A stretch of 64,000 nt of DNA from Owenia fusiformis. Its lineage: Eukaryota > Annelida > Polychaeta > Sabellida > Oweniidae. A program made the position numbers and the translations under genes. Location of the stretch: positions 17,465,754-17,529,753 of the forward strand of contig CAIIXF020000011.1 of NCBI GenBank assembly GCA_903813345.2, given 5' to 3'. Shown here in pieces: positions 1-64,000 of the stretch. Position 1 is the stretch's first letter, and each line of letters begins with the position of its first letter. The notes under the pieces are model-generated. The model did no database searches. It was not told the DNA's origin and was given only the letters and a program-made list of their open reading frames with translations.

Positions 1-963
1 TTTCATATGGACGGTTGAACAATTTTATTTTTCTTCATAAAAAGAACAACAAATGCTGGAACCTTTGAATTAGTAACCTACAGATGGAACTTTCCCAACC
101 ATGGTAACCTGTGTTGAAAATATTGCAGTTGTTGAATCCAAATTTTAAAAAATGAACAAATTGAGAAATTTCATGATGGGATTTTTATATAGAGATACAC
201 ATGAAATCAACATGTTTATCTTGACTCCTTGAAATGGGTAATCAGGAAATCTGGTTGTTGTTGAAATTTATCGAGCCAGCGTGCCCATGTGACATTTTCC
301 GGAGAAGTGTGAGAGAACTGAGAATGTCAGTTATAGAAGATTAAGCCACCAAAAGTGGCAAGTCATTTAATTAAACTGCTTGTGATTTATTTCATTTTGA
401 TGGCGGGGTCTGACATGTGTGATCAGTCTACACAAATCATCCCATCATTCTTGTCTTAGTCCTCAATAAAAATCAGAAATCCTCGCAGACGATGTCACCG
501 ATTTTTTGTCTTATTGCAATAGAATTTGATTGAGTGGTCAAAACTGTTAACATTTTAACATACTTAAAGTTAAGGCTGTTTAAAGTGTTTGGGTTTTGAT
601 TGAAGAGTCTGTGGTTGAAGTGTATTTTGAGGGAAATGTTGGTATTTGTGATTGATATGAAAGGGTAGACCACAGTTTTAATTAAAGTCCAAGCATACCT
701 CAGTCACAAATAATTCAAACAAATCAATTTTCGAAGCAATTTTGCAATTTTGAAATCGCCATTAACAGATGATTGGTGAATTGTGCTTCATGTAATCTAA
801 AATCCATAGAACAAGATATATTGGCCGCAATGATTATACCATATGATCAATCAAATGATATTACAAATATAGCATGAAAGATATATGCTTTTTGTTTGTA
901 CAGAATATCTCGGTTCCTGTTACGTTATAATTTGTAATGACCTTCATTTCCTATACATAAAAC

Positions 964-1147
964 GTTTGATATCAAATTCAAAATGTTCATAATATTTGAT
1001 ATCAACTTCAAAGTGTTCATAAATATGTTTGATATCAAATTCAAAATGTTCATAATGTTTGATATCAAATTCAAAGTGTTCATAATTATGTTTGATTTCA
1101 AATTCAAAATGTTCATAATGTTTGATATCAAATTCAAAGTGTTTATA
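964..1147. repeat. Tandem repeat, ~30-bp unit, six copies
   Basis: Six consecutive copies of a unit reading TTTGATATCAAATTCAAAAT plus GTTCATAA. Alternate copies differ (AAAATGTTC versus AAGTGTTC), so the array is a ~61-bp dimer repeated three times. The unit contains the palindrome TTTGATATCAAA. The open frames across it on both strands only reflect the repetition. Confidence 0.9.
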
Positions 1148-1227
1148 GATTTTATGTCATACTTTTATTGTTTGCAGGTTTTAGATTTAAACCTTATTGT
1201 ACTTATTGGCTATTGTATAAAACTCGA

Positions 1228-1400
1228 TACAGTAAGACCTGTGTACAGTGAACAGCCATGAAGCTACCAGTGTTCACTGTAAGTAGGTGTTCACTACAGA
1301 GAAGCATTAATACAGAAGTTAGTGGAGTATATGCTATGAAGCGCAGTGTTTTCACTAGTCACAAGTGTTCACATAAGGTGTTCACTCAGACAGATTTAAC
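1228..1400 (+). repeat. Dispersed repeat, GTGTTCACT family
   Basis: AT-rich element with repeated GTGTTCACT motifs and the start ACCTGTGTACAGTGAACA. A related copy on the opposite strand lies at about 9600-9712, where the same start reads ACCTGTGTATAGTGAACA on the minus strand followed by a similar ATGAAGC block. It looks like a non-autonomous mobile repeat; its class is unknown. Confidence 0.55.
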
Positions 1401-2512
1401 TGTTTATACTACATTTGAGGTATCCAAGATTGTAGACCTTGACAGCACCAATGACTGAGACCGTTGAGTAGAACATAAGAAATATATTTGTTTTTGTACA
1501 GAAAATGTTTTTATTGATGCAATTTTATGATTTTAACTGATTTTTTGTGTCACTCTTGTACAAATTACTAAAAAATGGCTGAAATCTCATTTATATATTT
1601 TAAGATAGTTTTAGAATTTACATCTGTATATCAGTTGAGTTTATTTTTTTCTTCCTTACAAATTGGAATATGAGAGTCTTACCTTGCATCTTGGTATACT
1701 TAAGATGCAGTGCTTACTGTATCTTGAACTGGAATTAGAAGGTGATCTAAAACAAAAGGAAATTAATTAGATGATGCAATTAATTAAGGCCATTAAAACA
1801 TGCATTTCTACTAGCCATTAATAGTATAAAGTCTCTTTTATTTAGCCTATTGAATAATACCCTGAGAATCAGAGTCTAGTGCATTATTGGAGATGAAGCT
1901 CTCTTTTAAGCAGCAAATCAAATTATTGGAAAGCCTAATTAATAATATTTTGAATGATATGTTAAATAGTTCTTTCTAATAATATTTAAATTGTGAGATT
2001 ACGAAGTTTATTGTAACTCTATATTCGATGTACTTTTGGATTTTATTGACAGACTGAGTTAGTGAACTTGGGGAATCATTCTTTACTGTTTACATAACAC
2101 TTAGTATAATACTCCTTCTGACTCTGATTTCTACTCAAATAATACGGCGCTTTGAAGTCCCAGAATTTTATTTGCAATAGTAGCTCAGCTCTTACACTGC
2201 TTTGTTATCTCATGTATCGATTCTATGTGGGGAACCTGGCACTCGTTATGTTCTTCATCATTATTTGTTTCAGTTAAAAGTCCATGTAGAGATACATTTT
2301 GTGTAATTTTATGATCTGATATCAATGTCAATGAGTTGTATAACATTGTACTGTATCCCCGTTTGTTTTGTCTCAATTGTTGGGTTTGGTTGCAAGGTAT
2401 CGATTTATAGTTTTTCCAGGGTCGCTATGTTTCGTGTTTTATCTTATAGGGGAGATCCATACCTTATAAGGTGTTTTAATAAGAGGTGTTCTTACCATAC
2501 AGGTTTTCTTTT

Positions 2513-2658
2513 GGTGGTGACATATTTTTATTATGTCACAATCACAAATGTTGACATATTGTTATGATTTCCAACTAATTGTGGACAGTATGCAGCAGTT
2601 GCTGTTTGGTGATTGGTGTTCGGCAGTCTGTGTTTGTAACAAAATGGCAGGTGGTGAC
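2513..2658 (+). mobile_element. GTCACCACC-family non-autonomous element
   Basis: Bounded by GGTGGTGAC at both ends, with the family core (CTCCAAC..TTGTGGAC, a run of TTGGTG/GGCGTTCGGC-like words, TGTAACAAA-ATGGCAGGTGGTGAC). At least nine relatives lie in the window on both strands, mostly in introns. A more decayed copy is at about 3572-3700. Confidence 0.6.
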
Positions 2659-3955
2659 AATGCACATGTTTATGCCTTGTTATCTTGAATAAAACTTCAA
2701 TAGAATGAAAAAACTTTAGTTCAACATTCAATATTTATTTCTCTGGGGCAGTGGCTGATAAAACTTAAATAATTAAACTCTGTTTCTTTGCATGGTCATA
2801 ATGATAAGGTCAAAATGAGTTGGTCAATCAATAAATCAACACAAATCCACATTTAATATTGTTTCCTAGATTATTATATCCATTAAAAATGTACAACAAA
2901 AGATAGTAAAAATGTGTAAATACTCTATTTCTGAATCTATCACTCTATCATTGGTAGATGTGATCAATTGTTTACAAGTTATGTTACTCAACAGTTATAT
3001 TTCCAAATATACATGTACTATCTAGTAAAGAACATATGTGATGTTGAGATTTTATGAATTTTTACAATAATTATTTATTTCAATAAAAAATATTCACAGA
3101 ATAATGCTTCATGTTTTTATCCCATTGTTTATTTGATTATGTTTTCTAGAACATTATATTTGATATTTTGTATGATGCTCTTGGCACAAATATCTGGAAC
3201 CTCTTTAGCATTGGCACATACCTTGTAAAATTGTCTTTGTATTTACATTTTATATTGTCATTGTAATGCTGCTCAACCTGAAATAAAAAATTTAAAAAAG
3301 TCGTATAGTAAGTTTTGGAAAACAAAACCATAAATAACTGTTTGTCTCAGAAAAAATGTAATATCTTACTAATCATATTTTATTTTGTGAATCCAAGATG
3401 GTGTTCATAAATTATAAATGACCAATTGTGTTTTGTGAATCCAACATTCGTTTTTTTATTTTGTGATATCATGCTGGCATCCATACAATATGAATAATAG
3501 TGCCATAAAGTATAGAATTTTTTGTTGTTACGATTTCTGAATGCTGTTCATAAAATATAAACAAATTATTATGTCAGCACCAGAAAGTGGCGACATATTG
3601 TGATATCCAGCATTTTTTTCCCATGTGTTGGTGTCATAGTCAGTGCGGGCGTTCAACTTCTGAAAATTTTTAAATATTCTTTTTCTAATTGCAACCATGT
3701 GATGAGTCAATTTGTTGCTGTCTAATTTTATTTTGTGATTCCTGATTGGTATCCATAAAGTTTAAACATGTTTTATTTTGAGAGAGCATCAATGCTCCAC
3801 AACCGAAGATTGCCTAGTGAAATTATGATGGTACCAGGTTAGGGTTAGAGTTATGTTTAAGGTGAGGGTAGTGATAGGGTGACAGGGGTTAGGATGATCT
3901 TCGGCCATCTTTTATTGCAGTCCAAAAAATTACCTATTTTATTTCGTGATTGCAG

Positions 3956-4069
3956 GATGGTGTCCATGAGGCAGAAGACACTACTCCTGTATATACTGAT
4001 GACCAACTGAAGATGATGCAGAGTCAAGATCTGAAATATGTCAATCACAAACGCCAGATTGAAATGAAG
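3956..4069 (+). CDS. UTP11: UTP11 exon (first in window)
   Basis: 38 codons starting DGVHEAEDTT and ending HKRQIEMK. Acceptor TTGCAG, donor GTGAGA, phase 0 at both ends. This is the block before the KIE(K/R)LKS helix of the family. A LINE fragment begins within about 20 bp of its donor. Confidence 0.9.
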
Positions 4070-7000
4070 GTGAGAAAAGATATATATCAACTGCTCTTTC
4101 CCAATGTTTATATACCACAATGTATAATTCAATGTATTTACCTGCTTTATTAAATGGCTGCCCTATATTTTTACTTAATGCCTCTATGCAAGATAAGTTC
4201 AAATCCATGCAATATAATATGGCAAGATCTGTACTACAATTGACCTGCCGTCCTGCTAGGGAAGCTATTCTAGGTGACTTAGGTTGGAGAAACATAACCG
4301 AAGTTATTGAAAAACGTCAAATTGACTATTTTATCTATCTGAAAAGTAGGTTAAAGCCAGGTTCTCTACATCAACGTATTTTTAACACAATGTATGAGAA
4401 GTTTTCCATTTCACATAATGACAAATGTTCATGGCCTTATTTTTCAAATATCAATAACATTTTGATCAAACATGGGTTAGACAGAGCCATTCATGTTGAT
4501 GACACGGACTGGTATCAGGGATATCTTAAAATATCGAATGAAAGAAGCAAAAGCAGTTTTCTAGACACCATTGCAGACAAATCCTCTCTTGTTCTGTACA
4601 GCTCCTTAAAAACAAATTGTTTTCAAGAAAACTACCTTAAGACTGATTTTGACTTTTATGGTCAGAAACTGAAATTCAAGGCAAGATCAGGGTGTTTTGG
4701 TCTGAATACTGACAAGGAGCGGTGGGGCCAAGGTAATGGGTTATGCAATTTATGTGATACGAATGTCAAGGACTCTATCCAGCATCGTATGTTTGTATGT
4801 CCTCATTTTAACAATGAAAGAACTAACTTCTTTCTGAACGTGATAAACTCCTGTAATGAACAACTGTCATCTAGCCTTATTTCTGCTAATATTCCAATTA
4901 AAATATGCTTGACCATGGGTGATAAAGCTTTCATTGACTGGGGAAATGAACAAGGTCATATTTTAGATCAATGTGTAAAGAAATATCTGAAAGCAATTTA
5001 TATTCCCTATAATAAGGATTGATGTATTTTAGTGACATTATGTATTTTAATTTTGACTGTAATTGTATGCATGTTTGTATGTGGATGCACCACATTTTCA
5101 ATGTGTGTGCCACTGTTTTAAAAGTGATTCCAATAAATAAATAAAAAAAAAAATAAAAAATAAAAAAAAATATTAAGACAGCAGGCCTGTTGTCATTTTT
5201 TCCTAGGGAGGGTCAGTTTTCAAAAAAAATCAGGGGAGTTCACATTTGACAACTTTAGCCCAAAAATTATTTGAAAAGTGCTCAGAATGGTGAAATATAC
5301 TGCATGATTTTGAAAGAATTTTTGGCCAATCAAACCCCCTGAGATGCGCAGGCCCGTAGCCAGGATTTGCCCAGGGGGGTTCAGTTTTCAAAAATTTCCT
5401 GGGGGGTTCACATTTGACAATTTTGGCCCAAATATGGCTAAAATCACTTAAAAAGTGCTCAAAATGGTAAAAAACTGCAACCAAAAATTTTGGCCAGGGA
5501 GGGGTTCGCCTGAACCCTTAGAACCCCCGATGCGTATCAACTACTGTTTCATATTTGTTTGCGTGTACATAGATGGAGAATGTTGCAAAATGCTTACCCA
5601 AACTGCGAAGACACTGTACAGGTTATGTTATGTTATAAATAAATGTGTAATTTTGCAATATAGAATAGGGGATAGATTTCGCTTTGTTTTAAAGGGTGAC
5701 GCATATCGTTTAGCAAATCGAACGCTCGTTTCTGGTGTTGCTCACCGTTTAGTATAAAAGGCCCGATCCCGGAATAATACTCAAGGGTTCACAGGTTCGA
5801 GGTCGTTGTGTCAACACCTCTAACTGTTATATAGCATAAGTATATTATAGATCGTCACACATTTATAAAAGGGTGACTTTTATTTTGACAAATCAATTCC
5901 ACATTTATGGGTGAAATTTCAGGATCTTCTATTTGTGTATAATAATAAAAATTGGCATCTTTTCCCCATAACGTAATAGCACACAGCTTGGCATATGAAA
6001 ATCCTACAAATGAAACAAAGCAGTTCTAATACAAGGATTTATATTGGCTGTTGTACATGTATTCTTTGAACGCAATCACTCTTTGGATAACGTTTTCAAA
6101 ATCATTATAAACGGATTACTTTATCTCAAAGACAATTTCAATAAACTGGATTTTACAGAACTCCCCTTATTTCTTAAAAATGGACTGATCCAGTTGATTC
6201 GCCTGGAGCCGCCATATTGTTTTTGTACGGGATGCTAATCGGAACCCTTTAAAGGGAATATATTCTCCATCCATTCTGGTTCATATTTCCATCTCAAGTA
6301 TTGTAGATTAACAGTAAATCAGTACAGCCAATTTATTTCCTGAACAGATTTCTTATTTTTCACAATGTGTTGGACTGAGATATACTGAGAGTGCTTTTCA
6401 ATATTTCATTTTTTACACCTCCTCTAATCCCAGCTGTATTAGTGAGAGAGAGTATAATTAATATACAACTCTATTGGCTAACCTCTTGAACATAAATGCC
6501 CCAATTAAATATCTTTATAATGAAATTGGCTAAAACAATTGGCTAGGAGCAATTAACAGATTTTATGTGTGGCCTAAATGCTTTCAATGCAATTTCCCCC
6601 GACTACCTCCGGGCCATTTCCCACCTCAAGCCAAAGCATAGCGGCCATTTTATTTTAAATTAGTGTCAATAAAGGGCTATTTTGTAGCACCTAATTTGCA
6701 TATTAGTGAGGCCGTCGGTTTATTTTACTGATCCACTGACGATAATATTCACTCATTTATAGTCTCTGCTCCATTACCTTACCCGACCATTAAACCCGAA
6801 ATCCTCATTTTAGATACTCCCTAGGCACAGACTCGGGGAGGTTTTACGATCTTTAATATTTCTTATAATTGTTTTTCAGCGATAAATCAGCGTAGTTTTG
6901 TAATGTTCAAGATGTCTCAGAATCATCTCAAATCCCTGTTTTGTCATTAATCATTCGAGGTGTTTCTCGTGCCATTGTTTTCTTCATGAAACTCTCGGGA

Positions 7001-10000
7001 ATAGTCCAGGAATATTCATTTTAAAGTGTTACTGTGGACTATTTTTTATGTGGAATTATGAATCAAGTGACAGGTTATAAGTGTGCTTTGTATTTGATAT
7101 TCAAATAGTTTGTGTGATACGAAGGACTTTTTGTCCCTCGATAGATCTTTATTGGAAGCTTTGTCTCCTGATATTGTGATTATATTTGGGGTTGTTTCTC
7201 CCGTGATAAAATATGATTACCATCAATAAATCACATAACTGTAATGTCAGGATGCACCAATCAATGTGATTGTTTACTTTTTGCAATTGATGTTTACTTT
7301 TTTGTTTCATAGTTGAGAAAATGAGTGATTTGATGTAGTTTTATGAGTAATTATCACGTCACCACCAAAAGTGGTGACATATTGTTGTTATATAATAGCT
7401 ATAGTCTCCATCATTTTTTTGTGGACCAATCAGTGTTTGGCGGTCAGCGTTCAGCTTCTGTAACAAATGGCAGGTGGTAGCATTTGTACTTCTTGTGTTA
7501 AGTTTAATAAATGAGAAAATCAGTGATCTGAGGTAATTCGGTGACTAATTTTCCTCATATTATGTAATGTGTATAGTGATAACCAACTTGGTGTAATTTA
7601 GTTTTTATCAATGAGTTGAAATAATATATGTATGACATGTATGAGAATATACAAAGCAATCGAGTGCTGATATTGAGTGCATTGAGTTAATGAAAAGGCT
7701 GTTAAAAGGAACCATGTAATACAAGATATTTCTCATGTTTTTCAATGAAACAGGCCTTCATTTCTTTGTATGTAATTAAAGGGGCTTAGTCTTGAATTCT
7801 GATCCTGAAGTGCACCAAATGACAAAAAAACTTGCACACCTTCCTTTTTGTGAAAATTACAGTTTGAAAAAAATTGGTGTAACCTTCAAAATAGGTAAAG
7901 TTGCACGCATATGATTTCTTCTCTGGTGAATTTGGATTCAGAAATGTGACATGTACATTTCAAATATCAAGTAAAACCTGTGTATTCAAATGTATATTGA
8001 TGTGAACATTGTAATAGCCCTTAACTTTTTTTATGGTGTTTGGCAGTTGGCATTTACTGGTTGGTGGTTGGCGTTCAATGTCCAACAAATGGCAGGTAGT
8101 GAAATTTTGCATGTTAATGGCATGTTCATCCATTGATTACCATGTTATATTTTATGTCGGGAATGCCTGGTAATCAGAACACTTGGCATTTAGACTAGGC
8201 AGGTTTTGTTGTACATACATTTTTATATTTTTCAGAAAATTGAGAAGTTGAAATCAAGTTTACACTTGTTGGATGCTGAGGACAAACCCAAAAATACACA
8301 CATAGTTTTTGTAGATACTAAAAAAGAAGGTAATTATATATAAGTTTAGTGTCATAATTATTTCTTTATTAATAAAAAGTAGACACCTTTTAATGCAGAG
8401 GTTAGTATGTAAGTAAAAGTATTAGATCCCAACTTTACAATACATCTTAGTTAAAATGTGATAAATATGATAGCTGGTCAAAAGTGTGACATATATAAGG
8501 GGTAATTTCTTGTCAGAACAATGACACACTGTCAACATTGTGATGTCTTGTTACACTATAGTATGACACATTGTCAAAGATATATCAATGTCAAAGACAT
8601 CAGAACCAGATATGGAACTGCTTATAACATGAATGTATTCAATTGACACGGACATAAGATTAAACATATTTATTTTCCAGCAAAGAACTTTGATCCAGCA
8701 AAATACTTAGACACCCATCCCGATCTGTTAGAGCATACATTTAACAGGCCAAGGATGGAAACACTGAGGGGTCAGACAATAAAGGGAGAGCTTGATGAGG
8801 AGACTATAGAAGTAAGTTGTTTCATATTTTCATCTGCTTTAACTGCAGGCCTGTTTAAGTATGATTATACGCACCTTGCATTTACAATTTTTACGGGTTT
8901 TTATGTCACCAGTAGAAGTGGTGACATATTGTTATAGGCTCAAACTTTTTGTTGACAGTGTTCTGCAGTTGGTGTTTTGTTGGCGGTTTGTGTTTGACAC
9001 TCAGTGTCTGTACCAAATGGCAGGTGGTGATATTTTGCATGTTTAATGCCTTGTTGAAAATATGCAAAAGGCGTTTTTACATGGAATTACAGTTTATATG
9101 CAGAACATTTACAATGTGTACAGTGTATTTACAATATCTACAGGGTAATTTCTTTATGTACAGGGCATTTACATGCGTTTACAATATGTACAAGGAATTT
9201 AAAAAATGTACAAGGCATCTGCAATATCTATGGGGCACTTACAATATGAACAGTATACTAACAATGTGTACGGTGCAATTACAATTTTTACATTGAATTA
9301 ACTATATACATTTTTGATAGGGCATTTACATCGGATTCATCAACAACGTCAGACTCCTGTCTCTATTATTGTTCATTATTGTACTTTTATGGAATTATCT
9401 TCGTATTTGTAGAAAATCAAGTCTGATAGAAGAAAACAGTACACTGAGTTGACGAGGAGGATAGAAAGAGAGAAACAACTTAGCATTATTGCACAGAAAA
9501 TGGAAATGAAACGGCACCTGACAGTAAGTGGCCAATGTTTTCAACCTTGTACGCTACACATATGATACATAGTAGTACAGGGAACACATCTTTTCAGCAC
9601 ACTTCGCAACCATCTTTATAAGATTACCTCACTGTAGTGAACACCTACCTATGCTGAACACATTTTTGTGGCTTCATAGGTGTTCACTATACACAGGTTT
9701 TAATGTACTACATAACACTTTTTACAATGGCACTAGAATTGCAGAAGTTTTGAATAAGGTTGAGAATGGACTAATTTAATTTAATTCCAACAATTTTTAT
9801 TGATATTTTAAACTCAAACATATCATTTATGTTACACAATGAATACATTTACATGTATGGGAATATAGAATGGAGATTTCGCACCTCATCGTATCTCAAA
9901 TCCGTGATGATCCATAATTGATTAATAAAATTGATATTGATACACAATTAATTTCTGCAGTACATACACTATATTTCACAGTTTCTTGATAGAGAGATCA

Positions 10001-10156
10001 TATGAAACCATATTAGACACGTCCTTATTGAAAGCACATTGCAGAATCAAATCTCTATGTTACTTTCAGGGTAAACAGTCGAGAAAAAAGAAAGTCGCAG
10101 ATGAAACAAAAGAGAGTGCTGCCATCTATAAGTGGATGCCACAGAGACAGCGGTGA
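3956..10156 (+). CDS. UTP11: UTP11, U3 snoRNA-associated protein 11 (3' five exons; 5' end outside window)
   Basis: Five exons, 3956-4069, 8236-8329, 8681-8811, 9413-9523 and 10070-10156, join in frame into 178 codons plus TGA. Phases run 0, 1, 0, 0, and all introns are GT-AG. The product matches the C-terminal 70% of UTP11, a nucleolar component of the small-subunit processome needed for 18S rRNA processing. Landmarks in order: DGVH..., QLKMMQSQDLKYV, KIEKLKSSLHLLD, HIVFVDTKKE, FNRPRMETL, the basic segment RRIEREKQLSIIAQKME, and a lysine-rich tail ending IYKWMPQRQR. The family is about 250 aa, so ~75 N-terminal residues are missing; they should lie left of the window. AATAAA at 10730-10735 is the likely poly(A) signal. 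The family match rests on recalled sequence similarity, not a search. Confidence 0.93.
4084..5175 (+). mobile_element. 5'-truncated non-LTR retrotransposon (LINE) 3' end
   Basis: An uninterrupted frame runs from the start of this UTP11 intron to the stop at 5020-5022. It is followed by a short 3'UTR and an A-rich tail of AATAAA/TAAA repeats (about 5132-5172), the usual end of a LINE inserted by target-primed reverse transcription. The polymerase domain is absent. The 5' junction cannot be placed exactly but is within ~20 bp of the splice donor at 4070. Confidence 0.8.
4120..5022 (+). pseudogene. LINE ORF2 C-terminal fragment (Zn-knuckle end)
   Basis: About 300 aa with the layout seen after the reverse transcriptase domain of CR1/L2/jockey-like ORF2 proteins. 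First comes a MYNSMYLPALLNG helix, then a long alpha-helical connector. Next is an Arg/Gly block (KARSGCFGLNTDKERWG), and then the zinc-binding pattern C-x2-C-x9-H-x4-C (CNLCDTNVKDSIQHRMFVC). There is no RT or endonuclease domain, so it is a dead fragment although the frame is still open, which suggests a fairly recent insertion. The clade is not certain. Confidence 0.8.
5181..5537 (+). mobile_element. GGCCCGTAGCCAGG-family repeat, two tandem copies
   Basis: Two diverged copies (about 5181-5350 and 5351-5537) share the CAGTTTTCAAAAA, GGGGAGTTCACATTTGACAA and AAAAAGTGCTCAAAATGG blocks. Relatives lie at 21582-21745 and 56089-56286, in either orientation. This is a high-copy family of marine invertebrate genomes and is probably a MITE. 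Confidence 0.7.
5538..7350. other. UTP11 intron sequence, no gene seen
   Basis: AT-rich intronic DNA between the LINE fragment and the next family element. Short open frames at 5455-5757 and 6044-6238 have no recognisable domain, no exon-like borders and no similarity I can name. Confidence 0.6.
7358..7480 (+). mobile_element. GTCACCACC-family element
   Basis: A well-preserved family member: GTCACCACCAAAAGTGGTGAC hairpin at the left end, a GTCTCC/TTTGTGGAC core, and AACAAATGGCAGGTGGT near the right end. A partial copy follows at about 8030-8117. Confidence 0.65.
8236..8329 (+). CDS. UTP11: UTP11 exon (second in window)
   Basis: 31 codons plus one base, KIEKLKSSLH ... VDTKKE. Acceptor TTTTTCAG, donor GTAATT. 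The HIVFVDTKKE segment corresponds to HVFFFDTKKE in the human protein. Confidence 0.92.
8681..8811 (+). CDS. UTP11: UTP11 exon (third in window)
   Basis: Starts in phase 1 (G from the previous exon) with AKNFDPAKYL, contains the family signature FNRPRMETL, and ends ELDEETIE. Acceptor TTTTCCAG, donor GTAAGT. Confidence 0.92.
8905..9031 (+). mobile_element. GTCACCACC-family element
   Basis: Starts GTCACCAGTAGAAGTGGTGAC and ends AAATGGCAGGTGGTGA. It sits about 95 bp downstream of the donor of the third UTP11 exon. The open frames across it are incidental. Confidence 0.65.
9060..9300. repeat. Degenerate tandem repeat, ~20-24-bp unit
   Basis: About ten diverged copies of a unit like GGCATTTACAATATGTACA, in a UTP11 intron. 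Copy boundaries are too decayed to define exactly. Confidence 0.6.
9413..9523 (+). CDS. UTP11: UTP11 exon (fourth in window)
   Basis: 37 codons, KIKSDRRKQY ... MEMKRHLT, highly basic. Acceptor TATTTGTAG, donor GTAAGT, phase 0 both ends. Confidence 0.92.
10070..10156 (+). CDS. UTP11: UTP11 last coding exon
   Basis: 28 codons plus TGA: a lysine/arginine-rich stretch, then SAAIYKWMPQRQR, matching the family's ...PAIYKF..QRRKR end. Acceptor TTTCAG. Confidence 0.92.
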   Translation, partial: GKQSRKKKVADETKESAAIYKWMPQRQR

Positions 10157-10729
10157 TGTGACAGCTTTGTATTATGATGTCATAAATAATGATGATGTCA
10201 TGAATACCTGTGATGTCATGCATGAATGGGAGGATAGCTTCAGTGCAGTAGTGTGACGGTTGATGAATCTTGGAAACTCATTATTCAGATTTATCAATGT
10301 ATTCAGTGATTGTGTGCTCTGCATTGAAAAATATTACTAATACTACTACAGATAATAATGAGACATGAGGAGAATGAATCACAGGATTATATTATTTAAA
10401 ATGTTCCGTGTCATATGATGTCATATGATGACTTGGGACTGTTTCTAAAAAAATCATTAATTACAATTTGTCAAATTAAGTTTTATAACATCGCCATAGT
10501 AACATTGTAAAAGAGAATTGAGGGTTTGAAGATGATGGTGATAAAGTATAGTTTTTGAAAGCATGCTCCTGGGAAATTTTGTCACACTAAAGTCAAAACC
10601 TAGTAGATTATATAATCAATGTTTATATTGCGTAATCATGTAATAGAAATTCTATTACCCAGTTTTTAAGTAAAATATCTGGTACCAAATTTTATTTTAT
10701 GGTAATTTGAAAACTGTAGTACTGTATGA

Positions 10730-10735
10730 AATAAA
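10730..10735 (+). terminator. UTP11: Candidate poly(A) signal of UTP11
   Basis: AATAAA, 574 bp after the UTP11 stop and the first clear hexamer found in the 3' flank. The distance is ordinary for an animal 3'UTR; the cleavage site is not visible. Confidence 0.45.
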
Positions 10736-11220
10736 TCAATTTATATCAATTTAAATACAAAATATAGTTTCATTTGCATTTTGTCATGAATGAGTGATAG
10801 TGACATTTGTATGCATATATTGTAGGTTAAAACTGGTACCATGAGACTTGAGTATATAAATTGTAATCGACTCCAGTAACTTAAATAATATATTACAGTG
10901 AATATCGGATGCCCTTAATGTTTTAGATGACTCTACCCTAAAGAACTTAATGCAGTTAAAATCATTTTTAGCTATTTTGGAAAATTCTAAATAAGTGCCA
11001 CCTTCAGATTGATGTTAGTTATAATTTGGGTACACTAAAATGCCGATTTGAAAATAAATATTGGTTCAGATATGAGCGTTTTCACAAAATAAAAAAATGG
11101 TTTAGATAATCTAATTCATGCAAATGTCCAATATCCAGCATATACATGAATTCTCTCTTTCTGATGATTGATAACAAAATATAAAGGTAGCAGTTTTCGT
11201 TGATATTATTCAAAGATATA

Positions 11221-11255
11221 CAATACAATACAATACAATACAATACAATACAATA
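11221..11255. repeat. (CAATA)7 microsatellite
   Basis: Seven perfect copies of the pentamer CAATA. Confidence 0.95.
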
Positions 11256-11511
11256 AATTAGTTTCATTATTATCATATCAAGTACTCATTTTGTACAACA
11301 GAGAATTCATTTCAGATAACCAAATTTTCAGTTTATTAAATCAGGCATTCAACATTTGTGAACAAATACTTAAAATCACTTAATACTTAGATACCGGTAC
11401 TTAAAATACACAAATCAGTAAATATTTGTATTATTTCTATATTGTCAAAAAAAGAAGCATTTTTACGTTCGCTTTCTACCTATCTTTTGAATCTGTGGCC
11501 AACAGTAATTG

Positions 11512-11592
11512 GAGAATTTCTCATTCACAATTATTGGAAAGACCACGATATCAGAGTATTGCCGTGGTCTTTGATCTCTTTCCAATAACTAA
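11512..11592. mobile_element. Short hairpin element
   Basis: The left arm TTATTGGAAAGACCACG is the complement of the right arm CGTGGTCTTT...CCAATAA, which carries a 9-bp internal repeat (GATCTCTTT). Loop ~15 bp. It is probably a small fold-back MITE; no target duplication was seen. Confidence 0.5.
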
Positions 11593-12774
11593 TTTATCTA
11601 AACAATATTTTCTAATTGCTTTTAAAACCTGGATTTACCTAATGAGAGTTTAATGACCTAATTAGCATATTATATAATTGTTTAAAAGATATTTTCTATT
11701 GTTTATCTGACAGGCTGACCCCAAAGTAATGTTGGTATTTCCTTTTCAGTCATAAACTTTGTTTAATTAAGCCATTTGCTTGCAACTTTCCAAATCTCTG
11801 CAAATAGCAAGGCATAAAAATGATTTCTATATCAAAGTTTATATTTATTAAAGATTAGGTTTTTTATGAATTTGTGGTTAGAATTGTGAGAAAGATTGTA
11901 ATCTTGTTGAATCAAATGTAATAATGTTCATGACATGCATTCCTGGGAAATAATTTTTTCTATTTATTTATTTACTGTAATTGTCTAACATGAAATTAAA
12001 ACAGTTGACACTAGATATCCATAAGAGGGTATATCGGTGCATATATCAAAAACATCGGTTATTTTATGGATAGCATCCTACAATCTAAAAGTTTTTATTA
12101 TTTGGTCGATTATTATACTCAGTGACTAAGGAGAGTGATGTCATTTTCATAGCTACCAATAATATCTGTTTAATGATTTGTACCATAGGGTTCTGAAATA
12201 TGTGTCTAAACTGCATTGTTTAAGGTGAATGTCAAAATTATATTCTTGAAAAATTGCTATTCGAGTCCATGTTATTTTCTTTTTCAAAAGATAGTATGAA
12301 GAGTTAGGTATATTTCCTTATTTTTTCAGGAAAGTATCCTTGGATTGTGGTCAGAGGTCAGTGCCAACTTAAGGACTGTTATATTAAGAATAAATGATGA
12401 AAACATTCAAAATGTCAGCCCTTTAAGTTTTCCAAATTTCTCAACTTTTCTCATAACATTGGATTACCTACAGTTAAGCTAATTAAGCTAAAACATAACC
12501 TATCAAATGAAGAAGGTTTAAAACAATGCATGCATATAGATAACCCCATTCAATTTGGACAAAATTATAACAAAACATTTATTCAAAGTCCAGAATGCGT
12601 TGGATGAAAAGCTGAATTTCTAGTTCTATACTTGTAGGATTTAAACAGTATACTTTTTAGTAGTCTAGAACTAGAGATATGATACGTTATCCCAATTTGT
12701 CATCAAACATAATGTACACAAGCCCCTTTTAAAACCATTTGGCTGAATTCTCAGTAGAGTAACTGTGTCCTCAG

Positions 12775-12956
12775 GAGGTTGCAAGAAACATTTCCCTCGT
12801 GAGGTAGCAAGAAACATTTCCCTCGTGAGGTAGCAAGAAACATTTCCCTCATGAGGTAGCAAGAACCATTTCCATCATTAGGTAGCAAGAAACATTTCAC
12901 TCATGAGGTAGCAAGAAACATTTACCCGGGGACATAACGAGAAACATCCCTCTTGC
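12775..12956. repeat. 26-bp minisatellite, ~7 copies
   Basis: Unit GAGGTAGCAAGAAACATTTC plus CCTCGT. The first three copies are almost identical, the next three diverge, and the last is partial. Period 26 bp throughout. Confidence 0.95.
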
Positions 12957-14282
12957 ATCAATTAGGTCTTTCTAAATTTAATAGTCTTTATTGTGAATTG
13001 GCCACGATTCCCAGTAAATCTCAAATGACATCACATTAGTTGAAATCGGTGCTAAAGGATCTTGGGACTACAATACTGCAATTCAATAGCTTGTGTTATT
13101 CCCAGGACATATGTTTTGATTGTGATATATAGAAATATGTGATGAAGAAAACAACCCTAGAAGGATCATCCGTGAAAATTAGCATCAAACCTTCAATGTG
13201 GAGTCTCATAATTCGATTCAAACCTGACAATTGTAAGTCGTAAAGATAATCATTTTTTACAATGTATCATTACAGTACACTTGTTCGACCAATTAAATTG
13301 CAGGAATTTTTTTATTTACTGTCTCCATGCTGTGTCGAATGATAAGACAAGATGCCATGTGCTGTAAATGTGTTAATAAAGACTCGTAAAGTTGTCAATA
13401 CGACTAACATTTGATCTATTGTAATTTCACCAACAAATGGGTTACCTTGGGGTTTTAAGTACAATGTTTAAACATGTTTTGTTAATGTTTTAATTATTGA
13501 ATCCTCTAAATAGATCTAAACCAACTACACTACCAGGGATTAAACTTAAACATGATTTTTATTGTTTCACTTATTTGTATACATCAGCAGCTTACTTATC
13601 AAGTTGGAAGGGATTACTGTTTTAAAGCCTATAATGTCCGGCCGTCTGGGTGATAACTCAAATACCATTGGCCAACATGTTGTTCATCTTTCATTCACAT
13701 GTGCCTTTTTGTTGTAGAACTACTTAAAAACAGATTTTCAAAATGAACACTGGTTTCAATTGGTAATTTTTGTGTCGATTTAATCTACAGTATCTTTGGT
13801 CTAAGAATTTTTAGACATTCTACATTCTTTAATATTCAAAAGTGAGATTATTGAGCGATTTTATTGCACCCTCTAACTGTATGTCAGAACTTTAAGCATA
13901 ACGACAATTTTTCCAATTAAAGCGGCCATTTTGAAAAATTGTGACCATTTAAATCATGCATGTCTTTTGCACTTTTTATTATAACTTCGAAAAGAAGATT
14001 GATTTTGTTGATAGATAAAATAATGACATCGATTTTCACATGCAAGCATAACAATTATATTTTAGCAGTCCATCTAGTGTGGTAACCACCTAAGAAATTA
14101 TGGCTAGCATTTTTTCTGATTTTTCTACAGAAATGAATTTTATATGGAAATGAATTTTATATGGCTACGGGTAATGAATGAAGTTGTTTTATCTGCCCTA
14201 TGATAATATACACATACACACTATAAATATTCTAATTTAACCTTGGCATATAACTCACATAAAACATTTCTTCCTAGTTTTT

Positions 14283-14985
14283 GTCACCACCAAGTATAGT
14301 ATGGTCTCCGTTTTTTCTGGACAGCAGTTGGTGGATGGCGGGTGACGGTTGGTGGTCGGTGTCTGTAACAAATTCTAACAACCTCCAATAACTAATTCAT
14401 AAATACTTGTACATACTATTTAGACTGACTTCTCAGAAGTTCAAATCTGACTTAAGATTTGACCTTCAATGACCTTCTCAAGGTCAAAAGGTATATTTTC
14501 AACTTGCTTCAAATTGACCAATATTTTTCAAAATTATCTTTATGAAATTATCATTATCTACAAGTTCTCGGAAGTCCATGTCGACCTTAATTAGATATGA
14601 GATTTGACCTTCAATGACTTTCTCAAGGTCAAGGGGTCTTTTTCAACTTGCTTCAAATTGAAAAAATCTTTTTTCATAATCATCTACAAGTCCTCTTCTT
14701 CAACTTGCTTCAAATTGACTATTTTTTTAAAATCAACTACATGTTTTCAGAGGTTCAAATCTGACTTAAGATTTGACCTGATATTTTTCGACTTGCTTCA
14801 AAGTGACCAATTTTTTTTGACTTTAGGTTTGACATTTGACCAACAATGACCTTCTCAAGGTCAAAAGATCTTTTTTAAACTTGCTTCGAATTGACCACAT
14901 TATTTCAAAATCATCTAAAAGTTCTCAGAAGTTCAAATTTGACTTAAGATTGAACTCATAATATTGTGAGCAACTAGGTGGTGAC
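14283..14985 (+). mobile_element. Long GTCACCACC-family element with AAGGTCA repeats
   Basis: 703 bp, starting GTCACCACC and ending GGTGGTGAC, so the termini are perfect 9-bp inverted repeats. The interior holds a reiterated ~130-bp block with TTTGACCTTCAATGACCTTC, TCAAGGTCAAAAG and CAACTTGCTTCAAATTGACC. A shorter version with the same interior and right end lies at 22934-23128. No transposase is present. Confidence 0.75.
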
Positions 14986-15099
14986 ATTTTGTCGTGTTAT
15001 GCTTGTTTTTGTAACATTAAAGTAACCTAAGAAGTATTTTGTGACAACTCAAAGGTAATGATTAGATTGACTTGCAAACACTTAAATTAAACGTGAGAC

Positions 15100-15637
15100 C
15101 ATGGGCTTTCAACTAGAAGGGTAGGCAACTTCCCATTCTTCATACATAAGCATTGCCTCTGGGTTTTCAAAATTGGAGAATATACACATTCCAATAAAAT
15201 CTTGTTTTGTCATTTCTATGGATGATTTAAAGAAATATCTCAAAGAAAAACATGATTATCCCCATACATGTTGATAATTTAATAAAAATGGAATTCATCA
15301 TAATTATGACAATACAGAAAGTGAACATTCCCCCACAAATTATTTTGTTAATGGAATGTGTTCTTGAATAATTACCCACAATGCAATACTAAAAGAGAAC
15401 ATCTTGATAACTCTTATTCTTATTGGTCTTTTTTTTTGTTTACCTTTACATGAGATTGAATATATTTTATGCTATAATCATGTTGAAAATTGACTTTTAT
15501 TCAAAATAATACTAAAACATATACATTTATCTAATACTTTTTGAAATATTACCATAAAAGGGAAGCATGGCATTGCTCTTTTTGAAGGTCTCATTTTATT
15601 ACACAGAGTTGCCTACCCTTCTTATTGAAAGCCCATG
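15100..15637. mobile_element. MITE with ~30-bp TIRs and 7-bp target duplication
   Basis: Left end CATGGGCTTTCAACTAGAAG and right end ...CTTATTGAAAGCCCATG are inverted repeats that continue to GGGTAGGCAAC / GTTGCCTACCC. The element is flanked by GTGAGAC on both sides (15093-15099 and 15638-15644). There is no open reading frame. The CA...TG ends are hAT-like, though hAT elements usually make 8-bp duplications. A tiny relative (hairpin GGGCTTTCAATTAGAAAGTT plus GAAAGCCC) sits at 20662-20696. Confidence 0.85.
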
Positions 15638-16465
15638 GTGAGACTAAACATTTCCAATGGATTCTTTATTTCCATGGCAAATTGGGATTTACATGTATTT
15701 ACAGGGAATAAAAGGGATAAAGATGAGTTGAGAACATTTTTGAGATGCACACTTTCTGAAAAATGGACCTGACTTTATTTAAGGCAGTCCTTTGGTTTTT
15801 AAGGTTATCTGTCAAAGAAAAAGGATGATTCATTTTTAATTGTCATGAATTGGCATCTTAAATATTGAATAACTTTATCTGATCAGATAGACTCAAGATA
15901 TCTCACTTTTTGCTTTTAGAAATTAAAATTAGGACTTACTGCGCCAACCTCCTTACAAGCTCAAGCTGTTGTTATAAGCACAACTACTGAATACACGGGA
16001 CAATGGTCCCCTAGGTGCACAATGCATGTTAGTCAGTGTAGATACCATTGATTTTATGTTATCCAAGAAAAACGTTTTATTTAAACTTTGAATAAGATAA
16101 CACTTGTTCTAAGCTGTTACATTTCATATTTGAATTCGCTTATTCTAGCATAGAGCAAGTGTAGATGTTCTTTGACCTAGAATTTCCGATAACAAAAATG
16201 ATACACTTGTTATAAAAGTATTGATTTAAAAAAAAATGAATCCAAGAATGCCTCCGTTCGCATTCTGATGCCCATCAGATCTTTTTGTTTCAGCAAAACA
16301 CTCTATGATATAATGCGACATTTTTTGATACCAGATCATCTGATGGGAAGATGTACGACTGTCAATAAGTTTGCTGGTTGGCCATCGGGAATATTTAGCC
16401 CTAAAAGAACACCGTTTCACCATGGGAGCATAATTTTTCAAACATTTTTAACATGCACAATTTTA

Positions 16466-16541
16466 CCACAAGTCATTTGTTACAGCTACAGATGCCGACC
16501 GCCGAACAACGTCCACAAAAATGGTAACTTCTGGTGGTGAC
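16466..16541 (-). mobile_element. GTCACCACC-family element, partial
   Basis: Reverse-orientation fragment: CATTTGTTACAG, GATGCCGACCGCCGAACAA, TCCACAAAAAT and TTCTGGTGGTGAC match the core and end of the family. Overlapping open frames are not coding. Confidence 0.55.
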
Positions 16542-16734
16542 ATAAAAAGTGTTATTTAGGACCACCCCAAGCTCTATCACAAACGGACCTTAACTTTTAA
16601 TTCTGTCCGGTATCAAACGTATTGTTAACTGTATCATGAATCCGTAATTTCTTTTCTTAGATATTAATCATCAAGAGTCATCAGATATAGAAATTAAAAA
16701 AATCGATGATGACTTATATCTTTTTTGTTTACAG

Positions 16735-16896
16735 ATTTCATCGTGGAAAGAGGAGGATACGCTTCATTTGTTACCGGCTGCGCTGGACCTCAGCTGGTGC
16801 ATGATAAATACGAACGGCGTGATAAAGCCATTGCACGAATCTATCGTACACGATATTGGCAAACAGATGCAAGCTCTTTTGAATTTACGTTAGACA
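16735..16896 (+). CDS. Possible exon of an unidentified gene
   Basis: An acceptor-like TTTTTTGTTTACAG precedes a 53-codon frame that starts ISSWKEEDTLHLLPAALDLS, continues ...NGVIKPLHESIVHDIGKQMQ and ends ALLNLR-stop. The block is richer in CG dinucleotides than its surroundings, as known exons here tend to be, and the composition looks like a helical protein. A second frame of the same block, ending at 16907, is also open, so the frame is not proven. I recognise no family and found no partner exon. It could be the last exon of a gene whose other exons were missed, or chance. Confidence 0.3.
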
Positions 16897-17729
16897 ATCA
16901 TAAGTGACAAAGCATTAAAAGATAGATAATAGGGATTAGGATCTAGCCTAACTCGATATGTACATTTCCTGTTTTCATTTATTTGTCTGGTGTCAGTTTT
17001 TTCTTTCTCATTAAGTGGATATTTTTATCTTGTATCACCATGGTGACTCATGTTGACAACAAAACAAAGAAAGTGCGCTGTACTTAATTTAGTGCATTTT
17101 AAATGTGATAGTTATTCATTGCCTGATCTTTGTTGTTTATTGCTATAATTATCAAATATTATCAGAGCATCTACGTTTAATTATGAATAAGAATAAGGTT
17201 AACTGAGGGAGGATGTTAAAGAGTAATTAATAATTATCATTACCACGTGTGGGTATTTCATATCATTCTCTCTAGATATATTTTCATAAGCATTTACCAA
17301 TTTTATTGTTTTGATTAAAAAAATAGCGGCAGAATTATTCATGGACCATGCTTTAGTTTTGCAATATTAAAAAATGTTTAGTCTTGCTTCAAGACTGTGG
17401 ACCCCCCCCCTTATCTACTTCTCCAACACAAGACTAGTGTGAAGTCGATGGGGGATCTAGAAGCAAGACAAAAAAATGATACATTAGGGCCACTGGTCAT
17501 GCTCTCTGGAATTGCCAGTAAAATACTATAGAAGTTCATTTTCTAGAAAAAACTGAAAATAAACTTTTTTTAGTTAATGACCTGACTTTTTCACCATCAG
17601 CCCTTGGTACGGGATTTTACTCTGTGTTTTCATTCAGTTTTAGAGAATGACTCTCAATATGCTTATCCATTGATCAGTAAAATACCTGACGAATCAGTAT
17701 AAAGATGGCATCGTCGTACAGGGACTATA

Positions 17730-18326
17730 CAGGGTGTCAAATAAGCCCCCCCCTCTACAGCCAAAACCAAGATATTTGGTACCAAGTGTGATATATCATT
17801 GGAAAGGTCTTCCAAAGTTACGTTGATTGGCATATCATATCAATCAATCTCAGAAATTTTTACATTGTATCAATTGAAGTGACCATATGCCTAGAAACAT
17901 GGCAATTTGGCGTATTTGGCACGATTTTAAGAATCGTGTACAAGAAAGGTCACGGGACCAAAATATGACTAAATATGTTTATGGCGATGAATTTAACCTA
18001 TTTCTTGATAGGGTTAGATGTGTAGAAAATAGAGGTGCAAGGAAAGTGGGGAAAACCTTTTTGTAACAAGTGGAATGTGAAAAAGATTAACTTTTTGATG
18101 TATTTCTGAGGTCATATCCTTGTCATTTTGACACAAAAAAGCTACTTAAAGGAGGGTAGGTTAATTTTAAAAGACATCATAAAAATATAGGTAAATTTCA
18201 TCCAAAATACTTGAGAGTTTGTGAGTTAACATAACTTTGGATGATCTTTCCAATGGTATATCACACTAGGTACCTTCTGATAAGGTTTTAGCTGTAGCAG
18301 GGGGACGGGACTTATTTGACACCCTG
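17730..18326. mobile_element. Tc1/mariner-type MITE
   Basis: Ends CAGGGTGTCAAATAAG ... CTTATTTGACACCCTG, flanked by TA on both sides (17728-17729 and 18327-18328). The terminal inverted repeats extend about 90 bp inward: CAGC(C/T)AAAACC, GGTACC, AGTGTGATAT and CATTGGAAAG occur in both arms. No transposase frame was found, so it is non-autonomous. Confidence 0.85.
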
Positions 18327-19244
18327 TATAGAATTCTAGTTTTTCGAGTGATATCTAATTTACAATGAAGAAATTTTAATCGGTCTTGATTTAAAGTGTG
18401 CTTTCATTTGTGGAAAAAATCACAGCAATAAGCAGAAACATTAATTTACTGTGAAATTTGAAAACTTTATATGATCAATAAATAATTTCATAGTTGTTAT
18501 GGGGAACACATGATCCCTATGTAAAAAAAACATGTCATACTAAAGTTATACTTCTCTCCAAAACTTTGGCAACCTTAGGCATGGGGTGGGATCGTGTAAT
18601 TTTAGAAAGACCCCAGAGCATGACACTTTAGATCTAGAAATATCAATAAATTCGCAAAATTTATGTTTAGCTTAAAAAATACTTCTTCTTAGACAAAAAT
18701 ATCACAGGCAATGGCTAAATCAATAAATATTTTGTAGGAATTTTAAGCCTGTTCTGGTCCAATACGAAGTCTCGGACGTCAAAAGGATCATCTTTGTTTT
18801 GCATACGAGAGTTCTGTCCCACAAGGAAGCATCGTCGGTTCCCACTCTCAATCCGCTAGCCCGACGTTCGGAGGATAGGTCCGAAGCTTGATAAAACAAG
18901 ATGCAAAGAAGACCGATGCATTCATGAGTTGCTGATCATTTCGACTGAGTTTATTTTATTTTCATATAATTGGAAAAATTCATATAAAATTATAAAAAGT
19001 CATAAGGTATTAATATTCGAATAATGTAGGGCTAATTAGTTACTCAAGACCTCTGAACAAAAAAACGTTTTATATTAGAACAGTCACTTGTATTTATAAA
19101 AGATTTTCTCCATGTTTTAACAACCCATATCAAAACATTTTGATTATCTCATCTTCGCTCTTGAGAATTTACCAGTTCAAGGGACTTACTTTCTTAACAA
19201 AACATAATATCGAAATGCACAATTTTGAAATAACAGATTCAAAG

Positions 19245-19659
19245 TTAAGGCTCAGCTGGAAAGTAACATTTTGGTAAAAATTTGCTATAACCTGCACATG
19301 TTATTTTCTGGTACAAAATTAAGTATGAAGGCATGGGTGTATTTCCTTGCTTTTTTCAGGAAAGTATCATTATACTCGGTCTACTTTTAGTAAACCTGGA
19401 AACAGGTCAATGGTAGCTCCTGTGTTGTCTGGAAACTTTGAAAGAAAATTTGGAAAAATAGAAAGTGTGAAATATCAGAATTTCCTGGAGTTCCCATTGA
19501 ACGCCTACTAGATATTCTATAAGAAGACAATGTAATGATACTTTCCTGAAAAATGCAAGGGAATTGACACATGTCTTCATAGTTTATTTTGTACCAGAAA
19601 ATAACATGTGCAGGTATAGCAGTTTTTTACCAAAATGTTACTTTCCAGCTGTACCTTAA
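19245..19659. mobile_element. MITE with ~120-bp terminal inverted repeats
   Basis: The left arm (from TTAAGGCTCAGCTGGAAAGT, through TAACATTTTGGTAAAAA, ACCTGCACATGTTATTTTCT to TTTTTCAGGAAAGTATCAT) is repeated inverted up to CTTTCCAGCTGTACCTTAA. No coding capacity. Fragments of the same sequence occur near 12300-12345 and 50100-50125. Confidence 0.8.
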
Positions 19660-20228
19660 AACGATCCGTGCAAACGTTATACAAAAAAGTTAAAATATAA
19701 AACGATCTTTTGGAGTACTGGAGTATAGGAGGGCCTAGGGGTCTGCGCCATTTTCAATTCTCTATGATTTGATCCGAACCATGGCTTCCAACAAAGTTCC
19801 TGCAAAATAATGATTAGCTGAGTTTAAACTGTGCGAAATATGAATATAATATTTGTAAGTCGTCATTCTCATGTAAACCAATGCGAAATGGTGGGTTCGG
19901 AACAAATCAGATTACACAATATCTATTCAGAAAAAAGGATTCACCAAAAATTGTTTAATAGTAGAGAATAAAATTGTCTAACCATGGTCTAACTTTCTAG
20001 CACTGCTAAGTGTTAAAAAATCATGTGTTTCTTGAAAAATCACTTTGGAAACCTATTACTTTTTTTAATGTTACACCAAAGAAATATTCATTTTGACCAT
20101 GGAGGTATTTGCCAATAATCGCACCTCTTCCTTTGATTGCTTGAAGATTGCTTGTTAGAAATTTGACCAATCATGGGAGAGCTACTAAATGTGTTTGGAA
20201 GTACCTTCAAATTTCGGAAAAAGTAAAG

Positions 20229-20387
20229 ATGAGCTCTTTGAAGAGAAAAAGTGGTGATTTAGCCTCTAAAACTGCCAAGAAGATTGCAGGACATTGGAGT
20301 ATGGGATTGAAAGTATCTATGGAAGATCCTGAACTTCAAGTTAAAGTAGATGAACGCATAGTTATTATTAAAGACAAGTATCCAAAA
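20229..20387 (+). CDS. APTX: APTX exon 1 (first recognised)
   Basis: 53 codons: a basic N-terminus ([18 protein letters not shown]), then [11 protein letters not shown], ending IKDKYPK. Donor GTGAGG. The linker and first strand of the HIT domain are here. Confidence 0.85.
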
Positions 20388-23300
20388 GTGAGGTTTTAAT
20401 TTATCACATATTATCGCCCATTGACCTATACGTCAATAAATTGTGGATGTTACTATACAGATTAATAATGAATAAAGCCTGAACCTCCATATGTAGTCAG
20501 ATGCAAGTATGTTATGTTGACGCTCCATATTGCATCATTCAGCCAATCTTACAGCTAATGTCTTTAGAGTGTGACATGCATCCAGACAGTGGGGAACATG
20601 AAGAATTACTATTGCTATGAAAAATGCATGCCACATGTAATAAATTCTTACCTCAGTCAAGGGCTTTCAATTAGAAAGTTGAAAGCCCATGTCTCAGTGT
20701 ATTCAGTGCAATTGTCTTCTTGTAATAGCAAGGAGGATTGACTCCCAGAATGCAACATGACACGTGCCAGCTTTCAAAATGCCATTCCGCCATTTTGAAA
20801 CCTGTCACAAGTAAATAAGGTTAACTGATGTTGCATTCTGGGAGTAAATCCTCCTTGGATCACAAACGTGGCGATTCATGAAAACATAAGTTCGATTTGG
20901 TAGGAATTTATCCATCATTTGCAGGTATAAGCTTTGGATTAATTTATTGTGCTACTTAAAGTGAATGGGAATTATCTTTATAGTGCTTAGGAGAGTTTGA
21001 GACACAAAACTTAGAATATAGCTCATTATGACAACTTTTGATGGTTATTTAACAAATTGTGATTTTGACCAGACATTACAGGAATAACATACCTCAATAA
21101 TATCCTGATATTGCTCTGATGAAATTTGATTATCAACCATATTCAGTGGGCAGGTGGGTTGCCTATCAGTGCACAAATATTAAGTTCTAGAGGATAGGGA
21201 GGCAATGTTATCCCTGTACTCTATAGAGCATTAGCAACCATCCAAATCCTCATATCTGGGAGCTGTAAAATTGATTTACAGTTTGCACATGGGAATTTCC
21301 TGAAATCTGTATTGTTGTCATTTGAGAAACCTATAAAATTTTGTTTCTAAAGCAAAATGCTCTATGCCAAAACAAGTATTTTCATTACATTTTATCACAG
21401 TGTGAAATGCGTGAATCATGTAAGCTTTCCAAAATGGATTTTATGTTTCAGGCTAAACACCATTTCCTGGTTCTACCAAAGGAAAACATATCAAGCCTGA
21501 AGAGTCTGACGAGAGATCACATTCCTCTGCTGGAACATATGCAGCTGGAAGGAGAACAACTGGCCTTCAAGTATAGTAACCAGGCCTGTATCCAGGGGGG
21601 GGGTTCAGGGGGCTCGTGCAGTTTTTCACCATTCTGGCCACTTTTCAAGTGATTTTGGGCCAACGTTGTCTAAAGTGAACCACCTGGAATTTTTTTTAAA
21701 GTGCCCCCCACCCCCCCCCCCCCCCCCATGGTCTGGCTATGGGCCTGGTAACATTAACATTCTCCAAATGATATGTTATCCTCTATTCATCCCTGCAGAT
21801 AGCAAATCCAGTTGTACTAATGGCTATAATCAGCTCACATATACTAGTTTCCTGCAAGAAAAAATCAATGCATTGGTGAGAATTGTCGCTTATCAAAAGA
21901 TAAGTGCCTCCTCTGAAATTTAGTTATAAATAAAATTCACAATTTTTCGAACAAAAAGTCCTTCGAAAAGTTTTTGAAATTAGAGAAAAAAGTTTCACAT
22001 ACAATATTTTGATAACATTGGGTAAGACTATAATATAAGCCAAAGTGATTTAAACTTTAAGCTTTATTATCATGATTCCTTTCTTTCAGGACAGATGATA
22101 CGCTGAAATTCAGGCTTGGTTACCACTGCATTCCGAGCATGAGGTACACATATTATGTTCATATAGATCTACGTGAACTTGGGCATTGACCTTAAGAATT
22201 TAAATCCTCCAAGAGCTAACAATTTTAGACAGGGTTATTTTGTGTATGAGTGTAAATTAATGTACTGTTATATTGTGAGCTAAATATATGACAATGCAAA
22301 TTTACAAACATAAATGCTAGTATTTTCATGGCCAGGTTTATGAATGGAGTATGGTACATGGTAGACAGCTCTCCTCATTGAATCAGATTCTGTGGACCAA
22401 TTATGATCTAAACTTTTCAATATGATACTGTAGATAAATATACTGTATTCTCTCTAATGAGCGCACAGTGCCACAGTGCAGTTTCCAAATTGAAATTTCA
22501 AAGGGTAAGATATTGAGAGATTTCAATAAGCGCAATCCCAAAAAATTTTGAAAAAAAACCCACGATAATCTTTGGAGTTGTTACCACTAATGTTTACATA
22601 CTCTCCAGCTCCTGAATTACTTTCTCTGCCCTAAATATAATCATTGATTGATATCATGTTGTGTAACTAATACATTAGACTTCATATTTTCTTGAGACCA
22701 TATTCAACATAAAAGTCGCATTCATTACAGAGAATATGGTATACCATTTAAAATGTGTTCATGAAATAAAAAAATTAATACCGTTTGTTAAAACAAGACA
22801 TATCATATTTCAGCCACATTCACCTCCATGTAATCAGCCAGGATTTCAATTCTCCCTGTCTTAAGAACAAGAAACATTGGAACACATTCACAACAGAGTA
22901 CTTCATAGATTCTAAAGGTAACAACTTTATTATTAGTGGTGACATGTTGTTAAGGTCTCCAAGTTTTTAGAAGTTTAAATCTGACTTTAGATTTGACCTT
23001 GAATGACCTTCTCAAGGTAAAAAGGCTTAAACAAGGTCAAAAAGGTATTTTTCCAACTTCAATTTCTCAGAAGTTCAAATCAGACTTAAGATTGAACTCA
23101 TAATATTGTGAGCAGAGTAGGTGGTGACATTTTGTCATGTTAATGTCTTATTTCATATTCTTTCATCTTCATAAACTATTGTAAGCCCATTTCACTTATT
23201 TCCCCCGGGGGTTTCACTCCAATTATACCTCTTGATCAGTTGATACCTATGTGCCGCGCCAAAGACCCCCATTTTGAGCATTTTTTCCATGTCAATTTCC

Positions 23301-24779
23301 TCTCAAGAATGAAAGTTTCCATAAAATCCACTTTTAAGGTGATTTGTCCCAGACCTCGCCAACTGATTTTACCAATTTATTATCATTTTTTGTAGAAAAA
23401 CTGATTTTTGACTTAAAAAGGGCTCTCTCTTCGAAAAAATTTCCATGTTTTTTCCTCTCAGATTGGCCAGTTTCCATGGTTTATGCCCTTAGCCAAAATT
23501 CCCTGTGCTGCATATATCTACCCAAATTATTTAGAGCGAACCCCCCCGGATTATTTCCTAAAACTTGAATCTCCAAACACTTGACTTGTTATATCAAAGG
23601 AGTGTTACACCTCAATATGAATCATTGTAAAAAATGCTTTTTAGCAGAATGAGAAACTGAAACCTCAAAAATAAAGACATATTTTGAGCATTTACAGCTG
23701 TCATTGCATTGAAATGTGAATTTTAACATCGCGAATTGAAGCACTTTGAAAATAAAAAATAACAAACACTGGAAAATGTCTCATTTTTATACATTTCTTT
23801 AAGATGGAATTGCTAAAAAAGGTAAAATTGCTCTGTTAACTTATGAAGTCTGATATTTAGATTACTTTTTACTCGTAAAGTCTAAAGGATATAGAAATAT
23901 GATATCATGAATTTGTGATATATGTATCTGTTTTATAATTGTAGATGTCATAAAGGAGGTAAAAGAAAAGGGTTGCTTTATACGAGACAAATCAAAATAT
24001 GAGGCAATACTGAAACAACCTCTCAGGTTAGGTTTTAATGAACAGTTTCTTCAAGTTTTTTCTTTTTTCAATTAAATTTACAAACCACATTCTAAACCTA
24101 GGATTCACTTTTAGATACATTTATATTCCAGTAGGATTCACTTTTAGATACATTTATATTCCAGTAGGATTCACTTTTAGATACATTTATATTCCAGTAG
24201 GATTCACTTTTAGATACATTTATATTCCAGTAGGATTCACTTTTAGATACTTTGACATTCTAGTAGGACTCGTTTTTGATATACTCATCTGACATTCCAG
24301 TAAATGTAGGACTCCCTTGAAGACACATTGACATCTTAGTTGAACTCACTACATTGACATTCCAGTAGGACTCACTTTTAGATACATTGACATTCTGGTG
24401 GAATCAGGACTCACTTATAGATACGCTGACATTCGATCCAGGAAATTTAGGACTCAATTTTAAGATACATTGACATTCCAGTATGATTCGCTTTCAGATA
24501 CATTGGCATTTAAGTAACTTTAGGACTCACTTTTAGATACTTTGACATTCCAGTAGGATTCATTTTATAGATGTTAAGGTTGCAGTAAATTTAGGACTGT
24601 CCCTATTAAGATATATTAACCATGAAGAAGCCTTTGTGTTTGGAATGAATAATTTCATAAAATATGAGACAGTTAAATGTATGGCTTTGACTTGCAGGTG
24701 CCATGTGTGTGAACAAATATTCCCAACAATACCAGCCTTGAAGACACATATACTCAAACACAGTTACAAAAAAACTTGA
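20229..24779 (+). CDS. APTX: Aprataxin (HIT-domain DNA-adenylate hydrolase)
   Basis: Six exons, 20229-20387, 21452-21570, 22090-22143, 22814-22917, 23945-24026 and 24698-24779, join in frame to 199 codons plus TGA; all introns are GT-AG. Aprataxin removes 5'-AMP left on DNA ends by abortive ligation and acts in single-strand-break repair in the nucleus. The HIT motif HIHLHV (residues 112-117) carries the catalytic histidine. A C-terminal C2H2 finger uses C174, C177, H190 and H194. Family landmarks include [36 protein letters not shown] and [16 protein letters not shown]. The start is the ATG at 20229, chosen because an in-frame TGA lies at 20142. The FHA domain of vertebrate aprataxin (~110 aa) was not found upstream, as in short invertebrate forms, but an undetected 5' exon is possible. 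Confidence 0.94.
20728..20861. mobile_element. ~130-bp MITE in APTX intron 1
   Basis: Termini CAAGGAGGATTGACTCCCAG plus AATGCAAC and their inverted counterpart GTTGCATTCTGGGAGTAAAT plus CCTCCTTG form ~28-bp TIRs around a 75-bp centre. A larger relative with the same CAAGGAGGATTGG / AATCCTCCTT ends lies at 61102-61314. Confidence 0.85.
21452..21570 (+). CDS. APTX: APTX exon 2
   Basis: [20 protein letters not shown] ... EGEQLAF plus two bases. Acceptor TGTTTCAG, donor GTATAG. It continues KDKYPK as in human ...KARYHWLVLP. Confidence 0.93.
21582..21745 (+). mobile_element. GGCCCGTAGCCAGG-family repeat in APTX intron 2
   Basis: Begins GGCCTGTATCCAGGGGGG 12 bp after the donor of exon 2. It includes GCAGTTTTTCACCATTCTGG and AAGTGATTTTGGGCCAA shared with the copy at 56089, plus a C-rich tract (21702-21727). 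Confidence 0.7.
22090..22143 (+). CDS. APTX: APTX exon 3
   Basis: 54 bp, [17 protein letters not shown]; acceptor TTCTTTCAG, donor GTACAC. Matches the LRFRLGYHAIPSMSH strand before the HIT triad. Confidence 0.93.
22439..22743. mobile_element. MITE, TATTCTCTxTAATGAGCGC family, in APTX intron 3
   Basis: Left TATACTGTATTCTCTCTAAT plus GAGCGC and right ATTCATTACAGAGAATATGG plus TATA are inverted repeats. A larger relative is at 41114-41872. No coding capacity. Confidence 0.75.
22814..22917 (+). CDS. APTX: APTX exon 4 (HIT motif)
   Basis: [20 protein letters not shown] then [14 protein letters not shown]. Contains the His-x-His-x-His-x active-site motif. Acceptor ATTTCAG, donor GTAACA. Confidence 0.95.
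22934..23128 (+). mobile_element. GTCACCACC-family element in APTX intron 4
   Basis: Runs from AGTGGTGACATG to GGTGGTGAC with the TTTGACCTTGAATGACCTTC and CTCATAATATTGTGAGCA blocks of the 14283-14985 copy. It begins 17 bp after the donor of exon 4. Confidence 0.7.
23945..24026 (+). CDS. APTX: APTX exon 5
   Basis: [20 protein letters not shown] then ILKQPL. Acceptor ATTGTAG, donor GTTAGG. Corresponds to the ELLKLPLRCHEC approach to the zinc finger in human. Confidence 0.9.
24101..24570. repeat. 33-bp minisatellite in APTX intron 5
   Basis: Four perfect copies (24101-24232) of GGATTCACTTTTAGATACAT plus TTATATTCCAGTA, a diverged fifth, then decayed copies with TTGACATTCCAGTAGGACTC to about 24570. 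The unit is a multiple of three, so an open frame with an 11-aa repeat exists, but it lies inside the intron and includes no splice sites. Confidence 0.92.
24698..24779 (+). CDS. APTX: APTX exon 6 (zinc finger, stop)
   Basis: [20 protein letters not shown] then HSYKKT-stop: a C-x2-C-x12-H-x3-H finger. Acceptor ACTTGCAG. An AATAAA at 25487-25492 could be the poly(A) signal but is 0.7 kb away. Confidence 0.93.
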
Positions 24780-27700
24780 ATCAACTATAGAAGTTCTCAA
24801 AGTTGACAAAAGAAGGGTTGGTTGTCCAGAACTGCATCAATTCACGGAGATTTGAATAGGGATTGAGCCTCATTTATTTGTTTATTGAGCATTAAAGGTT
24901 ATTTCAGATCTTATGTTCAGAGTTACGTAACAAGACCAGGTGTCATATTTTCTGAAAACGCTCAAATCATCTGCTTGTTTATAGTGAAATCCATTGGATT
25001 TTGTGGACCTAATAGGACTGCTCATGCCAAAATCTTGACTGAGAGACACTAGAAGAAAAGAATTTGAAGGTTTATTAATGGGAAAAGTTCCAATATCTTA
25101 ATAGGACAGGGTCGTAGCCAGCAATGTCAAGGGGGTGCAATATTTTGGATCAATGCAAGTGAAGCGAGCCTTAAAAAGGGGGATACAGGGGTTCCTGTAT
25201 ATTAAAATTTACATTGTACATCATGCATTCTAACTATAATATGTCAATGTTTTTTCAACAATTTTACAAAATTGCTTTTTTCAGCAACACCCCCTCTGGC
25301 TACCACCATATAGGATAACATGACTCATAGATCAAATGTCATTCATCCTCAATATTGATAAAGGACTCTTACTACTATCATATTACAGGATTATGTAAAG
25401 ATTTTGAATATGACCAGGGCCTGGTATTAGTATGTGTACAAATAGGCCACTTAATAATAGAGGATGCCATATTTTTCCCATCCCCAAATAAATTACATAT
25501 GTATGAAGTACGTATAGTGGCTTGTGTAGTTAGATGTGTTTAACAATCTTCAGATCAAATAAACTGGTCTCAGTACACTCATATAGCAGAATAATTGTCA
25601 TCATCGAGTAGGCCTATTTGTGGTTGCTTAGTGAGATCTACAAACAACCATTAATTATCCGAGAAGTGTGAAGTGAGAACTGCAGATACAGATACCCATT
25701 GATTATTCGAGGAACTTTCAGTTCCGAGAAGTGCTATCAATTTTTCCGGTTCCTTTCTACTGTAAGGCGCCTAACCATCGTCAACATATGCGTCAAAAAA
25801 TATTATCGTACCATTTCTCTACATACATTGACGTTTCCTGCCATTGTGGATTGCCATTTTTTATACTGAGGAACAAGGTGAGAAATATTGTTGATTTTAT
25901 CAATACTGAGTCAGTTCACCATCAAGTACTAGCTGCATTCATTCCGTTATTAGTGACTTCCGTTGAATATCGCTTGTTATTTTTTAGTCACGTGTAGGAC
26001 ATGGACCGATCAGAGAGTGAGGAATATGACAGTGCCTGAACACATGCGCAATTTATACCTTAGCGCACAATTTTAACACACATGACACATGGGGAGTGGA
26101 ATGGGAAAAAAGTTTGTTATGCAAATGATGTATTTAAAAACTCCTTTAAAAGTCAACAAGGTAGAGTTCATGTGTCCCCTTTAGTACAAAATCGTATCTG
26201 CATGGTTAGGAAAATATTAAATAACACATATGATACGAAAATACACCAATAATTAGTTATACCACATTTTTATTCTATTTTAGTATCTACATATAATTTA
26301 TTTAATATGTTGTATTATATACAAGTATATACAATTGCATCAATTAACACAAGTAAAACATATTTTAGTTTCTAACCAACAAACATATGTACCGTTTACT
26401 GCTCCATATAAAGCAAGAACATGTAATTTATAGGGGTGTACTTAAGGGGTCTATTTTCTGAACCTGATATACTTTTACATTTAAATCGTATACTTGGATG
26501 TACTGTGACACAATCAAATTATTTTATCATAAAAACTTGTCATTCTTGAGAAACAATTACTCAGATGTGAGTAGGTAGTTACCAGTTTCGCCACCAGGTG
26601 GCTGATTCGGGGGTTATAACATGGCAGGGTATTACAAAATTCCCTTTAAACTTGAATATGCATCAGTTTTAGTGGTTCACTTTTCAAATTACCCTTATTT
26701 ATGTGTTAGTTATACAAATTAATAAGTTCAGTAAAAGAAAATATTATCTGCCCAACACAAGAAAAGATATTTCACTTTTTGTAGTTTTACAACATGGGAT
26801 CTATGGGGAATCTCCCCGACCTAGGAGTCACATTTTCAAAGAAAATTACATTTTCAAAGTTGATAAACTCTTTTCAAAACCACATGTTTAGACTGATGTA
26901 ATTTTATATGTAGATTCCAAATATGACACCAGTTTGACTGAATTGTGAATTTCTAATGACGTAAATCAAGATTATTTCTACTCACATCTAGGATATTGCA
27001 TGTGTGTAATGAACAATTGCATGTGTGTAATAAACAATTACATGTGTGTAATGAACAATTGCATGTGTGTAATATCTAATGAATAAATGTGTGAGTGGGT
27101 AAATAGTGTATTTAACGCTAAACGATTAGATCTCCCCCCAAGGAATTTTTTTTTGTTGTTTGTCTTTTGATCTGAAACTTTCTGGCCTTTGTTAAAATTG
27201 AATTAAGCATGTTTTTGCAAAAAATTGTGACTCTAACCCCCTAGGGAGAAAGTTGGAGCTGGTCAAAGTTGCCGAAATACCTAAATTTTCACTAGTTTTG
27301 ACTTGAAACTATAAACCCCTATATTCTTAGAAAATGAATTTCTTCATCAATAATTGCTCAATATACAAGAAGTTAAAAGTAAGCTCAAAATACTGGGAAT
27401 TGAATAACCTTTCCAATGATACCTAGCACAATCTCCTATGATTGTCCGTTTCCGAGATCATGGGGGGGGGGGGGGCAGATCATAGTACAGCTTTGGAGCA
27501 ATAGGGTAGTGCATATTGTTGAAAATCTGCAAACTAATATAAAATCCTACATTTTTGGAAATCTTAGTAGGCCTAGTGATATGCCACCCTGTAGTATATT
27601 TGTTTGAACCTGTCATGGTCAAATATTGAGGTACTGTATTTACTATTTTGTCCAAAACAGGCAAAATTAGGATGAGGCACCCTATTGAGTTAAATGTCCT

Positions 27701-27988
27701 GGGGAGATCACTGTTGTCGACATGTGAACAACTTTTCACTGTGTATTAAAACCGAATCTGGTCTATATCCTCTCACTTAAACTCTCTATGTTCCTATCAT
27801 TGAAGGGAAGGTTGTGATTCTGATAATCCACTGTGTTTGATTGATTAATGTTTTGTCATCTTGAATGTTACATCTCATCAGAAATGCGATTAAATCCATC
27901 TAAAATTCATACACAATGAGTACTTGCCTTTTTAGCTAAAGATATTGAATTAAAATACAGTTTTCAGAAAAACAGTTTTGGTTCAGTA
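24780..27988. other. Intergenic stretch between APTX and CIP2A (convergent 3' ends)
   Basis: APTX (+) and CIP2A (-) converge here, so this holds both 3'UTRs. Contents: a GGGTCGTAGCCAG-type repeat near 25110-25215, a four-copy AACAATTGCATGTGTGTAAT repeat (about 26990-27075), and a run of 14 G (27462-27475). I recognise no exon; open frames at 25731-25997 and 26703-26891 have no exon borders or known domains. Confidence 0.55.
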
Positions 27989-28147
27989 TTACTTATTCAA
28001 GTTTTCTGCTTTCCCACTACTTAATTGATTAATAAGCTGTGCTATCTGGTTATGCTTTTCTATCTCAGTTTTTTGGTTTTGTATTAAAGTGTCTTTCTCC
28101 CGGATTGCAGTTTCGTGGTTCCGTAACACAAGCTCTAGGGAGGAGAC
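27989..28147 (-). CDS. CIP2A: CIP2A last coding exon
   Basis: 52 codons plus TAA: VSSLELVLRNHETAIREKDT ... HNQIAQLINQLSSGKAENLNK, matching human [20 protein letters not shown] ... HSHMIAMIHSLSGGK. Acceptor TTTTTCAG. Confidence 0.93.
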   Translation of the reverse strand, partial: VSSLELVLRNHETAIREKDTLIQNQKTEIEKHNQIAQLINQLSSGKAENLNK

Positions 28148-31100
28148 CTGAAAAACAGTGGAGTAAGATTTATATACAATGAGAACAATGTTTATCTAAT
28201 CGTATGATCTGTAAAATGAAGGTCTCTGATTGGCCAGTTATTTTGCTGTACCAATCTGTTTTGCTATTGAGATTGTCCACATTGATCATCTCCCTTGCAA
28301 CACAGAAAATATTAGTACGGAGGGGATCTCAGTTAGTGAGATCAATAGTGCAAAAATAGTTCATACATGGAACGAAGCGTGAAACTTTCCACATATCATC
28401 AGAATACCATTCCCTTTGATTTAAGAGCCAGAGCCATTTTTGTAGTTCATTAGAATGACCGAAAAATTGCAAATACCCCCTCCCATCAAATCCTGGGGGG
28501 AGGGAGGGAAGAATTATTTTTTTGTTGATTTTTTTTTTGAATATGATCTATATTCATTTTTAGTATGTTATTTTCAGTGTTAAAAAACAATTTTCAAGAT
28601 TGCATCAGTATTTCTCATTGATATTCATTGTTAAAGCCTGACCAAGGGCGACGCCCACTTTATCAACATGTTTAATATACAAGTTAATGAGTCTTCTATT
28701 ATGGATAGGAAAATTACCTAATATGGCAGAATAAAACTGACAAGATTACTTATGTTAAGATAATAGATGCTGTAAGTAAGTCAATTTCACTGTTAAAGGC
28801 TTGTGAAAGGCCACACCCCTTTTAGATATAAAGATATTATAATATATAATTCACAATTAATGATACATAATTTTTAATGAGAGCACTTTGACTAATTGAT
28901 ACAAGTTACCTCATTAAGTATCTTAACTGCAGTTCAAATATCCTATTTTGTGCATTTAAGCACTTCAACACTCTATTATCATTATCACTCACTTAGGTGC
29001 CATGTCCATTACAATCCCTGTCACACAAATACAGGGCAATACATGCATAATATTGGCTTTAAAGCACTTGCATCTTTTTGTTGAGCACTATTGTTTGCAG
29101 CTACATTTTACTAGGATTTGGCATGCATCTGAAGCTTGGGGCAATGTTTTCCATACTGGCACATAAATCATTTTTCCAGCCTTTGGGGTAATGGATTCCC
29201 AACTCAATTTTGAGAGTGAAGCGAGGACTGACATAGGTATAATTGTCTGGACCGAACTTATGCAACTTATGGTGGGATGTTCTCAATTTGAGCTGTTTTC
29301 TTTGTGAACATTTCTTGTCTTGCAGCATTTACAGTTGTTTCATTGTTGTCTCTGTTGTATAAAATCACAACAAAACGTTCAGTGATTGGCATAACTTTGG
29401 CTTACTTATTGGGATCTTCAGCCAAAGTTTTAAGTGCATTTGTCAACTCGGATAAGTAATCCAATGTTTCTACGCTGTTGTTTTTAATTTACCATGGAAT
29501 CCGGATATAGTGTCTGAACCTGTGGGGGCATGAAATAAGGGAGACACATAGTCCTACCATGTCAAAGTGCAGCTGCCATTTCATGTGAGATATCTCTAAT
29601 TTTTTACTTTTCCCAAAGCTATCCATTTTTAAACTTTGAGTTCTGATGATATACTGACTGTGAGACAGACAATATCAGTCTACTGTTCTAATCATCAATG
29701 TGTTCTACCCAGACTTTACTGCATGGTGGATGTGCTTATTCATGTGTTGATGGGGAAATGTCTTGAATGGGCATCAGGGGATATGATAATACATCTTACA
29801 ATACATTGTTTACATCATCTCTAATAAATTCCAATTTGATGGTAACATTTCATCTACCTTTCGGCACTTAATTAGTTGTTTTAATTGTTCCATTTTGAGA
29901 TAAAGAGGGTGGGAAGGATTGGTTTTCACATTTGAAGAACTCCTCAAGATGACTGTCTCTATTCTGACATGCAATGAACAGTCTTGAAAAGAGAGCACAA
30001 TCATTTTTTCAATTCTGTTTCCTTGGTAATATTCACTTTTGTTTTCTGTTCCTTAAATATTAGAAAATTGTTTCTTTTTATATAGATAGTGTCTGTTATT
30101 TGTTTAGATTTGTCCTCCAGTTTTTCTTTAGTGTACAATTTGTACTGATCCTGGCCACTTTGCTCCATTTCCCAAAGATGACCCAGGTTCACAAGCAGAA
30201 TGTTGATTTATGATTATTCTCTACAAGTTTGGATCGATTAACTTAAATAGTGTTACCTTCATTTAGAAATGATGATGTTGACCTGATGTTAAACTGAAAT
30301 AAACACCATCTCCACAATTTCACATTTTACTTTGCGCATGTGCTGCCCTGAGAGACCTCATGCTCATGATTGTGCACGTAATCATGTCCTGCAATTTGAT
30401 TTTACATTGTATACTGATGGGCGTGATTTAAATAAATTATGTTCATGAGTACGAAAGAATATGATAGTATTATGAGAACTACTCACTTCTTCTGGACTGA
30501 CATTGAGGATACAATATCTTTGTTGTCTAATGAGTACAAGTCATTTGAAGTCTCCAGAAAGGATTTCCCATCTATTCTATGGTTTCTGATAATAGTTTCA
30601 CATTATCTTTGAATCTTTGTTGTATGCTTATACTTTGTTCATGATTAGATAGGTCTTCATCTTGATCATTATTTATATTGTTCTCAAATTCATGATCAGT
30701 CTGACAAATTCAGGGCCCCCAACCATCCAATAGAGTTGTCTGGTTGTCAAAGAGCCACACTGCTCCACCGTTTGATTTATCTAGACTGTTATTCTGCTTG
30801 TGAACCTGGTCAGTAGCACTAGCAATGGCTGAAAAGCTCCATCTTGGTAACAGTGAAGTGGCCTTTTGTGAAGGCTTCGTAGACTTCTGGATGTATTTGT
30901 TATAGTTGTAGCATATTCCTAATGTGAACTGGTACTCATCAAGCATATTGACAAGGTCAAAAAACGAAAAACCAGGTGATACGCTTGCTAATTGACTAGA
31001 GATAAAGAGGGAAATTGCCCTCTCTGATAGCACACACTTAGTTAAGGCACAGTATTTCGATTCAAATAATCGGAAACCAAAACTTAAAGACTGGTACATT

Positions 31101-34100
31101 CTGTTGGTCAGCACACCATTCATCAAACTCTTTATCACTTCATCATCTAGATTCTAGACAGCTGTATATGTAGTATAAGCTCTCTTGAGAATTTAGAGAC
31201 TGCAGGCTGTGACTGTGTGGCGGCCCTTCTGGTTCTGGTTCAAACCCATAAAAGAGGTTTAATAGCCTAAATGTTCAGCATATGAAAAGTGGGTGTCGCC
31301 CATGACTAGTCTTTAACAACTATGAAAATCAAAGAGAAACCATCTGGAAATAAAGAGGAAAATTCTCCTCCTGTCCTATAGCCCTCACATAGTCTAGGCA
31401 CAGTATTTCAATTTAAATAATCAGAAACCAAAGCCTGAAGACTGGTACATTCTGTTGGTCAGCACACCATTCATAAAACTGTTTAGGCACTTGGTCAGCA
31501 CACCATTCATCAAACTGTTTAAGCACGTCATCATCTAGATTCTGGACAGTTGTATCTGTAGCATAGGTTTTCTTCAGGAGAATATAGAGACTCGACATAC
31601 ATGTACATAGAATAGTGGATACATGTTGTAGATCTGGGACATTTGTTGCTCGCTTTCTTCTTTCTTCTAAACAGGGGTGTGATATGTTATGAGCCTTTAA
31701 GAAGTCAAATTCTAAGATTAATTATAGCACCTAACATCAAAAGAGTATCTGGTCTTATCCAGAGAGCTGAATTACATTCATTTATTCAACCCATGATAGA
31801 GATTTAATAACCTAAATGTTCAAGATATGAAAAGTGGGCGTCGCCCATGATTAGTCTTTAACAATGATGAAAATTGATGATAAATCATCTTGTTATGTTT
31901 GCAAAATTTCTTTACCATGAAAATAGCACACTAAAACTGTGGTATGACCATATTCAAAGAAATATTTTTATGAAAAAAATATTCCTATAGCTCCCCACCC
32001 CCACGGGATTTGGTGGGAGGGGGTACTTATTATTTTTTGATCATTCTAGTGGACCACAAAAATGGCTCTGGCTCTTAAATCAAAGGGAAAGGTATTCTGA
32101 TGATATGTGGAAAGTTTCATGCTTCGTTCCATGAACGAACTATTTGCCTGTTTTCTTGCACTATTGATCTCGCTAAGTAGCAATACAGAGAATATAGAAT
32201 ATTTCCGATGGATTATCTCCTAAGTAAAATGTGTTGGCTTAAGATCACACGATAAAAACGTTATAGAATGATTTGAAGTTCGTCTCGTTCCAATACAGAA
32301 TTTCTCGAGCAGAATTTATCCTGTATTGCACTTCAAATCATTCAATAACTTATATTATCGTATGATCTGTAAAATGAAGCCCTCTGATTGGTCAGTTCTT
32401 GTGCTGTACCAATCTGTATTGCTACTGAGATTGTCCGCGTTGATCATCTCTGTCGCAATACAGAAAATATTGGTACGGAGGAGACAATCTCAGTAGCAAT
32501 ACAGAGGATAACACGATAAAAACGTTATTGAATGATTTGAAGTGCAATACAGGATATATTCTGTCTCGATATTCTGTATTGGCACTCGACTTCGTCTCGT
32601 TCCAATACGGAATTTCTCGAACAGAATATATCCTGTATTGCACTTCAAATCATTCAATAACTTATAGTATCATGCATTGTTTCATCCTATAAAGGCAGTT
32701 GTAAACTTACATTTGATGTATGGAAAAATGTATTCCCTCAATTCTACCCCCACCCATGTACACATCTACCACTTGACTAAATCTCCAATGTGGAGGTTTA
32801 ATTCAAAATGTCCCTACTTATTCGATAGGAAAACAGATATAAATTAATCATGGTTTAATCAGAATGCAATAACCTGGGGAGATTATACAGAGTACAGACT
32901 TAGCTAAGCCATCATTTAAGACATTTTGTTTTCCTAAACATGATGAAGTATATAAACAGCTAGTTGGTAGAAAAATTCAAAGGATATTTTTCAAAAGAGT
33001 ATTTTAATTTGTAGCACCCCAACAATACATTATGCTATATACATGTAATTACTTGTGATCTTTGTATTTAGTGGTTGAACAATAAATGATAAAATGACCA
33101 GTTATACTTATATACTTCTTAAACATGTTCCTCAGGTTGGATTATCAAATCACAAAAATATTTTTTCTTCTTTTCACAATATTGTTTTTATTTAATTGTT
33201 TTGTAGCGCTTCAGTTCAGTTTTTATACAGTTGAAAAAGGATCCAGACAGGATCCGAAACGTTCTGTTTAGTAAAATAAAGGTTGTAAAAAGAAGAAAAA
33301 ATATTTTTGTGTTTTGTTATACTTATATAATTCACAATTAGTACTTTATGTGAGAAAATACACACCTGACGCTGTAGGTCCTTTTTAGTTTTTTCATTTT
33401 TCTCTAGATTTTCTCTACATATATCAATAGATTCCTCTAGCTCATCACGCTCTTTGGCAGTCTTAGAATAAGTCTGTTCCAATTTCTGATGGGATTTGGT
33501 TAAATCTGAAATCAAAGAAGAAATCATATCAGAAAATATCCTCATTTGAAATTTGACAATTTAACAAATATATTGTATTTCATATTAGATTAATGTAAAA
33601 CTATATTGCCATGCAGAACTCGATCTGGTTGCATATGTGACAACCTACCCTGTAGTTTTGAGTCCGATTCTTTCAGATTTCTTGAGAGAGATTTCCTTTC
33701 ATCTTCTAACTCTGATAATTGCTGGCAAGCCCTGGAAACATATAAACCAATGTTCAAGGTAATATATAGCAACAATAGTAATGAATTTTATAACATACCC
33801 AATATGTAACACTAATCCTGCTTGACCAGTGCAAATTATTATTTCCGTTTGTAAGTGAAAAACCGGATGTCAATTTTAACTATTGGCCCCTGACGTCAAA
33901 ATTGCAGTTTCTACTACCCTGAGCATTGTCACTGTGCAGTCACAAGTACAAATCAACTCAGACTTGAGTATGTGAAATGGTTTTAACTTGGCATATTTTC
34001 CATTTTTAGAACATCAGTGCATTTGGTATTTTCTGAACATTTGGAAAATACCACAGTTTAACAAGTTGTACTGTTAACTGATATAAGTTTCTTTTTTACT

Positions 34101-37100
34101 GTCATCAAGTCATTCACAGTTTGCATAGACTTTAAATGCAAGCCATGAAAATACTGAACATATGCAGTTTCTCAAAAAGAGAACTTCTCGATATTAATGG
34201 GACGGTGGCTAAATCAAAATCTCACGACTTCTTGGTTGTGGGATAACATTGAACAGGTTCACAGTCGTGTTTTTGGGTCACATATTGAATATATGAACGT
34301 GTTTTCCCCTTCATACGCATCCAATCACTTACACATCATGCTGTTGTTTCAGAGTCTCATTGTGACGTCTTAACATCTCATGCATCTCTGACATAGTCGT
34401 ATGCTCCTGTTTCAGTGCTGCTAAGGCCTTCTGGGTAGTTTCTAATCTCTGGGACTGTTCGTTGTAGACCTGCGTCAAATCTTTGTGTTCATCAGCAATG
34501 GCATCCAATCTAGAATAAAGTTATCATTAAGAGACAACAAAAAATCAAGGTTGAGTGACAAAATATCTAAATGACATATCTAAATACTTCCAATATTTTA
34601 TTTATTTTCTGTTTCTGATATTTATACTGTTTTCAACAAGACAAATAAAATCATTAATTAAAAAATCTCAATGACAATTTACAGTGTATATATTAAACAA
34701 TATGGCTTCCTTATTCATTTTCCAAATTATCTGGAAAGAGTTAATCTAAAGGTGACATTTTTATACATCAAAATAGAGAAAACAAATACAGAGGATAGGA
34801 CTCTAGCATTATAAGCACAATCACAGAGATAATGTTAGCCATATAGATGCTTTCACATTTGGAGAGGATTTTATTTGGTTTGATCTGATTGCACTGACCT
34901 CTGGTTGTCTTGTATAAGTTGCTCCATCTCAATCTGTAGCTGCTCTCTGTCCAGTCTCATTTCATTCACCTGATCTCTCAGCTCCTCACATGACTTCTCT
35001 GACTCTAGGAGGAGTGAATGTAACTTGTGGAGCTAGAATGATATAATAAATAGAGTAACTAAGTCGTAATGTAAATATACTTAGCAAGTATGTCCCTATC
35101 ATTGAATATATGCCTCTGTGTGCAAGTGAAATTTGGAAGAAATGAAACATGACGTCATAAGAATGTAATACCTATCTAATATGTGCTTACTATTATTATG
35201 ATGGAGCATTTATAATTACCCCCCAAGAGGAAAAGTGGAAAAGAAAGCAAGAAAATTAGTAGTTGGTAGATTTTTTTATATTATTTCATATTACTTATCC
35301 GAAAGGCATTTTTAGTACAATAAAGCATTGAAATATATATATTCATGAATAATTTGTCTACAGGATAGGCCTATCCATAATTACTGCATGTTTCTTCTGA
35401 CCCGATCCGAAATAACCCGACCCGCACACTTTTTGTCTGGCCCGACCCGAAAGATATTCGAGCCGTGACACCCCTAATATTTACCTCTGCTTCTGTCTCA
35501 GCTTTCCGGCATCTAAACTGGGCTATCAGTCTGTCTGCTTGCTGTAAGGCCAGGGCTTTAGTGTCTAGTAGGTCTTGTAGATGGTTCTCTTTTGTCTAGA
35601 AACAGAAATATTACATTTACAATACAGTCTGCAAAAGTTAAGTTAAGACATTAGCAGTCTTTCTGATTTTTCAGAAAAACTATGTGGATTCTCTAATAAA
35701 GTTTTCTAGATCATTTGGCGCATAATCTAATTGTTTTATCAAAATTAAGATCTTTTGGATTAAAACATACCATAGAAACATACAATAATGAACAAACATA
35801 CAAACACCATAATGTACAAACATATTATAATGTACAAACATACAATAATGTACATTACATAAAATAAAAATAAATAATAATAAAAATATAAAAATGATAG
35901 CCCTGGGACCCATGTTTTCAGAGTCAATGAATAAGAAAATGTTAAAATATACAAGAATAACTTATCAGATAGTGCAAGTTTAGCATATCTATAGATATCA
36001 ATGTGTTGCATGATGAAAATAGATATATGTCATCACTGATAGTGACATATTTATTTTTCAATAAATTACTTGATTTATGTAGGTCTTTGATAGAAAAATA
36101 TTGTAACACCAAACAGATCCCTGAATCACACCATGATTAATAATGAAGGATGATTGAATGAGACACTATGTTGGTGTTCTGTCATATAACTTTTATACCA
36201 CGTTACCACTATTGCACAGTTAATTTCATAGTTTGAAAGTTTATCAAGCTTAAATAAGCTTACCTGTAAAGACTGCAACCTGTGCTCATATACAGATATA
36301 ATCTCAGAAGCTCTTGCATCCTTAATATCCTTAAATTAAATCAGCTTACCTGCAAAGATTGCAACCTGTGCTCATATACAGATATAATCTCAGAGGCTCT
36401 TGCATCCTTAATATCCTTAAATTGAATCAGCTTACCTGTAAAGACTGCAACCTGTGCTCATATACAGATATAATCTCAGAAGCTCTTGCATCCTTAATAT
36501 CCTTAAATTAAATCAGCTTACCTGTAAAGACTGTAGCCTGTGCTCATATACAGATATAATCTCAGAGGCTCTTGCATCCTTAATATCCTTAAATTGAATC
36601 AGCTTACCTGTAAAGACTGCAACCTGTGCTCATATACAGATATAATTTCAGAAGCTCTTGCATCCTTAATATCCTTAAATTAAACCAGCTTACCTGTAAA
36701 GACTGCAGCCTGTGCTCATATACAGATATAATCTCAGAGGCTCTTGCATCCTTAATATCCTTAAATTAAATCAGCTTACCTGTAAAGACTGCAACCTGTG
36801 CTCATATACAGATATAATCTCAGAAGCTCTTGCATCCTTAATATCCTTAAATTGAATCAGCTTACCTGTAAAGACTGCAACCTGTGCTCATATACAGATA
36901 TAATTTCAGAAGCTCTTGCATCCTTAATATCCTTAAATTAAACCAGCTTACCTGTAAAGACTGCAACCTGTGCTCATATACAGATATAATCTCAGAAGCT
37001 CTTGCATCCTTAATATCCTTAAATTAAATCAGCTTACCTGTAAAGACTGCAACCTGTGCTCATATACAGATATAATCTCAGAAGCTCTTGCATCCTTAAT

Positions 37101-40100
37101 ATCCTTAAATTGAATCAGCTTACCTGTAAAGACTGCAACCTGTGCTCATATACAGATATAATCTCAGAGGCTCTTGCATCCTTAATATCCTTAAATTGAA
37201 TCAGCTTACCTGTAAAGACTGTAACCTGTGCTCATATACAGATATAATTTCAGAAGCTCTTGCATCCTTAATATCCTTAAATTAAACCAGCTTACCTGTA
37301 AAGACTGCAGCCTGTGCTCATATACAGATATAATCTCAGAAGCTCTTGCATCCTTAATATCCTTAAATTAAACCAGCTTACCTGTAAAGACTGCAGCCTG
37401 TGCTCATATACAGATATAATCTCAGAAGCTCTTGCATCCTTAATATCCTTAAATTAAATCAGCTTACCTGTAAAGACTGCAACCTGTGCTCATATACAGA
37501 TATAATCTCAGAAGCTCTTGCATCCTTAATATCCTTAAATTAAATCAGCTTACCTGTAAAGACTGCAACCTGTGCTCATATACAGATATAATCTCAGAAG
37601 CTCTTGCATCCTTAATATCCTTAAATTAAATCAGCTTACCTGTAAAGACTGCAACCTGTGCTCATATACAGATATAATCTCAGAAGCTCTTGCATCCTTA
37701 ATATCCTTAAATAAATTAAATCAGCTTACCTGTAAAGACTGCAACCTGTGCTCATATACAGATATAATCTCAGAAGCTCTTGCATCCTTAATATCCTTAA
37801 ATAAATTAAATCAGCTTACCTGTAAAGACTGCAACCTGTGCTCATACACAGATATAATCTCAGAAGCTTTTGCATCATTAATATCCTTAAATTAAATCAG
37901 CTTACCTGTAAAGACTGCAGCCTGTGCTCATATACAGATATAATCTCAGAGGCTCTTGCATCCTTAATATCCTTAAATTGAATCAGCTTACCTGTAAAGA
38001 CTGCAACCTGTGCTCATATACAGATATAATCTCAGAAGCTCTTGCATCCTTAATATCCTTAAATTAAATCAGCTTACCTGTAAAGATTGCAGCCTGTGCT
38101 CATATACAGATATAATCTCAGAGGCTCTTGCATCCTTAATATCCTTAAATTGAATCAGATTACCTGCAAAGATTGCAACCTGTGCTCATATACAGATATA
38201 ATCTCAGAAGCTCTTGCATCCTTAATATCCTTAAATTGAATCAGCTTACCTGTAAAGAATGCAGCCTGTGCTCATATACAGATATAATCTCAGAAGCTCT
38301 TGCATCCTTAATATCCTTAAATAAATTAAATCAGCTTACCTGTAAAGACTGCAACCTGTGCTCATATACAGATATAATCTCAGAGGCTCTTGCATCCTTA
38401 ATATCCTTAAATTGAATCAGCTTACCTGTAAAGACTGCAACCTGTGCTCATACACAGATATAATCTCAGAAGCTCTTGCATCCTAATATCCTTAAATTAA
38501 ATCAGCTTACCTGTAAAGACTGCAGCCTGTGCTCATATACAGATATAATCTCAGAGGCTCTTGCATCCTTAATATCCTTAAATTAAATCAGCTTACCTGT
38601 AAAGACTGCAGCCTGTGCTCATATACAGATATAATCTCAGAGGCTCTTGCATCCTTAATATCCTTAAATTGAATCAGATTACCTGCAAAGATTGCAACCT
38701 GTGCTCATATACAGATATAATCTCAGAGGCTCTTGCATCCTTAATATCCTTAAATTGAATCAGCTTACCTGTAAAGACTGCAACCTGTGCTCATATACAG
38801 ATATAATTTCAGAAGCTCTTGCATCTTTAATATCCAAGCCTGATTGCATCTTCTTGATGAGCAACTGAACAGACTCATCCTGGTCAACAGCTTGCCTTTT
38901 AGTTCCCCTTGAGCCTGGTTTAACAGTGGGCACATTCTCCTTGTTGAATGTAGAGGTCTTGGTAGGGGCAATGGGGGCAGAGTAGGGGGAGTCAGATAAC
39001 CCACTACTGTTTGTGTTCAATTGCTTTCTTTCCTGCCAGGATTGATGTTTACTACTGTTGTTGCTGGAGATTGCCTCTCCGAGACTAAAACAGAATGGCT
39101 ACATGTCATAGATATTTAAAAAACGTGTAACAAGCATGCAAGATCAATAGCTACATCAGGGGTTTATAGCAGCAGGCAACTTTCACTGATTGTTTTCACA
39201 AAATCGCCTGCTGTTTTTAGGGACTTTTCAATGTTAAATTTATGATTTTCATTAATTTTGCATGTTGTTTTCATTCATTTAGCCTGTTGTGAAAAATTCT
39301 AGTGAAACCCCTGTATATGTACACGGATATTTAAAAAAATTGTAACATGCATGCCAGAAATACCTTTTCACAATTTTTCAACAAAGAACAAAATCAAAAA
39401 CTTTGTGTACATAACTATAAAGGATTCCTCCTTTGGTGTGAATATTACATTGTTATTCAGATGTGATTTGTATATGTGATAAATTACAATTGTGACAAAG
39501 TTAAAATTAAAAAACAACAACTAAATATCACTTAACTCAATATCACTTAACTAAATATAACTTACGTGACAGTTTGAAACTCTTCAAGTTGAGAGGCTGA
39601 CATGACCAGTCGTAATGACCTTTGAACTCGTTGTCTGGAGTCTGAGGTCATTCCGAAAGCAAGAAACGGTACGAGGCGGTCATCTTGTAACAACTTTGCT
39701 AATGGGGATGCCATGTTGGGGTCTAGCTTTTTAAGGGTCAACATCAACTCTAGTGTACATAAGACAACATCTACACCTTTGCAGCTGGAAAATATTGAAG
39801 ATTTCATAATTTTAAGATAATTGGACCACAATATAGCACTATTTTGATGGAAAATGGTTCAATTGGCTGTTTTTAATGTTTTGAACCATGTATTTTCCAT
39901 CAAAATGTCAATTGGTAATTTAATAATTATTATTATTATAAGTATTATTGTGGTACCATGGTTACATTCATAAACAAGGCATTAACATCCAAAATGTCAC
40001 CACCTGCCATTTGTTACAGATGCCAAACTTCGAACGCCAAATGCCAACCATTGAACACCATCCACAAAAAAGTTGGAGACTATAACAATATGTCAACACT

Positions 40101-43100
40101 TCTGGTGGTCATATGATCAAAATGAAGAGCTTGCTCATGACTCATCAGTTGAAATTATACTACAATTCAATGTTTTCTGATTAGAAAATTTTAAGGGCAC
40201 CCAAATTGTAAATGATTGCTCAGGACTAAATATTCCTAAGTATTGTTAAATGAGACATAATAGGACCACTGTACAAAATCAAAATGAACAAGTATATTAT
40301 AAAATTAACTATTCTCGAGGCATGAAAGGTATGTTTACTCATATTACTAATACAGTGTGACCAGAAAAAAGTGGACCATTGTTTTTTCACTGCTCATACC
40401 ATTAAGGCTCCCTTATCTGTCAAAAGGCTGCCCAGAATTTTTAGATCACTGCTGAATATCATTCAGTGTTCATCGCAACAGCTTTTCCCGTGTCGTCTCC
40501 AAAGAAATAAGGCCCAATTATGCCAAGCCTTATGAGAACAACCCAAGCTGTATATTTTATAGATTGCAATGGCCTTTGAAGCACTGGATCTGGGGGTCAT
40601 TAACAGAAATTTAGTAAAGTCACGAATTCGTAAATCAATTGTTGTAACCATGGATATAAAGGCGTCACAGTTAGAGAACAATGGGTTTTACGAATTCTTA
40701 ACTTTATGAAGCTTCTGTTAATGGCCCCCTGGGGGAGCTGGACCCCAATAAACAATAAGATTTGAATTTAGGTGATTTTGTAATTTAGGGATTTAGGTGG
40801 AAATGGTCCACTTTTTTCTGGTAACCCTGTAATATGTGCAATATCCAGAAAGATTGGTTAAAACCTGTTAAAATGGAAGACCTAGTGTCATTACTTAGTG
40901 AACACCCTGTATATAACATGTTCAGTACAATCTGTTCTTTGAATACATCTTAACAAGTTTTGTTCTTGAGACATGAAATTTGGTATGTTTGTATTCATTA
41001 TTACATCCCCAATAATAAATATATAATATAAAACATAATATTTCTCTTTGGCACTTGTGCATCCATATTATATCTCTAATAACACCTTTTAACATCAGTA
41101 TGAACATCATTATATACCGTTTTCGCCGTAATGAGCGCCCAGGGCGCTTTTGAAATTGAAATTCCCATTGTAACCCATTACAAAGAGCGCCCATAAAAAA
41201 TTGTCTCGCCCAGGAATTTGTCTTGCCAAAAATGCCTTATTTGCAACGAAAGTGACAGCAAATTTTTACAATAATGATATGTATCGTTATTGGAGAGAAT
41301 ATGGTAAAGATCGCTAAAATAAAGCAAGAATCTAACTATATTGACAGTGACTGAAGAACTCCACAGCAGAGCCCCTCGAGGTGAAGGAATTGTTTTCGCG
41401 ATTATCTTCAATATTTCCACTATACACTGGTAGATATCGATCTAAAGTTATACCTTGTTTTTTAATTTGATGACAGATCATCATTTTTCGTGTATAAGTC
41501 GAGGAAGTCGTTAAGAAACGAGAAAGTTCACGACCTTGGCGATCGCTAAGTTAGTAAAATGTCGAAACAAATCTCTGAAACGTGATCATTTCCTTCATTC
41601 ATAATGGACTATTTTAAATAATATTAGCTTAGTATGATGTGGGAAGCACCCACTGATAGATATTCATCGGGAGGATGCATCGATTTACAAAATGCATCAT
41701 GTTTTCTGCATTTTAGTGTAAGTACTCTATTATCACCCACTATATTTCTTCGCAAATTTGACTTTTTCTAATATATTGGTTAATACTTGGTCATTCCTCA
41801 ATATTTCTTGAACTCTGTGAAGCAGGGTAGGCGCTTATTAGGGGTGGGCCCTTAATACGGATTTTATGGTATGTCTAATTTTTATATCCCAGAAATAGCT
41901 TTTAAAAGCTAGCAATGCGGTAACTTGAAATATACATGGAGAACTTTTACTAGTTCATTTGGGTTAAATTCATGGCCATGTATAATTATTATATAATCCG
42001 CATCAGAAATTGATCTCCATAATCTAACAAATGAAATGGATTTCTTCAATTGGATTTCAAAAAGCGGCAACACTTAATAAGACGGGTTTTAAGATGATTT
42101 GATCAGATTAAAGTTGCAGCATTGTATGGTACAATATTAGACATTGTTAGGTATGCCAAATTGATTGTTATAGCATATCATGAACCTTTTCCTAACATTA
42201 CACGATTAAACCACAGAGTTACGGATTGTTAAATATGAAACCACAAATGTCTAGATAGGTTCAAGATCAAGAAAATTTATTGAAAAGTCCAATCAGGCTG
42301 CATAAACAAACCAAGAATACCCCTGTAATGTATGTTCAATTATAAGATATTATTAATTCATAGATGTCGCTCATAAATTGAATCTTGGGAAAAAGCACAT
42401 GTGTGCCATATAAGGCAAAATATATATACCACCATTGATTTAGACTGAAATGATGTCTGTGTTTGTTATTGACAAAACTTGTATATATTAGGCCTCCAAA
42501 CTTAACAATGGCGACGAGGATGGTGGCAAAACAAGTAAGAACAGTATAACAACAACGCAATGTGTGATATAAAGTATAAATAGACTGTAAAGTGGAAAAA
42601 TTTGAACTTTAATTGAGACTTCAAAAATTCTGGAAAAAACAATTTTCAAAATGCCTATAGGAAAAATTGGTGAATTCAACAGTGAGTTGGAGCCATTCGA
42701 AAATTACATAGAAAGGATTGAACAATATTTCATAGCAAATGACATTGAACAAGATAAACGTAAGTGTGTTTTCCTAGCAGCTTGTGGTGCAAAAACGTAT
42801 GACACATTGAAAAACTTATGTCTGCCAAACAAAGTTTCTGATGAAACTTTTGATGATATTAGCACAAAATTAAAGTTACACTTCAAACCAGAACCTCTGC
42901 TAATCTTTGAAAGATACAAATTTGGGAAAAGGACTCGACAACCCAATGAAAAGATATCAAACTTTGTCATAGATTTGAAAAAATTATCTTCAACCTGCAA
43001 ATTTGGGACATTTTTAGAGGATGCATTGTGTATGCAATTTGTTGTTGGACTAAATATTCCAAAAGCACAGAATCGACTAATCCAAGAATCGGAACTTACA

Positions 43101-46100
43101 TTTGCTAAAGCTATATCTATAGCACAAGCAGAGGAAAGTGCAACTGCTTCCTGCAAAGAAATTGACACTGAAACATCAACAAATGCATCCGTGAACCAGA
43201 TTCATAAACTAACTTGCTGGAGATGTGGCGGCGACCATAAGGCAAATATATGCCGTTACCGTTCAACTACTTGTCATAAGTGCAGTGAACTTGGACATCT
43301 GAAATCCCGCTGTGATGACGTTAGAAAATGGCGTGAGGCTAGGAAAGGGAAACCTAAGCCAAAATTCCGTAGAAAAGTTCATCGACAGAATCTTCTCGAA
43401 GAGGACGATGGGTCAGATGATGGTCTCCCGACATACTGCATATATAGACTGGGAACGATGAATCCTGACAATGTCAACAATCATGGCGTACATGCATTAA
43501 AGGATCAGGTAACTCAGTACAATGTCTCAATGTTTGTAGATGATAAACCATGTAATTTTGAGCTAGACACAGCTGCATCAGTTTCTGTCATTGGTGAATC
43601 ATTGTATAGGTCCAAATTAGCCCACATTCCATTGAAACCTCCAAAAGTCAAGCTAAAATCCTATTGTGGTAACTTGTTGGATCTCTTGGGTGAAATTCAA
43701 GTCCCTGTAACTTACAACAATGTTACCAAGACACTGCCTTTGATAGTTGCTCAGGGTAATAAGCCTGCATTACTTGGAAGAAATTGGCTTTCTCAGATCA
43801 AATTAGACTGGGGGCAAATTTTTGCAGTGCAAGACAATACTAGACTTGACAACCTACTGACGAAATATCACAATGTTTTCTCTGAGGAAAGGGGTGACAT
43901 TCAAGGCTTTCAAGCTGAAGTTCAAATTCCAGAAAACTCAACTCCAATTTTCAAAAAAGCATATCCAGTTCCATACCCTATTCAAGACAAAGTTAAAGCT
44001 CAATTAGAGAAAGGGGTGGAGTCAGGAATCTTTAAGAAAGTTGAAAAAAGTTCATGGGCAAGTCCACAAGTAACAGTCATAAAAGAAAACGGGGGTCTTA
44101 GACTCTGTGGGGATTACAAGGTAACGGTCAATACAGTTTTAGAACCGGACCCGTACCCACTTCCGACTTTAGAACGATTGTTTTCACAGGTAAGTAACGC
44201 ACGTTACTATTCTAAAATTGATTTGGCGGATGCGTTTCAACAGCTAAGGCTTAGTGAAAAATCGAAGGAACTACTTACGGTCAATACTATGATTGGTCTG
44301 ATTCGATATGAACGCATGCCATACGGTATCAAAACCGCACCTCAAATTTTCCAATCCGTAATGGATGAAATCTTGCGAGATCTGGATGTTTGTTGTTACA
44401 TAGATGACATTCTAGTATATTCCGAGACGGAGGAGGAACACTATGGTAAGTTAGAGCAGGTTTTGCAACGGTTGAATAAACACAACGTTCGTGTGCGTAT
44501 CGCGAAATGCTCATTTCTCAAACCATCAGTAGAATATTTGGGACACGTATTGGATGGTGATGGAATCCATCCAAATAAGAAAAACATTGAGGCTCTTTTG
44601 AACGTGTCTACTCCCAGCAATGTTTCGGAACTCAAGGCTTTTCTAGGCATGATAAATTACTATGGGCGGTTCATTCAAAATCTCTCATCTGTGTTGTATC
44701 CATTGAACAACCTTTTGAGGAAAGATGTAAAATGGCGATGGGGAGATGAAGAAAAACTAGCCTTTGAATCTGCAAAAAATTCAGTCAAAGAAGACAGTTG
44801 TCTGACACCTTATGATCCGCAGAAACCAATCAAAGTTGCCGCAGACGCGTCCGGTGTAGGAATAGGCGCGGTCATTTCGCACATAATGGAGGATGGTAGT
44901 GAACGTCCGGTGCATTTCGCCTCGCGTAGTCTCAACAAAGCGGAGAAAAATTACGCGCAAATTGAGAAGGAGGCTCTATCTCTCATTTATGCAGTGAAGA
45001 AATTTCACATGTATATTTATGGGAAAAAGTTCACTTTAGTGACTGATCACAAACCTTTAGTCACAATTTTGGGTTCAAAAACAGGTATTCCTACTTTAGC
45101 GGCTGCACGAATGCAACGGTGGAGTCTCATTTTGTCCGCTTACGATTATAACGTCGAATATCGCAAATCTGCTGAGCATTCTAATGCTGACGGTTTAAGT
45201 CGTTTACCGGATATGTCCGCTAAAGCATGCGAAGAAGATGCAGAATTACCTCTGCACATGTTGTCGTTCACAGATCAGTTACCAATCACAGCGACTGATA
45301 TCAAAGAACGTACTCGGAAAAACCCAGTTTTGTCTAAGGTTTATGAATACACTCTCAATGGCTGGCCTAATCAGATAAATGACAATGAATTGAAACCGTA
45401 TTTCCGCCGAAGAAATGAGCTTTCCACAGACCAAGGATGCGTATTGTGGGGATTACGTGTTGTCATTCCACCCATTTATCGCGATCAATTACTCGCAGAA
45501 CTACACGAAGAGCATCATGGGATTGTACGTATGAAATCTCTTGCGCGATGCTATCTTTGGTGGCCAGGCCTTGACTCTCAGATAGAAGATATAGTACAAA
45601 GCTGTAACACCTGTCAGGCATCCAGAAATATGCCTGCAGAAGCACCATTAATGCCATGGTCTTTTCCCAGTCGGGTTTGGCAACGCGAACATATAGACTT
45701 TGCGGAGAAAGACAATGAGCGATTTCTGATACTCATCGATGCGTACTCAAAATGGATCGAAGTTTTTCCTATGCAAAGCACAACTGCTTCTAAAACAATT
45801 GATAAACTGCGGTCATGTTTCGCCCAGTTCGGTTTACCGGAACAGTGTGTCTCAGATAACGGTCCACAATTTACATCCGAGGAATTTCAGAAATTCATGT
45901 CTCATAATGGCATTAAGCACACATTTAGCCCTCCTTATCACCCAAGCACGAATGGCGCGGCTGAGCGGTCGGTACAAATCATCAAAAATGCTCTATTCAA
46001 ACATGTTCTTGACAAAAAGAAAGGTACGCTATCTCAGAGATTGGCAAATTTCCTGTTAATGTATCGGAATACACCACACTCAACTACAGGAGTTAGTCCA

Positions 46101-49100
46101 GCGGAATTGTTCCTAAAACGTCAGTTGCGTACTCGTTTCACTCTTTTGAAGCCAAATTTGTCCAACCGAGTTGAGAATAAACAACAAAGTCAAGCACTTC
46201 AAAAGAACCGTTCAATTGACCGATCATTTAAAATTCATGATCATGTACGTGTCAAAAATTTCCGTGGGGGGAAGGAGAAGTGGCTTTTGGGAGTTATTGT
46301 GAAAGTCTGTGGTCCTCGTACATATGTGGTAAAGGTGGGAAACAATTCACGTTTTGTTCATGTTGACCATCTAATAGGGGCTCAAGGGGAAAGTCAAACA
46401 AATGAATCCTCTGATCTCTTTGAAAACATGCCAGATATACAGACTGGACCAGACAAGCTTCAGACAAGTTCAGACAAACTACAAAGCCCATACAAACTAC
46501 CAAGTCCGGACAAACACCAAAGTTCAGACATACAAAGTCCTGACATAATTCATAGTCCTGACTTACAAAGACCAAGTGAGAAATCACAAAGAAAATCTAC
46601 AGGTATTACTCCAAGTAAAAATACACCTGTTTCTGTCACTCCTAGCAAGCAATTGCCAAGTGAAATTTCACAGGATACACAAGTGACAAGTCCAAAGAGC
46701 AAGCCAAAAGGTAACACATTGGATGTCCCTGTCTCTTTGCCTGATACCTCACCCCGGTATCCAACCAGGTCCCGAAAACCTCCCGATAGATTGAAGTTTT
46801 AAAGCAGCTTTATCTCAGCTCAGAAATAATGCTTTATTATCTTGTTTATGAGATTACTGAGTAAACTGCATCTGTACATGTATGTATTCCTGGAAATGAC
46901 AATATATCATAGTCAATGAGTAAATATTGACTAAATCAATATTAATGAAATGATATAGTTTTATTTAGAGAATTAACATATTGACTTTCTCTCATTTGAT
47001 TAAGTAAAGACAATCAATGCACTTTAAGACATTTAAAGGCTTCACTCCCATTTGAACTTTTGATGAAACAAGAAGTTTCATATAGGGGAGGAGAAGATGT
47101 AATGTATGTTCAATTATAAGATATTATTAATTCATAGATGTCGCTCATAAATTGAATCTTGGGAAAAAGCACATGTGTGCCATATAAGGCAAAATATATA
47201 TACCACCATTGATTTAGACTGAAATGATGTCTGTGTTTGTTATTGACAAAACTTGTATATATTAGGCCTCCAAACTTAACAACCCCCAAACCTATGATAC
47301 AACATACAGAAATGACAGTATTTGGACGCTCATATTGGGAAAAAGCCTGTTTCTCATAAAAAATTGTAAAAGAAGCAGGGGCCCATAGCGTAAATTAACC
47401 ACATGAACCCATTTTAAATAAATACAAGGCATTAACATGCAAAATGTCACCACCTGCCATTACAGATGCAAAACTCCAAACACCAACCACTGAACACCAT
47501 CCACAAAAATGCTTGGGACAAAAACAATATGTCACCACTTGTGGTGGTGATATAGTGAGTCATGACAAAAGTTACGATAAATGACATCTTTTGATTCATC
47601 TAAAAATTGTTGATGAATGGATGGACTGTTATCATAATACCAAAACATGGAATTTATTCAGACTTAACTAAAGTCATTCCAGAATTCAACTAACTAAGCA
47701 AATCATTACTAAGAAACAGCTCCAGTGGTAATGGATTGTGATAATGGTTTCTGATTGTTTCTTTGTATGTCAGATCATTGGAGTTTGTTACCTTATGAAT
47801 GGGTGTACTCTAGTTCATGCTTTTTTGGTCTTTTCATTTATAGGCGAGTGGGAGCAGGGTCAAATATGGAACTTTAATTAAGATTGACTGCAACCGCTCA
47901 AAACATGTTGTACTTTCATAATATTGATATGTAGATTCCAAATATGACAATGAAAAGTTTTGAAAAATGGCCCGTTACCATGGAAACGGATGCAAAGTGC
48001 CACGCCCACTTTTCATTAGCCATAAAGAATGATAAACACAATATTGGCCATAACTTTTTTAATTTTTAACTATTTTTAATGATATTGGTACCATATTGAA
48101 GGTAATAAAATGTCCCGTCACCCTATGTATTATTTAGTCGGTTTCAATTGTTCACCCGGCAATTATGACGTCATAATATCCTTAAATTCCCATTTTAAGG
48201 TATATTTAACGAATTGCTCCACATCAATGTCAATTAAATACCTTAGTGAATATTCTTATCAAATAAAATGAGATTATTTTTGTTCACGTTAATGTGCTCT
48301 TTCCAGTGATACCTTTGATGTTACATAACACTAATACACTTTTGTTCTAGAGCCTCTTAAACCCATGGCTACACTATGGTAAAATGCTGAATCCATATTT
48401 AATCGCATTTTACTACAATTTACTGATTCTCTGTGTGTGTATGTCTATGCCTGTTTGCTACCAAACCATTTAGACGTTAGAAAACAAAACGTGGCGCATA
48501 TGTCCAGTATAGTACCCCCCTCGAATATAAAGTGGTTAAGAACTTATGATGTCATCTTGTTGCCTAGCAACCACTTAGGAATGGATTAAAACGCCTTATT
48601 ATGGCCATTTTGCCATAGTTTCATCATTGTATAGGCACTAAAACATCTAGATATGGAGAAAGAATCACCCCTCAGCATTGACCCTACAGTATATCACTGT
48701 CTTTGTACACTGGTTATTGTGATGTCATCTGTGTTGCCTAGAAACCACATAGAAATGTTCTAAAGTTTGCCAAGTTCATTCAGTATTCTTCCATTTACTC
48801 ACAGGTTATGTTATCAAAACACTCATTTAAGATTAAGACACTAGTATTATAATCTAAGAAATACCAATGTGTGTGTTCAAAACGGGCACTCTGCAACAAA
48901 ATAAAATGTACCTGCCTAGGAACCACCTAAAAACGGTCAAAAGCTAATTTACAATTTATGCAACCACAAAACACATCTGAGCTTCATAAATACAATGTAC
49001 AGGGCATCAAATAAGTCAGTTTTCCATCCCCCATAATTTTTTAATTTAGAACTAACATAGGTTTATCAAAAATCATCTTAAGGGGAATTCAATTTGCTGA

Positions 49101-52100
49101 TCACACACCAATTTTCCGAGTGATAGGTTACATTACAAATTTTTTAGAGCATTTTTAGTGATGTCCATATTTCACATTTTTAATAGTTCGTATGTTTCCC
49201 CCAAGCAGCTCAGGTAGTCTCAATTCTACGAGGATACGCTTCCAAAATGTTCACAAACAGGAGTGTTGCACTTTCTAGGCTTCTGGGAGCCTTTTGATAC
49301 ATTTGAGCAATGTTTCATGGCTATAAAGTTTCTCCTCTTGTTAGTCTTCAATTAATCTTTCGTCCCTATCCTCCATAATTGCAGTATCAACTTTTCACCG
49401 TCCATTCACTCTCCTGGTAATTTAACTTCTTTTGACGTAATCAATGGTCAACTACAACCTTACAAGAAACATTGTAGCAATTTAGGAAGAGTTCATTTTT
49501 GATATTCTAAGGGTGATCAGCATTTTTCATAAGCTTTAAAATGATATATTGGAAAATATAACTTTCAAAATAAAAAAGTTAAGGTGAGAAAGACTCTACT
49601 TGATATAGGATAAAGCAGTTATGTACGGTCGGTTTGGATATTGGGTTCATCCCTCGTGAGATATGCACATCTACCTTTGGTCCCTACAGTCCCTCAGGTA
49701 GATACGCATATCTCCCTCTGGATAAACCCCATATCCAAAACCTCCCAGTACATAACCCTTATATATTTAGGCATTGAGTAGTCATAACATATGCCTAGCA
49801 AACACATAGCAACGGTTCCTAGTCAACTCAGACCCTATTTAACTCTGACCCTAGTCAACTCAGGCCCTAGTCAACTAGTACCAATGTATTTCTGAATCTT
49901 TTTTTCGATATTTTGAGTGTTAAAGTGAAAATTAATATATAAAAGCAAAAGTGATCATATAATTGCAAGAGTCAATCATAAATCATACATTCTAATTGTG
50001 AAATCAAATAGGATTAAATATGCCTAAAATGTAGTCACCAATAGTATGATTTTACATGAAGCTTTAATAATATACCCAAAATGTATTACAAAAAATAAAT
50101 GTTATTTTCAAGCTGTACCTTAAAACAAAAATGTACTGATATATTTCTTCATACTGCATATTGGAATTAATGTAGTACTTCTATATTTTGTTAACTTCAA
50201 CACCCTGATTAAATGCATTTCGAAATAAAAATAGAATAGAAATCATAGTAAGCATTAGAAAATCATTTAGAAGCATTTAAAATCAAATCCAAGGCAAAAT
50301 CTGAATAATCGATTTGATCAATCAAAAAATGTCTTTATGAATGTGTCCGGTATGTGCTTAAATATGGTATGTATACTTGCGTTGATTGTTAAATTTCAAC
50401 ATAGGCAGGGTAAAGAATATGTCAAAGTCATTTGATCTCGTTCCAGAAGCAATATTTTGTCACTTTTATCTCCCAGAATACCTTTAACTAGGGTCTGGGT
50501 TAGGTCCAAGTTGACCAGATACACCTAGCAACGGTAAAAAATTTACAAAAATGATGTATTTTGGTCAGTATTATGCCATTTACTTTCACTAATTCACTAG
50601 GCATAGCTAGGGAGAGCCATGACGTTAAAATGTTAACCTATCAACCACTTGGCAAAGTTAGGTTATGGACTAAAATGGTCAGTTTTGGGCAATACTATGT
50701 CAATTATAGGTAGTTTCAGTTGATGTCATTTTGACTTCATTTCATATTTTGTTCCCTGTAGTTCAGAATATCTTTAGTAAAGACTAGTGTATATGCATAA
50801 TGACACATAGACATACTAATGTTTACTGGTTCGGCAGACAGTTTCAAATAATCAGCTATCAAGTAACTGGCCACCAGCCAATCAAATGCCTTAATCTTCT
50901 TTTCCTGGCTGAATAAATTTTCATCAATAATGAGTGTCTGAACTTGGGTGTGAGAGACTGATCATGTGAATCAGAGTAACACAAGATCTTGAAGAGACAA
51001 GACCTCGTTAGGAACGAGATTGAGGGTGAGTACTCCTTGAGGTTGACACCATCATGCGTAGTTTGCGGTCTGCCCTTTGGCCTTCTTCATCCCATAGAAC
51101 TTGTGGTTAGCCATCTTTCATTTCGCCGGAAGTGATGGCCACTTTAAGAGAAAATTTCTCCCAGGTGGTACTGATTTCTTCCGAGTGATTATAACCCAGT
51201 CTAATCTCATATTGTTGATCGATGTACTGGACCAAACCAAAGAGCAGAGGCTCAGGTTACTCCTGTTTCAAAGTGACTTCCAAAGCAGAGGTTACTTCTA
51301 GAGCCTCGACTCTTCCGAGAGACGAGTTTGCTCATAGAGATGTAGCTCTCTTTTGAGCCGAGGTAGATTAGGGATCACTCTGGTAGCGAGACAACTCCCG
51401 AAGCAGAAGATACTCCCAGAGCCTGGACCCAGTCCAAGAGCAGAAACATGATTTCCCGCAGGGATGAGACGACTCCTGGAGCTGAGATTACACTTTAAGA
51501 ATCATGATACTCCTTGAGTTCTAATTTCTCCCAAGTGAGATTACTCTGAGAGTGAATTGGTAATACTCAGAGAAGTTACGAGAGACTCTCAGAGCAGAGT
51601 TTACTCCTAGAGCCCAGACACTGTCCAATACCAGATACGATACTTCCTATATAGACGAAGTGACTCCTATAGTCTACTAGAGCAGAGTTACTCCTAGAGC
51701 TGAACCCATTCCAAGAGCAGAGAATATATTTCCCAAAGAGATGTGCCGACTCCCAAAGATACACAATCATAGTGAGATTAAATCATATTATGGACATTGT
51801 GTTTTCTGTATCATCTTTGTTGGAATAGATTTAAAAATGTGTATGCAATTGTTTCATGTGAGCCATCTTTAACTGCGGTACCACCAAACAAGGTCGGCAC
51901 TCATAGAAAAACCTCTAAGAGTTATTATTGATCGCCCCTGATCTTCTCTTTAATGAGCATACGGGATACTCGGGAAAAGGGAAAGCGAGACATTGGTGGC
52001 AGTGATGGGTTCCGTTGCCCAAAGAGATAAGATGTCAAGGAAGTTTGAGATTAAGTCAGAAATCTTGTATGAAGAGGATTCCAGAAGAAATGGTGAAATT

Positions 52101-55100
52101 GGTTCCCAAGTTGTGATTGAAACAGCTTGAAACCCCTCCAAATGAAAGGTGTCAAGAAGAGCAGTCTTGTCTGGAGAGAAAAGTGAGATGCTCCTGTTTT
52201 AAAGTGGATGACACACTAAAAGTGGGCCAAAATGAGAGAGCTAAGACGACTCCTAGTGGAGAGACCAAAGTATTTCCAAAAGAAATGAATCCAGATTGGG
52301 TGAATCCAGACTAAGACCATATGTACTGACTTCTTCTAGGTCTGAGTTACCAGAAAAATTACGAGGTAGCAATCTGAGGCACTTCGATCAGGGTGTTGTC
52401 AGGACAATATCTGAATTTTAGGGGCAAATATACAACTTTGACATCTTACGTACAATTTGTGTCACACAAGACCAGTATATTCTGTTGAAATAGACCCAAT
52501 TGTCCCGACAACACCCTCATTAAATTGCTTCAGATCACTACCTATACATTGAGACCGATGAGGCTTCATCATTTGAGACTGAATACTCTATCTTTTATGA
52601 GTACTGGTATCTACAACTAATTTTAATGTTATGAGTATTGGCTATAAATTTTTCAATTTTTTCTTCAACATGTATTGTAATGACTTCAGTATGAATGAAA
52701 TGTCCCTTGGTGTTCTGGCCCTGGATTATGATATTGGCTCTCGATTGGAGGGGGGAGGGGGATGTGAGACATTGTTTCTTTTCACGTTAGATCATGGTTT
52801 TGGAATATATAGGGTCTACTTTTCTTATGACAGATTTACACTTACAGTTTGCTTTTCTTGTCGGGTTTCCTTAAAGTTTTTAGTCACCCTTCCCTTTTGG
52901 CATTTGTGCTTATATATTCAACAGACATTCCTGGTATGAGAGGAGATCCTGTGACTCACTGTAAGAGAGAATTGAATTAAAGTGAATCCCAAATGATGTA
53001 TTAAAGGTTTGGGAACTCTGAGGTCAAATGTTATAAAGATGCGAGAGTAATAGTACAGCGCTCAGATGACAATCAAGGACAGGCTATAAAGGCTAAATTT
53101 GCTGAGAAAGCATTGGGCATGTATGAGATGGCTCTAGAGTCAGCACAATTTGGAAGGAAAACCAAGATTAAACCAACCCCATTGTTTGATGGGAACACAC
53201 TGTGGTTAGACTTCAAAGTATACTTCAAGAATTGCATGGAGAGCAAACAGAGAAATGATGAAGAGAAGAGGCAGGCCTTACTAACCAGTTGATGGAAGAT
53301 ATTAAGCAGCTAGTGCAGGAGCTGGAAGAGGGGTATGCCTATGATGACCTGGTGGAGGCTTTAACATATCTCGAGATGCCTTGCTCTTCACAAGATAGAC
53401 TAGCGAGGTAGAGCTCTGGGAATGCCATAACTGATGATGATGAGCAGCAGTACACAGAAGAGATCCAAAGTCTCTTGATCAGGCCATGGAAGTGGCCCAG
53501 AGGGAGGAAGCGTTTCAGGAATCTGAATGGATCCAGGAAGGACTCAAGCTAATACAATGGGATCATCATATCTCCTTTTCTTCTAGTGATCATGTGGAGG
53601 AAAACCTCCTTAAATGGTTGAAGAAATAAAGACAGAGATGAAGAGGAATATAAAAGAGGCTGTCAAACGTTTCAAGAAGAGAGCTCTGTGCACATTGTGG
53701 CATTAATTGTAGGAGTTGTTGTGAGAAGGTACATGTTTTGTAGAGCTGTCAATTGGTATGTTTTGATTGATCAGCCTAAGGGCACATGTCTTATGTTTGC
53801 CTAAAGCCCCAAAAGAGGTGAGAAGAGAGAAAAGCTCCCCGAGAGTAAGAGTTCTATATCCAGTAACTCAACAATTCATCCTATACAATTTCTTAATCTG
53901 GATAGAAGCATGGTTACCAACTCTTGCAAGGCACAAACAGTGAGGAGAATAGTTGAAACCTAGCGAGAGAAATGTCCTTGTTCAAGCTGATTGTTCTGTT
54001 GCTGCTTTTGGCTCCTGTTTATGGAGATGGCATGAGATGGGAGAATAACCTTGACGCAGATGGTGATTGCTGACATTAACAGCATTAACAGAGAAGGAAT
54101 TCTGAGAACAGATTTCATCAGAGCTAGCGTAGCTGTGATCCACTATGGCGCTGTGCTGATGTGTTTTCCTGAACCAGATGAGTTATAAAATGAAGAGCTT
54201 TGAGAGCTCAAAAGCAGGCAAAGGAGATCTAACTCTACTATCATGGCACCATAATACACATCGTTTATATCGTTAATATAAGATGGTTAAAAACCAAGAA
54301 AGTTAGTCAAAATAGGATTCATCGCCTAAAAAGTACATGGTAACCATGGGAACGAGTGTTTATGGTATGCTTACCAACATGAAGACTTTAATTTATCAGT
54401 ATATCTAGATGGTTGACATACTCTTCTTTGTATTGACATTACATATACCTACTTTTAACCATTATTAAGACGTGAGCCCATTGAAACAATCTTATCATAT
54501 TGTTAATATATGGAATATTGATCCCAAAGCAAGGGTTATGACGTCATAATGTATATGTAAATATAAAGCTAATTAACATACTTTATGCAGGATGTGAAAG
54601 AACTTATTATTACGCTTCTTCTGATACCAATAATACTAAGATTGCTTAAAAACAAAGAAAGTTACAGTCCAAAATGTTTTTATTGACTAAATTGCTGAAA
54701 AGTTCATGGTAACCATGGCAACGAGTTTTATGTTATTCTAACCAACATGCAGCCTTCAATATCAGTATATCCGAAAAGCCGACATACTCTTGCTTGTATT
54801 GGCACTGCATTTACCTACTTTTATCCATTTTCAAGAAGTTTAACTAATAAAACACTGTTATTTTATTGTAAATATCTGGAAAATCGAGGCCAAAAGAAGG
54901 GTTATGACATCATAATGGATACGCAAATGAGCCAATTAACATAATTTATGCTTACGGTGAAAGAACTTATTATTTCGCTTCTTCTGATACCAATAATGCT
55001 AAGATTGCTCAAAAACAAAGAAAGTTACAGTCCAAAAAGTATTTATTGCCTAAATTCCTGAAAAGTTCACAGTAACCATGGAAACGAGATTTTATGATAT

Positions 55101-58031
55101 TCTATCCAACATGTAACCTTCAATATCAGTATATCCAAAAAGCTGACATACTCTTGCTTGTATTGGCACTGTATTTACCTACGTTCATCCATTCTAAGAA
55201 GTTTAACTAATAAAACACTGTTATTTTATTGTAAATATATGGAAAATCGAGGCCAAAAGAAGGGCTATGACGTCACAATGGATACGCAAATGAGTCAATT
55301 AACATAATTAATGCTTGCGGTGAAAGAACTTATTATTTCGCTTCTTCTGATACCAATAATGCTAAGATTGCTTAAAAACAAAGAAAGTTACAGTCCAAAA
55401 CGTTTTTATTGCCTAAATTACTGAAAAGTTCACGGTAACCATGGCAACGAGTTTTTATGTTATTCTTACCAACATGCAGCCTTCAATATCAGTATATCCG
55501 AAAAGCCGACATACTCTTGCTTGTATTGGCACTATATTTACCTTCTTTTATCCATTTTTAAGAAGTGTAACTAATAAAACACTGTTACTTTGTTGTAACT
55601 ATATGGAAAATTGAGGCCAAAAGAAGGGTTATGACGTCATAATTGATATGCAAATGAGCGAATTAACATTATTTATGCTTGAGGTGAAAGAACTCATTAT
55701 TACGCTTCAGCAGATACCAATAATGTGAAGATTTGTTAAAAATCGAGAAAGTTGCAGTCTAAAATGTATTAACCACCAAGTAAGAAATTTAAAAAGTGGG
55801 CGTGGCTTTTGCGTCCCGTTTCCATAGTGATCGGCCATTTTTCAATTTTCATTATTGTCATTTTTGAAATCTGCATATTCATATTATGAAAGTCAGGTAT
55901 GACTCATGCGGTTGCAAGCAAGCAATCTTAATTAAGGTCAACAAATAAGGCCTTTTTGCTGGATCTCCCACTCGCCTATAACACTTGTAATAACATATTA
56001 AAATATACAAAGAAAAATGTGATTCCCGATAACATCAACAGTCTACTAGTGTTTATTTTTGGCCGAGTGACCATGTGTAGGGATGTCAGGCCCGTAGCCA
56101 GGGGGGCTTCAATGGGTTCGAGCGAACCCCCCTCCCTGGCCAAAATTTCTTTCAAAATCATGCAGTTTTTCATCATTCTGAGACCTTTTTAAGTGATTTT
56201 AGCCATTTTTGGACCAAAATTGTCAAAAGTGAACCCCCTTGGAATTTTTCAAAAAGTGAACTTGGCAAATCGTGGCTACCAGCCTGGATGCCCATGCTTT
56301 ATATTTTCTGATATAATAGACCTTTCCAATAAAACCTGCCACCTTTTGGCACATCAAAGAAGCTATGATATGTTGGACTGATGTCATAGGTTGTACTTTT
56401 CAAAATTTAGAAATAAGTTAATGCAGTAGTAAATTTATCCTGTTCTTGATTCAACAAATAACAACCAACAAGCAACGTAATCAATCTTAGGACAATATAT
56501 CATAGCTTAATATGTCAAAATCTACCAGGGTTTATTGGAAAGGTCTGTTGATATAAGAATGAAATGTACCTCCATTGAGAATCCTCCAACTGCCCGTGTG
56601 TTTTATTCATTGCTATTGCATTATGGGAGAACTGATACTCTATCAGTCGGCATAATGTCTCTTCATCGACGCTCTCCGACACTTCCCTCCTCAATGACTC
56701 ATCCTGGCATAACAGTGGGAGGAGTTAAGGAAATATTTACGTCAGAGTCTGGTCTGGTATTCAATAATGGTAGAGGTTCAGATTAACAGTGACTTCATCA
56801 GCATTGAACTTTTTTAAAGAACATTGCACAAAAGAGGATCGACAAAAAAAATGAAACTTGGAATATTTTGACCAGTTTACACCTCTCAAAGAGAATATGT
56901 AAACTATAATTTTGGATCTAGATGACAAAATAAACTCATTTTATAAGTGTTTATATGGCTGTTTGAACAGCACTCATTCTGCTTTGTCAATAAATTATTT
57001 TCCACTTATCAGTAAATGAACATACATGTATAATATTACATATGATTGAAAATTATCTACTAAAATATAATAGATTATTGACTTTGACAATCTTCAAGAT
57101 CCATACGTCTCTCAAAAATATTGTACACCAATATTCTAGTTTTTGTAGATAAGGCCTAATTTGGATGAACAACGTCCCAAAATAACAATAGATAGCTTTT
57201 TTCAAGAAACCTTCTGACCAAAAATAAAAGTAAGAGAAAATGTAAGCCTTCAGAGATATTATTTCATCAAAAGGATATCAAGTAAAAGCTCCAGCGACTT
57301 TGTTATCTTTTGGCATTTTTTCTGCATTACTGAATCAGTTTTGACATCTCCCATGGGGGACATAAGTGTCTCAGTTATCTTGGGTAGGACAATGTCAGTC
57401 CTAGGCGGAAGCTTACTTATCAGGCCAAACCCTATGATCTCCTAAAATGTACAATTTTAAAATACAGTCCCATGTTGTTAATTAAATGTTAACATTACCA
57501 AATAATCTACTGAAATCTGTATGAATTTTCTAATGAACTAATATGTAATCAATTTTATAGATATGCAAATAAAAAACAATTAATTAACCAATGAAAAAAT
57601 TTTCTAATGACATTTCAGTATGTTGTTGCAAATTGAACTAAATCAGTTTGCAACTGTAAATTGTTTTAATTTGCTTATCCTAAAACCCCAAAATACAAAC
57701 TCTACTGTTACCAATTTGGATAATGGCACAATATGTGAACAAACAGTACTTCCATTAATGTTTTGAACGTCAGAATGAATTCAAAACACTGCGTACTAAC
57801 CTCATATATTTCCTTCAAGAAGTCCAATGCCAACAATGGCGCACGATCATGTGACTCTACACTTTGTCCTATCCAGTGCACAACTGCGAAGAATGGCTCA
57901 GATATCTGTCCTTGACGTAACATCTCCCGCCCGACAGGCTCAGTTTTTAAAGATGAGATGTTCATAATTGTCTTGCAGATGATACATCTCAGCCCAGAGA
58001 CTTTACAGCAGGAGAGCAGCAACTCAAACAG
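27989..58031 (-). CDS. CIP2A: CIP2A, PP2A inhibitor (C-terminal eleven exons; 5' part not in window)
   Basis: Eleven minus-strand exons join in frame to 625 codons plus TAA: 57801-58031, 57279-57441, 56570-56714, 39566-39784, 38769-39084, 35485-35595, 34899-35032, 34333-34509, 33649-33731, 33366-33505 and 27989-28147. Phases are 0,1,2,2,0,0,2,2,1,0. CIP2A binds B56-type PP2A and stabilises MYC; in mitosis it works with TOPBP1 on broken DNA. Residues ~1-250 are the end of the armadillo domain (LFELLL, LALDFLKEIYE, FLAFGMTSD). Residues 253-330 are a disordered linker. The rest is coiled coil (DIKDARASEI, LLDTKALALQQADRLIAQ). Human CIP2A is 905 aa, so ~280 N-terminal residues are absent. Oddities: an exon-donor minisatellite, a U12-type intron, and a 16.8-kb transposon-filled intron. 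Identity rests on recalled family sequence. Confidence 0.93.
28199..32671. mobile_element. Complex fold-back transposon in the last CIP2A intron
   Basis: A ~180-bp block at about 28345-28520 (GAACGAAGCGTGAAACTTTC, CACATATCATCAGAATACC, TTTGATTTAAGAGCCAGAGC) recurs inverted at about 31970-32150. A shorter arm, GGGCGACGCCCACTTT, at 28650-28675 is inverted at 31286-31310 and 31833-31860. Outside the right arm are two long hairpins (32249-32361 and 32513-32671; arm AACGTTATTGAATGATTTGA), separated by a direct copy of 28199-28325. The interior carries remnants of a minus-strand frame. The outer limits are uncertain. Confidence 0.7.
30710..31138 (-). pseudogene. Degenerate ORF inside the fold-back element
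   Basis: 142 codons, e.g. GFRLFESKYCALTKCVLSER and SPGFSFFDLVNMLDEYQFTL. A partial duplicate of its 5' part lies at 31413-31598, itself with an internal 30-bp duplication (KQFDEWCADQ / KQFYEWCADQ). Comparing the two shows a frame shift between FDEWCADQQNVPVF and the downstream frame. It resembles cargo ORFs of large DNA transposons in style only; no family is named. A further minus-strand remnant lies at 29101-29328. Confidence 0.45.
33226..33264 (+). ncRNA. Possible decayed hammerhead-ribozyme-like motif of a Penelope-like element
   Basis: Reads AGTTGAAAAAGGATCC, loop AGACA, GGATCCGAAACGTTCTG. The GGATCC stem followed by GAAACGTT resembles the CTGAAGA-stem-GAAACGT signature of Penelope-like retroelement terminal repeats. 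The first core block is mutated, so activity is unlikely. No reverse transcriptase is nearby. Confidence 0.3.
33366..33505 (-). CDS. CIP2A: CIP2A coiled-coil exon
   Basis: 46 codons after a split Asp, LTKSHQKLEQTYSKTAKERD ... KTKKDLQRQ. Acceptor GATTTCAG, donor GTGTGT. Corresponds to the human [20 protein letters not shown] region. Confidence 0.88.
33649..33731 (-). CDS. CIP2A: CIP2A coiled-coil exon
   Basis: 27 codons, ACQQLSELEDERKSLSRNLK then ESDSKLQ. Acceptor TTTCCAG, donor GTAGGT. Confidence 0.88.
34333..34509 (-). CDS. CIP2A: CIP2A coiled-coil exon
   Basis: 58 codons, LDAIADEHKDLTQVYNEQSQ ... MLRRHNETLKQQHD plus GT. Acceptor TTATTCTAG, donor GTAAGT. The frame joins both neighbours. 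Confidence 0.88.
34899..35032 (-). CDS. CIP2A: CIP2A coiled-coil exon
   Basis: LHKLHSLLLESEKSCEELRD then QVNEMRLDREQLQIEMEQLI QDNQ plus AG. Heptad-like Leu spacing. Acceptor ATTCTAG, donor GTCAGT. Confidence 0.88.
35485..35595 (-). CDS. CIP2A: CIP2A coiled-coil exon
   Basis: 37 codons, TKENHLQDLLDTKALALQQA then DRLIAQFRCRKAETEAE, nearly identical to the human block. Acceptor TTTCTAG, donor GTAAAT. Confidence 0.95.
36258..38838 (-). repeat. CIP2A: Exon-plus-splice-donor minisatellite, 86-bp unit, ~30 copies
   Basis: On the minus strand each unit is 66 bp encoding DIKDARASEIISVYEHRLQS-LQ, then GTAAGCTGATTTAATTTAAG (20 bp), then the next unit. The rightmost copy is the genuine end of the CIP2A exon 38769-39084; about 29 further copies fill the next intron. 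Several spacers carry a 4-bp insertion (TAAATAAATTAAA on +), two have donor GTAATC instead of GTAAGC (near 38156 and 38678), and one unit has a 1-bp deletion (near 38484). Recurrent differences within the 66-bp part fall on third positions or are otherwise synonymous. If the spacer is retained, GTA-AGC-TGA gives a stop two codons after each unit. Confidence 0.97.
38769..39084 (-). CDS. CIP2A: CIP2A exon, linker and first coiled-coil residues
   Basis: 105 codons: LGEAISSNNSSKHQ (human LGESIAANNAYRQQ), a Ser/Pro/Lys-rich disordered linker, LLIKKMQSGLDIKDARASEI, then ISVYEHRLQSLQ. Acceptor TTTTAG, donor GTAAGC. The last 66 bp and the donor are the parent unit of the tandem array at 36258-38838. 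Confidence 0.93.
39566..39784 (-). CDS. CIP2A: CIP2A exon, end of armadillo domain
   Basis: CKGVDVVLCTLELMLTLKKL ... LAFGMTSDSRQRVQRSLRLV ... EEFQTV plus AC. Matches human LAADVILKTLDLINKL and [20 protein letters not shown]. Acceptor TTCCAG, donor GTAAGT. Confidence 0.93.
39996..40111 (-). mobile_element. GTCACCACC-family element
   Basis: GTCACCACCTGCCATTTGTT, then CAGATGCCAAACTTCGAACG, CCATCCACAAAAAAGTTGGA, ending TTCTGGTGGTC. Reverse orientation. Confidence 0.7.
40353..40829. mobile_element. Tc1/mariner-type MITE
   Basis: Ends CAGTGTGACCAGAAAAAAGT plus GGACCATT and AATGGTCCACTTTTTTCTGG plus TAACCCTG form ~28-bp TIRs, with TA on each side (40351-40352, 40830-40831). No transposase frame. 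Confidence 0.85.
41114..41872. mobile_element. Element of the TAATGAGCGC family
   Basis: Left ATACCGTTTTCGCCGTAATG plus AGCGCCC and right GGGCCCTTAATACGGATTTT plus ATGGTAT are imperfect inverted repeats. Related to 22439-22743. No coding frame. Confidence 0.6.
42324..42507 (+). repeat. 5' LTR
   Basis: 184 bp, starting TGTAATGTATG and ending CTTAACA. Contains TATATATA near its middle. Sequence reads identical to the 3' LTR. Confidence 0.96.
42651..46802 (+). CDS. Ty3/Gypsy gag-pol polyprotein
   Basis: 1383 codons, uninterrupted. Gag-like region ~1-180, then two CCHC knuckles (CWRCGGDHKANIC and CHKCSELGHLKSRC, ~188-222). The aspartic protease has DTAAS (~305, Ala in place of the usual Gly). 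Reverse transcriptase carries YIDD (~582). RNase H starts near AADASGVGIGA (~730). Integrase has an HHCC motif (HEEHHG ... CNTC, ~935-985) and a DDE core: D in HIDFAEKD (~1015), D in SDNGPQF (~1069), E in GAAERS (~1104). Protease-RT-RNaseH-IN order defines Ty3/Gypsy. A Ser/Pro/Lys-rich tail with repeated SPDK/SSDK words ends the protein. Gag and pol are fused in one frame, without the frameshift many relatives use. There is no envelope-like gene. Confidence 0.97.
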   Translation: MPIGKIGEFNSELEPFENYIERIEQYFIANDIEQDKRKCVFLAACGAKTYDTLKNLCLPNKVSDETFDDISTKLKLHFKPEPLLIFERYKFGKRTRQPNEKISNFVIDLKKLSSTCKFGTFLEDALCMQFVVGLNIPKAQNRLIQESELTFAKAISIAQAEESATASCKEIDTETSTNASVNQIHKLTCWRCGGDHKANICRYRSTTCHKCSELGHLKSRCDDVRKWREARKGKPKPKFRRKVHRQNLLEEDDGSDDGLPTYCIYRLGTMNPDNVNNHGVHALKDQVTQYNVSMFVDDKPCNFELDTAASVSVIGESLYRSKLAHIPLKPPKVKLKSYCGNLLDLLGEIQVPVTYNNVTKTLPLIVAQGNKPALLGRNWLSQIKLDWGQIFAVQDNTRLDNLLTKYHNVFSEERGDIQGFQAEVQIPENSTPIFKKAYPVPYPIQDKVKAQLEKGVESGIFKKVEKSSWASPQVTVIKENGGLRLCGDYKVTVNTVLEPDPYPLPTLERLFSQVSNARYYSKIDLADAFQQLRLSEKSKELLTVNTMIGLIRYERMPYGIKTAPQIFQSVMDEILRDLDVCCYIDDILVYSETEEEHYGKLEQVLQRLNKHNVRVRIAKCSFLKPSVEYLGHVLDGDGIHPNKKNIEALLNVSTPSNVSELKAFLGMINYYGRFIQNLSSVLYPLNNLLRKDVKWRWGDEEKLAFESAKNSVKEDSCLTPYDPQKPIKVAADASGVGIGAVISHIMEDGSERPVHFASRSLNKAEKNYAQIEKEALSLIYAVKKFHMYIYGKKFTLVTDHKPLVTILGSKTGIPTLAAARMQRWSLILSAYDYNVEYRKSAEHSNADGLSRLPDMSAKACEEDAELPLHMLSFTDQLPITATDIKERTRKNPVLSKVYEYTLNGWPNQINDNELKPYFRRRNELSTDQGCVLWGLRVVIPPIYRDQLLAELHEEHHGIVRMKSLARCYLWWPGLDSQIEDIVQSCNTCQASRNMPAEAPLMPWSFPSRVWQREHIDFAEKDNERFLILIDAYSKWIEVFPMQSTTASKTIDKLRSCFAQFGLPEQCVSDNGPQFTSEEFQKFMSHNGIKHTFSPPYHPSTNGAAERSVQIIKNALFKHVLDKKKGTLSQRLANFLLMYRNTPHSTTGVSPAELFLKRQLRTRFTLLKPNLSNRVENKQQSQALQKNRSIDRSFKIHDHVRVKNFRGGKEKWLLGVIVKVCGPRTYVVKVGNNSRFVHVDHLIGAQGESQTNESSDLFENMPDIQTGPDKLQTSSDKLQSPYKLPSPDKHQSSDIQSPDIIHSPDLQRPSEKSQRKSTGITPSKNTPVSVTPSKQLPSEISQDTQVTSPKSKPKGNTLDVPVSLPDTSPRYPTRSRKPPDRLKF
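47098..47281 (+). repeat. 3' LTR
   Basis: 184 bp, reads identical to the 5' LTR; preceded by the polypurine tract and followed by the ACCCC target duplicate. Confidence 0.96.
47446..47550 (-). mobile_element. GTCACCACC-family element
   Basis: GTCACCACCTGCCATTACAG, CCATCCACAAAAATG, CAATATGTCACCACTTGTGG plus TGGTGA. Reverse orientation, 160 bp right of the retrotransposon. Confidence 0.7.
48540..50660. repeat. Decayed repeat with GCCTAGCAACCAC words
   Basis: The phrase GTTGCCTAGCAACCACTTAG plus GAATGG recurs in degraded form near 48559, 48733, 48905, 49790, 50515 and 50640. The sequence between shows no coding potential. It forms the left interior of the 8.1-kb unit. A single TACAGGGCATCAAATAAG end near 49000 suggests a truncated mariner-type MITE. 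Confidence 0.45.
51180..51770. repeat. Degenerate GA-rich repeat with ACTCC...AGAGC words
   Basis: Irregular reiteration of words such as TTACTCCTAGAGC, CCAAGAGCAGAG and GACGACTCC. Too decayed to give a period. No coding frame of note. Confidence 0.4.
52365..52542. mobile_element. Hairpin MITE, 178 bp
   Basis: GGTAGCAATCTGAGGCACTT plus CGATCAGGGTGTTGTCAGGA is mirrored by the right arm TCCCGACAACACCCTCATTA plus AATTGCTTCAGATCACTACC. Arms ~45 bp. Confidence 0.75.
53130..53700 (+). pseudogene. Decayed Gag-like fragment of an LTR retroelement
   Basis: A frame reads KIKPTPLFDGNTLWLDFKVY then FKNC, the F-x-G-x3-W-x2-F pattern at the start of Ty3/Gypsy capsid proteins, with EEKRQALLT after it. Several stops and shifts interrupt it, and acidic E/Q-rich text follows. 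Inactive. Confidence 0.6.
53972..54073 (+). pseudogene. Secretory-leader-like small frame, probably retroelement debris
   Basis: 34 codons: MSLFKLIVLLLLLAPVYGDG then MRWENNLDADGDC-stop. It has a classic hydrophobic signal peptide. It lies 0.3 kb after the Gag-like remnant, so it may be the start of a lost third frame of that element. Nothing downstream continues it. Confidence 0.35.
54290..55760. repeat. 363-bp tandem repeat, ~4 copies
   Basis: Units begin near 54287, 54645, 55008 and 55372 with AAAAACAAAGAAAGTTACAG; a fifth start is at 55735. Each has GGTAACCATGGCAACGAG, CCGACATACTCTTGCTTG and GGGTTATGACGTCATAAT. The first copy is the most diverged. Each unit holds a GTAACCATGGCAAC-type site (54340, 54709, 55072, 55435) and a TGACGTCA-type palindrome. 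Confidence 0.92.
56089..56286. mobile_element. GGCCCGTAGCCAGG-family repeat
   Basis: Begins GGCCCGTAGCCAGGGGGGCT and ends near GGCTACCAGCCTGG, so the ends are imperfect inverted repeats. The interior (CATTCTGAGACCTTTTTAAG and TTTTTGGACCAAAATTGTCA) matches the 21582 copy and runs opposite to the 5351 copy. Confidence 0.7.
56570..56714 (-). CDS. CIP2A: CIP2A exon after the U12-type intron
   Basis: Begins TG (completing Val) then LCQDESLRREVSESVDEETL ... QLEDSQW plus AG. Donor GTACAT. Matches the human segment [20 protein letters not shown] to KVADSELCK. Confidence 0.9.
56715..57278 (-). other. CIP2A: U12-type AT-AC intron of CIP2A
   Basis: Read on the minus strand, the 564-bp intron begins ATATCCTTTT and ends TTTCCTTAACTCCTCCCAC. 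TTCCTTAAC is the U12 branch-site consensus, with the branch A 10 bp from the AC end. Excising it gives SLELLLVLCQDESLRREV across the joint, which lines up with human [18 protein letters not shown] without a gap. A GT-AG alternative (CAG at 56704-56706) would lose the VLCQ residues and has no donor. Confidence 0.88.
57279..57441 (-). CDS. CIP2A: CIP2A exon ending at a U12-type donor
   Basis: 54 codons plus G, EIIGFGLISKLPPRTDIVLP ... KCQKITKSLELLL. Acceptor ACATTTTAG. There is no GT that would keep the frame: reading on hits TAA. The exon is instead followed by ATATCCTTTT, the U12 AT-AC donor consensus. Confidence 0.92.
57801..58031 (-). CDS. CIP2A: CIP2A exon (first in window)
   Basis: 77 codons, LFELLLSCCKVSGLRC ... 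LLALDFLKEIYE, matching human VLELLLAFCSVTQL ... SVLALELFKEIFE. Acceptor TTTCAG, donor GTTAGT, phase 0. Confidence 0.93.
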
Positions 58032-58851
58032 CTGAAAGCAGAGAGAGAAAGGATTTATTCAGAAAGCCATTTCTTGGTATTTACATCACTGTTCATGATT
58101 GATGCAACTAATGCCTCAGTCGCATTTGATCTACGACAACCGTGCAGCGGCCGTAGCTTCCCAAAATTGAGAGAAATATTCAGCATAAGATATAGTGATA
58201 AGCAGTATGATCAATTTGTGAATCTACGCCCGCCGTTAGTTGCAGTATAGCGAATCTGACTGAAGATTTAGGCATTATCTTAAAAACTGAATCTTTAAGT
58301 AACAGAATATGATCTTAGATTGCTAAAATCACATGAGCATTATTGTCAAAGCAAAGAATGTAAAATAAATTTCATTACAATTTGTGTCTGTTCAACATGA
58401 TTACATTACAAATCAATATGAGAGCCCAAAAATTTTATTAATGCCTATGATCATGATTATTTTTAGTCACAAAGTCAATATTAAGAACAAAACTAAATTG
58501 GCTTATCCAACCACAAATAAGATTGACTTTGCGATCTGTGTTTCTATGCAACCTGATTGAAAAAATAATTTTGCATTACTGACACTCAGAGCATACTCAA
58601 CAAAAATATTTTTACATAAATGTAAATTAATAGATATTTTTTGTTGTTTTTCTCTTGAAAGCCCATGACTCCATGTTACACAATTAAACAAAACAAATTA
58701 TAACAGGTTCCAGTGAAGTTTGACATTTTTCCAGTTTGACAAATGTATTACACAAAACTGTTTTATAGGTGTTTTACTCATGACATATTTATTCATTGCA
58801 TCTTCTTACATTAATTCAGGCACATGTAGTGTATTTCAGAGGGAAACAAGT

Positions 58852-59302
58852 TGTCTGAATTCAGACAGAAACATTCCTTAGCTAAACATATAGTGTATCT
58901 TATACTTGAATATTCTGTGTCTGAATTCAGGCAGCGACTTTCTAATCTATAAGAAACCTAAATTTTCACTGTCTGAATTCAGACACAACTTGATAATAGT
59001 AAGATGAATTTGTTTATCTCTTGTGTCTGAATTCAGACACAGGCTTTTCCATATTAGAAAACAGAAGCTGATTTCAACTGTCTGAATTCAGACACAATTT
59101 GTTAATAGTAAGATGAATTTGTTTATCTTATGTGTTGTGTCTGAATTCAGACAGTGGAAATCAGTATCAATTTTTTCAGATTGAAATCTTGTCTGAATTC
59201 AGACACATAAACAAATTCATCTCACTATAATGAGACTGTGTCTGAATTCAGACATAGGCTTTTCCATGTTAGAAAACTGATTCAACTGTCTGAATTCAGA
59301 CA
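58852..59302. repeat. Cluster of nine TGTCTGAATTCAGACA palindromes
   Basis: A 16-bp palindrome starts at 58852, 58918, 58970, 59024, 59079, 59138, 59190, 59239 and 59287, i.e. every 48-66 bp. Seven copies are perfect; the second has GGCA and the last two end CAGACAT after the full 16 bp. Spacers are not unique: AATAGTAAGATGAATTTGTT occurs twice direct and once inverted (ACAAATTCATCTCACTAT), and AGGCTTTTCCAT(A/G)TTAGAAAA occurs twice. Nested inverted repeats thus cover the whole cluster. Confidence 0.95.
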
Positions 59303-60731
59303 TGGACTGATCATAGTGAGGTGAACCCTAATTAAGTTATGCAATGTTGCTTATGACCACATTATCCATACTTCTCTGACAGAAATGGACATAATATACT
59401 CTAATTCACATCAAAGTAATTAGAAAATAACAAATTATTTTTATATGCTTCTCAGTGACATAATTCATGGTTTAATCTACTGCACATCATTACAAAATGT
59501 ATATGTTCAACCTTAAGTTCATCAAATTATATGTCTGACTACTTTAATAATATATTTCAGCACATATTTCTGAGTACACTCAGTACATACAGAAAAAGTT
59601 GTCAAGTTATTCCATTCCATTTCATTTGATTTTTCATTTATTTGATCCTTTTAACTTAGAGATGTTAACGTACATTCTGCATCACATAATTGAAGCTGAT
59701 TTAAAATTGATCAACTATTTACAATCAAATTCTTTTGTTAATAACTATTATGATACTAGTATAGTAAATATATTGTAAATATAAAAGGTATAATATACAA
59801 TGTACAACCCAAGGGAAAAGTGAACCATGTCACTTTCACTTCATTTGATAGATCTTTGACAATATGTAGCTGTCAAAATACTAGATTAATAGTATCTCGA
59901 ATTGTGGCAGGGGGGGGGGTCGTCAATGTGTTTTTTAAATTTTGTTGTAAGTTGATCTTATTTCTGATTTGTTGTGGGATTCAATTAATTGGACTGTGTT
60001 AAAGCGAATACTAAACTTCAATTTGAAGTTCCCTGTCAATAGTCATGGTACAGTAGATGCCATTGGATATAAAGTTTGCCATGTTCAATTAATATCCCGT
60101 TAAAAGTAAATTTTAATGTCCAATTTCCACAACCAAACCAATCTTCACTGCTTCAACAGGACTCATTCTATATCCTACTATGTATTCCACCTCAAACTTC
60201 TGTCTTATTTGGAGGGGTCTCTGTTTTCCCCCTGATTTAATGGACATTTGCTGGTTACAACCTGAAATAGTATTGATTAAACAGTTTTATCTATGTTATC
60301 ATGAAGACTCAACTTGACGGATGGACAGACAAAAGCAGACAGACACTCCTAATAATAAAGAAAAATAACAAAATAAGCCGGAAAATAACACACTTCAAAT
60401 TTCATATGGAGTGTAATGGAATATAATAATTTGAGTGGAATATACCTTTTTGACCATTATTGTGTTTTGATTCAATGTAATGCTCATACCTTTTTCTGCA
60501 GACCTCGACTTTGTTCGCTCAATAATGCTGTTAGGATTTATCGCTTTCTTTTTTGACTCATGTGTATGTCCTTCTCATATAGCCATGAGAGTTTGACCGG
60601 ATTTTCTGAAATATTAATTATCAGTCTATCAATGTCAAGTAAGAATAAGTGAATTAATTAAGTAGAATTTAAAACAAACAAATTTTTTTTTTAAATTAAA
60701 TATACATATATTGATGATGGTGTAACATACT

Positions 60732-60876
60732 TGCAATGCAAACATAGATTCCTTCCAATATATGCAAACTCTTTTCGTCATGTTCACTGACTTTTGTCAC
60801 TTTGTATAGCTCGGCAAGTCGATATTCAAATGATATTGGCCCTGTTTCAAATGTTGGTACCTTAGTTGCCATCGCA
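60732..60876 (-). CDS. Exon-like block of an unknown minus-strand gene
   Basis: ATG in good context (GCGATGG), then MATKVPTFETGPISFEYRLA ... KSLHILEGIYVCIA plus one base, and donor GTATGT. A possible next exon from TTTCAG near 60617 would add about 22 residues (NPVKLSWLYEKDIH...) and stop. No family recognised; it may be transposon-derived. Confidence 0.3.
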
Positions 60877-61101
60877 TATTTTCCAAGTTAGTTTTGCATT
60901 GTGTTTTCTACCACAAGTAAATGCATCTAGGAGTGTTGTCTTCATAAGATCTACATCTAAAGCCTTCTCTTTTCTAGTATTAGCGGTTCTGCAAAATAAA
61001 CAGTGCTAACATATTATTTGACCTCACAGACTTGACGTTTTTGTCTAATACAAGATTAAAAAACCATAAAAGTCATTATAATATTTTGAATTCTCATATT
61101 A

Positions 61102-61314
61102 AGCTGTCACCCAAGGAGGATTGGAAGCCAGGGTTCCAACTCAATATTCTTTAATCTCCAATCGATGCGGTAGTTTCCGATCCTACCTGTATATTTCTAC
61201 GGCTGCCAGGAGAATGGCTGATATTCTTGATTGAATTTTGTATTCATAACATGGCTATGTGATACCCATATATGAAACAGAATATCGATTGGCGTCACTG
61301 GGAGAAAATCCTCC
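61102..61314. mobile_element. MITE related to the 20728 element
   Basis: CCAAGGAGGATTGGAAGCC at the left and GGGAGAAAATCCTCCTTAGC at the right are inverted repeats, flanked by CTGTCAC on both sides (61095-61101 region and just after 61314), a possible target duplication. Confidence 0.65.
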
Positions 61315-64000
61315 TTAGCTGTCACATTAGTTATTTATGAAGAAATGTATATTATTTAGGGTCTGCCTAAAAAACAGATGACTGGGTAGCCGGTGACTCA
61401 GGGTGCCTAATGTGTCTAGCAGGGTTACCAACTTTCAAAGTTGGACATTTTCCCCTAATATAGTGGCAAATTGACATGATAGCCCCAGCCTCCTAAGTGT
61501 AAACTATACTGTTCTATATTTAAACATTATCTTTCCATCAAAAACCTTCCAGAGACCAAGCACTTTTTGAATAATCGACTATTTTATCAATATCAGAATA
61601 CCTGGAAGGCATAAAATCAAATCCTAGCCCTGCTAAGAATGTTACCAAGTCACCTGGCAACCCGGTTATCCAGTCACCCCAATTTTACACAAAACCTTTA
61701 ATTCTCCTCTCTAGCTTAACCATCTTCTAAATAATTTTTACATCTTTCTATCCTACTCTGGACTTAAAATTATGATAAATTGACTTACCAAATTCACAAT
61801 TCCCTGTTGATGTATCTGCCATACTGTACATAAGCATGTTCCAATAATCCAGTGTTTAACTGTTTAATTCAGATCTCTTTATTCAAAATGTTAATAATTT
61901 CTAATATTGTCTGTTAAACCTGTTTCCGCCAAAAATTTGAATGGGTGTAACTTAAATCCCTTCTTTCATTGGATAGTGTAAAGTTTAGGTGAGTCTAATA
62001 TTTCAAAAAGGGTACACAGTGATTCAATGGACTGATCTGAAAGCTTATTCCCTAAGTGCTACTAACTGTATCGGTATGCAATATACACCACAAAAGTAAC
62101 ATTAACATCTTCAAACAGAATAGTTTCCATTGGACAATTGATTATACAGTATACAAAAGGAAAATAACAAAAGCATGACAGTTGGAGAAATCCTAGGTGC
62201 TGGAAATTTGAAGAAGATTCTAGGATTTATTTCCAATATGTTGATGATAGCAGGGGTAAGTTATTTTTATTAAGATAGTTTTAAATACTTTTTCAAAATT
62301 ACATTTAATTTAAGAAAATCCAACTAATCTTAAAGAGATATTGAAAATTAGAATAATGCGGATTATGTGAGCTTCCAAACCAATTAGAACTTTTAAACCA
62401 AGAAAGAATCACAGCCCCTTCAATGAATGATATTAGTTTATTTAAAACTTATGAATTTGAAAACTTTAGATGAATAAATCACTGGCCCTTCAGAGGGGAA
62501 TAATAGTACAATGATGGTGGTCTTTCCTAACATGGACTCAACCACCAATGATAGGGTTAATTGCTGCAAAATGTTGATTCTATAAAGCTATTTTATAATG
62601 TACATTGTTTTTTGTAGGAACAAAGCCCTACATGCATACATAAAATATATTGATTGTGAAGAAGAGTCTGCTACCAACATATGGATAAAGGTGAGTATTT
62701 AATTCTAACATGTTTGTTTGCCTTGTTTTCTTTAAAACAATTTTTCCTGGATTTTTGAAACAATATTCAACATTTTTCCCTTTCCTTTGGGGCCCACATA
62801 GTTCGTATTAAAGGATAGAACCTTGTGAAATTGACTTCTTACTTTTTATTCATTATAAGTTCTAGTTCAGTGTTCCATCTGTACTTTGTTGCATTAGGCC
62901 ATATGATGTAGATACTTTGTTTTATGTCCTGCTTTAAAGTCCAAATTACACAATGGCATAAGGAAAACAAACATTAACACTTATTTGCTGGGAAATTTAT
63001 ATGATAAATTGCTATATAAAAGGGTATGGTATTCCTATTTGCAGTGATTTCAAATACACATTCAACTAATCATGTACATTGGTACATGTGGCATGCAGTA
63101 TGTTTCAAAGATATTCATAGAAATAAAATGCTCAACTATTCAATTGATTATAATTAATCCAACCTTATTGATAATTAACAAATCAATTATATTTTAATAT
63201 CAATCTCAGTGAGGTAATTTCCAAAAATATTAAAGCAGGTAATTGTATGATGAAGTAAATGGGTCTTCACATGCAGTATTACTCTGAACAGATTTGTCAT
63301 TAAAATTCAGAGTATACCCTCACAAAAAGATAAAAACAGATGATTAAATAAAGGAAAGGGAAAGCATCAGAAATTAACGAAACAGAATAATTACTTATCG
63401 TATGAACCTAAAAGTTAATTCATCACTTTTGTTTATTTTTTAGTGAATATTTGTTGAACATCTTTTAAGGGCAAATTCTTTGAAATTGAGATGCATATCT
63501 AATAACCACAAATTGCACAAGCATTTACACTGCCATATAATTTAATTTGATATCAACTACAATGTTTAACTCCTTGATATTATGACAAATTCCATCTGAA
63601 ATTCACAAAACCACTTAGTGATTTCTTATATAATATAGCCCAAACGAGATACTTATCCATTTCTATACATAGCATAACATCTTTACACAAAAGCTAGGCT
63701 TTTCAATAGGTTGAGATCACTCAGTTGTGAACCATATAATAAAATCAACTTCTAGATTGAGTTTCATGATTTAAGTTTGGAGAAATCCGATGAAGTTGAA
63801 TTTGGTTGTATTGCTTCAAATGTTCATAAAAATGTGAGCAATACAAAGAGAATGCTGTGTTTGGAAATAAATATATCACAAAAATATGTTTTTCAAAATA
63901 AATGATTACATCATTTTTCATTAAAATTCTCCCAGATTCTCCTATTTTGAAGTCCAATAAACATGACAGTTACCACTTAAATGGATCAAATTTTCCAATG

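Follow-up and report, generated by a model that had tools for sequence, protein, structure and literature searches.

The CIP2A gene and its intronic array

We analyzed a 64,000-nt window of the Owenia fusiformis genome (assembly GCA_903813345.2, contig CAIIXF020000011.1, hereafter C11, from position 17,465,754), and positions are those of this window unless given with the contig. Its minus strand carries exons of a CIP2A gene, seven of which are named A to G here (Table 1). Exon A matches both PDB entry 5ufl (Protein CIP2A, E = 2.1e-12) and the Pfam domain CIP2A_N (PF21044, E = 2.5e-13). On the minus strand of C11, pieces of this domain are collinear, profile parts 113-171, 196-257, 280-354, and 454-526 following one another in order. 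The upstream pieces lie at C11:17581181 (113-171), at C11:17544146 (196-257, in a match that contains one stop), and at window positions 58058-57711 (280-354, with 25.7 bits, just below the cut-off of 26.3). A homologous-protein search with exon A gave no candidates. Exon B, which ends with ...EHRLQSLQ in phase 0, matches no Pfam family by itself and is placed in CIP2A by the open frame that runs across exons A-G when a single array copy is included. Exons C onward presumably encode a coiled coil, to which exons E and G show sub-threshold Pfam matches.

Table 1. Features of the CIP2A locus (window positions; a slash marks the splice junction)
Feature	Position	Strand	Remarks
Exon A, end of CIP2A_N domain	39566..39784	(-)	Boundaries from joined ORF
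Exon B, 316 nt, last 66 nt = array copy 1	38769..39084	(-)	Acceptor ttctgttttag/TCT, donor CAG/gtaagc
Array copy 1	38769..38834	(-)	Coding; carries private synonymous G9A
First 20-nt spacer	38749..38768	(-)	True donor GT at 38768-38767; ends in AG
Copies 2-30	36264..38748	(-)	66 nt each except copy 5 (65 nt); 20- or 24-nt spacers
Start of intron remnant after copy 30, GTAAGCTTATTTAAGCTTGA	36244..36263	(-)	Differs from spacers
Exon C, presumed normal splice partner of B	35485..35595	(-)	Begins TKENHLQDLL (TKENHLQDLLDTKALAL...)
Exons D, E, F, G	stretch 33366..35032	(-)	Joined ORF without stop

The end of exon B is the first copy of a tandem array, the remaining copies of which lie inside the following intron, where copies 2-30 and their spacers account for 2485 of the 3173 nt between exons B and C. 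TRF places the array at 36250-38835, with a period of 86, 29.9 copies, and a 95% match; parsing yields 30 copies of an 86-bp unit, each composed of 66 nt of exon end and a 20-nt spacer. The exonic part, DIKDARASEIISVYEHRLQSLQ (22 codons), measures 66 nt in 29 of the 30 copies, copy 5 having lost one base. Inter-copy spacers (n = 29, consensus GTAAGCTGATTTAATTTAAG) are 20 nt long in 26 cases and 24 nt long in three. The donor reads CAG/GTAAGC in 28 of the 30 copies and CAG/GTAATC in copies 2 and 8. All 29 spacers start with GT and end with AG, and each copy is therefore a 22-codon block bounded by GT and AG, in phase 0-0. The start of the intron remnant that follows copy 30 is probably ancestral. 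These findings bear out what a first-pass annotation of the window had described, i.e. about 30 copies of a CIP2A exon end with its 5' splice site, a 66 + 20 structure, some 29 extra donors, and a minisatellite built from an exon-intron boundary. The AG at the spacer end, the wholly synonymous shared changes, the similar arrays elsewhere in the genome, and the human precedents described below go beyond that annotation.

In the 498-Mb assembly, all matches to a two-unit query (at least 16) fall within the CIP2A array, and one search of the assembly did not find the unit elsewhere, the counts being lower bounds. The body of exon B has one match, again a lower bound, and accordingly no retrocopy with a spliced junction was seen.

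Splice signals and predicted splicing outcomes

Donor strength was assessed as computed pairing with the U1 5' end (in kcal/mol). By this measure the native donors of exons A to G score -5.7, -11.0, -6.9, -7.7, -6.2, -9.7, and -9.6, respectively, donor B being the strongest of these seven. The array donors reach -11.0 in 28 of the 30 copies and -8.1 in two, so that in this computation 27 of the 29 extra donors pair with U1 as strongly as the true donor, and none of 160 background intronic GTs attains this value. Acceptors were scored with a simple matrix, which gives 1.4 to 6.5 for native acceptors, a median of -2.95 with a maximum of 0.35 for the 29 unit acceptors, and a median of -1.88 for 110 decoy intronic AGs. 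Of these decoys, 65% score at or above the median of the units. Taken together, these scores indicate that the copies carry excellent donors but poor acceptors. Among the features looked for in tandem cassette exons, an in-frame unit between AG and GT is present in 28 of the 29 extra copies, whereas the acceptors that should look functional before each unit stay at decoy level by this simple matrix.

When exon B is spliced from any donor beyond the first and the spacers are kept, the predicted frame reads Val-Ser-stop; among the 30 donors, donor 1 is the only one that opens a frame into exon C. Known animal introns are far longer than 20 nt, and direct splicing of the 20-nt spacers was rejected for that reason. 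Introns of 105-114 nt result when one copy is skipped. Copies 2-30 could thus be used as in-frame mini-exons if donor n were joined to the AG in front of copy n+2 or of a copy farther on, across an intron of at least 105 nt. This route would insert DIKDARASEIISVYEHRLQSLQ blocks immediately ahead of the exon C-encoded part, and purifying selection would keep the blocks synonymous. Each of the extra copies except copy 5, which breaks the frame, can be included singly in this way, and the GT and AG at the two ends of every spacer fit the same scheme. The alternative lengths proposed in the first-pass annotation therefore need qualifying, since an open frame into exon C would come from donor 1, or with copies spliced in as separate mini-exons, and not from donors 2-30 with spacers kept. 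Set against mini-exons are the unit acceptors, which are at the level of random AGs, and the spacers themselves, which are so far under animal intron sizes; together with the variation described below, in which the evidence is divided, we regard their use under purifying selection as rather unlikely.

Variation among copies and in sister arrays

The 30 copies together hold 11 distinct exonic SNVs, eight of which are synonymous (P = 0.0027 in a test matched for transitions and transversions). For copies 2-30, the figure is seven of 10 (P = 0.0074). When the variants are divided by sharing, a split made after looking at the data, those common to at least two copies are all synonymous (7/7, P = 3.4e-4), whereas none of the private ones, each confined to a single copy among copies 2-30, is synonymous (0/3, plus one private frameshift). 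Amino-acid changes fall in copies 7 and 12. The single private change of copy 1 (G9A) is synonymous, and copy 1 shares G27A and the spacer change T12C with array copies. The shared synonymous pattern hints that the copies either are translated or exchange sequence with coding copy 1. Both the 7/7 and the 8/11 counts speak for translated mini-exons; the private changes, with their frameshift, speak against them.

There are 21 distinct unit types, arranged in mixed order, and pairs among copies 2-29 differ at 3.2 places on average. Growth by slippage between neighbors was tried and rejected for copies 2-29, since adjacent copies differ at 3.15 places versus 3.19 in shuffles (P = 0.44); of the ten lags examined, lag 7 is the only one to deviate (uncorrected P = 0.009). 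This diversity, with neighbors no more alike than distant copies, argues against assembler stutter. The array is known here from assembled sequence, and an assembly artefact would mean that the true genomic DNA has no array or a much shorter one. Considering also that several other arrays in this genome share the same design, we find such an artefact highly improbable.

These other arrays were sought by a genome search for three CAGGTRAG motifs at a regular spacing of N{76,82}, which gave 229 matches versus 45 for the mirrored pattern, whereas a scrambled control (CAGTGRAG) gave 106 versus 46 for its own mirror. The matches counted overlap and those listed are a part of them, which makes the enrichment a rough one, and real donors are in any case commoner than the scrambled word. 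The CAGGTRAG matches listed represent at least eight arrays in C1, C2, and C3 up to 22.97 Mb; those of the scrambled motif represent one array in the same stretch and seven altogether. Ten arrays among the matches listed were read (L043-L052), four from a wider search and eight from the N{76,82} search, with two common to both. Seven of these 10 donor-bearing arrays (L043, L045, L046, L048, L049, L050, and L052) start at an exon-like end, defined as an open frame preceded by a possible acceptor AG and judged by eye; in L046 the pyrimidine tract before it is poor. Two of the exons have Pfam matches that run to the donor, Rieske_4 in L043 (3.4e-8) and Peptidase_M24 in L050 (2.7e-7), and L046 has a weak one (MBG_3, 0.0087). 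For L045, L048, L049, and L052, exon status was judged from the open frame and the AG; the exons of L045, L048, and L049 have no match in Pfam or PDB. An aminotransferase likeness suspected for the L052 exon found no support in Pfam or PDB. L047 (a 90-bp open, coding-like repeat), L051 (21 bp), and L044 (29 bp) were left out of the exon-anchored group. Arrays of this donor-bearing kind thus seem to recur in the genome.

The exonic parts of six of the seven served as a control for the synonymous pattern, L043 being left out as it offers only ∼6 nt. Too-diverged copies were dropped, which left 66/74 in L046, 6/6 in L048, 14/15 in L049, 17/38 in L050, 10/10 in L052, and 17/17 in L045; reading phases were taken from the open frames, with Pfam support in L050. 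Shared changes are synonymous in six of 30 cases (7.7 expected) and private changes in eight of 36 (9.1 expected), and the six sister arrays therefore look neutral. In L048 alone, both shared changes (2/2) are synonymous. The contrast between the CIP2A array (7/7) and the sister arrays (6/30) is significant (Fisher P = 1.7e-4, with the split made post hoc), and as protein-coding sequence the CIP2A copies appear better preserved than is usual for similar arrays. Since the sister arrays look neutral, being seeded at the end of an exon does not in general lead to coding-like constraint.

This contrast bears on two readings in opposite ways. It favors mini-exons, and in their fullest form a minisatellite seeded by a donor would have turned into an array of translated mini-exons, CIP2A length would vary by isoform and by allele, and selection would keep the 22-residue blocks, a scenario that we consider unlikely. 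It weighs against the array being a neutral passenger, in which donor 1 always wins, the other donors are without effect, and the synonymous pattern reflects chance or early history. Donors that match the true one in strength in nearly all extra copies (27/29) are at odds with such neutrality as well. On the other hand, the shared/private split is post hoc and the P value for copies 2-30 taken whole is the more modest one given above, and the recurrence of similar-looking arrays means that they are evidently tolerated; overall, a neutral passenger appears quite improbable.

A proposed, mostly passive array with latent donors and its known counterparts

The reading that we favor, with moderate confidence, is that of a mostly passive intronic array seeded across a donor, in which donors 2-30 compete latently and give truncated or decaying products when used, and in which the synonymous pattern stems from exchange with copy 1. 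It would have arisen when a segment spanning the 5' splice site of the CIP2A exon was duplicated in tandem, and the resulting minisatellite would then have grown to 30 copies. Most functional transcripts would use donor 1, the sole donor that leaves exon C in an open frame, and the intron would be removed together with copies 2-30. The 29 spare donors would be latent competitors of donor 1, and their use would yield either a CIP2A that ends in Val-Ser-stop and lacks everything specified by exon C and the exons after it, or an mRNA susceptible to nonsense-mediated decay. With products of these kinds, copy number could tune the output of productive CIP2A. The synonymous bias would have come about because the array copies exchange sequence with copy 1, which is always coding. 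What favors a mostly passive array is that the unit acceptors look no better than random AGs. The computed strength of donor B and of the copy donors, the frame left open by donor 1 alone, the joining of exons A-G with one copy included, the sister arrays that start at exon-like ends, and the variants that copy 1 has in common with array copies likewise speak for this reading.

Three points count against parts of this reading. The six sister arrays, although seeded alike, show no synonymous bias, and exchange with a coding copy therefore usually leaves none. Copy 1 now holds just one of the seven shared exonic variants. Finally, when 5' splice sites are duplicated, the intron-proximal of equal donors is often favored, and donor 1 would be predicted to be used poorly; a literature search on this preference found nothing.

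With 30 near-identical strong donors, the first of which is the real one, the locus offers a natural experiment on donor choice by the spliceosome when 5' splice sites are equally strong, and on a possible effect of copy number on gene output. As seven more arrays in this genome start at an exon-like donor, the question can be put to several genes of a single animal. Should the CIP2A copies turn out to be translated, they would represent a route from minisatellite to repeat protein through splicing, and if the mini-exon reading were true, this array would stand out among neutral donor arrays of the same genome.

The CIP2A array appears to belong to a known kind with a human precedent, the 31-bp VNTR of CBS, judging by its minisatellite-size unit with exon end plus donor and by a copy 1 that is continuous with the coding exon. 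The CBS repeat, c.1444_1467+7(16_21), is likewise a tandem unit of exon end and intron start, with 16-21 copies and single-base differences between units (PMC2630376), and is listed in a table entry at exon 13-intron 13 (PMC1395315). More repeats are reported with lower CBS activity in an account that calls the repeat a non-coding sequence at the boundary (PMC5188458), whereas the CIP2A unit includes 22 codons. Unlike the CIP2A array, a spacer with both GT and AG is not described in the excerpts of these CBS accounts. By its name, the CBS unit comprises 24 + 7 nt, compared with 66 + 20 in CIP2A.

Two further precedents are a minisatellite, reportedly of 6-16/IFI6 and with a short unit, and the internal tandem repeats at exon-intron boundaries in human segmental duplications attributed to De Grassi and Ciccarelli. 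By its title, the report on the former (Turri et al., 1995) concerns a minisatellite giving multiple splice donors, like the CIP2A array. The internal tandem repeats of human segmental duplications cross exon-intron boundaries, change splicing, and can generate novel introns, with 27 intron modifications described, but they have units of 30 bp on average in ∼4 copies and belong to recent paralogues (PMC2812944), whereas the CIP2A array was found at one locus with 30 copies of 86 bp. Introns can also be gained when segments that carry splice sites are duplicated in tandem, multiple 24-bp duplicates in fission yeast being a cited case; the duplicated segment then supplies both GT and AG for new intron-like spacers (PMC4974935), as in the CIP2A array, which differs in its 20-24-nt spacers, weak acceptors, and many copies. 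An intronic minisatellite has also been linked to alternative splicing in C. elegans (PMC4039745).

For the protein, the closest parallel is human NOCIVA, which contains exons 1-13 (PMC8698559) and consists of CIP2A residues 1-545 with a new C-terminal tail (PMC9974998, PMC8698559); the C-terminal tail of human CIP2A itself is described as unstructured (PMC9974998), in contrast to the coiled coil presumed above for exons C onward. Donors 2-30, if in use, would also yield a C-terminally cut CIP2A. Residue 545 corresponds to the end of exon A here, whose CIP2A match ends at 544, and the stop in O. fusiformis would thus come one exon after the NOCIVA point, by way of tandem donors.

Repeats in and around the CIP2A gene

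The 64-kb window is rich in minisatellites, containing nine tandem arrays with a period of at least 20 bp and at least three copies, the CIP2A array (tandem 86-bp units carrying an exon end and its splice donor) included. This richness may be the reason why such donor arrays recur. The CIP2A gene also harbors a Ty3/gypsy-like element with an open frame of 1398 codons (42606-46802), which is probably a young insertion because the 185-bp repeats flanking it are 100% identical.

Features in the window and elsewhere in the same assembly (G000:C1 and G000:C2)
Feature	Location	Strand	Description
Ty3/gypsy-like retrotransposon	42324-47282	+	within CIP2A gene; assigned by eye
363-bp tandem repeat	54325-55770		4 copies, inside CIP2A gene
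L043	G000:C1:6972500-6982400		Rieske-type ferredoxin exon and 38-bp donor array
L047	G000:C1:60206600-60208800		90-bp tandem repeat
L048	G000:C2:4093000-4096000		86-bp array; by eye, design similar to CIP2A array
L050	G000:C2:377800-380000		Peptidase M24 exon, then 30-bp donor array

Donor-bearing arrays outside the window

In L043, the array directly follows the ferredoxin exon, with ~21 copies in its first block and further blocks beyond. The L050 array extends past 380000 and, among the matches listed, reaches C2:383262. L047, whose consensus unit contains CAGGTAAG, has one open frame that reads as a 30-residue protein repeat, and it is not clearly an exon boundary. Because 72 nt (24 codons), as read by eye, separate an AG from the donor in L048, this stretch is possibly an in-frame mini-exon, as the CIP2A copies may be.
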